Position numbers and translations under genes: made by a program
Notes under the pieces: generated by a model
Told to the model about the DNA's origin: nothing
The model's input: only the letters and a program-made list of their open reading frames with translations
Database searches by the model: none
In this document: piece after piece, positions 1 through 64,000 of the stretch
Layout: each line of letters begins with the position of its first letter
Position numbering within the stretch: position 1 is the stretch's first letter
Assembly: GCF_964355755.1 (NCBI RefSeq)
Contig: NC_092680.1
Location: forward strand, 3,573,001-3,637,000
Length of the DNA: 64,000 nt
Source of the DNA: Antedon mediterranea
Taxonomy: Eukaryota; Echinodermata; Crinoidea; Comatulida; Antedonidae
Reading direction: 5' to 3'

Positions 1-290
1 ACAATTTTGCGAATTTTGTTCAGTAATCAAAATCCAACCCTATGTGGTTTATAACTGCTATATCTTGCAGCCAAAACCCAAGCACTTCCATTTTGTGGTT
101 TCCTTTGTTTGGCAATGTAAAGGTTGCGCATCATTTAATAATTTACTGTATCTGTATGATATTGTACACACCAGGGTTTTATTAGTTAAGTGTATAAATC
201 TGATTATAGATCTTGAATATTTGTAACTAAAAATTATAATATTATTTGATAATAAAATTTTTGCAAGTCATTACCGTAATGAAAACATAC

Positions 291-3200
291 CTTGTATGAT
301 GCCAAGTTCGACTAGTAACTCTGTTGTCGTGGCAACTATGCATATAAACACTAGTAATAATACGGCCACCTGGATGATGATACTGTTCATTATATTCTCT
401 AAAGCCGATTGCTTCCTATAAAAAGAAAAATAGTTTTCATGAATAATTGATAATCTTGCTTGCATGTTGGTGTAAACAAATTTCAATAAAACCCCTGCCA
501 TTACCCAAAGATCAGTTTGTTATACCATTTGTGTAGAGGGGAAATATTCAAGTTATATCTCGCTCTTCAAGGAGCGTAAGCTATTGTCGGTTCATCCAGG
601 TAACTTGGCACGAAATAGACTCATGAATAACTAATAATCTTGCTTGCATTTTGGTGTAAACAAACATGAACAAACCACTACTGTTACAAAGATCAGTTTG
701 TTATACCATTTGTGTAGAGGGGTAATATTTAAGTTATATCTCGCTCTTCAAGGATATAGGATATAGGCTATTGTTGGTTTATCCAGGTAATTTGGCCTGA
801 AATAGACTTTATTATACCAACTAATTTTAACATGAATGTTGATAAACAAATTACTATGTCTGTCCAAATCTAGATTTTATTATTGTACAATAATAAAATC
901 TAGATTTTTATAGCATTACGAAACATTCTAATCTTGATTTGATTTGCAATGCAAACAGTACATTTGATAAAGGGCTTTAACAACCTACAACCACCCCTTT
1001 CCCCCCCCCCCCCTTCCCCTATTAAAATCTCTCTCAGCTCACTCATATAGTCACAAATAATAATTGAGATATTAAACAAAACACAAATAACTGGCCAAAT
1101 TAACTTGTAAATGTAAATATATTCAAAATATTAAAATTACAATCTGTCTATGAAATTAATATGTCCTTTTGTTAAAATATTTCATAAATATTCTTTACAT
1201 ATTATAATTATTACAGTATATTATTGTTGTTTCATTATTATGTTGTTGTTAAATTAATTAAATTTAACGTTGTATTGAATTAAATATTACTAGATTAATA
1301 TTCACATTGTCAATACAAACAACATTTTTTTTACTTTTATGTTTTACAAATTGTATATAATATTTTTAATCTATAGGCCTATGCTTCTATACTTGTGAGT
1401 CACATAGAGTGCTATTGTCTCTTTAGACGCCCTGAAGTTTATGTAAAATACATAAATTTCTATGTTTTTTAATAAATGATACTTGACTTGAAAAATAAAT
1501 GTTCTTGAAAGTATAAGTCTGAATCAATGTAATTTCTAATGCTTTGTTCTTTCTGTATCTATATCAAGGGAATTAATGAAGTCACTTTATTAGTAAAATA
1601 AAGAGAAAGCCACAGGGTCACTCCACCTTAATGTGGCTTAGGATGAATTTAATTAAGATCTGTCTGGAACAATGAACAAGAATATAAGAAATGTCTTTGT
1701 TAACACCTGCCTGTGTGTCTGATACCTCCATGATCATGATCATGGAGAAAATATATAAACTAGAAATATATACAGATCTCCGTGGTTTGATGTAGTTATA
1801 AAAGGATATACAGTTTTTTTTATATTAACTCATTCATTTATAAAAACATTCAGACTGAAATTACTGCATCAAAATTCAATATATAAACTTTATATATGTC
1901 AATGTTTCAAGAATGCACATACAATGGAATGCCTTGTTGCATTGACGTTATATATTTAAATTTTTTTTTATGTGCTATGAGCTCTTAGATTAAGATTTTT
2001 TTTCTCTCTTTTTCTATGGATATGTTATGTCACCATGATATTCCGAAATAAAAAGATGAATGAATGAATATATAACTTGAATTTTACGTTTCTGGTGTTT
2101 TTATTCAACTACAATTATCCACTGAATTTTTTCACTTTCTAGGGAGTCACTGGATATGGTATTACACTGGTAAAACTACCTTAACTACTGAAAAACAGAA
2201 TTTGGCCAGAAGATGATTTTTCATAAATTTTGTTTCAATTTACTTTCAATCAAACAATTTAATAAAATATTGTATAATATCTTTTTTGGAGGACAAAGCT
2301 GTGACGTATTGTGTCTTTCCGACACAATTTATATCCTGTATTATTACCATAGTGTCGTGTAAATAAATAATTTTAAAATTCTGAAAAATAAAACAAGTGT
2401 AATTATGAAATAAATCTTTCTTTGTCTGACTCAAAAGACTATATCCCGAATCTCATTCTTGTTACTCCGTTTTCTTGGTATTGGTAACTAAAGAACAAAT
2501 TGCATATACTAATATTTATTCAACAAAACAAACAGACACTAAGGGCATTCACAAGAAAACCTATTAAAGAAGAATTACACAAGTTTATATACTTTACTCT
2601 ATGCTTTATTGATTTTAATTCTAATTTCAATGTCAACCACCTTACACAGTGTTACATGTACTGTACAAGGCAATGACCCAAATGAACATATTTTGATATA
2701 GATATAAAACATTTTAGGAATAATATTATTTAAAAATTATTAACCATTTAATTATAATTATTTTTTGTAGTAAAAATGTTCAATGTATGTCTTTTGTTTG
2801 TCGCACATCTGTCACAAATTGTGCAACAGAGAAAAAAAAGATATAATTGATAGTTATTACAGAAGGCATAACTTTAATTTGTGTTTTTTTATCAAAGTTG
2901 TAATTTTATGATTAAGTGTATTTTATTTTTCAGAATAAGTTCAACTATGAGTTTCACCTCCATTATGTTGATATATTACAGTACCTGTAAAGGTGGTACT
3001 GTACAACAAAAACATTTTTGTTTTCTATTATTCCTCTGCTAAAGGCAAAATGTATGTTTTTGTTTTCTTACTTTATAATACATATATACTGTAATTCAAA
3101 GCAAAACGATGATATTGATTATTAATACAGTGATGTGCTGTAATACTACACAACAGTGTTAATTATGATAATTAATGTAATTTTCACAAACAAGCTGTTC

Positions 3201-6200
3201 TTTTAATTTAAATAATACTTATTCAGTAGTTGACATAATGAATACAGTCTTGGTATGGTGTCTGTTACGGAGACAACAAATACATAAGACTGACTTCATT
3301 TATATGCATTTTCAAATTGAAACATACGGCAATGTGATCAAACATTTAAATTATAAAATATATAATTTAAATTATAATTTATGGGGTTTTTAATTAATAG
3401 AAAACAAAAATTCACAACTTTATGTTAAAATAGAGTTCGAGTTAAAATAACGATTGTGAGGCATTTGATAATGTAAATAGGCAAACTGCCTTAAAATGTG
3501 TCATGTTTCGAGAAACTATTCTCATCATCAGAACAGAAAACAACGCCTAGAGTACTTATATACCAATATTAATACTAATACTAAAATGTACAGCACTGAC
3601 AAACGATTAGTTTTTCCCATAAGCTAAGCACTTCTTTTTGATTAGTTTATTCTGGCATATGACTGCATCATAGTCGCTATATACTTGAACTCTACAGAAG
3701 AAACTGCAAGTTACGAACAATACAACGTAGAAAGATGCCAAGGGAATAAAGATAACATTAGTTTATTTGCGGCCTAGCCTGGCAGAGAGGTTTCCAATCT
3801 TCTACATTTAATAGTTGTTAAAAATGAAAGCTAGATAAAAAGAAGTTTCCTAAATGGATCATAACTTTCTCTTTAAAACTTTCCAATAAATTATATGGAA
3901 AATCTATAAAAAAAACGGATTTCTAAAAAAAAAATATTCTTCTCTGTCGGGAAAGTTCCTTAAAAAGTAGTAATCAGTACTAATACCCAATTCACATGTA
4001 AACATAAATGTAATTATATACAAACAATCTCCTAAGATAATCTTACCGAGTTTAAATGCTATATTTATCAACTATGTAGTCCGTCACGGTGTAAAGTAAA
4101 TGCTGTGTAAAAACTCATTAGTAAGATACACGTATTGGTATACTGCAGTTTACATTGATGTTACATCGATGTAATGGGGCTTGTTGATTGCAGACTTGCG
4201 TTTCAAGCAAAGGCTTGTTTAGGGACCCTACAGTAAGTGGCCCTCCAATGCTTGGGGTGTTTTTAGCCTTTTAGATATATTTTAATGCCTGTTTGTTCCT
4301 TTGGGCCCCCATAAGTGCCAGAGTCCCCAGGGTTTAGACAGTCAGCGCTCATAGCCTTTAGGCCACTGATTCTAAGATTTTACATTGAAAACACTTTCAC
4401 ACATTTGTATCAAAGGTAACAATTTATCATTTTTGTACTGTCAATTGGGTAAAAGTGATTTGATACATTAAGTATAATTGTGAATGTACAAAAGTATATA
4501 CTCTGTCTACACTATAATCAAACTAGTTGGACAAAACAAAGTGTGATGTATACCAAAATATGGTAGTCATGTGCCCAAATATTGTAGTGATATGCCCAAA
4601 TATAGTAGTGATATGCCCAAATAAGGTAGTGATATGATATCATCGTAAATATGGTAGTGATAATGCCCAAATAAGGTAGTGATATGTTAATATTTGGGCA
4701 CATTACATTTTTTTGTAACATAAAGTTTGACAGTGTAGACAGAGCTTAAAAAATCGCTGATAATTTCCAAAACGTCTTTCAATCAGTAAATCACCTGCCA
4801 GTCACCCCAAACCACCTCTTTATATCAGGGAATTGTACTCCGTTTATATCCATATAACCAAGATCTAGCCACCCACTCTTAATATAGCAACGCCTTACTG
4901 TAACCATTCAGCAACTACTGTACTGTACTACATTATTAATATCAGTAATTGGAATGTGCCATTTAAAAAAACTGCACCTGAACGTTTTTGTTATTCATTC
5001 TGCTTCGCGGACATCATAAATAATTTGTCATGTATAACAGAGATTAGCTTCCTGTACGGCAGATGAAACCATTGATTTTATCATTCCATTTCTCTTTGAA
5101 AAGAAAAGCTATTAACTCGATATTAAATATTTAATTATTGAAAACAAAAATAGAAAAAATAACGTTATATCTTTGCACATGTTATCCAGGGAAATTTAAA
5201 ATACAGTAAATATCAAAGCTTCTGAAATAATACAGAACAGTTTAAAATGAATATAATGAATGGCTATACAGTAGTACTGTAAGATACAGTGGAGTGGAGC
5301 TGTGGCTTGGTGGTTATGATGCTTGGCTACCAATCTAAGGGTCCTGGGTTCAAGTCCTGTCATATGTCAGGGTTTTTTTTCTCATGACAATTTACAACTC
5401 CACTCCACTCCACTTTATGTAGAGCATCTTGTGTATATGTTTGTCTTGTGAAATTTTAAATAGTTTATCCATCCTGTAATTGGCGGGTTACTCGCTGTTG
5501 GATGAGTATGAAATAAATAAATAAATAAATAACCCCTACATAATAAGGACACAACAAAGTATCCCCTTAACAGGGATTGATGGTATGTAAAATGTATTTA
5601 ATTTTTCCTTCGTTTCTCAGAAAATATTGCCTACTGAAATAGGGGTTTCACCTGAATAGGGATCCTCTGAATAAGGGTATCCTCCGAATTATTATTATTA
5701 TAGGGATATCCCCTGAATACTGTAGGGGTATACCCTGAATAGGGATATCCCCTGAATACTGTAGGGGTATACCCTGAATAGGGATATCCCCTGAATACTA
5801 AAGGGACATCCCCTGAATACTGTAGGGACATCCCCTGAATAGGGATATCCTCTGAATAGAGGTATCCCATGAATTGGGGCATCCTAAAGAGGGTACTGTA
5901 AGTGTAACAAAAACAAAACACAGTGTTTGATCATTTTTACAACCTACAGTACATTTTGCGATACTTTTTAACCAATTGAAGATTTTTGTAGGCCTTTTAT
6001 CGTATCTGTATGGGATGGAAAATTAAAAAAACTAAATGTCATTTGCATACAAAAATTGTTGTCTAAGAAAAAATACAGTTATTATTCTTTATATATCAAA
6101 CAGAAATATATTTTATGCAAATGAGTTAATTACATATGCAAATGTCTGACAGGTGTTAGTATAATGCCGTATCTATTGGTTACATCTGCTACTTTAAATT

Positions 6201-7666
6201 GCAAGCCAAATCCACAAGGTATAGTTACCATGGAAACAAAGTAAGAACAAAATATTGGCAAAGGAGTTGTTGCCAAGTCATGATTTTTACACTTTTTGTT
6301 CGTATTAATTATTTTTGAAGTGGACATTCTAAATATACAGACTGTACAACGGTCAATTTTCTTCTGCAAATGGACTTCTTAATTGCAAATTATATGTGAT
6401 AGGAGATGTGGTCATTTTTACCATCCACATTTTAGCTAAGGAAAACAATTTATACCATTTTCAAATTGAAAATGTTTATATTTTCCCCAAAAACATGAAA
6501 ATTAAGATTAATAAAATCCGCCATTTTGCAGCCTCATATCCCATTTACACTAAGACAATTAGCAATCGACAATAAATATGCATTTTTCAAAATAACAATA
6601 ACAACATTTTTTAACAATAACGTGACAATGCAATTTTAATGTTGTTATAGATCATGACGTCGTTTGATTGGATTAAAAAATATATTTATCGAAGACCGCA
6701 TAATTGATTATCCTTAGTTCTAGAACGAAAACTTTTCTAATTTATTTTGTTTTATGTAAGAAAAATGTATGTTTATCTATTTATCGTTGATAGTTCTTGT
6801 CCTATTAATGTAAATGGGCATTTATTGTAAATGGGCATTTAAACAATTCTTTTATATTTATGTATAAATTTTCACATTTGTCCTTATTTTCACAAAGCTG
6901 TCTTTAAAGTGATTCAATAATAACCACTGATTCGTAATAATCAACAGCAATGTTTTTTTACAGGTAGGCTACCATTCATTCTTCCTGTTTTTAATCTAAA
7001 CTGTTTATTTCAATAATCCACCCAACAATACCAGCAAAAAAATATTTAATAAACTAAACAAAAATAAAATTACTTCATTTATTGAAATACAGTTGAAATA
7101 TTATATGGATTTTATTATTTATCGATGTATATTTTTAAATTATAATATAATGTATTAATACCAATTCCTGTATATGGTGCTATCTATATGTTTATCATCA
7201 TGAACAGAAGTTCATTTGGGGGGGGGGGGGGACTTAATTACTAATTGAAATAATCGGTAAATTTAATTGTTATCATTAATAATAACAATATCGTATAAAA
7301 TAATTTTCTGTTATATAAGCGCCAAAAACCTAACTTGGTAAATCGATAAATCGTTACCTTTTACGTTAGGCCCACCACCACCCTCCCACAAGAACTGAGA
7401 AGGGTCAGGAAGCAGCACCAAGACCGTACTTAATCAACGAAAACTTACCTTGATGGTCCTTCGCCAGGGTCGTGTAGCTGCATATCCATAATTTCACTGC
7501 GGAAGCTCGATAAACTCTTCAGCGGCGACTGGTGGGTTTTCTCGCTGTAAATTAATGAAAAAAGAAACTGATTAATCCGACCGCAAGTGTTCTAAGCTAC
7601 TAGTGGACAGACACCAATAAAAATTCAGCACTAACGCAACAATTAGGCTTACCTTTCACCAGCCAT
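291..7666 (-). CDS. Unrecognised single-pass membrane protein, 5' exons only (partial)
   Basis: Three exons join in frame: 7653-7666 (start codon, residues MAGE), 7449-7544, and 291-415; a GTATGT donor follows at 290 and the rest lies off the left edge. The start has AAG ATG GCT context and no upstream in-frame alternative was needed. The visible 78 residues comprise a polar Ser/Glu-rich N-terminus (SPLKSLSSFRSEIMDM around 12-27) and then one hydrophobic stretch, IIIQVAVLLLVFICIVATT, at about residues 47-66, followed by ELLVELGIIQG. There is no signal peptide before it, so a type II or tail-inserted topology is possible. I do not recognise the family. Acceptors (TTACAG, TTATAG) and donors (GTAAGG, GTAAGT) are good and phases 2-2-1 fit. 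The 7-kb second intron holds only repeats. Confidence 0.55.
437..812. repeat. Tandem duplication, ~184-bp unit, two copies
   Basis: Positions 438-621 and 622-~812 are near copies: both contain CATGAATAA, TAATCTTGCTTGCAT, GTTTGTTATACCATTTGTG and ATCTCGCTCTTCAAGGA in the same order. It lies in intron 2 of the unrecognised membrane-protein gene, immediately upstream of exon 3 on the minus strand. Confidence 0.85.
866..907. repeat. Perfect 42-bp palindrome
   Basis: The two 21-bp arms meeting at a central GTAC are exact reverse complements; the arm is AT-rich and includes TCTAGA near each end. It could extrude as a cruciform. No larger repeat context was seen. Confidence 0.9.
2071..2235. repeat. 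Dispersed repeat, copy 1 (paired with ~37137-37350)
   Basis: It shares AACTTGAATTTTACGTTTCT-like sequence, TTTTTATTCAACT, TTTTTTCACTTTCTAGGGAG and CTAACTACTGAAAAA in the same order with 37137-37350. Both ends are diffuse. Confidence 0.6.
3440..3560 (-). ncRNA. Hammerhead-ribozyme-like core, Penelope-type remnant (copy 1)
   Basis: On the minus strand, CTGATGA (3525-3531) is followed by a 5-bp helix GAGAA/TTCTC with a short loop and then GAAA (3506-3509) and CATG. This is the order of the conserved hammerhead core (CUGAUGA, stem II, GAAA). Related cores lie at 47614 and 52035. The cleavage site and stems I and III were not verified, so activity is unproven. Confidence 0.4.
4195..4375. repeat. 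DNA-transposon remnant with CAGTGGCSTAA-like ends (copy 1)
   Basis: It shares AAGTGGCCCTCCAATGCT, GTTTTTAGCCTTTT, GATATATTTTAATGCC and CTCATAGCC..CCACTG with 61040-61432. The right end is the inverted repeat CAGTGGCCTAAAG when read on the minus strand. Short, non-autonomous. Confidence 0.6.
4498..4748. mobile_element. TTAA-ended hairpin MITE, copy 1 (internally expanded)
   Basis: Ends CTCTGTCTACACTAT and ATAGTGTAGACAGAG-like (one base changed: GACAGTGTAGACAGAGC). The internal module ATATGCCCAAATATGGTAGTG is repeated about five times, making this the longest copy at ~250 bp. Confidence 0.85.
5283..5535 (+). mobile_element. tRNA-derived SINE with (AAAT)n tail
   Basis: A polymerase III A-box-like region (GTGGCTTGGTGGTTATG), a B box (GGGTTCAAGTCC) about 40 bp later, an unrelated body, and a terminal AAATAAATAAATAAATAAAT run at 5510-5531. 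An inverted AGTGGAGTGGAG / CTCCACTCCACT pair flanks the tRNA-like head. Confidence 0.7.
5640..5890. repeat. Short-period minisatellite (GGGATATCCCCTGAATA-like)
   Basis: Degenerate 16-20 bp units built on GGGGTATACCCTGAATA and GGGATATCCCCTGAATA are repeated about 14 times. Each unit contains a short palindrome (GGGATATCCC). The minus-strand reading frame through it is a repeat artefact. Confidence 0.85.
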
Positions 7667-8074
7667 CTTCGCTTCCTATTCGTAAACAATAATCAATTTT
7701 GCCTCTACTTATGACAACATAAAGAGGGCGCTATTTCAACATACAATTTATTCTTTCATTTCAGAAGATACCTATTTTTAGTACAGTATATAAAAAGTAT
7801 GTTGTCCGATTGGCTGTTAATCGTCGCCTACCGATATAATAAATTAAGAAATGTTTGTTTGTTGTCCCAGGCTTATGTCTGTTTTTATTAAATAAAATAT
7901 GTTATTTATAATTTGTAGGTATACTTACGTTTTTCGTGATTAGATACAAATAATGCAAGACAAAAGTCATAATGAGAAAACGGTGATGCCTGGAATCAAC
8001 AAATCAGCTTTAATACATTCGACGAGGAAATCAATTTAAAGATAGTGTTCTTCCTCTGTTGTTGAATAATGTTC

Positions 8075-8220
8075 TTTAATGTCACATAATAGTTATTCAC
8101 TTTGACAACAAAAATTGGATCCTGACAAAACCGTAGTATTAATGGAAAAAAGTCAACTTAAAGTTAATGGCTTTTTGGAAAAATAAAAATAAACATTATT
8201 TATTTTCCATTAAAAAAAAA
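8075..8220. repeat. Fragment of the GGGGACAATACATCTTTAA hairpin family
   Basis: Shares TAATGTCACATAATAGTTATTC, TTGACAA and the AAGTCAA..GGCTTTTTGGAAAAA internal modules with the full copies at 20234 and 26958, but both termini are lost. Confidence 0.5.
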
Positions 8221-8561
8221 AGAAATCCGTGAAGATTCGAACTCAAGCTAGAGCTGGCTTACTAATCGCTATCCTTCAGTTTACTTCAATCGTTTTTTAA
8301 GACTGTTCTGAACAGTGAAACTCACCTTTTTAAAGTTTTTGTCTCTTAGTTTTCCGCTTTTTATATCTTGCCTAATGCGCTCTATAAGCCCCATTTATTA
8401 TTATCATTAATTTTACATGTTAAGCCGAAACGTACATGACTGAACAGCTGAAAGTTGTCATTTTATACGTACTTTATCTCTACGTCATAAATATGCATAT
8501 TTATTACCGTCATCTTGGGGAAACAAAAGCTTGTATTAACCTATTTATAAACAATATGACG

Positions 8562-8705
8562 GGTTAGCTCAGTCGACTGACTTAGTAGCATGAATATCGT
8601 GGGTTCAAACCCCACGCTGGTCGTGGTGGAATAGAGTTAAAGCTATGCGAGCTATTGTGTTTGGGGTTCACAGAATTATACGTCCCCTGTTCCACCACAC
8701 ATCAT
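8562..8705 (+). mobile_element. tRNA-derived SINE
   Basis: GGTTAGCTCAGTCGACTGA resembles a tRNA D arm/A box and GTGGGTTCAAACCCCAC a perfect TΨC arm/B box. The acceptor stem is poorly paired and a ~75-bp non-tRNA body follows (TTTGGGGTTCACAG...GTTCCACCAC). It is therefore a SINE head rather than a functional tRNA. Confidence 0.55.
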
Positions 8706-10885
8706 GAGACAGCAATAGCAATGCATCTGATGATGGTGGAAACGACCCCAAGGCTGTGGCAAGGAGAGCACACCATAACATATTTTTCCCCACTGTAGCT
8801 TCGCCACCTATATTCGATCTCGCAATGTTATGTTTTCCGCCCTCAATTTTAAAAACACCCGAGTTATTCGGTAAATCGCGCGTTATTTCTAGAATGTTTA
8901 CTCGATGGTATATAAAGTTGGTTAGAATCTCGGTACTGATTTTAACCACCTGATGTAACCCTGTGTACTAATTAAATTTAGTTAGATAATTACTTATTGA
9001 CAATTAAAACGAATTTAGGTTCAACGATTTGCTCCAAATAGGGGTGTTTTCCGATCGTGGTATACACTGTCTAATGGATGTCCTCATGAAAAATACCTGC
9101 ACAAAATAATACGAGGATACTTCGCATTTTCCTATCTCCTCCTAGGATAATTGTTTTTAATAGCTGAAAACCGGTTGAACAGCTCGAGTACAGTATCATA
9201 ATGTTGAAGACAGGCCGATTTTCTTTAAAAAATACTATTTTGATAGATTTAATATACATTTATACAAATGTATTGATTTGCGATGAATGGAACATTCCAA
9301 TCTCTCAGACTCCCAGTTTGTAGGTAGATTTATGAACCCTTGGTTTAACACAAGTAGGTAAATTTATGGGCCCTTTGAGAATAAAACTTATATAATAGTG
9401 TTGCAATACTTTGACAATATTGTAAATACAGTACGTATTAACCATTTTTGGTCGCCATTTGAATCGAAATTGTTACTGTTAGATAAACAAAATATACAAA
9501 GAACATTTATTACTGTAACCGTGGGTAGATTACTGACAGCTGCTTCTCAACGTTTGTATTAATTAATAATTATGAAAAATCTAAACGTCGTAGTGGTGTA
9601 TCGTTACATGTACTATTTCAATCGACTATAACAGGGACAGTTTTAAAAAAGTATTATAAATCGTAAATGTTTTACTGTGTTTAGTGGTATATTGATAGGC
9701 CTATAAAACATTTAAAACAATATTTCGTTACTGAGTGGCTAGAGAATATATTTAAAAATTGTTCTTCCCATCTTCTTCCCCATCCCTCAAATCTACTGCT
9801 ATATACAAAACATAAATTGGGTTTGTTTAAATGAGTTCAAATAAAAAAATTGGACTCATTTTTAAGATAAGGCCTAATTCCTAGGGTGCTAATTTTACAT
9901 AAATCCTCGTGTCTAATTATTCGTTTCTGTAAACGACAATGTACTATAGTCCTGCGATACGTACATTTTTTTATATTGAAATGAATGTGTATTCGAGAAC
10001 CATCTGTGGACACGACCATCTAGTAGATATAAATGAATTAATCCGCCACCGAGCTGGACTTTATGAAGCCGAGTTTTTTAAGTAGCGAAATTCCAACCTA
10101 AAACGTTGAAGTCGCATCTGGATAGTTGACATTCTAAAACCATAATTATTGCAAGTCAGTTTATAGCCTCTCTATACGAACACACACGAACATTATAGAA
10201 TAATGACAACTGTCAAAAGTACGTTTTAAATCAATTTTTATCGTCTTTTTATCGCCATTTTGTTACTTATTTTATATATTTAAATTACTTTAAAAAATGT
10301 AAAGCAACGAATGCAAATATGGTTTTAAAAACATCAAAATCAATCATTTTATGTATAATTTATACAGAAAATACTACTTTTAACATTGTTACATATAAAC
10401 GAGAGAAAAAAATATTCTTAAAAAATATATTTATAACAGAGTATGATAATAAAAATGGGACGAACCTACACAAGGCAAAACAATTATTACAATGATGACA
10501 ATTAGTAGGCTAGTAATTGGGCTTTTGTTGTGTGGCTCGCGCTGTTTCAAAATTTGTTCTGTTAAATAACCGTTATGACTCGCATGATGTCTTGCTGGCT
10601 CGCAATTTGGCAACACTTACCATTGCAGGGCTGGTCCTGGAGACTTTTATATATTTTGTTATATGTCAGTATAAGTGCAATTTCCGGGAACCTAGCAGCT
10701 CTATTTTTCAACATTGTCTTTTTCGCCTCTGTAATGTAAGCCATAATATATAACAAAGACATAGATTTAATTTTATTGTGTTTATTGTATTCTTCTTGAA
10801 TATTTTATTCAACAAACGAACAAAAAATTATCTGGGAATTAACAATGTATAATTACAGTATCATAACCCATCATAATACAGTCAA

Positions 10886-11083
10886 ATTCCAACTCAGACA
10901 GCGTCGTATGACGAGGCCCGACGAGTCGTTTCATCGGTTAAAAATTAAAGTTACACCACGAAGACCTAAACACTATACGCATGACGCTATCTCAAGATAT
11001 CTCGTCGGGATTTAACTCAGACAGCATGTACGAGTCAAGACTTCTCGTGTGTCGGGCCTTGTCGTACGATGCTGTCCGAGTTG
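10886..11083. mobile_element. Inverted-repeat element, ~195 bp, 37-bp arms
   Basis: CCAACTCAGACAGCGTCGTA at the left and TCGTACGATGCTGTCCGAGT at the right are imperfect reverse complements that continue through GACGAGGCCCGAC/GTCGGGCCTTGTC. CpG-rich compared with its surroundings. No coding capacity. Confidence 0.75.
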
Positions 11084-11789
11084 GCCTGCCTGAGTCTGAG
11101 ACTCCCTGTTGGAGAATGTATTCAGGGGAAATATGAAAACCGGAGGGGACTATGTAGAAATCAGGCCTGTATTATACAAGAGAACTGAGATTAGGTATTG
11201 AACCCCACAACCCAGAATACATATTCCACGTAGTATTAGCGAATAAAAGTTTGAAGAAAAAAATATGATGAATTTAAAAGTAAACACAGAATAAACATTT
11301 CCGATTACGTTTCTTACATCTACTAAATTTACTTATCAATTACAATTTCTACAAAAGTTAAAAATCTGTCTATCGTTAGCATTACCAAACACGAAAATGA
11401 TTCGTTCGAAATGTTAAAAAATCAAGATTTAAACTGGAGAGCCCCCTGCCCCTCCCCATTTCAGATATTGTGATGTGTTTTCTTTCAGCCTCTTTGTTTT
11501 TCTGAGAGGCGAAACTAATTTAGTGAGAGGAACACCCAATATAGGCTATACTACGTCATAGTCATGTCTAGCGACAATGAACATCATTTAGAATCGCGTC
11601 AACCGTTAGCCTATTTTTCAAAAGTTGACGCCTTCAATTTCTGGCGCAAGCGATCGATCTGTTGACGTCTGCACAAACGATACTACATGCTGTTATTGAT
11701 GCTAGACATGATACCGGACGAAACCAGTTGAGAGACAGGACTGTGCCAATAATGAAAAAGTAGAGATAATTTACATCCCAGTTGTACAA

Positions 11790-14700
11790 TTATGAAAATA
11801 TTTTAAGAAGAACGAACGAAATTATAGTTAAAAAGATTGTCAAACCGGCGGGTCTGCTTTCAACAGCTGTATTGCCCGGTTGCCTATTTCTTATCCTGAT
11901 AAATTTCTCACCCATTATGCTAAAGTCTTCTAAAACGATGTTTTTGTTGTTGCCACCCTTGGCGACCTGAACCAGGGACACTGTTGCATTAGCAGTGTTA
12001 GTGACATTATCGAAAACAAGAGAGCCATTGTCAATATAAGTTGGCGGGAAGTCTGCATCACTGCACTGTGCAATCTTTACATTGAATGTAATCTGCTGAC
12101 CGTTGTCAAGAATCTCAAACGTGTAACAATCTGCAGGCCTAATCCTTTTCTCCAGCGAACTATGATGAGACATTAGATCTTGAATTAAGATACGTCCGTT
12201 GTCTTCTATGGCACATTTGATTCCTTTGATCGGTACAATGACAGCCCCGTTGGTCATAGGAGCTGCTCGGATGATAATCTCTGCACTGGATGGACCTGGA
12301 GAGCTCTGAACGTTTCGATTGACAAACTGAACTTTACCTTTAACAATTAACGGTTTCCTTCCATCTTTGGACGACTTCCAATTATCAATGGTCTGAATGT
12401 ACCCAGAGTAGCTATCACCCACAATGGCAGCGCCTTCTGTGCTCAAGTATATATAACCGCCTGTCATTGTGCTAGAGTTACCTTCCCATAGATTTTTATT
12501 CCAGACCTTTGGTGTAGAAGTGGTAGGGGGAATCAAAGCCACGTCCGATTTCAATCTTTTGATATGGTCAGGTGCAAGATCGTAGAAGATTCTACGTTTG
12601 TCTCCATGAGAACGAAGCTGTTCCAAACCATTGTAATTCGTCAATGGATCTCTGACCTTCGACCATATGGTCACAGAGTACCGATTTGTCAGTCCAAGAA
12701 TCCATACAAATTTCTGCCAAGATTTAGTTGCCCATATTGCTCGGAAATTGTAGGTGATCGGGTGGGTTGTGACCGTGGAACTGGCGTCAAGCATGTCAAA
12801 GATCATTGTCCATGTATAGCGATCCTGGCGATTGACTCCTGCAACCTCAGAGACGTAGCCCAGTGAGAAGGTCGCGTTCGGAAAGACGGCGTTGACAATA
12901 GCGACAAACTCTGTAGGCTGGATAAGGTTGACTGAATTTTGACCGTTTGGCCCGGCGATTATGTCAGCGTGAAAGAACAGTGGCACTCTCAACTGAGCCT
13001 CTTTTAACAACATAATATCAAGAGCTGGTTGAACGGCCTGTACGTCTTTGAAGTCCAACACAATTCCTAATGAAAACAAAAGATAAAATCTGGTCAATAA
13101 AAAAAACAAGAAACAAATGAAAAAAAAGTTTTTCCTACTGTATTTTCCCCTGTTTTCAAAATCCTAATATCAGTTTTAACAAAGTTTTCATGGCGAAAAA
13201 CACTAGTAAATCACCACGATCTGCGGTTTTACGTCTCAATGTTTCGGTTGTTCTTGTTGATAGTAACGACATAATAATTTCCACGGCCACAATGCTTTTT
13301 TGGGGATCCTTTTTTTGGTACTGTGTTTGTTCTTATTGTGCAGTGCTGTTCTTGCTGTGCGCATGGAGGCATACTGTGTGGTGTCGAAACAAATAAAAGC
13401 CAATACCGAACATTATGGAAGGTGTCCATTTGCACAGGGAATAATCTTGGATTACCTTTGTTAGTGTATCTTGTCACCATATCGATCCATTGTTCCAACG
13501 TGATGTCGCTCACAGACATTGAGCTAGGAGCCATTATTGGTACTTGGTTCGCCGTTCCTCTATCACGTAGGCTTACATCTGCCTCAAGCATCATAGCATT
13601 ACCTGTAATGAAAAGAAACACCAACTGATAAGAATGGAAAGTTTGCAAAATAAAGTTCTTTAGTGTAGACTGCTGTAAATATGTTTTGTGCAGTTTGCCA
13701 AAGATGTTCAACTGGTCAACACTAGCAAACTTCTTGAAAGTTTTTTTTGAATTTGCAAACAAAACTTTGGTAAAGTTTGATATTGTAAAGATTTGTGGAA
13801 GTTTCTTTTCTGCAGTTTACTAAAGTTTGGTACGGTCAACACTAGCAAACATTGAAAAAGAAAAATCTTGAAAACTCGGAATTTTTTAAATTTGCAAACA
13901 AAACGTTGGTAAAGTTTGATATTGTAAAGATTTGTGGAAGTTTCGTTTCTGCAGTTTACTAAAGTTTGTTAACGGCGCTGGTCTACACTGGTAAACTATA
14001 CACATTTTTATTCTTTATTCCAAATTTATCAAGAAGTTTCCAAAGTTTGCTAGTATCGTTGTTGACAACCTTTATACTATAACTTAAAGCTCTGTCTACA
14101 CTATCAAACTAGATGTACCCAAATATGGAAGTGATTCCCAAATACTGTAGTGATATGGCATCATCATGTCCATTATGGGCACATCACATTTTCTTTGTCA
14201 GTGTAGACAGAGTTTGAGTTTCCAGACTCTAAGTTTGCCAACAATGATTCGGTAAAACTTTGCTGACAAGTTTTACTGTTCTTAAAAGTATGTTATTTGT
14301 TATTTTTTACCTAAAAGATGAAAGTGTTCAATAATTGTATACAAAGCCAGATGGACTATACATACCTTCCAGTGCCCGTGTCAGTTTGGTGTTACTGTTT
14401 AAATCATGTGCCCACACTATGTTCAACCCATCTCTCTGTGCTTGCGGAAAGAAATACAATATATTGTCTTCCGAGTGGGACAAAGCATCTGGAATTAAAA
14501 TCACAGTTATTTTTAAAAATTTTGAATGAACAGTGAATAGAAACGCTTCTTTAAAACATTTTTTTGTATATTAAAGGGAATTGTTCCCCAAAACATGAAG
14601 AATAAAGATCAGGATAAAACTAAATATTGAATAGGTAATTTGTAGTTTTAATAAAGTTATTCACTGTAGAAAAAAAACCCAACAAAATATGATTTCCCTT

Positions 14701-17700
14701 AGAAAGAAAGCCAAAATAAACTGTTAAATTTAACAACAAGAACTTGTTGTCAGACAATGTGCTTTCGGATGACTTTGACTTATTTCTATTAATGGTAATT
14801 TGAGGTTAGTAGTTCCTTTCTCTTTCAGTTTTTGGTCAACGGTCAAAGTGAATAACTGTTATATTTACATTAAAATGGAATATTCTAGAAAAAATGATTC
14901 AAAATGATTTTTCAGATTACGAACTAATTAATTACTTATTACAAAACGTTTAGAATTCTAGTTGATGAATTCTCTAGAACGGACAGGAACTTGAATTAAT
15001 AAATATGACTTTTTGAGGTTATCCTTTCGTTACGAAATCGGCCATTTCCAAGTCATTAACACAATCTTTTATGGTTAAAACATCGATAATGGAAATGAAA
15101 ACTTCATTAACACGATAAATTTACATGATTCATTATGTATTAATCTATAAATAATGAGGTTAAATAATATAATGGAATAATGTTTATAAAATTAAAGTAA
15201 ACATCGTCTCAAGTTCCGTAGAACAATAGGCAAAAACCAGATGAAATAAATGGAACAATATTAGGCAGAATTCAAATTTCTTAAGCTCTGTCTACACTAT
15301 CAAACTGACGTGATGTGCCTATATATGGACATGATGATGTCATATCACTACCATATTTAAGCATATCATCACCATATTTGGGCACATCACACTTTTTTTT
15401 GTCAAACTAGTTTGATAGTGTAGACAGACCTTGTGTAGGCCCTAAAAGTCTACCGGTGCTATAAAAAAACACATCGTGAACTGGCGTAAAAATAATCAGA
15501 CTTAAAAATAAAATAAACAAGTTTAAGGTAGGTTTTTCGTCATGTCTGAAACATAACTATATTAAAAAATATATGTACACAAATATTTATGTGGTATCAC
15601 ATGGAATCCAAAATATTGTAGATGGGAGCAGATTGCTTTACATAAAACTCTTTTTAAGTTACTTAATCTTAATAATCTAAAAATCAAAACTTTATGTTCT
15701 TAAGTACCGTATCCGAACAAAATATCAAGTGACCATGCCTTTGAACGGATGTAGCCTAATTTTTATCATAATTATGATAATCATTTTGTATTTCCTGCAA
15801 ACCAAAATAAAGAAACGTAGGCCTATAATAATTATGTTTCTATTATCAAATTACAGACTGATATTTTTCGGAAATTGTGATTCATTCTATCCAATGCTTT
15901 AACATGGTGGTTAGCTTATCACTTTATTTGGCAAGGAAGTTTAAATCTAATCCCAAGGCTGATAGAATTCAGATCTTTCTGTAATTATTGTTATTCAGAG
16001 GTAACAGTTGTAGCCTCTGTTGCCCGGTAATTCTGTATACGTGATTTAACCAAAGGTTTTATTCCGAATGAGATTGTTTTCGTTCTGTTTCGTTAGATAA
16101 TTATTAAATGAATATATTATGCTTCAAATTAACCTTTTGTGCCATGTCTTTTATGCTCTGTCTACACTATCAAACTTTATGTGATGTGTCCATATAATGA
16201 GGGTAGTGATATGCCCAAATATGGTAATAATATGACTTCATCATGTCTATATATGGGCACATCACATTTTGTTGTCACATAAAATTTGATAGTGTAGATA
16301 GAGCTTGAATTTGTAAACAATGATTTGGTAAAAGTTTGCTAGTGTAGGTCAAGATTTATTGAGATTTAGAACCATCTGAGGCTTCTATTATTAATGAATA
16401 ACTCAGATAAAAAGAATTTTTCAGTAGATCAGAATTACAGCCAAAAGCAAGGATGTGTATTATAAAACTTGTAAAAATAAACTAATCATTAATATTATTA
16501 TTTTTTATTTAGAAAACTTTCAACATGTTTTGTTTAGGCCTAGTTTTGTAGTTTAATTAAAATGTATACAGATTTTTAAAAAGTAATATTATTAAACTAA
16601 ATTATACAACTGTTACTTGCATTTCTCTCCATGTTCTTTAATTTCGGTTTAAGAATGATAGGCATATTATATTTATATCAAAGGCAAGACATCGGCATTA
16701 GTAACATGTCACAGTTAAATATATTTCATGACTCAGAGTACGTTTTAGACGGCCGGTGCAAAAACTGTTTGGCTGCAACTTTGGTTTGGTCGACTTAAGC
16801 TCTGTCTACACTATCAAACTAGTTTGACAAAAAAAGTGTGATGTGCCCAAATATGGTAGTGACTGATATGACATCTTCATGTCATTTATGGGCACAACAC
16901 ATATTTTGTCACATAAAGTTTGATAGTGTATACAGAGCTTTAAATTATCGTCTTTAAAAGAAAGGTTTTGAATAGATATTCCGAACTAATTTGCATAAAT
17001 GTGTAAAACAGTGAGGATTTAAATTTTATGCAAAATTCAGAACAAAACTTGAAAATGAGTAAACCTCGTACCGATTTAAAAATCAGACAGAACATTTATT
17101 GGACCTCTGTTATTGACTTGTATAATAATCTGTCTACTCTATCAAACTAGTTTGACAAAAAAAGTGTGATATGCCCAAATATGGTAGTGATATGCCCAAA
17201 CATGGTAGTGATATGACATCATGTCCATATTTGGGCACATCACTTTTTTTTCGATAGTGTAGACAGAGCTTAATATCACCTTATTTACAAAAACAAATGT
17301 TGAAAAATAAATCATCATAGTTATTATTTTTATAAATATTAGTATACTTTTATCATCATTATTATCGTAGGTCTATTATAAAAAACAAGGCCAACAGCCA
17401 TAAGTCGCGTGCTAAAAAGCATAGTGATACCGGACCGACAGACAGACAGACCGACAGACCGACCGACCGACATAGTGAACTATAGAGACTAAAAATCATA
17501 TACAGTGCATTTGTTATTAGTTACAGTTAACCCAACGGTTTTTGTCGTGTTGATTTTCTAACCCATTAGTATTATATATTTTAGTCCAAATAATTATTTA
17601 AAAACAATGCAAGAGTAGGTATCTCTTGGAATAACAAGCATTGAACGTTGTTACAGTTTGGTTAGAAACATATACGGTGTAAACAACCGAAAAAGTTTAT

Positions 17701-17889
17701 CAATTCGTTTATTGACAAATGTTAAGCCTACAATTGATACTCTCATGTCGATAACCCCTGCAACCGGCAATCGGTAAATGACTAATTACATTTCTACCAA
17801 AATCTTCAAAAGCAATAAAATATTCACTTACCGATGTTAATTATGAATGCAGACAGCAAAACACACAGTTTCAGAAACATTTTAGCCAT
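11790..17889 (-). CDS. FAM151/menorin family protein, complete
   Basis: Four exons: 17832-17889, 14366-14488, 13456-13602, 11790-13066; all junctions are phase 1 and give 534 residues. Residues 1-19 form a signal peptide (MAKMFLKLCVLLSAFIINI). The FAM151 (DUF2181) domain follows, with VWAHDLNS (H47), MLEADVSLRDRG (E67, D69), GIVLDFKDV (about 110-118) and PLFFHADI; these are the acidic/His positions expected of the PLC-like phosphodiesterase fold to which the family is assigned. A second beta-rich region fills the C-terminal half, ending in a Cys-containing segment and a hydrophobic tail (LTIFLTIISFVLLKIFS), which suggests a GPI anchor or one TM. C. elegans MNR-1, of this family, guides dendrite growth from the skin; enzymatic activity is not established. 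Whether it matches FAM151A or B cannot be decided here. Intron 1 carries a MITE cluster. Confidence 0.9.
13660..13990. repeat. Tandem duplication, ~140-bp period, in FAM151 intron 2
   Basis: 13749-13829 and 13890-13970 are near-identical (TTTGCAAACAAAAC, TAAAGTTTGATATTGTAAAG, TTTCTGCAGTTTACTAAAG). Flanks carry GGTCAACACTAGCAAAC and GGTCTACACTGGTAAAC, so this may be two nested copies of a further hairpin element. Confidence 0.7.
14084..14215. mobile_element. TTAA-ended hairpin MITE, copy 2
   Basis: Starts TTAAAGCTCTGTCTACAC, ends GTGTAGACAGAGTT; the ATGTACCCAAATATGG...GGGCACATCACA core is present. In FAM151 intron 2. Confidence 0.85.
14571..14905. mobile_element. TTAA hairpin family 2, diverged copy
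   Basis: Starts TTAAAGGGAATTGTTCCCCA with AAACATGAAGAATAAAGATC, ATAGGTAATTTGTAGTTTTA and TAAAGTTATTCACTGTAGA modules matching the copies at 28226 and 63284. The right terminus is decayed. Confidence 0.6.
15281..15433. mobile_element. TTAA-ended hairpin MITE, copy 3
   Basis: TTAAGCTCTGTCTACACTAT to ATAGTGTAGACAGACCTT; inverted core relative to copy 2. Confidence 0.9.
16151..16307. mobile_element. TTAA-ended hairpin MITE, copy 4
   Basis: TTATGCTCTGTCTACACTAT to ATAGTGTAGATAGAGCTT, with the ATATGCCCAAATATGG and ATATATGGGCACATCACA core. Confidence 0.9.
16795..16943. mobile_element. TTAA-ended hairpin MITE, copy 5
   Basis: TTAAGCTCTGTCTACACTAT to ATAGTGTATACAGAGCTTTA. Confidence 0.9.
17127..17273. 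mobile_element. TTAA-ended hairpin MITE, copy 6
   Basis: AATCTGTCTACTCTATCAAA to GATAGTGTAGACAGAGCTTA. Confidence 0.9.
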
Positions 17890-18420
17890 TTTTGCGGCAC
17901 GTTCCGGGAAGAATAAGTTTCCAAGACAGCAGATTTAAGTGTGGCGAAAAAGAATCCGCTGCGCCAGAAACAACTCGAAGCATTCCTATTGGTCGATTAC
18001 TTTTTTACAGGGACTGTCGTTTCCGCTATTTGACTACGCCCTTAGCAACAACACACAACGTCACGGGATCACGCTTAATTCTTTGCCGATCGAATAAAAC
18101 AGATTACTAACAATTATATAAATAATAAAATATATAATACTTTATACTTAATTTTTGATATAGAATTCTATAATCCAATATGATACAAACAACATTAGTG
18201 AACCTACTACCAAACAGTGTATCTTGAAGTATGCTCATGTGTCACTTCTTTGGGTTTATCCAATAATTAATCATTTTATTGTGGTGAAAAATGTTTATCT
18301 TTTCTTCTTTCTTTATTATTTTTTCTTTATTTATTTAGGCCTATATTTGTCATACACAATAAACATACATAAATAATAATAATCATAATACAAAGACAAA
18401 AAAAAATCAATTTCTATTTC

Positions 18421-18581
18421 TTAAGCTCTGTCTCCACTATCAAACTTGTTTGACAAAAAATGTGATATGTCCAAATATGGTAGTGATATTTCTAAATATG
18501 GTAGAGATATGACATCATCGTGGTACATGGGCACATCACATTTTTTGTAACATAGAATTTGATAGTGTAGACAGAGCTTAA
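18421..18581. mobile_element. TTAA-ended hairpin MITE, copy 7
   Basis: TTAAGCTCTGTCTCCACTAT to GATAGTGTAGACAGAGCTTA. Confidence 0.9.
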
Positions 18582-18799
18582 AACAGTAACATTAAATTAT
18601 GGAAAAGACTTCTGCAGTACGGATATGCTTTTGATTCAATTACAGCGACGCAGTGAGTCATGTAGGACACTCAAATATGGAACAAAAAGTTAAAAATAAA
18701 ACTCACTTTATTGGTTTATTCGGTTGCGCTAAACGACCGAAACCATTCCAATGTGTAAGAAATATACGGTTGTCTGCCAATTTAGTATTAAATTATAGC

Positions 18800-18959
18800 T
18801 TAAAGCTCTGTCTACACTATCAAACTATTTCGACCAAAAACAGTGATGTGCCCAAATATGGTAGTGATATGCTTTAAAATGGTAGTGATATGGCATCATG
18901 TACATTATATGGGCACATTACATTGTGTTGCTACATGTTTGTGTGTAGACAGAGTTTAA
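18800..18959. mobile_element. TTAA-ended hairpin MITE, copy 8
   Basis: TTAAAGCTCTGTCTACACTA to GTGTGTAGACAGAGTTTAA; right arm slightly eroded. Confidence 0.85.
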
Positions 18960-19149
18960 TACACTTATTGTACCATTTACTGTTCAGAATTTTACTAATT
19001 TTTGAGTAATAATATCGCACGCGCGGCAGATATTAGGCAAATGATCCTAAAGCCGCTTACAGACAGCTAGGTCTATAATAGGTGCTGACAGAACTCAAAG
19101 GGCTTGTAATGTTTCTGAATATTGGCCTACACATGAAATAATGATAAAA

Positions 19150-19700
19150 ATAATAATAATGCAGATTTCTAGAGCGCACTTTGCCACCAAAGGTGCTCAG
19201 GGCGCTTTTGAATAGTATGCAATCACCTCAGATTAAATGCACAATCAAATTGCGAATTTGGCCTATGACCATGTATAAGCCTGGCCAAAAAGATGAGTTT
19301 TTAATTTTTTAATGAATCAAGTCAAGTTAGTACATTGGCGAATTGAGATGGGCAGTGTGTTCCAGAGTCGAGGAGCAGATGTGGCCAAAGCTCTGTCACC
19401 ATAAAATGTGTTTGATATAGGCTGATGAAGCTGAAGAAAAATTCAATTCGAAAATAATAGTTAGGAGCCATCCCATTTAAACACTTATAAACTAGTAAGA
19501 ATACTTTATAGATAATGCGATGCTGAACAGGAAGCCAGTGTAATTCTTAAGAGTATCTGTGATATGCGAACACTTTTTTTTACATTTGTGCTAACACGTG
19601 TAGAAGCATTTTGAATAGGGAAGTCGTTTGCTTTGCTTCCGTAAAACACCGAGGTACACATATCAAGGCGCGAGATGATAAACGAATGCACTAGTTGTTC
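19150..19700 (-). mobile_element. L2/CR1-type LINE, degenerate 3' end
   Basis: On the minus strand the conceptual translation reads, with frameshifts and a stop, LVHSFIISRLDMCTSVFYG, then LHWLPVQHRIIYKVFLL and YKCLNGMAP, then GDRALATSAPRLWNTLPIS and FIKKLKTHLFG. These are the characteristic C-terminal reverse-transcriptase thumb motifs of CR1/L2-like LINEs. A short 3' UTR follows, ending in an (ATT)n tail (TGCATTATTATTATT) at ~19150. 5'-truncated and dead. Confidence 0.85.
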
Positions 19701-20233
19701 AGCAGCTGCATTATCTATATATTTTATACTCTTAATATTTCGTAAACAAAATGATGATGATGATGATGATAGTTGAAATATGATTATTCATTTCAACCTG
19801 AAAAGGTTAACCTAATAAATAAGTAAAAGTAAACTCGAAAATAACTGCGTAAAAGCTGTGATGTTCTATTTGTCCTTGTACTCTAATTATTGTACAACGG
19901 TCTTCTTTTTTAGAAAAGCGCTTTATAAATCTATTTAGTATAAAGCATAATACATTATTTCATAGCATTTCATTCATTTTCCCCCCGCCCCCAACACCCC
20001 CTCAAATTTCTATAAATATCCACAGAAAACAATCTTAAAAACTAGTCCAGCAGGTAAATACAAACAGCCTATTCCGTATATAATATGTACCGTAGTTAGA
20101 AACATTTAGTAATGTTTCTTTAAACAAAAATAAAATGAACAACATTTTCTGGCTAATCAAAACATAACAAGTTTATCGGTCACATTATTATTGTTCTGTT
20201 CAATGTTTAGGATGTTTAATTTAAAGCAAACTC

Positions 20234-20581
20234 TTAAAAATGTATTGTCCCCCTGAAATTTAAAAAAAAAATTTTTTTTTTTAATATTCCATTTAAATGT
20301 CACATAATAATTATCCACTTTGACAAAAAATTAGATTGGAAAAAATGTATTTACCTGAAAAACTGTAATTTAAAGCAAAAAATAGTCAAATTGGCAGCCA
20401 GCCAATGGGTTTTGGTGAAATTTAACAATTCATGTTGTCATTTTACAAGGGAAAACATTATTTGTTTTCATTTTTTTTTCTACGGAAGTGATTAACTTTA
20501 TTGAACTACAAAATAACATATTCAAAGTCTGATTTAATTAATCTTCATTTTTCATGTCTTTGGGGGACAATACATCTTTAA
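20234..20581. mobile_element. TTAA hairpin family 2, full copy
   Basis: Starts TTAAAAATGTATTGTCCCCC and ends GGGGGACAATACATCTTTAA; the termini are inverted repeats and both sides carry TTAA. The ~345-bp body is AT-rich with no ORF. Confidence 0.85.
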
Positions 20582-23011
20582 GTATTAAACTTTACCAGAC
20601 TTTTGCAATCTCCGACAATAGGACTACAAATACTATCATTTGTGATTCGCTGAGAACCGAGATCACAAACCTCGGTAAATTTGTCAAGAGACTTGCTAAG
20701 ACACTGAGGAAAACGCGAAGCGAAATGCGTTAAGCGTCAAAACGAAACGAGTTCCCAAAATCAAAGGTTATAAGCGTAGCGCGGAGGTATGTTTGCTAAA
20801 ATCACCGCGTTGAAGCTAAAATCGACCGACACCTAACGCGTCACATTCGCAAAAAACACATGTTATTATTAGTTGTGCGGTTTAACGACTGGAAGAAAAA
20901 AAAGGCACAAGAACTCTCCGGTGGTTTCAGAATTTATTACGTATAATTATACTGGACTTATTATAGTATTCACAAATATTAATAATTGAATTAATAAATA
21001 ATTTTATAAAATAAAAACACATTTAGGCCTAATAACATTTCAAAATAATACAAACACAATTAAAATACTACGTTTAAATAAAGTATGTTATCAAATTCTA
21101 AGGACAATAGAACTATAACAAATTAAATCGGGTAAACTTGAAAATATGTAAGCCTAAATGTGGAAATTATACAAAATACATATTGTTTTAGGTGTAGCTT
21201 GGTGAGGTAACGTGGTTGCCTTCGAATCAACCTCAAATGAGACACTTTTTTTGTAATTATTGCGTATATTAAAAAAAATAACCGCCTAAAAAATTAAAAT
21301 AACCAATCGGGTATAGTTAAACTTGAAAAAAAAAATCAAAATAGGCCTACAATCTACATATCAGAAAGATCACAACGATTTTAAGACTATACTAAATATT
21401 TATTAGATAAATATGCCTTCTGGTTTGATAAAATGAAATATCTATAGTCATTTAACATTACAAACCAGATGAACTTTTACAATGATTTATTAGGTAGTTG
21501 AAAAAAACCAACTATTTTGATAAGACTTGATCAGTGATGAACGTGGTAGTTTCAGGGGCCTAGAAATAATAAACTGTGAAAATATATTAATGATCCTAAA
21601 AAACTATCAAAATAGTTTTAAAAAATTAAGTATGGTTCGCCTTAAAATTAATGTGATCTTTTTTCGGTGCATAGAGATATTATTATCAACTACAATAATA
21701 ATGGAAACAACCAAATGTTCAACTTGTAGAATTCGCAATCTATTTACTGTGCTACAAAAATAAAAAAGGTGATATAGTTTTAAAGATTATATATTATAAA
21801 AGTTTCGCGAAATATTTATTTCTTTTTAGAAAAGGCAGGGTATAATTATCATTAAACCTCTGAGTAAGGCATTTTATGTGGAAGTACGTTTTTCTTGTGA
21901 GTTGTTAAGTGAGTTGATTACAAACGATGAAATACTTTACACCTAAAATTGAACAACTACATTATATTATACACATATTTGGTTGGTGTCAAATCATACA
22001 ATAAAACATATTATATAGTATATAGGAATTATTTAGCAATTATTGGATCATAAAAGTTTTTGACAATTATCACATGATTTTGGTATAATAAATATTGCAT
22101 ACATTATCATGATATTCTGTGTTCATATATATTAATTACTATCTGTATGATCAAATCATTCAGAATATCCTGTAAACTTAACATAAATTTGACATCTGTC
22201 GCTCACATTTGTGTCACATGCGGCAATTTTACTACGTTAGGTTATGGCCTATGAATGACACAGGTGGCACCTGTTATACATATGACACTGTATCAACGGA
22301 TTTTATATGATACTGATGAATTATAGATACAGTACTAAGAATCGGCTAGCATGATCTAAATACATACATGATTATCATTAAATATATCAACAAAAAATTG
22401 TAACTGTGATTATCATCGAATAAAGTACTGTAATACAACCACAGATTTGGACATAATTCTGGAAATATTTGTTAATTCTTTGAAAAAAAGTTGTTTTCAT
22501 ATATAAATATAGGCTAAACATATATAACCCCACCCCCCTCATCAGAGCCATACCTTTGTTACGACATTCAGTTCAAGGTTTTTAAGAGTCATGTGATACG
22601 TGGCAGCCATCTTTGTGTCCCACTATTCCTATGTAGAGTATGGAGTTGAATCTCCTTTGTTATAAAAAAAAGTATACCTTTCACAAGACCTTAACTATAA
22701 AATTAAATATCAAAACAATCCCTTTGTTTAAAAGTTTTTTTACAAGAATACCAAAATGTAATAAGTTACATGATTTTAAACAGCAAAATGTAAACACACA
22801 CACATGGAGCATGCATACACACAAAAATAACTTTTTTTTCAATTGTGTAACTCTTAAATATATGGCTCTGTTATAACCCACACCTCCCCAAGCCCGCACA
22901 CACCATCCCAAGCCTACCCAACGCCTCCCCTACCCCATCCACATCCAAACTTTTCATATATTCTCTATCTTTTTAATTTAAAAAATATTCCTATTACTCC
23001 TAAAATTCTTA

Positions 23012-23182
23012 TTATTTATCTCTTTTATACATTTTAACAATTCCTAATCGATGTAATTGTTCCCATAATTTGTTTTCGGCCCCATTATCATGATTTGCAT
23101 AATTTACATGTCTCTGATATTTTGTATCGTAATAATGTTCAGAATATTTTACATAGCTGCCACCAAAGCCATAAATATCAAC
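23012..23182 (-). CDS. Alternative terminal exon b of the sialyltransferase
   Basis: Acceptor TTTTTTAG, then [10 protein letters not shown]...[35 protein letters not shown] and stop at 23012. It keeps motif III (HYYD) and motif VS (H-x4-E), is phase 0 like exon a, and a possible ATTAAA poly(A) signal (minus strand) lies at 22972-22977. It is used only if exon a at 23770-23937 is skipped, because exon a ends in its own stop. Confidence 0.85.
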   Translation of the reverse strand, partial: VDIYGFGGSYVKYSEHYYDTKYQRHVNYANHDNGAENKLWEQLHRLGIVKMYKRDK

Positions 23183-26100
23183 CTAAAAAAAAAGAAAAGT
23201 TTTATGAATAACAAGGTCAGAGGTTAGGGGTCATTTGGTTTATAGATTGGACACAATTCATACAATTTCATTTGTCATTAAGGATATAGCTTGCTATCAA
23301 AGGTAAATTTAATGTCTGGTAACTTCATTTATGAAGACAAGAATTGTGCACGCCAATCAAAAAACGCTGTAGTAAAAAAATAAACCTGACTGACTGATCG
23401 CAGCATTTATAAATGGATTTTAGATACAATATATAATGTTCAGAATTGATTAGTAGAAATGTATAAACAAACACATAGTAGATGTTAGACTTCTTAATCT
23501 TTTTTATGTTAGTCCACCAGTCAGCATTTTGATTTTTTTTGTCTGAAAATACGTATGAAACGCCATATTTATCTTTTTACTAATTTCGGTCTAGAATTTA
23601 TACTTAGTAGATGTTAGTCAATGTAATGTAGTAGTCCATTAATAACAACGAAATTGATCTATATCAATTATAGTACAACTTATATCAATGATGGTGTTAT
23701 GGCTGCAATGTAGTCACTAGCAGTATAGCAATGGGTTTATGATCCTCAAATACTCCTTTAAATAGATTTCTAATCTCTTTTATACATTTTAACAATTCCT
23801 AATTGATGCAAATTTTCCCATAATTCGTTTTCTGCTTTATTATCGTGGTTTGCAAAAAATCTATGTTTCTGGTAAGTTTTTTCGTAATAATGTTCAGAGA
23901 ACTTATCATAGCTTCCTCCAAAACCATAAATATCAATCTGGAACACAAAAACGTTGAAGATAGTTAAATACGAATGTACGTTCCATAAAAAGATATGGTA
24001 AAAAGAACAGTTGGAAGAAGTGTTCATCAGGATGAGGATATGGAATAAAGGCCATCATTCAAGAATAAATTGGCAGCAAAGTCAAGCAAGGCCAGGGTCA
24101 GATAAGGTCAAATAAGATCAGGGTCAATCAAGGTCAAATAAATGCAGTAAGTTCAAATAAGACTAACATCAAATAAGGTCAATGTCAAATAGAGACAGGT
24201 CAAAATAAGATCATGGTCAAATAAAGTTAAATTCAAGTAGATTAAGGTCAGGTATGGTTAGGGTCAAGAAAAGTCAAGGTTGAGTAACAGTACTTATGGC
24301 AAGTTGTTGGTGAAGACGACAGATTCCGTACCAAAGAGTAACATTGGAGTCAATTAGAATAATATGACGTTTTTATAATCAACAAACATGACTTGTACCT
24401 CCATCGTCTGTATTACCATCAAAAAAAAAAATTTCTAATTTCACTGCTCATTACTGTAGTAGTTGCATCTTCAGTATATACCTATGGAGTATGGGCTCTA
24501 AAATTACTCTATTCATCTAAGGGGACCTGCCCATTGTAATGTTCCAGTTAAAAGAATATGGTATAGTTGCATTTAAAGTAGTAAATAGATTTTATATACA
24601 GGCACCTTTCAATTCATGTCATCTGATTGGTCTAGTTATTGCCATGTCCTCGACCTACAGACTGGCTAAACTGCGCATGTCTGTTTCATCTTAAATAACG
24701 ATGATGATGATGGACTGAGCGGACAGATCATGTTTCTCTCTGAAAACTATCTTATAATGAATAAACTATCTTTAATAATACAACCAGATCTGTACACACG
24801 TGCAACGTGAAGATTGTGTAGCTAGCCCTAGCATAGCCTACGATGGTTAACTTGTGTAGATGTAGTTGACTTAGAGGATTTAGTAAGTTTAGCAGCCAGT
24901 AAAAATATGAAGAAACAAATAAAGTATGCTTTTTGAATATTATTGCATATTTGGAAGCAAAATATTATCAAATGCACGCCTTTTGATGTTTGCTCCTTCG
25001 CAGCGAAAGAACGATGAACTGTGCCAACCAAGTCCATGTTATGCGTTCACTTCGGCCTAGCCTACAACCGAATTGTGTGGTACAGTGTATAAAACAAATA
25101 TATACTGGCCTTTCATTGAGACATGGTGATCTAAAGACTATACTATCTCCTGAGACGAAGTTGAGAATATAGGAAAAAAATGTTTATGTGTGTAATGTAT
25201 CGTTTCGTTATTGTCTAGAACTATCTATTTACTTCTTCTTTATTGTATCAAATTAAAACAATTTAAAATACAAAAGGTAGCCAAGATATAGCAGAAGCTA
25301 ATCAAGCTTGGTACCTTTTATCTTAACTAACTATACTATATAGTATGTCTCCAGATCACAGAGGGCTACATTTTTAACCATGCCCCTCAGCCCAGTCAAT
25401 ATTTGTATCGTATTGGTATACTAAAACATATTCTAGTTTTAATATAGCATGGTATAGCAGTATAGTGGGATTTGTATAGCAGTATTGTATAGCATTAGCA
25501 CGGTATGTGTAGTATTGGTACAGTAACATTAGTATAGTATAGTATTAGTATGGTAGATTAGATAAAAACATTCATGCAGCACCACATACTGTATATAAAT
25601 ACCGTATATATTTGAATAAACTCCCGCTTTGAATAACCCCCAGGGCCCTTAATTATTCACAAAACATTTCTATTTGTAATAGAATTCATTGATTGACATG
25701 ATCTACAATTTACCAAGCATTTTGATAATTTTGATGATTTGATTTTTTACTGTATTTTATCACTTCTCGATATTAATTGTGTTGTAGTATTTTTTATCTA
25801 GAAGTATTTATTTGATTAGACATAATAAACCCTTACCTCGAATAAACGCCTCCCTCGAAAAAAAAAAATAAAACATGGGCGTTTATTCAAATAAATACGG
25901 TAGTACAATGTTTTATAGTATATTATATTCATAGTAACATTGATTCATATAATAATGATTTTACATTATAGGCCAAACATTTACCATCTAGCGATTAGTT
26001 GAAAAAGCATCATGTGATTGAGTGGCCGACAGTGGAACCGTAATTATGTTGCCATAACATCGGCAGGGGTTCGAGGCTCACTCACTCCATGGTTCTGGTG

Positions 26101-29100
26101 GTAGAACGAGTCTTCTCGGATAAGGATTATAAACCGTAGGTCCAGTGTACACATCTAGCTCGTGTGCACTTTAAAGAACCTAGTACATCTTTCGAGACAA
26201 GTAGGAGTTACCCCGGTGTATTAGTTCATCACAGCCACTGATCATAACTGGGCCCTCTGGGAGACCAGTCTTTGACTGAAGAGGTCGCCCCAGTATAAAT
26301 AAATATTATTTCAATTCAATCAATTAGGTGGGGATTCTATGTCAGAACGTAGGCATAGTAATTAAACTACAATAGTATTTACTATTCCCTGTAAAAATTA
26401 CATGGCCTGGCCTCTACTTTGGTTTGCAATTTAATGGAAGCGGCGGATAAATTGAATAAAAATTTACTTTAAATGTTTGCTCTATACTATAAAAAAGAGT
26501 TCTGGTTTAAACTAAAGGCAGAGGTGTCTGAAATAATAGGCACAGAGGTCCATAGTTTTAACCAGAAAAATAACATATAATTGTATTTAATAGAAGCTTC
26601 AACTTCTACACAATACAAAGGCAAAGTGCAACGAAATTAATTTGACCAATCACAATGCGATAGATCATAATCCATTGTGTCGTGATTGGTCAATTTAACT
26701 ACTTGCATTGCAAAATCTGGTAGAAGGGAAGCTATCACGACAGCCCTTGCTTGGTAAGCATGCTCAAATGATCTTAATGCTCTGTTGCTTATTGTGTAGC
26801 ATGCAATTTTGCAGCTTCAAATAGCATCTTTATAAACGCAGCGACCTGTATAGTAATTATATAAAGTAGAACACCTTCTTAGGACCTCCTATTCAGGGGA
26901 CAGTTTCGAATTAAATGAATTAGGGGCAAAATATGTTTTTCTTGGTCAGGTGTTACCTTAAAGATGTATTATCCCCCTGAAAAATAATTGTTAACAATTT
27001 TTTTGCTGAATATGCCATTTTATTGTCACATAATAGTTATCCACTTTAACAAAAAAATGGATCTAAACAAATTTTATTTATCTGAAAAAAACTGTAATTT
27101 AAAGCAAAAATGATCAAATTGGCTGTCAGCCAATGGATTTCTTCGTTGAATTTAACTATTTATTATGTTATTTTATATAAAGTGAAAACATTTTTGTTTT
27201 CGTTTTTTGTCTTCGGAAGTGATTAACTACAAAATAACCTATTCAAAATCTGATTTAATTATTCTTCATTTTTCATGTTTTTTAGGGGACAATACATCTT
27301 TAATAAACTGTCTCGCAGGGGCGTTCCCTTAATGGGGGTTCTATTCTATATAATAGTAATCAAACAAACTAACCTGATCACATGTATGTAATGCCGTCAA
27401 TAACATAATAGCACCTGTTGTAGGACGATGTACATTTTTATGTTGATGTTTTGAATTCACCCAACTAAACAAACAATAGATAATCAATCAACATATGACC
27501 TTAAAATTAAAATGTCAATATCAAATCCCAAATACGATTACTTAAGTTTGGTCTAAAGTGAGACAATTCGGCCCACAAAGTGGGACATTTCAGTCTGAAA
27601 GTTTGGACCAAATCGTCCTGGAATCATACAAAACACTACCTTGTTGTAAAAATTACAATAAATACTATCGTATCATAAACACCAGACCTAGATATTTGTT
27701 TGTGTAGAGGGAAGGGTACTGTACTGTTAGAGGCATACTGCCTTTCTAATGCCTCGTTAATAGTGCAGTCAATCTTTCTACTATCATTAAATATTATCTA
27801 TTTGCAAGTCATAAACATACATAATTTGTATATTCTATGTAAAAATTTCAGGCTGCTGTTTTGTAGTCTCTGCCGTCTTTTAATATGATTGGTATTTCCA
27901 GTTTTCTTAAGCTCTGTCTACACTATCAAACCAGTTTGACAAAAAAAGGTGACAAATATGGTAGTGATATTCCCAAATAAGGTAGTGATCTGACATCATC
28001 ATGTCATGGGCACATTACATTTTCTTACCTCCATTTAAGATATCTTTCAAAATCAGGATGTACAACTTTTACATTGTCCTTATTTAATCCTTTTGGGAAT
28101 TTTGGAGGACTCCTGAAATAAGAAAATAAACAGATTTTTATGTTTTTTTTTTTAAATTTTTACACCATCCAACAGTAGCAACATGACTAGCCTGCCAACT
28201 TTTTCAGTGGGCAATTAGTGAGACATTAAAGATGTATTGTCCCCCAAAAACATGAAATTCAGAAAATTAATTTAATTAGACTTTGAATAGGTTATTTTAT
28301 AGTTTTAATAAAGTTAATCCCTTCCGTAAAAAAAACCCCCAAAAATAATGTTTTTTCATATAAAATGACAAATAAATGGTCAAATTCAAAAACACCTATT
28401 TGCTGGCAGCAAAGTTGACTATTTTTGCTCTAAATTACAGTTTTTTCATGTAAATACATTTTTTTTTCGATTCAATTTTGTTCAAAGTCAATAAATATTA
28501 TGTGAAATTTAAATGGCATATTAAACAAACAAAATATAAAAAATATTTTTATAAATTTTTAATTATTTTTTTCAGGGGACAATACATGTTTAAATAAGAA
28601 TTATATATAGCAAGATGTGCTACGTCTATTGTGTTAACTTACCTATGGTATTTACCACTGCTATATGGTGGAGATTTATCATGCAAAACTGCATTTAAAT
28701 ATTCATACGTCCATGGACTATCAGCAAAAAGTAAATATCTTATTCCCTGCAATAATTAAAAATGTAATTAATAAAAAATAATTGCTTCACATATAATAAA
28801 ACTGAATTAACAAAATAATCAGAAATAATTTGACTTAATCAACACAGGTACAGTAGTGTGATATTGATTTCACGTTCAATGAACTGTTGATTGTCTAAAC
28901 ATACAACTTGTGATCTTGGCACCAAAAACAAAAACCAACCATCAGCTGAATAAATACCGTATCACTGCACAGATATCTAATACTTAAGTTTTATTTTTTG
29001 TGTTAATAATTTTTTGTAAATAACCAAGTGACCAACCACAAGCAATAGTTGCGTGAACACAAGCAATGGTCGTGTGACCACAGGCAATATTCATGTGACC

Positions 29101-32100
29101 ACAAGCAATGGTCGTGTGACCACAAGCAATTATCATGTGACTCATGGCAATGGTCGTATGACCACAAGCAATGGTTGTGTGACCACAGGCAAGAGTCGAG
29201 TGACCAAAAGCAATAGTCATGTGACCAAAAGCAATAGTCATGTGACCACAAGCAATAGTCATGTGACCACAGGCAATAGTCATGTGACCACAGGCAATAG
29301 TCATGTGACAACAGGCAATAGTCATGTGACCACAGGCAATAGTCATGTGACCACAGGCAATGTGAGTGAGTTTTGAAACAGCACTACAATACTTCTACAA
29401 ACCTCTTGATAAGGCGGTGAGCGAAATCCATAACGCGCACTTCCGCGTAACGTGTTAGATAATGTGATCAACGTAAAACAGTAGAATGAAGTACGACTAC
29501 CAACGTCTTCTTCAAATCCAGTCGTTAGTGCTGTGTTTACCCTAAATAAATAAGAGTAATATATTATGCAAACATTGCATGGAGGTGAAATATAACATCT
29601 GGCATCCATGAGGGAATGGTATTTTTCTTCGAGGGACTGTATTTTCCCTTACCAAATTACGTTCACATATTTACATAGGTTATGTAATATAAATTTTACA
29701 TTTTGTCTTAATTATTGTCTCATACTAGAAGAACAGCTGCATATAAAATTTCAAAATTCAATTCTTGATATGGTTTGGGCGGCCTTTTTTATCATCCTCA
29801 TAGATTTCTTCATCTTTAATAATTTAATTGATTAATTTTCAGTATATGACAGAGTCAATTATAATTTCTTTTATTCTATGCCTGTACATTTGTATATAAA
29901 TGATTAAAATATATTTTTTCCATTTTCAATAAATTTTATAATCAGTGAAAATATTTTATTTATTTTACTTCAATAGATTGTAAGTCACTACTCAAACAGC
30001 TGAGCATACAAGGTTTTGTGAATATTTGATGAGTTATACTTGAGTTATACCAAAGAATATATATCACAAGAATGAGTATTCCGCGATTTTTGCATGAGAA
30101 ATTTGTAACAGAGAGCTCCAGAGAGTGATGCCCGCCCTCATAAGGGCGGATGTATACATACTAAATAAGACTTGATTTAATAGATATTATACATGTCACA
30201 TTAAATAGAATTATGATAATAGTTTTGCAATTGTAAACGGCCTATTCCTTACCATTGCCCGTGTAATACTCTACGCCCGGTAAATTAAGTATTGTTTTTA
30301 TGATATAAATTAGTATAAAATACATGTTATTAATAGGAAAAAATGTTAAATGTCATTAACATTTATTTGTTTTACCAGAAACAAGTTAAATATAGGAATA
30401 TTATTAAACTATCCTACGTGAAAACGCGTAAACACCAACACGCCCGGTCACGCTATTGTAGCGCCCGGTTGATAAAGCAAACTGTTTATACGGCAGTTTT
30501 TACTAAATAAATTGCATAAAACGAACAATTAAATATCCAAATAGTATTTAACATGATGTTGGCATGTAGTTGATAACATTTTTTATCATGAAAATACTAC
30601 CGGTGGTCCAGCCTTTGATTAGTGAAAAACTGAAACCGTCACAAAAAGTTGTATACATCCCAGATACATCCACACTTATGGCGGCGCCCTACCACATGGA
30701 CAATATTACTGTTACAGGGAAAATCGCGGATTACTCATTCTTGTGATATATATTCTTTGGTTATACTATCAGGGATGTCACCAGCTTTTTGGAGTGCCGG
30801 TCGGCAAATTTCCCGGGGGGGGGGGGGACCCCGGGGTATCCTCCCGGGGGGTTTGTCGTTATTTCTGCGAAACATAAAGAATTATGAAAATAAATAACAA
30901 CAAATTGCGTCAGGTCTAGGCCTAACCTTGTACCACCGGGGAGTCGCCGTTATTATTCGCGAAAACAAAAAAACGCTCACGAAATGAATAGCAATAGATC
31001 GCGTCAGGCTTAGGCCTAGCCTTGTAGACACTACGACCACTAGGCCTAGCCAAGGATTAGATAGATGCCCAAAACCCAAAATCTGAATTCCACAAAAACG
31101 GGCGCTTCTTTATTTAGGCCTAATCCCTAATCAAATAATGTAGATAAATTTTTAGCCTAGACCTTACTACTTGTTGCTCGATATAATGTTCGTGTTCCTT
31201 TGCGCGAGAGTTTTTTTAGCGTATTCGCGAATTCCGGATTTTTTGTTTCACAACTGTGCGGCAAGCATGTAGTGCATGGCCGGCAAGAACAGAGACACGT
31301 GTTTATGGGTTAACTGAAGTTTAGCAACCTGAAGTTATCCCAGGGACGTGTAATTATTGTACCATGCTCGGCGATCATAAACGAACGAACTTGCCCGGTC
31401 TCACTGAACCATGCGCATGTTTTTTTATTTTTTTTAATAGTTCAAAAATGTAAAACTAGTAACATAATAATTATAAAGCAGGGTGACAAAACATTCAGCA
31501 ATTAAAAATGATTTTGTTTGGGTCTATGTAGTTGTACATTTTTAATTACTGCGTACTTGTTTGTATTTTTAATCTGTGCAAAATAAAACGCTTGAATGGT
31601 CGCTATGTGAACTTTAAACTTGTACACTGTGCTGTGTAGCACGTTGTTCGCCATGACTCACAAGCTGTAACAATGAATACCAGGGCAGGGTAGGTCTGGT
31701 ATTGTGTTACAAATAAAGTAACGTACGTAACCACGGAAACATTTGCTGTAGTCTTTTGTCTTATCTATATGAGGCTAGCTTGTCTGTTATTAACAATGTG
31801 CTAGGTAAAATGTTTTAGTACGAATTTTAGTTAGGCCTAGGCCTAATATAAATATCGTAATGATTAATAAATAATAGTGGTGGTCGACAGCCTGTAAATC
31901 CTGGTCGGAAATGTTGAGTGCTGGTCGGGGCCGACCAGCGCCGACCAGCGTGGTGACATCCCTGTACTGTAACATTGCATCTGTTATTTCAATCAAAAAT
32001 TTAATTTCAATTAGAAACATTAATCAAAGGCAAGGAACAATTTTTATTAGAATCGAACATTTTATATCACGTACAGTGACGTTACAAAACGTTCTGTTTA

Positions 32101-35100
32101 CGGTTTTAGCGAAACGCAACCAACATTTTTTATCAGCAATCTGCGGATAACCAATTAATAAATAAGTTTAGGTAGCAGCATTAATATTGAACTGGAACTA
32201 AAGGAAATTATAGGATGTATGGTTCACTGGTCAAACAGCGACTAATGTTGACATTAGGTGGTTGACTAAATGCTTATTTTTAGCTAAATGGTACTCTCTT
32301 AAGCTCTGTTTACACTATCAAACATTATGTGACAAAAACATTTCACTGAGGTAATATGTCACTCGGTCTCTGGGCAACTGTTCTCTGAGATAACGCCACA
32401 TTCTCTGTATGATTTTCTGGGCTTTACACAGTAAAGATATACAGTATGGTATATTTCTTTCGGCCACTCACTCACTTATGGGTAGCAATTACCTACTGTA
32501 TAATGCATGTATGTATTTAACCAAAGCTCTATCTACACTATCAAACTTTGTGTGATAAAAAATTATGATGCAGCCAAATATGGTAGTGATATGCTTAAAT
32601 ATGGTAGTGATATGACATCATCCTCATCATTGATTACCTGAACACATAATCATGGGCATCAATTTCTTGCCCTTTTCTTGATCCGTTCATAATGCCTCCA
32701 TTACCTATGATAGCACAAGTGATACAGCCTCCTTTTGGTTTTCCATTATTTAACCTATCATCAAACATGTATCGGTTATTTGGTGAAGATAGTCCTTCCA
32801 ATGCTCCCTTCACCTCTGCAGAAAAAGATACAATATTAATAGTAAATGATGTATCAAATATGGTTTGACTTCACTACAGATCTATAGATGTGTACACCAT
32901 ATATCCTCAGGTATAACCCCACTCCCTACTTTATGAAGGATTTCACAAACAGGCATACTGTATAGTCCCAGTATCGACTTTTGGTATGGTTGTAGGCCTT
33001 TCAGTTCCGAAGGGTTTTTACAAGAAATTCTTACCATTCATTTTTTTTCTGAACCAGGGTTTCTCTGGGTATACAGTAGTCCCACCCCACAATTTCGTGT
33101 TCTAGGGTGTGAGATCAAACCGGAGAATGTACGGTATTAATGCAATAATTCTTTTTGCTACGTGATGTGAAAGCTTTGTCTAATACTATCAAACTAGTTT
33201 GACAAAAAAAGTGTGATGACATTCCCAAATATGGTAGTGCTATATGTGCTATTTTTTTTGTCACATAAAGGTTGATAGTGTAGACAGAGCTTAAGTCTGC
33301 TGAAATTGAAAAGTGTACCTACCGTCTGTATCAGAATCTAGATATCCATTTACGCCATGATATTTACTTAATCTTTGAAACTCAGAATTTGTGAAGTGTT
33401 TATCCCAGATGAGGACCGGCATATCAGCAATGTACCTGGACTGCATTTCAGGCATTGTCATCATTTTGCGCCTTACACTTGTTGGACAACTCTACATAAA
33501 GCACAAATTAACATTTTTGTAATGTACAATAGCATCGAAAAGATTATCAATTTTAATTTTTTATTTTCCCAACCAACAGTAAACTCAAGGTTCAACACTT
33601 AAGGAGGGAACAATGAATATCTTCGTCGTCCTAGAATTCAACATTTTTTTTAGGGGGGGGGGGGGGGAAATGCAACCAATCATGTGTTCATGATCACTCA
33701 TGCGAATCGAAAAGCACACCAAACACCCAATGGATATAAAAATCGCAGCTATTCGCTCTTGTGCTTATTTTGTATCCCATTCCATTAAAAATGTTGATGA
33801 TTGATAAAACAATTTACCTAGTGTAAAACAGGCTTTAAGAGGACACCTTCGGAGCTATTTAGATTGAAATAACTTTACAAAATAATTCTGTATTGAATCA
33901 ATAAAAGTATTTTGACTTGATAATATCTAAAACACTGTATAAACACACATGATAATTTATGTCAAATATTACATAGGTCAGACACCTTAATTAATCAATA
34001 AGTGGCTACAAAAAATCTATTATTTTATAGACTGTTACATTGCAGCTGTTGAGGCTGGCAAGAGGACACATATTGACACGCATGGCATAACAGTAACCTA
34101 TACAGACAACAACAAAAAATTTAATTAAGTTAAAACATCAAAGATTCACAATCTAACTAAAATTTTATTAGAAATTGGTATAAAGCAATTGTTAGTGTTG
34201 TTTATGCATATCATGTTTATAATTAATACTAATAATATAATAAAATTTAAGCTTGTTAAGCTGGTTGTCCATTAAGCAAATTTGATGTGTGAATTGAATC
34301 GAAAAAAATGTCAGCTTATTAAATATTTATTCGTTTATCTTCAAAATCTCTTTACTCCAACAAATGAAACTTTTTATTTTCGTATCATTTAAATTAGTAC
34401 TTTTTTGCGAAGGGAAAAATTATGCAACCAATCAGAACTCGGAAATTCAAAAAGACACGAAATGGAATTGAAAATTGAAGCTATTCCCACTTGTACGTGT
34501 GTACATTTATATTTTCTAATTTTAGTTTAAAATAAATTTACCATATGACGACGAAAGAAGAAAATGAGTCTATAAATACTGTGGTTTGTGGAGATGTAAT
34601 TGTAATGGATGTTGCATTAATGCATTATTAATATCCAATTAATTTATTGTAAGAAGTAATTAGCGAGTACGATATTAATTATGAATGTTTAATTAAGCTA
34701 CTACATTATTAATTGTAGTTTAGTGGTTTACATGCTTGCCTACCAATCCCAGGGCCATTGGTTCAACTCCTTCAATGCACTTTCACACTTTTAATTACTG
34801 TAATCTGTGAGTACAACATTTATTATGTATAGTTTGTTTGATTGAGCTACTGTACTACTGTATATCATTAATTATCATGGTTGCCTACATATCCCAGGGT
34901 TGTAGGTTCAAATCACACTTTTAATTACTACATATTTCCACCATGATTACTGTAATCCATGAGTACTAAATTTATTATATGTTTGAATTGATTAAGCTAC
35001 TATTGTATCATTAATTATCATGATTGCCTACTTACCCCAGGGTTGTAGGTTCAAATCATGGCACTGTACATTTTTAAGGATGTGTATATCACACTACCCA

Positions 35101-38100
35101 AAGCCCATTCAGGTAAATCAAATGTACTGTATCTATCTATCTTCAAAATTCCTTTCTGTGAAAAATTCTGGTTCCTTAGAGTTTTTTGCTTAATGAAATT
35201 AGTAGTTAATACATTTTTTTATACTCTTTCCCGGAAGAAAATATGTTTAACCAATCAGAACTCAGGAAATGAGTTATCATGTGTTCATGAGCACATGCAA
35301 ATCGAACAGATTAGATAAAAAGAAAGTAGAAAACAGAGAAGCTAAAATTTTTCTTTACAAAAATGTTGAACTGACATAAATAAATTTGCATACAATAGTG
35401 GAAAACAGGGCTACAGTCAGAAAGCCTCGATTCTTTTTCTTCATACAATACCGTCAATACGCACATTTTTTTCCCCCAACAAGTTCCACCAATCGGATGA
35501 TAACAGAGTAAAATGATTTTCTGTACCATACCGGAGAAGATTACACAAACCAACAGTGGTGTTGACAGTCTATTTATACTGTACCTAGCTTACTTGCATA
35601 AAGGCCAATCTACACAGACAAGTGGCAACGGTTAAGAGGAAATCAGCGTACCTTGTCTCGCGTAGAATCTGTATCTATCCTGAGTGGAAACCATTGTGTA
35701 AATGGTCATAAGAAATAACATAGATTCTATATTTTTATTACCGCTCGTTTGTGTCAATTCTCCTTTAGCCAGCAAATGCCCTCTTTCTGTCCGAAGAAAA
35801 AAGGTTAAGTATGACAATGCTGCTGCTGAGCACACTTATCTTATCGTATCTTCCGCGATCATCAGGGTAGAGGGGTTTTGATTGTTTCTACAGTACACTG
35901 TTCAATATATAAAAAAATTATTTAATGACTTACCAGATACTGTAAATATTGGTTGTCATGGTAATATATCTTCTCACTACCATATTCATCATTCGTCTCG
36001 GGTTCTTTGTTGATGAGCGACTCTGGTATAAAATCAGGAATGGGTCGTTCCGTTACTACTTTACGTGGAACTGGCGTGGCTGTAAAGTTTATATTTTGAG
36101 CAAGTGCTCGGATACCGTCTGATATTTTTAGTTCTAATTTCTTATCACGTTTTGAGTCTGGATATTTAAATGTTGTGTCCATTAATTTGTTAAATTGATT
36201 AATTGTTCCATTTGCAAATTTTGATAAACTGAAAACATAAAAAAAGATCAGAAAAATATTAAAACAATAATTGACTATACTGTACCCCATTGAGGAGTAA
36301 TCAATATAAAATTGTGAACAGTGAAAACAACCTTATAAGGTACAATTCCCAACTTATTGCTGTTTGCTTTCATCCTATTTAAACAGACTTTGGTAAAATC
36401 TATGCTTGCCAACTCCGGGCTAGTACAGTACAATCCAAAGTTAACTAACACAAAAGTCAAGGAAAAGATATATTGATACAACTCCGCACCAAAATGAATT
36501 TCATTGATCTAAAATACCAGCTGTTGGCTTGCCAATGTGCAAAATACAATGATATTATTATTTATACTGAGCTAAATAAATAGTAGTAAGTAAATACTAG
36601 TAAGTAGTTTACGGAGTAAACTTTACAAAAATTGGCAACATATGTTCTTGACAATAAATCTAATGAAACTTTGATTTCTCAGATTATCAAACACAAAAAA
36701 TGTACAAGGGTTACAGTAGGGAAATAGTGAACTGCATTTTTCTTTCATCAATCACACTTAAGTGAGATATTTCTTTTAAATTTCACTTACAACTCAATAT
36801 TTAAGTATTTCACTTTAAATTGTATGCATTTAGATCGGAGATTTCTTTTTATTGTAAGGTATTTCCCTTGGCCTAAAATGTGAATGGTGAATACGGCCAC
36901 AGTACTTAAAGGTGTTACGGAATTTGGCAAAAGTTTCCCCTAGATGTTTCATAATTTTTGGGATTTTATTTGTGTTACACAAGCTTGTTGAAAATAAGCC
37001 CTTTCTTATCAGTGGGGGGATAGTTCAAATTACACAGTAAAATCTCTATTCTTTTGTACACAAATTTTGTAAATAGAGAGGCATTTTAAAAAGCTATGAA
37101 AAATAAATGGTGTGGTAAAAAATGTTATCAGATGATTAAATATAGGTAATATAACTTGAATATTACATTTCTGATATTTTTATTCAACTTCAGATTTTTA
37201 TTTTCATGCTATAGCAAAAATTATCTACCGTATATCCACCATCTTTTTTCACCATCTAGGGAGTCACCAGACATGTTATTACATTAGGTTAACTACCTAA
37301 CTACTGAAAAAAAGTCTTCCTGGTTTTTATGGAAGAATTTTGTCAAATTTTGTATTTGACCATATTAAGGGAAATTCATGTTTTTTCGTCTCGATTTCTG
37401 TTACAAATATTTGATTTATGTACTATTAATCAAATATTATATTTAAAATTCATGCCTGTACCTGAGCTTTAAAAAATGTTTACCTTTTTTGCAATTTGAT
37501 GTGAACATTTACCGGAATTGTAGAGTAGCCCGTTTCAGACACACTCATCACAATAAATGAAATGCTTATTACAACCAATACGCCAAACATGAATATACAT
37601 CTTTTCAGACTACAAATAGAAGAAATAATCAATATTTTAATTAATTTTTTTCAGTTTTTTTTCTTTAGATAAGTACAAAGACAAAAACGGAAAAAAATCT
37701 GATTAAAAGTTTAACGTCCTAATGATCTAATCACTGTCAAAATGAAATATGAAAAGAAATATAATTGTAATGTAAGTAACAATAATCAAAATACAATTTA
37801 TTTGATTTGATATAATTTATACATTGCAAAAATAATACAAATTGTGTAAATGTTGTCAACTAGGCCCTACAGGATATCAAAATATTCTGTTTTTTTTTTC
37901 AAAGATTGATTTATTCAATTTTTTAACCATTGTGGCCAGTTACCTTTGTTAATGTTTTATTACCTTTTTTAAAAGTATTATTTCTGCAATATTATAATAT
38001 TACTACTAATTTATTTTCTTACTTGGTATTGTGTTTCAATAAAGTGCTTGTTAATGTTATTAAACTAGCATACAGATAATGTTTGAACAAGAAATCACAT

Positions 38101-38690
38101 TAGTTTTTTAGCTAAGAAAGGCTATATATATATATAAACTTTATTTAGACACGAGACTGATGTGCAGTACAACTCGTTCAATCAATATTGATTGTTTTTA
38201 CACAAGTTCGTGATACTGTATTACAAAACAAAAAAAATCAACACCATATAAATACAACAGAAACGAAAAAAATTGAAATTGAAAAGAAACAAAATTACAG
38301 CAGAATCCCCTTCATCTGACACCTCTATTTAGGGTACACCATACCGGTACTTCCCGTGTAAACGGAAACCCTTATCGAAGTGTATAATTCATGGGGATTC
38401 AACTGTAATACATAATAAATCTTTTGGATTTCATTAAGTACAGCTACAGTAAGTATAGAGTAAGCCTCTGTGATAGGCCCTATTATGGCCTAAGTATTTA
38501 TATAATATTAATACTAAATAGCCCTACTATAACTAGGCCTAACCTAGGCCTAGGCCTATATTATAAAAATAAATAAGCTAATAAAGTCAGACAAGATTTA
38601 GAAGGTTATTATTATTAATTATTAAAAATTCAAGAAAATGTTAAAGGCTTACCTTAAAGAACCACGGCTACCAAGTTCCGAGCTTATCAT
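23012..38690 (-). CDS. ST6GALNAC: ST6GALNAC-type alpha-2,6-sialyltransferase, complete, alternative last exons
   Basis: Ten-exon model: 38653-38690, 37484-37609, 35934-36228, 33323-33491, 32638-32815, 29403-29541, 28643-28746, 28029-28112, 27374-27464, then 23770-23937 or 23012-23182; phases agree throughout (463 or 464 residues). It should transfer sialic acid from CMP-Neu5Ac to GalNAc of O-glycans in the Golgi lumen. Residues ~17-36 are a signal anchor (type II topology), followed by a stem. Sialylmotif L is in exon 5-6 ([33 protein letters not shown]), sialylmotif S in exons 9-10 ([18 protein letters not shown]), motif III is HYYE/HYYD and motif VS is H-x4-E (HDNKAE). [19 protein letters not shown] and [10 protein letters not shown] match the ST6GALNAC1/2 branch better than ST3GAL or ST8SIA. 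The exact orthologue is unassigned. Confidence 0.92.
23770..23937 (-). CDS. Alternative terminal exon a of the sialyltransferase
   Basis: Acceptor GTGTTCCAG, then [49 protein letters not shown] and stop at 23770. About 70% identical at protein level to exon b, 590 bp away; differences are concentrated between motif III and motif VS. Confidence 0.85.
   Translation of the reverse strand: MDIYGFGGSYDKFSEHYYEKTYQKHRFFANHDNKAENELWENLHQLGIVKMYKRD
24070..24290. repeat. Degenerate AGGTCA-rich tandem tract
   Basis: About 18 near-matches to (A/G)GGTCA or AAGTCAA, spaced roughly 10-14 bp (for example GATAAGGTCAAATAAGATCA, CAATCAAGGTCAAATAAAT). This is probably a decayed minisatellite with unit near AAGGTCAAATA. 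Confidence 0.7.
25600..25902. mobile_element. Inverted-repeat DNA element, ~300 bp
   Basis: Left end TACCGTATATATTTGAATAA and right end (minus strand) TACCGTATTTATTTGAATAA are near-identical inverted repeats, followed inward by ACTCCC/ACGCCC. A second internal CGAATAAACGCC lies at 25840. Non-coding. Confidence 0.75.
26010..26330 (+). mobile_element. SINE-like element S1, plus orientation
   Basis: GATTGAGTGGCCGACAGTGG, GGGGTTCGAGGCTCA (B-box-like), CCATGGTTCTGGTGGTAGAA, GTAGGTCCAGTGTACAC and a GTATAAATAAATATT 3' end. Two inverted copies of the 5' half are found at 52440-52630 and 59213-59455, confirming a dispersed family. Confidence 0.75.
26958..27303. mobile_element. TTAA hairpin family 2, full copy
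   Basis: TTAAAGATGTATTATCCCCC to GGGGACAATACATCTTTAA; TTAA on both sides. About 346 bp. Confidence 0.88.
27907..28025. mobile_element. TTAA-ended hairpin MITE, copy 9 (truncated)
   Basis: Left arm TTAAGCTCTGTCTACACTAT intact; the right side stops in the core (GGGCACATTACATTTT) only 1-2 bp from the 5' splice site (GT at 28027-28028, minus strand) of the sialyltransferase exon at 28029. Confidence 0.85.
28226..28593. mobile_element. TTAA hairpin family 2, full copy
   Basis: TTAAAGATGTATTGTCCCCC to GGGGACAATACATGTTTAA, in sialyltransferase intron 7. Confidence 0.88.
29040..29362. repeat. 21-bp minisatellite, ~15 copies
   Basis: The unit CATGTGACCACAGGCAATAG + T repeats from 29040 to 29362; the left units are diverged and the right ones homogenised. 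Because 21 is a multiple of three, both strands are open and translate to heptad-like repeats (for example MTIACGH), which are not genes. It ends about 40 bp from the exon at 29403-29541, in intron 6. Confidence 0.95.
30044..30767. mobile_element. Long-TIR foldback element, ~725 bp
   Basis: Left arm TATACCAAAGAATATATATC, ACAAGAATGAGTATTCCGCG and right arm CGCGGATTACTCATTCTTGT, GATATATATTCTTTGGTTAT are reverse complements over ~50 bp. Weaker pairing continues to ~135 bp (TTTGTAACAG, GGCGGATGTATAC). Interior AT-rich, no transposase. Confidence 0.75.
30770..31964. mobile_element. hAT-like non-autonomous element (candidate)
   Basis: CAGGGATGTCACCAGC at the left and TGGTGACATCCCTG at the right are inverted repeats, followed inward by GGTCGGC/GCCGACC modules. 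CAGGG-type ends are typical of hAT elements. No matching 8-bp target duplication was seen (TATACTAT vs TACTGTAA), so the pairing of the two ends is inferred. Contains a G-run at ~30819-30829 and no ORF of note. Confidence 0.5.
32299..32350. mobile_element. TTAA-ended hairpin MITE, copy 10 (left arm only)
   Basis: TTAAGCTCTGTTTACACTAT then CAAACATTATGTGACAAAAA; the rest is lost. Confidence 0.75.
32523..32630. mobile_element. TTAA-ended hairpin MITE, copy 11 (truncated)
   Basis: Left arm AAAGCTCTATCTACACTATC and core ATGCTTAAATATGGTAGTG; truncated at GACATCATCCTCATCA, 6 bp from the 5' splice site of the exon at 32638. Confidence 0.85.
33171..33294. mobile_element. TTAA-ended hairpin MITE, copy 12
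   Basis: AAGCTTTGTCTAATACTATC to GATAGTGTAGACAGAGCTTA; core shortened. Lies 29 bp from the sialyltransferase exon at 33323. Confidence 0.88.
33600..33830. repeat. Dispersed repeat, copy 1 of 3 (AACCAATCA module)
   Basis: Shares GCAACCAATCA, ATGTGTTCATGA, GCAAATCGAA-like, GAAGCTATT-like and ATTTACC modules with 34318-34550 and 35120-35400, so three decayed copies of one element lie in intron 3. Includes a G-run at 33654-33667. Confidence 0.5.
34660..35065 (+). repeat. Three tandem tRNA-like repeat units (~145 bp)
   Basis: GATTAAGCTACT..ATCATTAATTATCATG then TTGCCTAC.. CCCAGGGTTGTAGGTTCAAAT occurs three times. The GGTTCAAATC part looks like a B box. Probably a tandemly amplified SINE head. 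Confidence 0.65.
35601..35775. mobile_element. Third hairpin family, copy 1
   Basis: AAGGCCAATCTACACAGACA at the left and CGCTCGTTTGTGTCAATTCT at the right are inverted repeats; internal ATCTGTATCTATCCTGAG and TGTGTAAATGGTCA are shared with 44745-44955. Confidence 0.75.
37137..37350. repeat. Dispersed repeat, copy 2 (paired with ~2071-2235)
   Basis: Shares TAACTTGAATATTACATTTC-like, TTTTTATTCAACT, CTAGGGAGTCAC and CTACTGAAAAA blocks with the first copy, with a ~40-bp insertion. Confidence 0.6.
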
Positions 38691-39899
38691 GTTTCTTACA
38701 AAATGAAGCTATCAATTAAATGCTGTAAAAATTGGAAAATGCTAGGCCGATTCTGCTAGACTTAGGCTACGTTAGAAACTCGGTAAACGACTTAAAAACA
38801 ATCTTAGCGCTGAACCGATCGATGCCGAGACGTTCGGTCTTCCTTCACCGAAGCCTAGCTAAATTGAGGAAACACGACTCATTAAAGTTGATATGACAAT
38901 TACTACGCTTTACGTTTATGTAGCACATGTGTTAATACTGTCATAAAACATTGATTAACAATGACAGAGAAACATGTTGGCGCCCATGTTGGTATAAAAG
39001 AACAAATGTAACTCACTGCTGTCGTAATTTTCTCTCCTTTCTCTTTTAATGTTGTTTGAGATTGAGACGATTGTGATCGTGTTTTGCTGCTGCCAAAGCA
39101 TGCAAAGTTCATTTTAAACAGCGCCACCGTTTGTTGAAAAAGTTTTGACGCTGAACATTGTTTTTCATTATTATTCTAGGTATACTTTATTATATAAAAT
39201 GGTTTTAACGTAAAGAATTGTATACAGAATAGAATACAATAATAAAATCTTCAAGATGTTCCTATTCATTGAAACTAATTTAAATAAGCCCTACTAGTAG
39301 CCTACCTACATTATTACCGCAGAAAAAAAAGTTCGGGTATCAAAACATTGTTAACTTTGACCATCATTACTTTTTTGTTTTCCAAATAAATTTCAAAGAA
39401 TTTCCCATATGGCCCTAGAATAGTATTATAGCCATGTCCGTTTTATATCAAGTTTCTACTGCAACGCAAGGAATTAAGTAAAAGTAATTTGACCACTCAC
39501 GATATGGGATTTAGAGAGGATGATCCATCGCGCGCGGTAATTGTCCTGTCGGAAGCAAGCTTTCGCATCAGCGAATTTTATTTGAAAAAAAAAACACATT
39601 AAGGCCTCGTGTCGTGGCCTTTGCCGTATATTAATAAATGTCGTTTGATTACATTAATATGAAATATTCTGTTGTGGGTTTCCTGTACGATTATGTAAAT
39701 TGATTTTTCTTTGAAGATCAATACGTGAGGCGTCGTGTTTAGTCATGCATGGTTATAATAATTGAACTGAATTTAATCTACACGGAAGAGGTGCAGTTAA
39801 TGGCTATATGATAGGCTGACGGTGTAGAAACAGGAAGTATTCCAGTGCTTCAGTTATGCTGGAACTGTTCATGAGATAGCAGACAAAACACCGACAGAA
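38691..39899. promoter_or_regulatory. Head-to-head intergenic region, sialyltransferase / STARD5-like A
   Basis: The two start codons (38690 minus, 39900 plus) are 1.2 kb apart and diverge, so both promoters lie here. AGGCCTAGGCCTA-like runs lie inside intron 1 of the sialyltransferase (38527-38552), just outside. No TATA box is assigned. An isolated open exon is seen at 39018-39113 (minus). Confidence 0.5.
39018..39113 (-). CDS. Orphan candidate first exon (unrecognised)
   Basis: ATG at 39111-39113 opens 32 codons (MNFACFGSSKTRSQSSQSQT, then TLKEKGEKITTA) ending exactly at a good donor (GCA|GTGAGT). Ser/Gln/Lys-rich, non-repetitive. It cannot splice in frame to sialyltransferase exon 2 or 3 (phase 0 versus phase 2), so if real it belongs to another minus-strand transcript. 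No partner exon was found; low confidence. Confidence 0.25.
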
Positions 39900-42322
39900 A
39901 TGGACTACAAAGCCGAAGCTGAGCGTTGCTACAGTGTGATAACAGACCTTCTTGGTGAGGAAAAGGACTGGGGACCAGTTTTTAAAAGTTCGGTAAGTTT
40001 ACTTGCTCCTTTAAGAAACTATCACTGGTGGTGACCAGACGTATAACTTGTAAGTGCACGTCTGACAGTGTTTGTCTACAAAAATATAGGCCTTATTAAC
40101 TGCAAGGCCTACGATACGTTTAATGTCGTCATCCATATAACATTATTTGTTATTCATTGCAGAAGGACCACGTGGTACATCGAAAGGAATCCGAACACTT
40201 CAGTGGCTACGTGTAAGTTGTATTCATTATACTTAAAGCTCTGTCTATATTTGGGCATATCACTACCATATTTAAGCACATCACACTTTGTTTGTCAAAC
40301 TATTTTGATAGTGTAGACAGAGCTTAAGAGGCCCATCAATATACTAAATTATCCCGATTGTTCAGGACTATTTATTAATGGATTACAATAAACGATCGGT
40401 AACGAAGTAGGAACGAAAGATCGATCGAACGGAAAAAGTGTTGGTCAATTGGTAAATCAATTCCGGTAATCGATCGAATGTATTCATTCATGAATCGATC
40501 GATCCGCAGGGTGAGCTTTACCAGATATCATATTGTAGTGGCACGTCTGTGGCTTTATTTACCTTTGGTTCAATTTCTGTCACACAGTTTCTGATATTTA
40601 AAACAGCACTAACTAATTTCTTTATATTGTGAGAAAAAATTACGTGAGAGCATTGTTTGTGTTCTTAAAGCTTGGTCCCACTAGTAAGCGCAACGTAAGC
40701 AATTTGACCAATGACAAGCGATGGATTATTTTGAACTATCAGTGTCATTTTGGTCAACTCGCTTGCGTTGCTCTTACGTCATTGCGTTGCGTCCTAGTGG
40801 GAACCAAGCTTAAAAGGCAAGACACTTTATATAGTTTGTCCCTCACCCAGATAAGTTGCAAATGGGTACCTACGTTTACCTCTATCCATCCAGGTATATA
40901 AATAGATACCTGGTAAGGATGAGATTTGGCTGAGAAGGCATGGGGTTCCATCCTGTAATTGACGAGTCGTAGATGGTGTGAAAGTTTTTTTAGAAAATAT
41001 GAACAAAAATAATCATTTGTTTAGGTACAAATGTGCATACACTGTGGAAATATCTCTTGATGACCTTCTCGACCTGACGCTGCCCAGATGTATGGGAGGC
41101 CATATAGAAGATGTTGATTCGATGGTAAAGGAAATCCAGTGCCTTGAACAAGTATCCGAAGTACCGGTAAGTACCAATTTCAAATTAGTCGTCGGCGTCT
41201 CATACTTCAAGACAATAAAACACAATTAAACAATGGCTGCTATTTTGTTTCATTATATTTTTATTAGGATGCAAATAACAATGGTAGTGACATCACATTT
41301 TTTGACACAAAGTTTGATAGAGTAGACAGAGCATTATCATCATATTTTTGTTGCAGCAAATTAGTATCATCAGAGGTGTATCGAATCCAGTTGTCATGGG
41401 ACTAATATCAAGCAGAGAATTCATAGATATATGTTACGTTAAACGATTCGAAGAAAACAACAATAAAGTTGCAGTTATAACATCAGGCGTAGAATACGAC
41501 GTTCCTCTTACGCCGAAATTAGTTCGTGCTAAACGATATCCAAGCGGGTTCATTGTCAATGTTGTTGAGCAAGGGTGAGTAGGCCTAATTGTATAAATTA
41601 CAATAGCTGCACCACATCTTGGATTTGGTTGATAAGCCTAGTCATTATTCGATATCAGGTATTACACATTATTAAGAAAACGTGAAAATACAACATAATA
41701 GATGGGACATGATTGTACATCCCGTTAGCAACGGCAACTCACCACTCCCTCCCTCGATAAGTTCGTCTCTGCTCATAGGAGGGCCACAGTTAAAAAAGAA
41801 CCTCCATATAAGGCTGGATTCACCCGATTCTGTACCTGTCAATAGATTCTCTGTGGAAGACTGTTGCCAGTCTATCAGATACATATCTTCCACAGAGAGT
41901 CTATTGACAGCTACGTGGATACTTGGTTTCCACTTGGACGCAATGCAGTGATGTAGGAGGCAAAAACCATGTGGGTTGACCAATCACAGCTGGCAGTGAT
42001 GAACCATTGTGTTATCATTGGTCAACTAAATTGCGTTGCACGTCGTCGTTGCGTGAGAACCTAGCGTTATAAAAAAGACACCTTCGGAACCCGATAAAGT
42101 GTCTTGATCCCTTGAATTACAGTATTATTAATGACATTATTACTGATCTTGTTTTCTTTTAGTGATAAACAAGTTCTCGAGATAAAACAAATTGAACAGA
42201 GAGATTTCAGCGGCAGTGTGCCATCTTCTGTGGTTGAAAAGTTCATTACCAGCGAGCTATGCAATCAGGCCACTACATACAAGAAAAGTCTCAAGAAATT
42301 AGAAAAAATACGCAATAAATAA
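39900..42322 (+). CDS. STARD5: STARD5-like START-domain lipid-transfer protein, paralogue A
   Basis: Five exons: 39900-39992, 40163-40212, 41025-41166, 41357-41574, 42163-42322; 220 residues, phases 0-2-0-2. The whole protein is one START domain, the usual length for STARD5 (about 213 residues in human), a soluble carrier that binds sterol or bile acid in a hydrophobic tunnel. Visible landmarks: MDYKAEAERCY N-terminal helix, KDHVVHRKESEHFSG, the second-strand region VMGLISSREFIDICYVKRF (family-typical LISPRDFVD block), and the C-terminal helix SSVVEKFITSELCNQ ending LKKLEKIRNK. No signal peptide or TM. Introns 2 and 3 carry MITE arms. A tandem paralogue starts 2.3 kb downstream. The STARD5 label is by similarity; exact orthology with vertebrate STARD5 is inferred. 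Confidence 0.88.
40233..40327. mobile_element. TTAA-ended hairpin MITE, copy 13 (internally deleted)
   Basis: TTAAAGCTCTGTCTATATTT to GATAGTGTAGACAGAGCTTA; begins 20 bp after the 5' splice site of STARD5-like A exon 2. Confidence 0.85.
40667..40813. mobile_element. Fourth hairpin family (AAGCTTGGTCCCACTAG ends)
   Basis: TTAAAGCTTGGTCCCACTAG and CTAGTGGGAACCAAGCTTAA are inverted repeats; GCGCAACGTAAGCAATTTGA pairs with TCGCTTGCGTTGCTCTTACG inside. A decayed relative (TTGGTTTCCACTTGGACGCA ... GACCAATCACA ... TTGGTCAACTAAATTGCGTT) lies at 41918-42066. Confidence 0.8.
40830..40985. repeat. Probable SINE 3' portion in STARD5-like A intron 2
   Basis: CACCCAGATAAGTTGCAAAT, GGGTACCTACGTTTACC, AATAGATACCTGGTAAGGAT; this arrangement is typical of SINE tails in marine invertebrates. 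No internal A/B box is visible in this piece. Confidence 0.45.
41279..41334. mobile_element. TTAA-ended hairpin MITE, copy 14 (right arm only)
   Basis: AATGGTAGTGACATCACATT then TTTGATAGAGTAGACAGAGC; ends 22 bp before the acceptor of STARD5-like A exon 4. Confidence 0.8.
41837..41912. repeat. Near-perfect inverted repeat, 25-bp arms
   Basis: CTGTCAATAGATTCTCTGTG + GAAGA and TCTTCCACAGAGAGTCTATT + GACAG are reverse complements with a single mismatch and a ~25-nt loop. In STARD5-like A intron 4. Confidence 0.9.
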
Positions 42323-42457
42323 ATGAAGCATATAGGCTACTTGTCTACGTATTGAATTTGTTAAAGGGCCACCATTTCTATATTTAGTTTGTGTTTACAC
42401 AGTGCCACATGACAATTTAAATGAAATAAATGAATAAATTTAAACCAAGAGTTTTTT

Positions 42458-42541
42458 ACGGAAGCCCATTCGGGACACTATAGATAAAGGTCTTAAAATA
42501 ATTTATACTTAACTAGAGTGACTCGAACGGGCTTCCGTAGT
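42458..42541. repeat. Inverted repeat ACGGAAGCCCATTCG / CGAACGGGCTTCCGT
   Basis: 15-bp arms with one mismatch around a ~50-bp AT-rich spacer, about 140 bp downstream of the stop of STARD5-like A. It looks like a short hairpin element or a 3'-UTR structure. Confidence 0.75.
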
Positions 42542-43881
42542 TCAGGAATATAAAATATTGTTTGTTTTCGTCAAAAAAAAAATTATGTATAATAAGAAAA
42601 GAACTGAGACAAGAAAATAGTATCGAGCGGAGTACGTACGATAAAAGAACTAGCAAGAAGCTAATTGACTCTGATTGTCAAGTCAAACATTCAAAATATG
42701 CCTACTTGGTATCGTTTACAAGGATAGTAATTTCATTAAACAATGCTTCAGTTTAATTGTATTTTTGCTTGTGTATGTTTATCTAGTAGTACGTATAGGA
42801 TAATACTCTCGTATCATGGTGTGAACAACGATTCATACAAATATTCGATATTTGTAAAACAACTCTGAAGTTTGCATCAAATAATGCGCTCGCATGTAAG
42901 TATGTAAGTGGACATGCTCGAGGGGCGTGTTTATATTCTTCTTTTTTAATTTTTATTGCACGTGGACCAACTCGGGTTTTTAGGCATAGGCCACATTATG
43001 TGTCCCCAGTCTTAGGGAAGAGAGATACAGAGGAAAGAACAATCTAATCCGTTCACTTAAAGGCCTAAATACTGTATTAAATAATTTCTGTCAATATCTT
43101 TGAACGTCATGTCTCTTGCTGCGGCCCTCTATGAACTATTTCTCAGGGAAAATGTATCGTGCACGAGTAGTCTGATCGTGCTCTTACGTCAAGAATTAAT
43201 AAAATATGTTTTGAGCAATCTGTTTTGGATTTCATCAAAATCGACGGAAAGTAAATTTTCTTACGATCGTAAGTTTGAAGTATTTAAGAGTTATTAAAAT
43301 ACGTAATCTTATACGAATTCAGGCACGTAAACTAGCAATTTTATGGAGGAGTTCGATTAGAATTTAGAAAATTTGGAGGATTTGATAGACTACCAATTAG
43401 GCTTACGATTGTATTAAAAGTTCTTAAAATAACACTGGACGGGCGATTTTAGCATTTTGCCATTTTTCGAAAAATTCCCTGTACTACCGGTATAGTACAG
43501 AGATAGCGAGTGAGGGTCTTCACCCCTCAGCCTCTCCATGGTTGGGGATATGGTAAGAACATTGTGAAAGAACCTATTTTGTCGAGTAAACCGGAGCAAA
43601 CAAACGGCGGTCTAAACATTCCAGACTAACGGCCTGTGAATTATTACTAAGTTACGTTAATCAATAACCTTTGTTAATATAGGCCATGGTTGTCAAGAAT
43701 CTCCCAATTAATAATAATTATGCCTAATAAAGAGATTTTAAATATCGTAAAATACTATAGTCAATGTTATACCAAATATATAAATGAAATGATCACATGC
43801 ACTGATTTGAAATGCGTCGATTGTAATAATAGGCCTACTGAAATAAGTGATTTCAAAGTGCGCCATGTAACAGTGTTATAA

Positions 43882-44220
43882 AGTGCGACAGGTAACTTGA
43901 CAGTTACTGCAATGTGCGACAGCTCAGGTAAAGCGAAGTGCGATAGGTAACTTGACAGTTACTGCAATATGCGACAGCTCAGGTAAAGCGAAGTGCGACA
44001 GGTAATTTGACAGTTACTGCAATGTGCGACAGCTCAGGTAAAGCGAAGTACGAAAGGTAACTTGACAGTTACTGCAATGTGCGACAGCTCAGGTAAAGCT
44101 AAGTGCGACACGTAACTTGACAGTTACTGCAATGTGCGACAGCTCAGGTAAAGCGAAGTGCGACAGGTAACTTGACAGTTACTGCAATGTGCGACAGCTC
44201 AGGTAAAGCGAAGTGCGACA
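43882..44220. repeat. 55-bp tandem repeat, ~6 copies
   Basis: The unit contains GTGCGACAGGTAACTTGACA, GTTACTGCAATGTGCGACAG and CTCAGGTAAAGCGAA. Copies differ at one to three positions. Each unit contains a related sub-pair GTGCGACAGGTAA/GTGCGACAGCTCAGGTAA, suggesting growth from a shorter ancestor; single diverged units (AAATTGCGACAGGTCAATTA) trail to 44260. Confidence 0.95.
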
Positions 44221-44616
44221 TTGATTATTACAAATTGCGACAGGTCAATTATTACGCAGTGCGGTAGCTTTATTACAAAGTGTGACGTAACAGATACGGA
44301 AAGATTTAAATGTCAATGGACGAAAGAAGTATTTGGTATATCCCCTTCCCCTCCATGATGTCCAAGATCAAGGTAATTAATTCAGGGAAAACATGCTATC
44401 GTTAATAAACAGAAGCATTTAACAAGAAGCCGGTCAAGTTGAATATTAATATAGTTTAAATATGCCTTTTGGACTTTGTAATCAATGTCACAAGCAATGT
44501 TAACTCCCCACACACGTGACACAAAACTCCTCACTATATCTTGGTTTAAGTTTTCATCGACCAGTCTATTAAACAAGTGGTCAGTTCGAGCTTAGAAAAA
44601 ACCGACGGACGTCAAT

Positions 44617-47257
44617 ATGGACTACAAGGCTGAAGCTGAGAAGGCATATGAGGCACTTGTGCGAACGATAGAGAGTGATGACTGGGGCAAGGAAATTAAG
44701 AGTTCGGTAAGTGTGTAACCGCCTACGGGAATTAAACGTAAAGATGTATAAAGAACGACTTACACAGCTCAGACGAGCGGTAACGGCAAGCGGAAAACCG
44801 CATACGTTGTCCCACGTACAATCTGTATCTATCCTGAGCGGAAACCGCCCGTCGTCCGATCCGCTCCACGTTGTGTGTAAATGGTCACAAGGAATAACGT
44901 AGATTCCAAATTGTTATACCGTTACCGCTCGTCTGTGTAAAATTGGCCTTTATTTGTCTATATGTCAACGTTTTCCCAAGTGAACTAACATTTTTTTTAT
45001 AATTTGCAGAAAGACCACAAAGTTTATCGCAAGAAATCCGAACACTTCAATGGTTCTGCGTAAGTTATATTTTAAATAATCGTTTGAAGTAGACGTGCAT
45101 GCAGTAGGCTTATAGACAGTCGCGTCGTCCATCGGCAACGCCCGCCATTGCACGCACGTCACGACGCCGCCGCTTACTGATTATAATCAGTTTAAAAGCG
45201 CCGCGTCACATTATTTCGCGCCGTAGAATGTACCGGGAGCAGGCTAGTTTCCCCTGGAAATTCTTCCACCCCAGAAAAAATAGACAGTTTGAATATAATG
45301 TGGGGGGGGGGGGGGAGGAGATGCAAAATGCCATAGGGAGCTACGGTCAGGAGGGAAATGTCACTGAGGAGGGGAAAATGTCACTTGGGTGGGGTGGGAG
45401 GGGGGGGGGGTTCCAGGGAGAAAAGTACCGGGAGTAAATGTCCGGCGGGGGGAGGGGTGGTCCAGTGGCGCAACCAGCCTAGAACCAAATGTACCACATC
45501 ATTTCTAAAATTATATTACCGATGCGGCACTTAATAATCTAATCCATCGTATCCACGGTAATGTCTGTTTAACTAAACGTTGAAAGTCCAACACAAACGA
45601 AAACAGATGATAAATGTATTTACCCTTAAACTAATTTCGAATGATTATAATAATTTAACAGATAGCCTCATATCATTTTGTATAGACATCTGCCAAATAT
45701 AGACTAACATTGGATAAAAACATTATGATAAATCACACGTTATCTAATAATTGATATCTTAAATTGTGTCATCTGTGTTATACCATTAAATAATTGTACC
45801 CCCCCCCCCTACACCCCGCACAAAAAAGAGAATACTTTATAACGTTAACAGTCCTGCAGTACAACTTTGAATGTAAAGATACGTACCACTATAAATAATA
45901 ACCCACACATCCCATTTTCCATAGCGTATCTTTGCATTTGATATCCGGCGACAATATACTACTTAAGCTAAACTCAATGTTATCACTTGTTCAATTATTT
46001 TAAAGAAGTAGAATCTGACTTGTTTGTATATGTATGTTACAGCTATAAATGTGTATACACGGTTGATCTTCCACTAGAGGATTTAATTGTCATGTCACTG
46101 CCTAAGTGTTTGGGAGGACATATCGAAGATATTGATAGTTTAGTTAAAGAAATGGAATGTCTCGAAGAAGTCTCTGATGTAAGTGGAAATCAGTTACTTA
46201 CTGGGTTTTAAAAAGAATTGTTTTCATTGTATTTGTATCGTTGAGGGCCTCGTGCATTTCAGCCTCGGCTGTTTTGAGTTACCCTCATTAAACAAAGAAA
46301 ACAAAATCGTCTTGTTATATCTTTGTACGGTACTACAACACCACGTGAACAAAAGTTGAACATTCTTAAAGCTCTGTCTACACTATCAAACTAGTTTGAC
46401 AAAAAAAGGTGTGATGTGCCGAAATATTTACATCATCATGTCCATATATATGGGCACATCACATAAAGTTTGATAGAGTGTAGACAGACAGAGCTTAAGG
46501 CGTTTCTGGCCAAGAAAGTACTTTTTGGAACACAAACATTATTACTATTCACTAAAACCGAACCGGAGTCCCCCTTTAAGTTACAATTCATTACTCCATG
46601 TTTCCAATTGCTTTAACTCTATACATACTTTTGCTCTGTAGGATGTGAAGGTAGTAAGGACCGTGACAACTTCCATGGCCATGGGTCTCATATCAAGCAG
46701 GGAGTTAATAGATCTTGTCTACATCAAAAGGTTCCCAGACAACGATAAAAAGGCTGCCGTTGTTGTGAAAGGGGTAGACCATGACCTGCCAGTAGCACCA
46801 AAACTAGTTCGTGGAAAACACTTTGTTACTGGACTAATCATGGAGGTGGTTAAGTTGGGGTAAGTTGACCACCAGTCAATAGTGACGATGATGTTACACT
46901 CTGCCTACACTATCAAACTAGCTTGACAAAGTTGGCAATGATATTCCTAAATATGGTGGTGGTATGACATCATCATGTCCATAATATAGGTACATCACAT
47001 GTTTTTGTCACATAAAGTTTGATAATGTAGACAGAGATTTAAAATACGATGGGACGTTTGATAACAACTTGTAATCAATATTTTTTTTTTAATCTAGAGA
47101 CAAAGATGTCCTTGAAATCAAACACATTGAGGAGCTGGATTTCAGCGGAAATGTACCGTCGAAGGTGATAGAGAGTTTTATCCCAAGCGAGCTAATGGGA
47201 CGTGGCTCCACGCTGAAGAAGAATCACAAGAAACTCGAAAAGATCCGTGCCAAATAA
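44617..47257 (+). CDS. STARD5: STARD5-like START-domain lipid-transfer protein, paralogue B
   Basis: Five exons: 44617-44706, 45010-45059, 46043-46178, 46642-46859, 47098-47257; 217 residues with the same phases and almost the same exon sizes as paralogue A. A single START domain: MDYKAEAEKAYEALV, KDHKVYRKKSEHFNG, LPKCLGGHIEDIDSLVKEME, AMGLISSRELIDLVYIKRF, and the C-terminal helix PSKVIESFIPSELMG ending LEKIRAK. The SSRELIDLV block matches vertebrate STARD5 closely. Differences from A are spread over the whole protein, so the duplication is not recent. It should act as a cytosolic lipid carrier like A; ligand unknown. Introns 3 and 4 each hold a full MITE, and intron 1 a third-family hairpin. 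Confidence 0.88.
44745..44955. mobile_element. Third hairpin family, copy 2
   Basis: CTTACACAGCTCAGACGAGC, GGTAACGG at the left pair with CCGTTACCGCTCGTCTGTGT, AAAATTGGCC at the right; internal ATCTGTATCTATCCTGAGCG is shared with 35601-35775. In intron 1 of STARD5-like B. Confidence 0.8.
45060..46042. other. STARD5-like B intron 2
   Basis: Non-coding; G-rich tract at 45301-45450 with runs of 9-13 G interspersed with GGAGG, and a C-run at 45800-45808. The plus-strand frame through the G-rich part is low-complexity and not taken as a gene. Confidence 0.65.
46366..46498. mobile_element. TTAA-ended hairpin MITE, copy 15
   Basis: TTAAAGCTCTGTCTACACTA to GTAGACAGACAGAGCTTAA (with a 4-bp GACA duplication in the right arm). 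Confidence 0.9.
46894..47042. mobile_element. TTAA-ended hairpin MITE, copy 16
   Basis: TTACACTCTGCCTACACTAT to GATAATGTAGACAGAGATTT; starts 34 bp after a 5' splice site. Confidence 0.85.
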
Positions 47258-47491
47258 ATCGACAATGTTTTTCTGTAGGCGGCCTACTTGGGCCTACACT
47301 TATAGCTTAACTAATCAGTGATATCAATCAATGATTTAATACCAAAATAACAACTTCTCTTTCTCGGAAGTCTTCCTAATACAGTATTGTGACGAGACAT
47401 GACAACAATATCCATTTTAATTGATGGCCATTAACATTTTCAAATGTATGAACAATATAACAATATTTTTTTTTTGTTCTGATATATAAAA

Positions 47492-47662
47492 CAAAAGGCA
47501 AATTACTGAAAAATAGCAATGCTGTGGGTATCAGTGGCTGGATCTTAATGTAGATACAAAATAAAATAACCAAAACGACAAAGTAAAACAGCCAGCAGAC
47601 AAATTAGCAGAACTTTCGGGCAACACAAGCCCTTCATCAGTGCAAGTCCTGATATATAGAAT
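47492..47662 (-). ncRNA. Hammerhead-ribozyme-like core, Penelope-type remnant (copy 2)
   Basis: On the minus strand CTGATGA (47634-47640), then AGGGC-loop-GCCC, then GAAA (47614-47617) and GTTC: the conserved core order with a four-pair stem II. The surrounding ~150 bp (GTGGCTGGATCTTAATG on plus, AAGTAAAACAGC, GCCCTTCATCAGTGCAA) is shared with 51920-52072. Best preserved of the three copies. Stem III and the cleavage dinucleotide were not confirmed. Confidence 0.5.
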
Positions 47663-48519
47663 GTAAGATAAAGGTTGTACGAAATCAGATAAAAACGTCG
47701 ACTCAAAACAAGATTTTGATACCATTACTTTAACCACCTGTGGTTGTTAGGGGTGCACTAAGTATGATAAATGATAAATCAAGAAAGTTAGGCGCAGCAG
47801 CGAGTTTTGTGTGTTTGTTGATTACACTAAAATAAAAAAAGGCAGAAAGAGAAAATTGTAACGCATTGTTCACTGTGTCCATGTCTGCAGCGCATCAAAT
47901 TATGCCAACAGTCTTGTTCAGAGACGTAGGCTGGTTGCTGCTTTGCTAATCGGTATGGCGTTCATTTCAGCCAATTAGCATTTTTACAAATTTTAACATG
48001 TTAACACATTTTCTTGAAAGAAGTTCAAAAAATATATTTAAAAAAATGCACAAATTAGTCTCAAATCGTAGAAAAACAAATCAAAGTAGGTTAAAATGAA
48101 AGCTTCATATTACGTTATTCTATTCGTAACGTCATAAAAATGCATATTCGACGTTATTATTTTTCACGCTGCTGCCTTAGCCCGCTACGTCCCAGGAGGA
48201 TGAGTCATTAAGAAACCGAAAGTAAGGCAGCAGTTATAATATCTAAGGTTGACAGTTTTGCTAAAATGCATACTCGACTGTAATTTATAGGTACCACCAA
48301 AAAACGTCTGGGAAAGAGTCTAACAGTTGAATGACAAATTTGTGGTATTTATGAGTCCCATGATATTATATAATTCGCTGTCAGATGATACTTCACACTT
48401 GAATGAAGTATCTAGGCGTGATGAAGTGACCCCCAGACCTGACCTTAGCAATACAATAAACTAAAGTGACTGATATGAAACACAGACTGTGTAACAAAAA
48501 AAATAATATTTGTTCACAT

Positions 48520-48690
48520 ATAAAAAAAGAAAAGAAACTTTAATTATAACTCAAAAACCATTGTCTGACAGACAATTTAAGTATTTTTTGCTTTAAATTA
48601 CATTTTTTCAGGTAAAATAACTATTATGTGACAATAAAATGACACATTCAAACACAAATTTGAAATAAAAAATATTTTTCTTTAAAACTG
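48520..48690. repeat. Fragment of TTAA hairpin family 2
   Basis: TTTGCTTTAAATTACATTTT, TTCAGGTAAAATAACTATTA and TGTGACAATAAAATG match inner parts of the full copies; ends lost. Confidence 0.5.
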
Positions 48691-48842
48691 TTACATCAAT
48701 AAGCGAGCAGCGTTTTTTGTAAGAAATATTTCTTGTCTATATTCTGTTCTGTGATTTACCGTCATGGCGCAAAATACATGAGTTAATTGCATGCCTCGCT
48801 GGCTCGTACTTCACATTTTTTGTTTCCATTCACAAATTCAAG

Positions 48843-51800
48843 ATGGCGACTTGCATGTTTCGCACGCTGTCAACTCGTCATGTAATCCAGCGGTTGCTAG
48901 ATAACGCAAGGATATCTACATTAGGTAAGAAGCATATTTTCTATTTATTATGGACTAGAAGAAGTATCTTGTTCAGTTTAAATGACAAATATATTATTTA
49001 TTTTAATACATTACCTATCTGAAAAGCTAGGCCTAGCCTAGCTAGGCCTAGTAGGCTACTCCATCCATCATCTACTGTGTATCTGGTGCGTCTGTCTGGG
49101 GCCCATAGATTCTGCTCTGTACGTCTGATTACACACTAGGCCTAGGCTTAGCCTAGATAGGGAATCGGGAATGACTAGGCCTAAACTTTTAAAATGTCAT
49201 CATGGCTTGATATCATTGCATGCATGATTGATAATGTACACAATACCTGGCTAGGTAAGCTTACTACTACTATACTACTGATATTTAATAATACTAAAAA
49301 GTACTCTACTAGGCCTACTACTACTAGCGGTCACAGTGCATTTCGGCCGCCAATCATTTCGGCCGCCGGTTATGGAACGATCAAATTCTTGAAACTCCAA
49401 AAAGGACAAAATATAGCATGATCATTTCGGCCGCCAGGTATGGCGCGCCAAATTGAAATAGCCAGAAATAACTGTACAGTACTACAGTGCAAAAAATAAC
49501 TTTACCAAGTCTATGGAACGCCACAGAGAACTATGATCATTTAAACCAGAGATCAGTTGTGCAATGGGCTAAATACATTTTTTTTGCCGTAGATTTAAAG
49601 TTATATTACGGTATTTTACCATCTGAATATTTTGGTCAAAATAAATATTGATTAAATGTTTATTTATATTTTTATTTTACAGGTCCTGAAGATGCGCGTG
49701 CTTTGTAAAAATGTTTATTTATGAATATAATAAATGTAAAACATACGAATAAGTGTTTTTGACTGGCACATAAAAAAAAACCTCCTTGGCAAAGTGCACG
49801 CCATAAATTATGGCATAAATATCGCTGCTGTTTTTCTGGAATTGAAGACCGCCGATTCGGCTTAATAATACAGTGTTTAGTAAAAATAACATTTTAAACA
49901 CACATGGCGTGTCATACATATTCAAGAATAATTACAATTCTGGCGGCCGAAATGAACAATACATATTTTGTCTTTTTTGGCGTTTCATGAATTTGGCAAT
50001 TCCCTAACCGGCGGCCGAAATGACTGGCGGCCGAAATGATCAGACACCCTACTAGCTAGGGCCGGCCTACGTACGTACCAGACAGTACAGTACTACCACC
50101 ACTACTAGTACTACCCAGGCCTACCGCCAGTGCCCTGAGACTGATGGAGTCCCAACTGCAACTGCATTAAAAGTGGTGAAGTCGGATTCCTGGTGGTGCA
50201 GCCATGACAGCCTATGCCACCAAGAGAATTTTATATATAAAATAATGTAAGTTAAATAAATAATTAATGGAATAATGTTTTATTTATAGGAAGAAGAACT
50301 CTACTCTCAGAGGCTTATTATGGAAATGAAATTTGGCAGAAACGAAAAAGGCTAGCTATGGACATGGGTAAAATATGAATGTGCTGTTGATACAATATTC
50401 TAAACAAGAATTCTTTCCATTGTCAACACCATCATTTATTAACAGTTGGAATATTTATTGTATTATTTATTTTATATTATTGATTTCTATTTCAAATTCA
50501 GTTGAACTACAATTGAAATTAGATCGAGACTTTGTAGATTTGAAAAAGCCTGTTCCATCAATTGAACTACATATAGTAAGTGTAATTTAAACCAATTATT
50601 AATTATTATAACATAATTTTCAAATGTAAGTACATATGTACCACAGCTATAAGAACGATTAATTATTTAATTTATTTATGTTTTTTCCCCCTCTAGTTTG
50701 TTGATAATATTATGACAACAGCTCAACTCCAGACAGGAGAACAATACTTATACTGGTAGGGTCACTGGTTGATAAAAGAGTTTTGGGGAAAAAGGCATAT
50801 ATACTTGGGAGAGGTCATAATGAAACATCAGTATTTATTCAAATGTCTCTATTCTGCATAAATACCTACAGTACAATAAATTAGTTTTTTTAATTCTTGT
50901 CAATTTATGTTTTTGATAATAATAAAATTAATGTTAAATATTGTTTTGTCTCCAGTCATCGGCACTCCATTGTTGCCAGACATTTGCGAAAGGCAACAAT
51001 TCATGCATGGTTCAGGGCGTGTATACGCTTGAATGAGCCGGAACGCGCTTTCAAGACACTTCTAAACAAGGTAAATCCATGTTTTAATGGTTAAACTATG
51101 ATAGTGCATCATTTGCTTCAGCAACTCAACTCCCAATACCGGACACCTTTGGGCTGGCAAAATATGTCTGGTTTTCTGGAAAGTCTGGTATTCATTCAGA
51201 ATGTGTGTTTAATGGTAAAGAGGAATTTAACCTTTTAGACTTCGTCATTATTTCTAAGATATGGCTAGTTATATTCTCAAAAAACGTCCTGTCTGTAACA
51301 AAAAAATACTGTGGAATGCACCATTAAATTTGAAAAATAAACTAAATATAATCACTCACTTATCTGTAGATCAACTATGGCTTGTTTCCGGACATGATGA
51401 TGTTCAACATTCTTCTTAATATGTTCTTGAAAATCGAAGATTATGCAAGTGAGTTTTGTTCTGGGAAATGTTTAAAAGTACTTAATTATTTTAATGTTTA
51501 TTTTACAATGTCGAAATTGTTTGCAGTTACTCAGTTTCTTGTTGTAATTGTAGATGGTGAATAAGTTGTTTTTATTTTGTCTGTTTTGGGTTGACCAACT
51601 ATCATTGTTTAGCACCTGTTTGGCATTTCCTTGCCTTTTATATTGCATATATTTTGAAGAAATTTGAATAATTAAAACACATATATTTAAAAAGCAATAC
51701 AATTTTATTTAACAAAAACAGTGCTGTCTTCTGTTTTGTAATAAAAGGGTCAATTTGATATCATTCTGTATGTTTACAGATGCAGCAATGGTTGCTATGG

Positions 51801-53432
51801 AGATGATGCACACAGAGGTTTTAGACGACACAGCACCTTTATCGCAGCACCTAGCATTGTATGCCTGTCTAAAGTATTTGTCAAGTGGAACCGAAATCGA
51901 AGTACGTTTATATATAAATCCAAAGGCAAAGTACTAAAAATTATGTCAGTGGCTGGATCTTAATGGAGATGCAAAATAAAATAAGCAAAAAGCTAAATCA
52001 AAATAATAAGTAAAACAGCAAGAAAAATTAGAGCTTGCGGGAAACACTAGCCCTTCATCAGTGCAATATGTTTTATATATATAAATGATACAAATTAAAT
52101 AATATGATATACACATTGGGTACATTATTATTATTAATATTTATCTGTAGGATCATCAACTACCACATTTGGGAATGACCTTAGCAGATGCAACTAGAGG
52201 TCAATCGAGTCTCTTTTACAGAAGTTATCATGTAATTGGCTATAGTATGGTACCTACAAGACTAGACCAAGGTCTAAAAGCTCTACACAAAATTGCTGCA
52301 TTGGCAGAAAAGGATTGTATTTTACAAGATGCAGTGAGTTTTTTTCATTTCATTTCTTTATTATGTCCTTTTATCACTTTGTGGTCATCCTTTTTATGTT
52401 GTCTCTCCATAAACTCACATTTACACAGTTATGTGATGTACTAGTACACAGGGGTAACCCCCTACTCATCGAGCAAGATGTACTAGTGCACATGAGCAGT
52501 TTATAGCCCTTAGCCGAGAAGACTCATTCTACCACCAGAACCATGGAATGAGTGAGCTTCGAACCCTTGCCAATGTTATGGCTACGTAATTACAGTTCCA
52601 CTGTCTTAACCGTTCGGTCACTCACACTATTTTTGTTTCTTTTTTTAAAAATTCAATTAAATTATATTTAATACATTTGCTTAGGTCTCCAAGTTACAGA
52701 GTGCTGTTGAAAATTCAGATAATGAACAATTACAAGAATCGCTCCAGGCAAGTACCAGCAATTTATTTAAATTTTAGCTAATAATTAATATTTAACAACA
52801 AAGTGTTCACATTTAATTGATTTAATTAATATTTAACAACAGGTTTAAAAAAAAAAACTATGTATCCTTTAAGTTTAATTGTTGTAATGTTTAGCTTGAA
52901 AAAAAAAGTAATTGTAATTTAAAAAAACATTCTGAAATTTGCTGAATAAGTAAGCTTTTAAATTAATTTAAAATTAAATTAAAAATTCAATGAATCAAAT
53001 ATTGTTGAATGATGTCAAAAGATATATTTTATGTTCCTTTAATTCATCTTCTAGGAAACTGTCCATAAACTAAACGAAAATAATTCAATAATTGATAAAC
53101 CAGTTGACGATCTTCTTCAAGATTTAGTTAAAAATATTCCAAACTTGGAAACAAAAGACATTGAACAGTATCCAACAACATTATTAGAATGGCATGAATC
53201 CAATGTACACGCAGTGCAAAGACAGCGTGAGGCTAAAGAAGCCTACATTCGATCACTGAAAGAGGCTAGGTTGGAGAAGCTACTGCAGGAGACGGGAGGC
53301 ATTAAGTACTGGCTCAACAAACGTGAGCAAGGGAATACACAAACTGAAGAAAAGAAGGATTCATTTGAGGATGTAGAATATATAGATAAAGAACAACTTG
53401 CTGAAGAAATTGAAAATACCAACAGGTTGTAA
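48843..53432 (+). CDS. MRPS27: Mitochondrial ribosomal protein S27
   Basis: Ten exons: 48843-48924, 50290-50367, 50502-50575, 50697-50755, 50956-51070, 51370-51448, 51780-51901, 52151-52333, 52685-52747, 53055-53432; 410 residues (human 414). A PPR-type protein of the mitochondrial small ribosomal subunit. The first ~30 residues are Arg-rich without acids up to RLLD, fitting a matrix-targeting presequence (MATCMFRTLSTRHVIQRLL). Landmarks shared with the family: LLSEAYYGNEIW, helical repeats around HSIVARHLRKATIHAWFRAC, INYGLFPDMMMFNILLNMFL, then a basic, charged C-terminal coiled coil (NVHAVQRQREAKEAYI). The intron after exon 9 uses a GC donor (CAG|GCAAGT). Intron 1 contains a foldback transposon, intron 7 a Penelope-type remnant. 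Two AATAAA signals follow at 53865 and 53875. Confidence 0.93.
49329..50048. mobile_element. Foldback element with CGGCCG-rich long TIRs, 720 bp
   Basis: Arms of ~108 bp are imperfect inverted repeats (roughly 80% by eye); each arm contains three ATTTCGGCCGCC boxes at matching spacing. The element is flanked by identical 8-bp CTACTAGC (49321-49328 and 50049-50056), a plausible target-site duplication of hAT or P-type length. The interior has TTTTACAG followed by a short frame (GPEDARAL-stop), possibly the relic of a last exon. Inserted in MRPS27 intron 1. Confidence 0.8.
51920..52072 (-). ncRNA. Hammerhead-like core, Penelope-type remnant (copy 3, decayed)
   Basis: CTGATGA at 52055-52061 (minus), GGGC..CCC helix, then GCAA in place of GAAA at 52035-52038. 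The A-to-C change at the conserved position should abolish activity. Same flanking modules as 47492-47662. In MRPS27 intron 7. Confidence 0.45.
52440..52630 (-). mobile_element. SINE-like element S1, minus orientation (fragment)
   Basis: Reverse complement of the 26010 element: GTAACCCCCTACTC, TTCTACCACCAGAACCATGG, AATTACAGTTCCACTGTC, GGTCACTCAC. In MRPS27 intron 8. Confidence 0.7.
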
Positions 53433-53864
53433 AGTTATCTTGAACTGTGGTTTACTATTAGATAATATCAATGACTGCCTCGTCAGAGAGTATTCTGTGC
53501 CGCCATGGTCTACACACATAGCGCCATGGTCTACACACTTGGCACCTAACAAAATTCCATACAAAACACTAGTGTTGAGACTTGTGCGTGTAAGAATTAA
53601 ATTACGATTTATGGGGTAGTTACTTTATATTTCAATTACAGTGAAACCAGAGAAAGTGTTCTCTTAGTAGGGGTGTCCCACTTATTATGGTCATGCAGTA
53701 TGGAAGGCAAAAGTGTTAAAAACATGATTTAATGGTTGACATGAACTTGGCATGCAATGATTTTGGAAATCATAATCATGCATTGTACTGTATGATTTTT
53801 GTAAGAGCATTAAAGTTTATTTTACATCTAAATTCTGTGTAATGCACTAAACCAATGTTTGCTA

Positions 53865-53910
53865 AATAAACAACAATAAATACAGTACTGTAATGTGGTA
53901 TCAATTTATT
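53865..53910. terminator. Convergent poly(A) signals of MRPS27 and SKIC3
   Basis: Plus-strand AATAAA at 53865-53870 and 53875-53880, and minus-strand AATAAA at 53905-53910 (58 nt downstream of the SKIC3 stop). Cleavage 15-30 nt downstream would make the two 3' UTRs abut or overlap. Confidence 0.6.
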
Positions 53911-53967
53911 TTAATTCAGTCAACATTTCAACTAGAGTCATTACAGTAGGTCCTCTTAGCAGCACGA

Positions 53968-56900
53968 CTAGTCTAGCTGATCCAGTAATTGACTTAGTAA
54001 GTCAACCGTATTATCTCCTTGCATCCTGGCTTCTTCCACTACACCCTGACAAAATGGATTTAATGGATAGAAATTAGCCAAGTAAATGTATATACCTTAC
54101 TCCATGTATATACTGTATTAATATTTCCATTATAGATTCAAATACTCTCAATCAATCAAGAAACTGGGACTTCTGATAGTTTTAACCATTAAATACAACA
54201 AAACACGAATTTTTTTTAAATCTTCGGTAGTGGTGTACAGATACAAGAACTTACTTAACTTAGCCTTCTGTTTGACCTGTTTCAAGGAGGTCAACATTAG
54301 CCTTCTGTTTGACCCGTGTCAAGGAGGTCAACATAAGCCCTCTGTTTGACCTGTGCCAAGGAGGTCAACATTAGCCTTCTGTTTGACCTGCAAAACTGTG
54401 CTGGTGATAGGTACTTACCTTTGCAGCTTCCTTATTGCCTTTAGCAATAAGTAGCTTGACTATGTAGAAACGTGCAAGTTTAGCCTCTAATGAAGCCTTG
54501 TCATCTGCACACTCTATGGATTGTTGGAAACACCATTTTGCTTGCCTATTAACAAGAAAGAAGACATTTTCTAGGCTTAATAATGAGTACATTTTGCCAT
54601 TATTTATTTATCATAGTAACATACTTTAAAATGGGCTATATGAATTATGTGAATTTAGTGTGTTATATATACACAGTATTTCATTTTACCTGGGTTCATC
54701 ATTGTAAAAATGTAGGCCCTGAATTAGCCAGGCAACTGAGCATTCCTTATCAATCTTCAATGCCTCCGATGTGCTCTCTAGTAGCAGGTTATCCCAGTAC
54801 TCGCTGCTCTCCTCTCTATGATGTTGGGCTAGCAATGCTAGCCTCATTAAGGACACTGCTTTATCAACTGAGCTGCATTGGAGTGCCTGTCTGTAACAAG
54901 ACTCAGCATCTGTGATGCATTGTTCTTCAAAATACTGGCCCAGAACCTATAATCGATAATCATATACTGACTGATTTAATATTACAGTAATTTATGAATA
55001 ATCACAGAACATATAATTGGTCTTGAAAATAGTTTATATGCCAGAAAACAACGTATCATAGCCATATCCCAGTGTAGCATAACCAATTTTTACACAATTC
55101 CACCTCATTGCTACATTTATCAAATGGTATAGTAAAAAACACAATACAATTGATTTCTTCTCCTAGTTGTTGCTAATCAAACTTGGCAATAGTATTTTAG
55201 TATTAGTGTTTTACCTGCCATGGCAACGACTGGTTTTCATCATCCAGTGTGCATTTCTTGAGCCATCCAACATCCGTTTCAGAGATTTCTTGTCGAGGTT
55301 TTCTTAATAAAACTGCTTGAGCTTTTAAACGGTTCAAGATATTTGTAATGGCTGGTTCACTTATAAACACTTGGGCCTTGAGAAAAAGAAATTATTATTC
55401 GAATTATAAAAGGTAAAGCACTGAGGCATAAAATTGTAATAGGACATTTTATAAGACTAATTTTACACAATGGAATTATACATGACACTAATTGCAATGG
55501 TTAAAAAACCTCTACTGCCAAGAATTTGTAATAATGCACAAGTCAGAGTGCGTTAGTGGAGATACGCTGCACTCGAGGGTATTTACAATGTTGCGACATG
55601 CACAAGGCGCAGCTGATTGCAAGTTGCACAACATTGTGAATACTCGAGGCCTGGCCTACCACGGCAACCACAACTGCTCGGCCTATACGATTTACATGCA
55701 GTGCTGTTATGCTGTAAAAAAATAATGAGCACACACATGACTCATTTCAGCACGTCTGATTGGCTACATCCTTGACCCCATATTATTCTAGTTAACACCA
55801 ACCACAGATGACCACTGTGGTGAGGACTTTAATATACGATTTTAAATCATACATCTCAACTGATAAACATTTCTATTTAAAATGTTAATGTTTTACTTAC
55901 ATTAATACAGAATGACTGTGCTTGTTCATATTTGCCATCTTTTATAAGAGTGGCTGCCAGGTGAAGTGCACCCCATTGCTGAAGGGAAGTATTGCATTCA
56001 GACTCAGCTGAAATAAAAATTGTAACATTTTAAAGCTCTGTCTACACTATCAAACTTGATGTGACAAAAAAATGTGATATTCCCATATACATGGACACGA
56101 TGGTATCATATCACTACAATATTTAGGCATATCACTACCATATTTGGGCACATCACACTTTTGTTTGATAGTGTAAAAGTTACTCTCTATTATGTAAATG
56201 TACATAGTTGTTGATTTTAGTTTAGCAAGAATTTGGAATTTGGATAGGAACTCTTTATTAAGGCACTCAAAGGAGACAACCAGCACTTGTTCTTTGGACT
56301 ATGGTAAGAGGTTCTTTATTTTACACATGTGGTCTTTGACGCCTTGGCGACAGGTGTTCTATAAAGTACAGCCAAGTAGAACAAGTATTCTCGAGGGACT
56401 GTAATTGTAGGTCCAGCATGCACGAAATTGATAAAAGCACATTTTGAAACGATCACACTATCTGGTTGAAGCAGACTGGGAGAACCCGGGACAACATTAG
56501 GGACCTATCCTGAAAAATTCAGCTTTACCATATTTATTTCTACCTCAAAGCCTAATACTCCTCGACTATAAGTTTAATAATACTACTTTCTCTACATACA
56601 TTCTTTCTAGACACCACACCAATTATTTTATGAAAAAAACACATGAATGTGACATGACCGAACAACAAAATTGAGCCTTCTGGCGAGCTTAGGAATCTTA
56701 CCAAGTTGCAGGATAAACTGTGCTAAGTTTGATGTTTCTGATATTCTGCCATGGATGACCGCCTCAGCTAGGTAGCTTGATGATAGTGTAGTCCAAGCTG
56801 CTGTACTGTCTTAAGATACAGAAAAGAAACAGATAATATTATATCTTTTAACTTGACGCATATCTACAATTTTCAGATACCCCAAAATGTTGTACTGTAC

Positions 56901-59900
56901 TATTTTCTTTTTTTTAAATTCTTCCCAGATTGAAGCTACATTTACACTTGCTATGGTGCAGTTTAATTGTTTTTGTTTTCATTATTTAACAAAATAGCAA
57001 AGTTTGATGTGCACAAATATGGTAGCTCAAATACGGTAGTGATATGACATCATCATGTCCATATATGGGCACATCACATGTTTTTGTCACATAAAGTTTG
57101 ATAGTGTAGACAGCGGTTTAGGAATAACATAGATTCTATACTTCTATTATTGTTACAACTGGTCTGTGTCAATTGGCCTTAATCAATCGTTTTAAGGAAG
57201 TCCCTTTTGGTAATATTTACCTGGATAAAGGTGAACACTTCTCTGAGCTGAAATCAAACAGCTTCTGCCGTCCTTCTTCACATGCTGACCACTAAACAAC
57301 TCAGCTACAGCCATGTGCACAAATATGTCCTACAAAAGAAAATACAATCATAAAGCAGCTCTGTCTACACTATCAAAGTTTATGTGACAAACAAAATATG
57401 ATGTGCCCACCATATGGACATGATGATGTCATATCACTACCATATTTGGGCACATCATACTTTTTTTGTAAAACTAGATTGATAGTGTATACAATAATAG
57501 TTATATACAGATAAAAGAAATATATGTAATTGTTGATTCTAAGTTTGGTATACACCACTTGTACCATGAGAAGAACAGAAATTTAGCTGTTACAACAGCT
57601 GATTTTCTAATATAATGGGTAATAGAGTATTAATGCACCTGTAGGTTTTGAACACGCCTTCTCATTTACCAGTCCTTGATTACATCTCTTGGGTACAATA
57701 ATTAATTCAATATTAATTCAATATTTTTTTTTCCCCCCGATATTACAACTATTTAGTAAGTTTACCTTTGAAGACTTAATTTCTAGATTAGAAGCAATCT
57801 TGCTACATCTTGCAGCTGCCTGGAAAAATAAGTGAAATGTTGAGAAGATTAGATGTATACGTAATTATATAAAAATACGGTAAAATCTGTGCTGCAGTGC
57901 TGGAGATGCTAGTTCATTTGCAAAATATTTCACAAACTTAAATATCCTAAAAACTTAATCTCCTACTACAATTTTTAATAACAAATAATGTCTAAATGTG
58001 ATAGTTAATAATCATTTTCTATAGAAACCATGAATAATCAATGTATCTACCTTGGCTTTTTCAGGTGACAGTTGTAGAAGCAAATGAGACATTTTATTCC
58101 ACAGCCTAGCATTGCTTGGGTGACTACAGAAAATGTGAACAAATGTATTTTTTATTTCCAAAATATTAAAATACAAAAGTTAATGAAGTATTTGTTAACA
58201 ATTTATCTACACTAATATTAAATGTGAATTAAAATATGAAATTATCAATATATATGTAATAGAATATTCACAATATATAAATTCAAATTGGATAACATTA
58301 TAATTATTACTCTTTTCATTTATTATCATTTATTAACAGTATGTTGCATTCATTTACCTGTGAACAGCCTTTGAAATTTGCTGATAAGCTGATTTGCCTT
58401 CTCCCTTAAAAAAAAAAAATTGTTTTACAAAAAAAGCATTGATTGAAAATAAGTAGTCAAGTTAAATATTAGTTCAGATCTCACTTTCTCAATTATTGTC
58501 AAGTAAGAAGTGAAAAGAAGATGGCTTCAACATTAATATTAACTTAAAATAGTAATGAGGTAGTGAAAAACTATTAGAAGATTCAAATTGTGGATTAGAA
58601 TAAAATAATACAAATTATAACAAAAAGAAAACAATATTATTTGCACTAAGTGAACAAAATAATATTTGACTATTACATGATGTGGTAACAGAGATTAAAA
58701 AGCATTATATGTAATTGAGAAGGCTTTGTCATAGCATATTTAGAAATTGGGGTAATCACAAAATCTATCACAATGTACAGTGGTTTATAAAGACTATTTA
58801 TTCTGCTCTATTGTAATATTTTATGTCGCATAGTGCACTTGTAAAAAGACACTAATAATTACCTGCAAAACAGACACACAAGCTGCTATAAAACACACAT
58901 CCTCCAACATCGTTGGATCGTTAGCAAATTTAAACAGCTCTGTGAGGGCAGCAGATGCTAACTCAAGATCGTTATGCGTGATAGCTAGTGCACACAAAGC
59001 CAGAAGACCGTCTACCGAGGGTGGAGAAAGTTGAGAACACTGGAATAGAACAGTCTTAGCCTGGTCTGGATCTTGTGTCACCATACCCATAGCAGACAGA
59101 ACATGCCCTTTGTCTTCCATACTGTCAGTCAATTCAAATGCTTGTTCATACGCTGGAGAGTATAACATTTTGTTCAAATAAACTTTTTTTCATTAGTTAT
59201 CCAAGCTGTACAGTGGCTTTGTGTATACTACTACACTGGGGTAACTCCCTACTCATTTCAAAAGATGTACTAGGTTCTTTACAGTACATATGAGCGAGAT
59301 GTGTACACTGGACCTACAGTTTATAGTCTATATATACTTTATATTAAGACTCGTTCTACCACCAGAACCATGAAGCTAGTGTGCCTTGAACCATTGCTGA
59401 TGGTATGGCTACGTAATTACAGTTCCACTGTCTTAACCGCTCAGCCACACACTCAAAATATTATAGATATATTAAAATGCTTATAGACAATGACTTATTG
59501 CAAGCTAGTTCGTTTGGCTGAATGGTATAGACTTCAGTTTGTGGAGCTGGTGGGCTCCATTTGAAGCTCATCAACCTTATTATTGTGTGTTTCTCTTGTA
59601 ATGGTCAAGAGAGATTATTTATTTGTTCAGTTATATTTAGGTTAATATCAGCTACAGTACCTTGCAATCTCTCATATTTTCTGAGAAAGGGGAGGGGGGA
59701 ATACGCATCTAGGATTTATCCCAGGCTGTTCAAATTTCCTATCTTGTACAGTGCAAGAGCTAAGCCACACACATTTCAACTAAGTTACTTATGTACTTAC
59801 CCTGGTAGCTTTCAGTGTATTTTCCTATCTTGTAGAGTGATAGAGCTAACCCACACACATCCTCAAATACTATCAATGGACTAATCCTCTGATATTCTTC

Positions 59901-62900
59901 TACTGCTTCTGTGTATTTTTTATTCAGGCTGAAAAAGTAAAAATCAAAACTTTCATAAAACCTTCCAATTTATTTAAAAAAAATTAAATAGAATAGAATA
60001 ATGATATTATTATATAATGTTTAGAAACAAGCATACATTAATTATAACAAAGTAAGTTAACACTAGTGTAGTGTGATGTGCCCAAATATAGTAGTGATTT
60101 CCCAAATATGGTAGTGATATGACATCATCATGTCCATATATGGGCACATCACATTTTTTGTCACATAAACTTTGATAGTGTAGACAGAGCTACAGTTATA
60201 CTATTTTTACTATAGATATTTCTTTATTAAATATAAAACATTTAAAATGGTGAAAATAAATAAAATGTTTTTCTTACCACAGAGATCGCGCATAATTAGA
60301 TCTTGCTTTGTTTATCACGTCACATGACTCCCCTTCATCAAGTAAATCAATTGCTCTGTAAGATTAAAAAGAACTTGTTATACTTATTCTTTACTCCATG
60401 ATTTATTATTATTTAATTTCTTCAGAAATAAACTTCAAATATCCTATCAATAATGTACCTTTTGAAAGCCTTCATTGCATGCTGATGAAGCCCTTCTCTT
60501 TCCATCAACAGTCCTAACATGTTGTAGGAACATGCATTAGTGTGAACACGATCTAGAACAAAAAGAATAACATGCATTAGTCTGAACGCGATCTATAACA
60601 AACAGCATAATTAAAAAATGAATGAAAATAATTATGAAAATATATAATACAGAACATAATATAGAAAGTCCTAACATTTGAACATTATTGTATTTGTATA
60701 AGTGCCAGGGTGTTGGCCATTTTAATTATTATTTTATATAATATTAGAAAAACAGATACATTGCTATTTTTAGACTGACATAAATAAAGAAAAAAAGTTC
60801 AAAATAAGGCTCTTTTAGGCATACTCTTATGTTGAAATCCAAAACTCATAATATACACATATACTGACCTGTGAACTTTGACATAGCCAATGCTGAAGTT
60901 GACACAGCGTTCATTTGTTCAATGCTATATTTATAGTGTTCAGAGGTCACATCAACATTAGTATCCAGCAGGGTCTTGCATACCCAGTGACTATAACCGA
61001 TCGTTCCCTCAACCTAAACAGAAATATTGTTGAAACCTATTGCAATCTATCCACAGTGGTGTAATGCAAAGCTCAGAGGCACCTAGTTTAGTAACCCTAA
61101 GTGGCCCCCCAATGCTGGGGGCTTCAGGCGTTTTTAGCCTTTTCCAAGATATTTTAATGCCCGTTTTTTCATTTCTTTCTTTATTCTTCCAAAAAGTTTT
61201 CAAAACAAATACATAAATATAACATTGTAATATATAAAACATTTAAATAATTGGATAAAAAGGAAGAAGAGAAAAGGCAACTTCATGCCTATCTAGCGCT
61301 ACTCCCTGTATAACTATAACATATCAATTGTATTCAAATCAAACAAATCATATCATGATAAAATTTAAATACTAAGCTCCGGGGCCTCTGGGTTTAGCCA
61401 GTGAGTGCTCATAGCCGTTACGCCACTGTCTATCCATAGTCGAAATTAAGAGAGTACTCCCTATCTACTACAGAGTTGGGTAGCCGAGTGGTTAGGACAC
61501 TTGACTATCATACAGAGAACCGGGTTCAGTTCCCGACAACTCCCAGTCTACTCAGCTGTAAATGAATACTAGGGAGGATAAGGCAGTGTGGAAAGGAACT
61601 GGTCACCCTACCACATACTGCAGAGACTTTAGTACAATGAGCTCCGAACAGCTTATCTCCTACATTCAGAAATGAATACAGACTTTACCATATCTACTGA
61701 CTAATATGAGAAAATTGTGTATACATTTGACATTTAACTGACATTGAATGAGATACAAACATTAACAAAAATAGTTCTGACTTACATGAGTGCCCAGTTC
61801 ACATGTGTGACGAAACAAGTCCATAGTCTCAGCATCCTGAATGCTCTCTGCTATGTGAGCCTACGGTAACAAGTCATGAAAAGAATTACAATTACAAGAA
61901 ATTTTAATTTGATAAATCAGAGTGAGTTATTGTCCTGTACTTTAAAATTTACTTCCAGTAAAGCTCTGTCTACACTATAAAATTTTATGTGGAAAAAAAA
62001 TGTGATGTGTCCATATATGGACATGATGATGTCATATCACTACCATATTTGGGTATATGTAAACCAAATTAAGAAGTTTCAAACCTGTCCAATCCAGCAC
62101 TGCATATAGTCTGGGTTGACAGACTGTGCCTTCTTAAACGCTTCATGCGCTAATTTAATATCACCGTGTTTAAGATAAAGTGTTCCTAGATTGGTCCATG
62201 TAACTACATCCTGAAACAAAACAATATGAAATTAATATAGTTTAAAAAGACATATATAAGGTTCTGTCTACACTATCAAACTTTATGTGACAAAAAAATG
62301 TAATGTGCCCATATATAGACATGATGATGTCATATCATTACCATATTTGGGAATATCACCACCATATTTTGGCACATCACACTTTTTTGGTCAAACAAGC
62401 TTGATAGTGTAGACAAAGCTTAATACTTACTGTAGATCATTTAATATATCAATAGCTATTTCTACACCTGCATACACCCCCCTCTATCTAGTGACGATTT
62501 AGCTTTCAGGTTTTACAACCAGTCATCATTAGATTTTATAAAAAAACTTACATTTTTGTCAATTTGAATGGCCTTGATAAAAGCATGTTGAGCAAGTTTT
62601 GGCAAATTTACCTCTGTAAAATAACACATTTATAAATTAGAAATACTGTTATTATGAATATTATAATATTTTAATTTGTTTATATAATATTATTTTTTTC
62701 TCTCAGTTGTTTCACTGTGTTATATCATTAACATAATAATTATCAAAAATTACAATCATAATATAATAATAACATCATAATTAGCAATCAATTAAGAATG
62801 TCAATTCTATTACCATATTTTAATTTGTTTATATAATATTTTATTTTTCAGTTATTTCACTGTCTTATAATATTAACATTCTTTTGTCATCTTATAAAAA

Positions 62901-64000
62901 TGGCTGAAAACCCATCTCTTTCACATAGCATATGAAATGACGTAATTGCCACCTTGTTTCAAGCCTTGTGGACGTAGCGCTTTGGAGAAAATTTATTTTG
63001 GTTAAGCGTTATACAAAAGACAATTATTATTATCCATATTATCATTATTTGAAATTGCCCCATGCAGAATGAATAAAGAATTTGAATGACTAAAGTCTTC
63101 CTTACCTTTAGATGCCCAGATTGTACCCAACGCATTCCAGTGTGAATTGTTATTACTGTCTATAGACACAGCCTTCTTTAAACACTGTTAATAATATAAC
63201 AAAAGAAAACAAATAATATAACAATATTTCAATGTATTCACATTTTTAACAGCCAATCTACAGTAGTTACACATTTGGTAACAACTAAAGAAGTATTGTC
63301 CCCAAAAAATATGAAAATTAATCAAATCAGACTTTAAATAGGCCATTTTGCAGTTTTTCGCAATAGAGTTATTCACTTCTGTTAAAAAAAACAAAAAACA
63401 AAGATATTTCAATTATAAAAAGACAAAAGAAACATTCAATTTTAACCAAAAACCCTTTTCTTACAGTTTTTTTGATTTAAATTACATTTTTTCAGGAAAA
63501 TTATTTTTTTTATCCAGTTTTTGGTCAAATTAAATAACTTATGTGACATTAAAATTGCATATTAAAAAAAAAATTGAAAAAAAAATTGTTTAGGGGGACA
63601 ATATATCTTTAAGTAAATCAAGTAAATAGATAGATTTTTTATAGATTTAGTTATCAGGCCCAATAGTTAATATGAAACTGACCTGTACAGCCTTGTTGGA
63701 CAGTTCTATCTGCTCTGCATACTGAGCTTGTCTAAAGTAGTTTATCCCCAGGTCATGCCAAAGGCTGGCACAGTCTGGTAGTAACTGTAATGCCTTCCCA
63801 TAACATCTATTGGAATAAATAATATAGATTTCTTAGGATTATATTAAAAAAATAAATATGATTATGTTAAGCTCTGTCTACACTATCACACTTTATGTGA
63901 CAAAAAACTGTGATGTGCCCATATATGGACATGATGATCTCATATCACTACCATATTTAATTATATCACTACCATATTTGGCCACATAAAACTTTTTTGT
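53968..64000 (-). CDS. SKIC3: SKI complex subunit SKIC3 (TTC37), C-terminal half, partial
   Basis: Twenty exons, all junctions in frame: 63683-63806, 63106-63184, 62552-62613, 62085-62210, 61786-61860, 60869-61013, 60459-60552, 60278-60355, 59801-59928, 58863-59152, 58358-58404, 58051-58123, 57766-57819, 57221-57329, 56702-56809, 55901-56007, 55215-55376, 54690-54946, 54419-54545, 53968-54045. About 774 residues; the human protein has 1564, so the N-terminal half is off the right edge. It is the TPR scaffold of the cytoplasmic SKI helicase complex, which feeds RNA to the exosome. TPR signatures are plain: [49 protein letters not shown], and the family block [20 protein letters not shown]. The C-terminus is [20 protein letters not shown] and a short acidic end, [10 protein letters not shown]; the last exon is the least certain. 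Confidence 0.93.
54258..54391. repeat. 37-bp tandem repeat, 3.5 copies
   Basis: Unit TTAGCCTTCTGTTTGACCTG + TTTCAAGGAGGTCAACA repeated with few changes. Lies 28 bp from the 5' splice site of the SKIC3 exon at 54419, in its last intron. Confidence 0.92.
56030..56175. mobile_element. TTAA-ended hairpin MITE, copy 17
   Basis: TTAAAGCTCTGTCTACACTA to TTTGTTTGATAGTGTAAAAG; right terminus lost. Starts 22 bp upstream of the acceptor of the SKIC3 exon ending at 56007. Confidence 0.85.
57000..57182. mobile_element. Hairpin MITE copy 18 (left arm lost) joined to a third-family half
   Basis: 57000-57120: AAAGTTTGATGTGCACAAAT to GATAGTGTAGACAGCGGTTT. It is followed directly at 57121-57182 by GGAATAACATAGATTCTATA ... 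GGTCTGTGTCAATTGGCCTT, the right half of the third hairpin family (compare 35601, 44745). Confidence 0.75.
57356..57494. mobile_element. TTAA-ended hairpin MITE, copy 19
   Basis: AGCTCTGTCTACACTATC to GATTGATAGTGTATACAATA; 26 bp upstream of the acceptor of the SKIC3 exon ending at 57329. Confidence 0.88.
59213..59455 (-). mobile_element. SINE-like element S1, minus orientation (copy 3)
   Basis: GGGGTAACTCCCTACTC, TAGGTTCTTTA, TCTACCACCAGAACCATGAA, GCTACGTAATTACAGTTCCA match the reverse complement of 26010-26330. In a SKIC3 intron. A separate tRNA-like piece (GTTCGTTTGGCTGAATGGTA) lies at ~59505-59570. Confidence 0.7.
59716..59777 (-). pseudogene. Decayed tandem duplicate of a SKIC3 exon segment
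   Basis: On the minus strand [15 protein letters not shown] (59735-59777) copies [14 protein letters not shown] in the adjacent exon 59801-59928, and the following CCTGGGATAAAT corresponds to the real donor CAGGGTAAGTAC with the GT destroyed. It is a ~90-bp partial exon duplication within the downstream intron and cannot act as an exon. Confidence 0.8.
60062..60192. mobile_element. TTAA-ended hairpin MITE, copy 20 (left arm lost)
   Basis: GTGTGATGTGCCCAAATATA to TTTGATAGTGTAGACAGAGC. Confidence 0.82.
60523..60600. repeat. 39-bp tandem duplication across a SKIC3 exon/intron border
   Basis: ACATGCATTAGTGTGAACAC, GATCTAGAACA (ending in the exon 60459-60552 acceptor) is repeated at 60562-60600 as ACATGCATTAGTCTGAACGC, GATCTATAACA. 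In the copy CTAG has become TATAG, which still carries AG. Confidence 0.85.
61040..61432. mobile_element. DNA-transposon remnant with CAGTGGYGTAA ends (copy 2), with insertion
   Basis: Ends CAGTGGTGTAATG and (minus) CAGTGGCGTAACGG are inverted repeats. Relative to the 4195 copy there is a ~200-bp AT-rich insertion at about 61170-61375. In a SKIC3 intron. Confidence 0.65.
61467..61690 (+). mobile_element. tRNA-derived SINE
   Basis: GGGTAGCCGAGTGGTTAGGA (leucine/serine-tRNA-like A box) and ACCGGGTTCAGTTCCCGAC (B box), followed by an unrelated body ending AACAGCTTATCTCC. In a SKIC3 intron. Confidence 0.7.
61959..62057. mobile_element. TTAA-ended hairpin MITE, copy 21 (truncated)
   Basis: TAAAGCTCTGTCTACACTAT to CACTACCATATTTGGGTAT; the right half is missing, 26 bp short of the 5' splice site of the SKIC3 exon at 62085. 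Confidence 0.85.
62257..62424. mobile_element. TTAA-ended hairpin MITE, copy 22
   Basis: AAGGTTCTGTCTACACTATC to GATAGTGTAGACAAAGCTTA. Confidence 0.9.
62885..63035 (+). mobile_element. Probable LINE 3' end fragment
   Basis: CTTATAAAAATGGCTGAAAA-type sequence followed by GTAGCGCTTTGGAG, AAGCGTTATACAAA and an (ATT)n tail, resembling the 3' end of L2/CR1 elements as at 19150-19700 but in the other orientation. No intact RT motif. Confidence 0.4.
63284..63612. mobile_element. TTAA hairpin family 2, full copy
   Basis: CTAAAGAAGTATTGTCCCCA to GGGGGACAATATATCTTTAA, in a SKIC3 intron. Confidence 0.82.
63867..64000. mobile_element. TTAA-ended hairpin MITE, copy 23 (cut by window edge)
   Basis: TTAAGCTCTGTCTACACTAT, then the usual core; the right arm is beyond 64000. 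Confidence 0.88.

Follow-up and report, generated by a model that had tools for sequence, protein, structure and literature searches.

Two tandem last exons in an ST6GALNAC-like sialyltransferase gene of Antedon mediterranea: candidates for alternative C-terminal catalytic segments

Introduction

Can one sialyltransferase gene specify two enzymes through the choice of its last exon? The variety of sialyltransferases is usually put down to the duplication of genes, and the residues that govern acceptor choice are normally probed by artificial domain swaps. The question is raised by a stretch of 64,000 nucleotides from the crinoid Antedon mediterranea (the window, whose positions are used below unless a contig is named), the minus strand of which carries a GT29 sialyltransferase gene consisting of eight shared exons followed by two homologous last exons, here called a and b (Table 1). 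We propose, with an overall probability of about 0.72, that a single-copy ST6GALNAC1/2-like gene long ago underwent a tandem duplication of its last coding exon and that both copies have been kept by selection as alternative last exons. The penultimate exon would be spliced either to the first acceptor, that of a, or, with a skipped, to the acceptor of b. This would yield two full-length enzymes with the anchor, the stem, motif L and most of motif S in common, half of their differences lying in the loop that links motif III to the catalytic His of motif VS.

Results

One sialyltransferase gene with two last exons

The shared exons run from 37609 to 27374, all junctions are of the GT-AG type, and the spliced frame stays open from 36228 as far as either stop. 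The product from 36228 on scores 207.1 bits with a and 207.0 bits with b against Pfam PF00777 (GT29, cut-off 23), and 213.0 and 212.4 bits, respectively, against human ST6GALNAC2 (6apj, E about 1e-61), which is nearest among the solved structures and far ahead of ST3GAL1 and ST8SIA3. Going by this closest solved structure, we tentatively assign the gene to the ST6GALNAC1/2-like subfamily, with a predicted alpha2,6 transfer to GalNAc. All four sialylmotifs are present and align with those of ST6GALNAC2 (6apj, 6apl), the best solved relative over 300 residues: motif L lies in the exon at 32815-32638, the Cys of motif S in the exon at 27464-27374, and motifs III and VS in a and b (consensus HYY[DE] for III and Hx4E for VS, PMC8433944). 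At the N-terminal end, the exon at 37609-37484 is hydrophobic, joins the exon at 36228-35934 in the right phase and is a candidate for the type II Golgi anchor; a start-codon exon (the first coding exon) was not found.

A genome search (354 Mb, 18 contigs) with the shared exons gave about 90 matches, almost all of them in the motif L region, and the gene itself is single copy, its next relatives being at most about 60% identical over that region. The sialyltransferase family is very large in this genome, with clusters on contigs C7, C9, C3 and C1. Within the gene, a 21-bp minisatellite of about 15.6 copies (29035-29361), open in several frames, begins about 40 bp past the donor of the exon at 29541-29403.

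Table 1. Coordinates of the gene in the window, its candidate 3' ends, and the gene with paired last exons on contig C1 (a slash marks an exon edge)
Feature	Position	Strand	Basis or remark
Probable membrane-anchor exon, hydrophobic segment	37484-37609	-	inferred from hydrophobicity and phase with next exon
Shared coding exon, stem region	35934-36228	-	spliced frame
Shared coding exon, aligns in part to ST6GALNAC2 catalytic domain	33323-33491	-	spliced frame, structure match
Shared exon that carries sialylmotif L, which binds CMP-sialic acid	32638-32815	-	motif, spliced frame
Shared coding exon directly after motif L	29403-29541	-	spliced frame
Shared coding exon	28643-28746	-	spliced frame
Shared coding exon	28029-28112	-	spliced frame
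Penultimate shared exon	27374-27464	-	most of motif S and its Cys; donor CAG/gttagt
Last exon a: end of motif S, III (HYYE), VS (HDNKAE), stop TAG	23770-23937	-	55 residues
Last exon b: end of motif S, III (HYYD), VS (HDNGAE), stop TAA	23012-23182	-	56 residues
ATTAAA between a and b, weak downstream element	23308-23313	-	candidate end for isoform a
ATTAAA poly(A) signal with strongly G/T-rich sequence downstream	22972-22977	-	candidate end for b (or both) transcripts
Contig C1 gene, shared exons	from about C1:36960710		motif L at 36962616
Contig C1 gene, penultimate exon	about C1:36970874-36970986		ends ...RPTTG/gtaaga
Last exon c, motifs III and VS	C1:36974541		AG/G phase-1 acceptor
Last exon d, motifs III and VS	C1:36976346		AG/G phase-1 acceptor, same upstream exon as c
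Last exon e, sole last exon of the neighbouring C1 gene	C1:36953375

The last exons are a tandem duplicate

A sequence-only reading had placed the two last exons at the positions given in Table 1, with a phase-0 splice from the penultimate exon (its exon 9) into each and motif L common to both isoforms. All of this was borne out: both exons lie on the minus strand, the penultimate exon ends ...TALHTCDQ/gttagt, and a and b each have an AG acceptor in phase 0 with it and a stop of their own. The same reading had assigned to both exons the second half of motif S together with motifs III and VS; motifs III and VS are indeed in both, but only about the six last residues of motif S (I/VDIYGF) are, its invariant Cys lying in the shared exon. 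The pyrimidine content of the two acceptors is equal (0.75) and lies in the range shown by the remaining acceptors of the gene.

The two exons are 75% identical in amino acids over 55 aligned residues, 14 of which differ, and 81% identical over 167 nucleotides, a match whose E value within the window (3e-28) excludes chance. The similarity ends at the exon edges, and the flanks are without detectable homology. Exons a and b are adjacent, homologous and of one phase, and each has a stop of its own, as is characteristic of tandemly duplicated alternative last exons. Since each ends in its own stop, their use would be mutually exclusive; the stop in a bars a joint coding use with b, unless splicing removes it.

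This genome is rich in duplicated sialyltransferase genes, some of them in tandem, so that b could be thought of as the remnant of a second tandem sialyltransferase gene, or else as a duplicate made by the assembly. We consider this very improbable. The window has a second copy of the last exon but of none of the gene's other exons, which rules out a gene remnant, and a and b are spaced by 755 bp. A redundant haplotype or assembly copy is likewise ruled out, because the flanks cannot be aligned while the exon has diverged, and by far more than haplotypes do. The genome search found no further copies of the last exon, the next relatives being at most 44% identical.

Protein-level constraint has acted on both copies

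Between a and b, dS is 0.64 and dN is 0.15, giving a dN/dS of 0.24 (Nei-Gojobori), which is a pairwise, time-averaged value over 55 codons and is compatible with a recent loss of one copy. The contrast of synonymous with non-synonymous change is significant (Fisher p = 0.001). When one copy was simulated as neutral since the duplication, under a simple mutation model with equal branch lengths, some nine in ten runs acquired a stop, and outcomes that were as conserved as a and b and free of stops made up no more than 0.25%. This rejects a neutral drift of one copy over the whole time since duplication and supports protein-level constraint on both a and b, in what is a small sample. This selection on both copies suggests that both exons are in use.

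As pairwise rates average over time, one exon alone might be used now, the other being a fossil that worked for most of its past and fell silent recently, and the weak poly(A) context of a would agree with this. However, frame, motifs, stop and acceptor are intact in both copies, the profile scores are equal, and a copy drifting neutrally all along is rejected by the simulation, which makes such a fossil unlikely. Dual use, on the other hand, is supported by the open frame, the equal acceptors, the equal profile scores, the parallel case on contig C1 and the oyster precedent (both described below), and we think it quite probable that both exons are used in RNA.

Two candidate 3' ends may serve the two isoforms. 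The ATTAAA at 23313 is the only canonical hexamer between a and b, and because its downstream element is poor, isoform a may run through b to the distal poly(A) site, with b as part of its 3'-UTR. The odds seem to us about even that the choice of exon would be made by competing 3' splice sites, perhaps with such read-through of isoform a to the stronger distal site.

A second gene with paired last exons

On contig C1, an ST6GALNAC-like gene at about C1:36960710-36976558, one of two neighbouring genes of this kind, also has two tandem last exons, c and d (Table 1). The stretch between c and d yielded no exon of a different sialyltransferase. Of their 70 residues, 55 are identical (76-79% protein identity), and 46 of the 64 nucleotide differences fall at third positions. 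Because synonymous sites are saturated, c and d are, as judged by their sequences, an old pair, of earlier divergence than a and b, and one under strong constraint. At C1:36974190-36974600, the acceptor and first codons of c have recently been duplicated in tandem together with upstream sequence (about 95% identical), with a truncated third copy just upstream of c, and the locus seems to be still duplicating its exons.

The intron follows PTTG in the C1 gene and CDQ in the window gene, and each of the four exons is most identical to its own partner, so that the a/b and c/d duplications are probably independent. A tree of the short last exons (57 columns) gave no well-supported branch. Among the roughly 70 last exons found with a, d, an ST8-like last exon and PF00777 as queries, a number that is a lower bound, there was no further same-strand pair.

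What an exchange of the last exon would alter

The differences between the copies are not evenly spread. In the loop, taken as the residues that separate HYY in motif III from the His in motif VS, a and b differ at 7 of 12 positions, compared with 7 of 43 outside it (p = 0.007); for c and d the values are 5 of 14 against 11 of 57 (p = 0.17), and the enrichment pooled over both pairs gives p = 0.004. This loop varies between paralogues too, and the clustering would fit an effect on the acceptor side and a loop that tolerates change equally well. In both pairs, the residue right after HYY[DE] is Lys in the upstream exon and Thr in the downstream one, which may be a coincidence.

Just before the His of motif VS stand RFFAN in a and VNYAN in b, which we take to correspond to residues 366-372 of human ST6GAL1 in the numbering that we assume. 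In that enzyme, residues 366-372 (motif d and VS) form an unstable region, which acceptor binding has been speculated to stabilise, and motifs S, III and VS contribute to the binding either of the acceptor or of both substrates (PMC8433944). An effect of exon choice on acceptor handling is plausible because the differences cluster where this region corresponds; we hold it tentatively, at a little under even odds.

It is also possible, although we do not favour it, that both exons are used and the two enzymes are equivalent in acceptor choice, the exchange being near-neutral or a means of expression control through different 3'-UTRs and tissue-specific splicing. All catalytic motifs are kept in both exons, the loop that differs is one that varies between paralogues, and the sequences after the two stops are different, all of which would be expected in that case. 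However, the clustering of differences beside the His of motif VS and the retention of two old protein versions in the C1 gene hint at distinct roles, as the proposal of two selected last exons would have it. The sequence-only reading had interpreted the arrangement as one gene that could give two acceptor specificities, and of that interpretation the duplication, the phase, the intact motifs, the shared motif L and the protein-level constraint on both copies stand, the specificities themselves being only as probable as the effect on acceptor handling.

Other features of the window

The window also holds a Menorin (FAM151-like) gene on the minus strand at 11793-13816, with at least two coding stretches, and a coding stretch resembling mitochondrial ribosomal protein S27 on the plus strand at 53055-53429, whose score is at the Pfam cut-off. 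Short dispersed arrays of a 21-bp unit (near CCAAATATGGTAGTGATATGC) lie at 4549-4686, 17166-17215, 18462-18511, 32574-32614, 56107-56156 and 62340-62380 and are perhaps part of a mobile element. A near-perfect 55-bp tandem repeat occupies 43881-44220 (6.2 copies, 95% matches).

Discussion

The architecture proposed here has a precedent in another enzyme family. In the alternative oxidase (AOX) gene of the oysters Crassostrea virginica and C. gigas, terminal exon 10 is duplicated, its copies are spliced alternatively, and the two forms are both expressed; the last-exon copies of C. virginica differ at 15 of 41 residues, and the isoform that uses the upstream exon carries the second exon as well (PMC5589949). 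As in the oysters, the last coding exon of the sialyltransferase gene stands in tandem with a stop in each copy, and alternative 3' splicing would give enzymes of the same size; unlike the AOX forms, which were proven by RNA, the sialyltransferase isoforms are predicted from genome sequence.

Among glycosyltransferases, the closest comparison is with UGT1 and GCNT2, the vertebrate clusters with variable first exons, and the N-terminal domains of UGTs bind the acceptor (PMC1885805). Here too, one end of the enzyme would be exchanged at a single locus by means of duplicated exons, the rest being shared. In UGT1 and GCNT2, however, the variable exons are first exons with promoters of their own, whereas in the present gene it is a last exon of about 55 residues, chosen through splicing or 3'-end formation. 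A more far-reaching and doubtful proposal is that, at least twice independently in this lineage, the last exon became an exchangeable acceptor-site cassette, in which regulated splicing would swap motifs III to VS on a constant donor-binding body and give two acceptor specificities per gene, as a mirror image of UGT1.

In the open-licence PMC papers, our searches found no report of duplicated or alternative last exons in sialyltransferases, in agreement with the initial claim that no case had been described in the family. We know of no duplicated last exon in the human ST6GALNAC2 gene.

If the proposal of two selected last exons is true, a gene that exchanges only its C-terminal catalytic cassette would be another route to sialyltransferase diversity. 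The pair would also be a natural chimera, in which donor site, stem and anchor are identical and about 14 residues differ, and so could serve as a direct test of the residues around motifs III and VS on which acceptor choice depends. That the genome holds a second, apparently independent case suggests that this part of the enzyme tolerates or favours such duplication.
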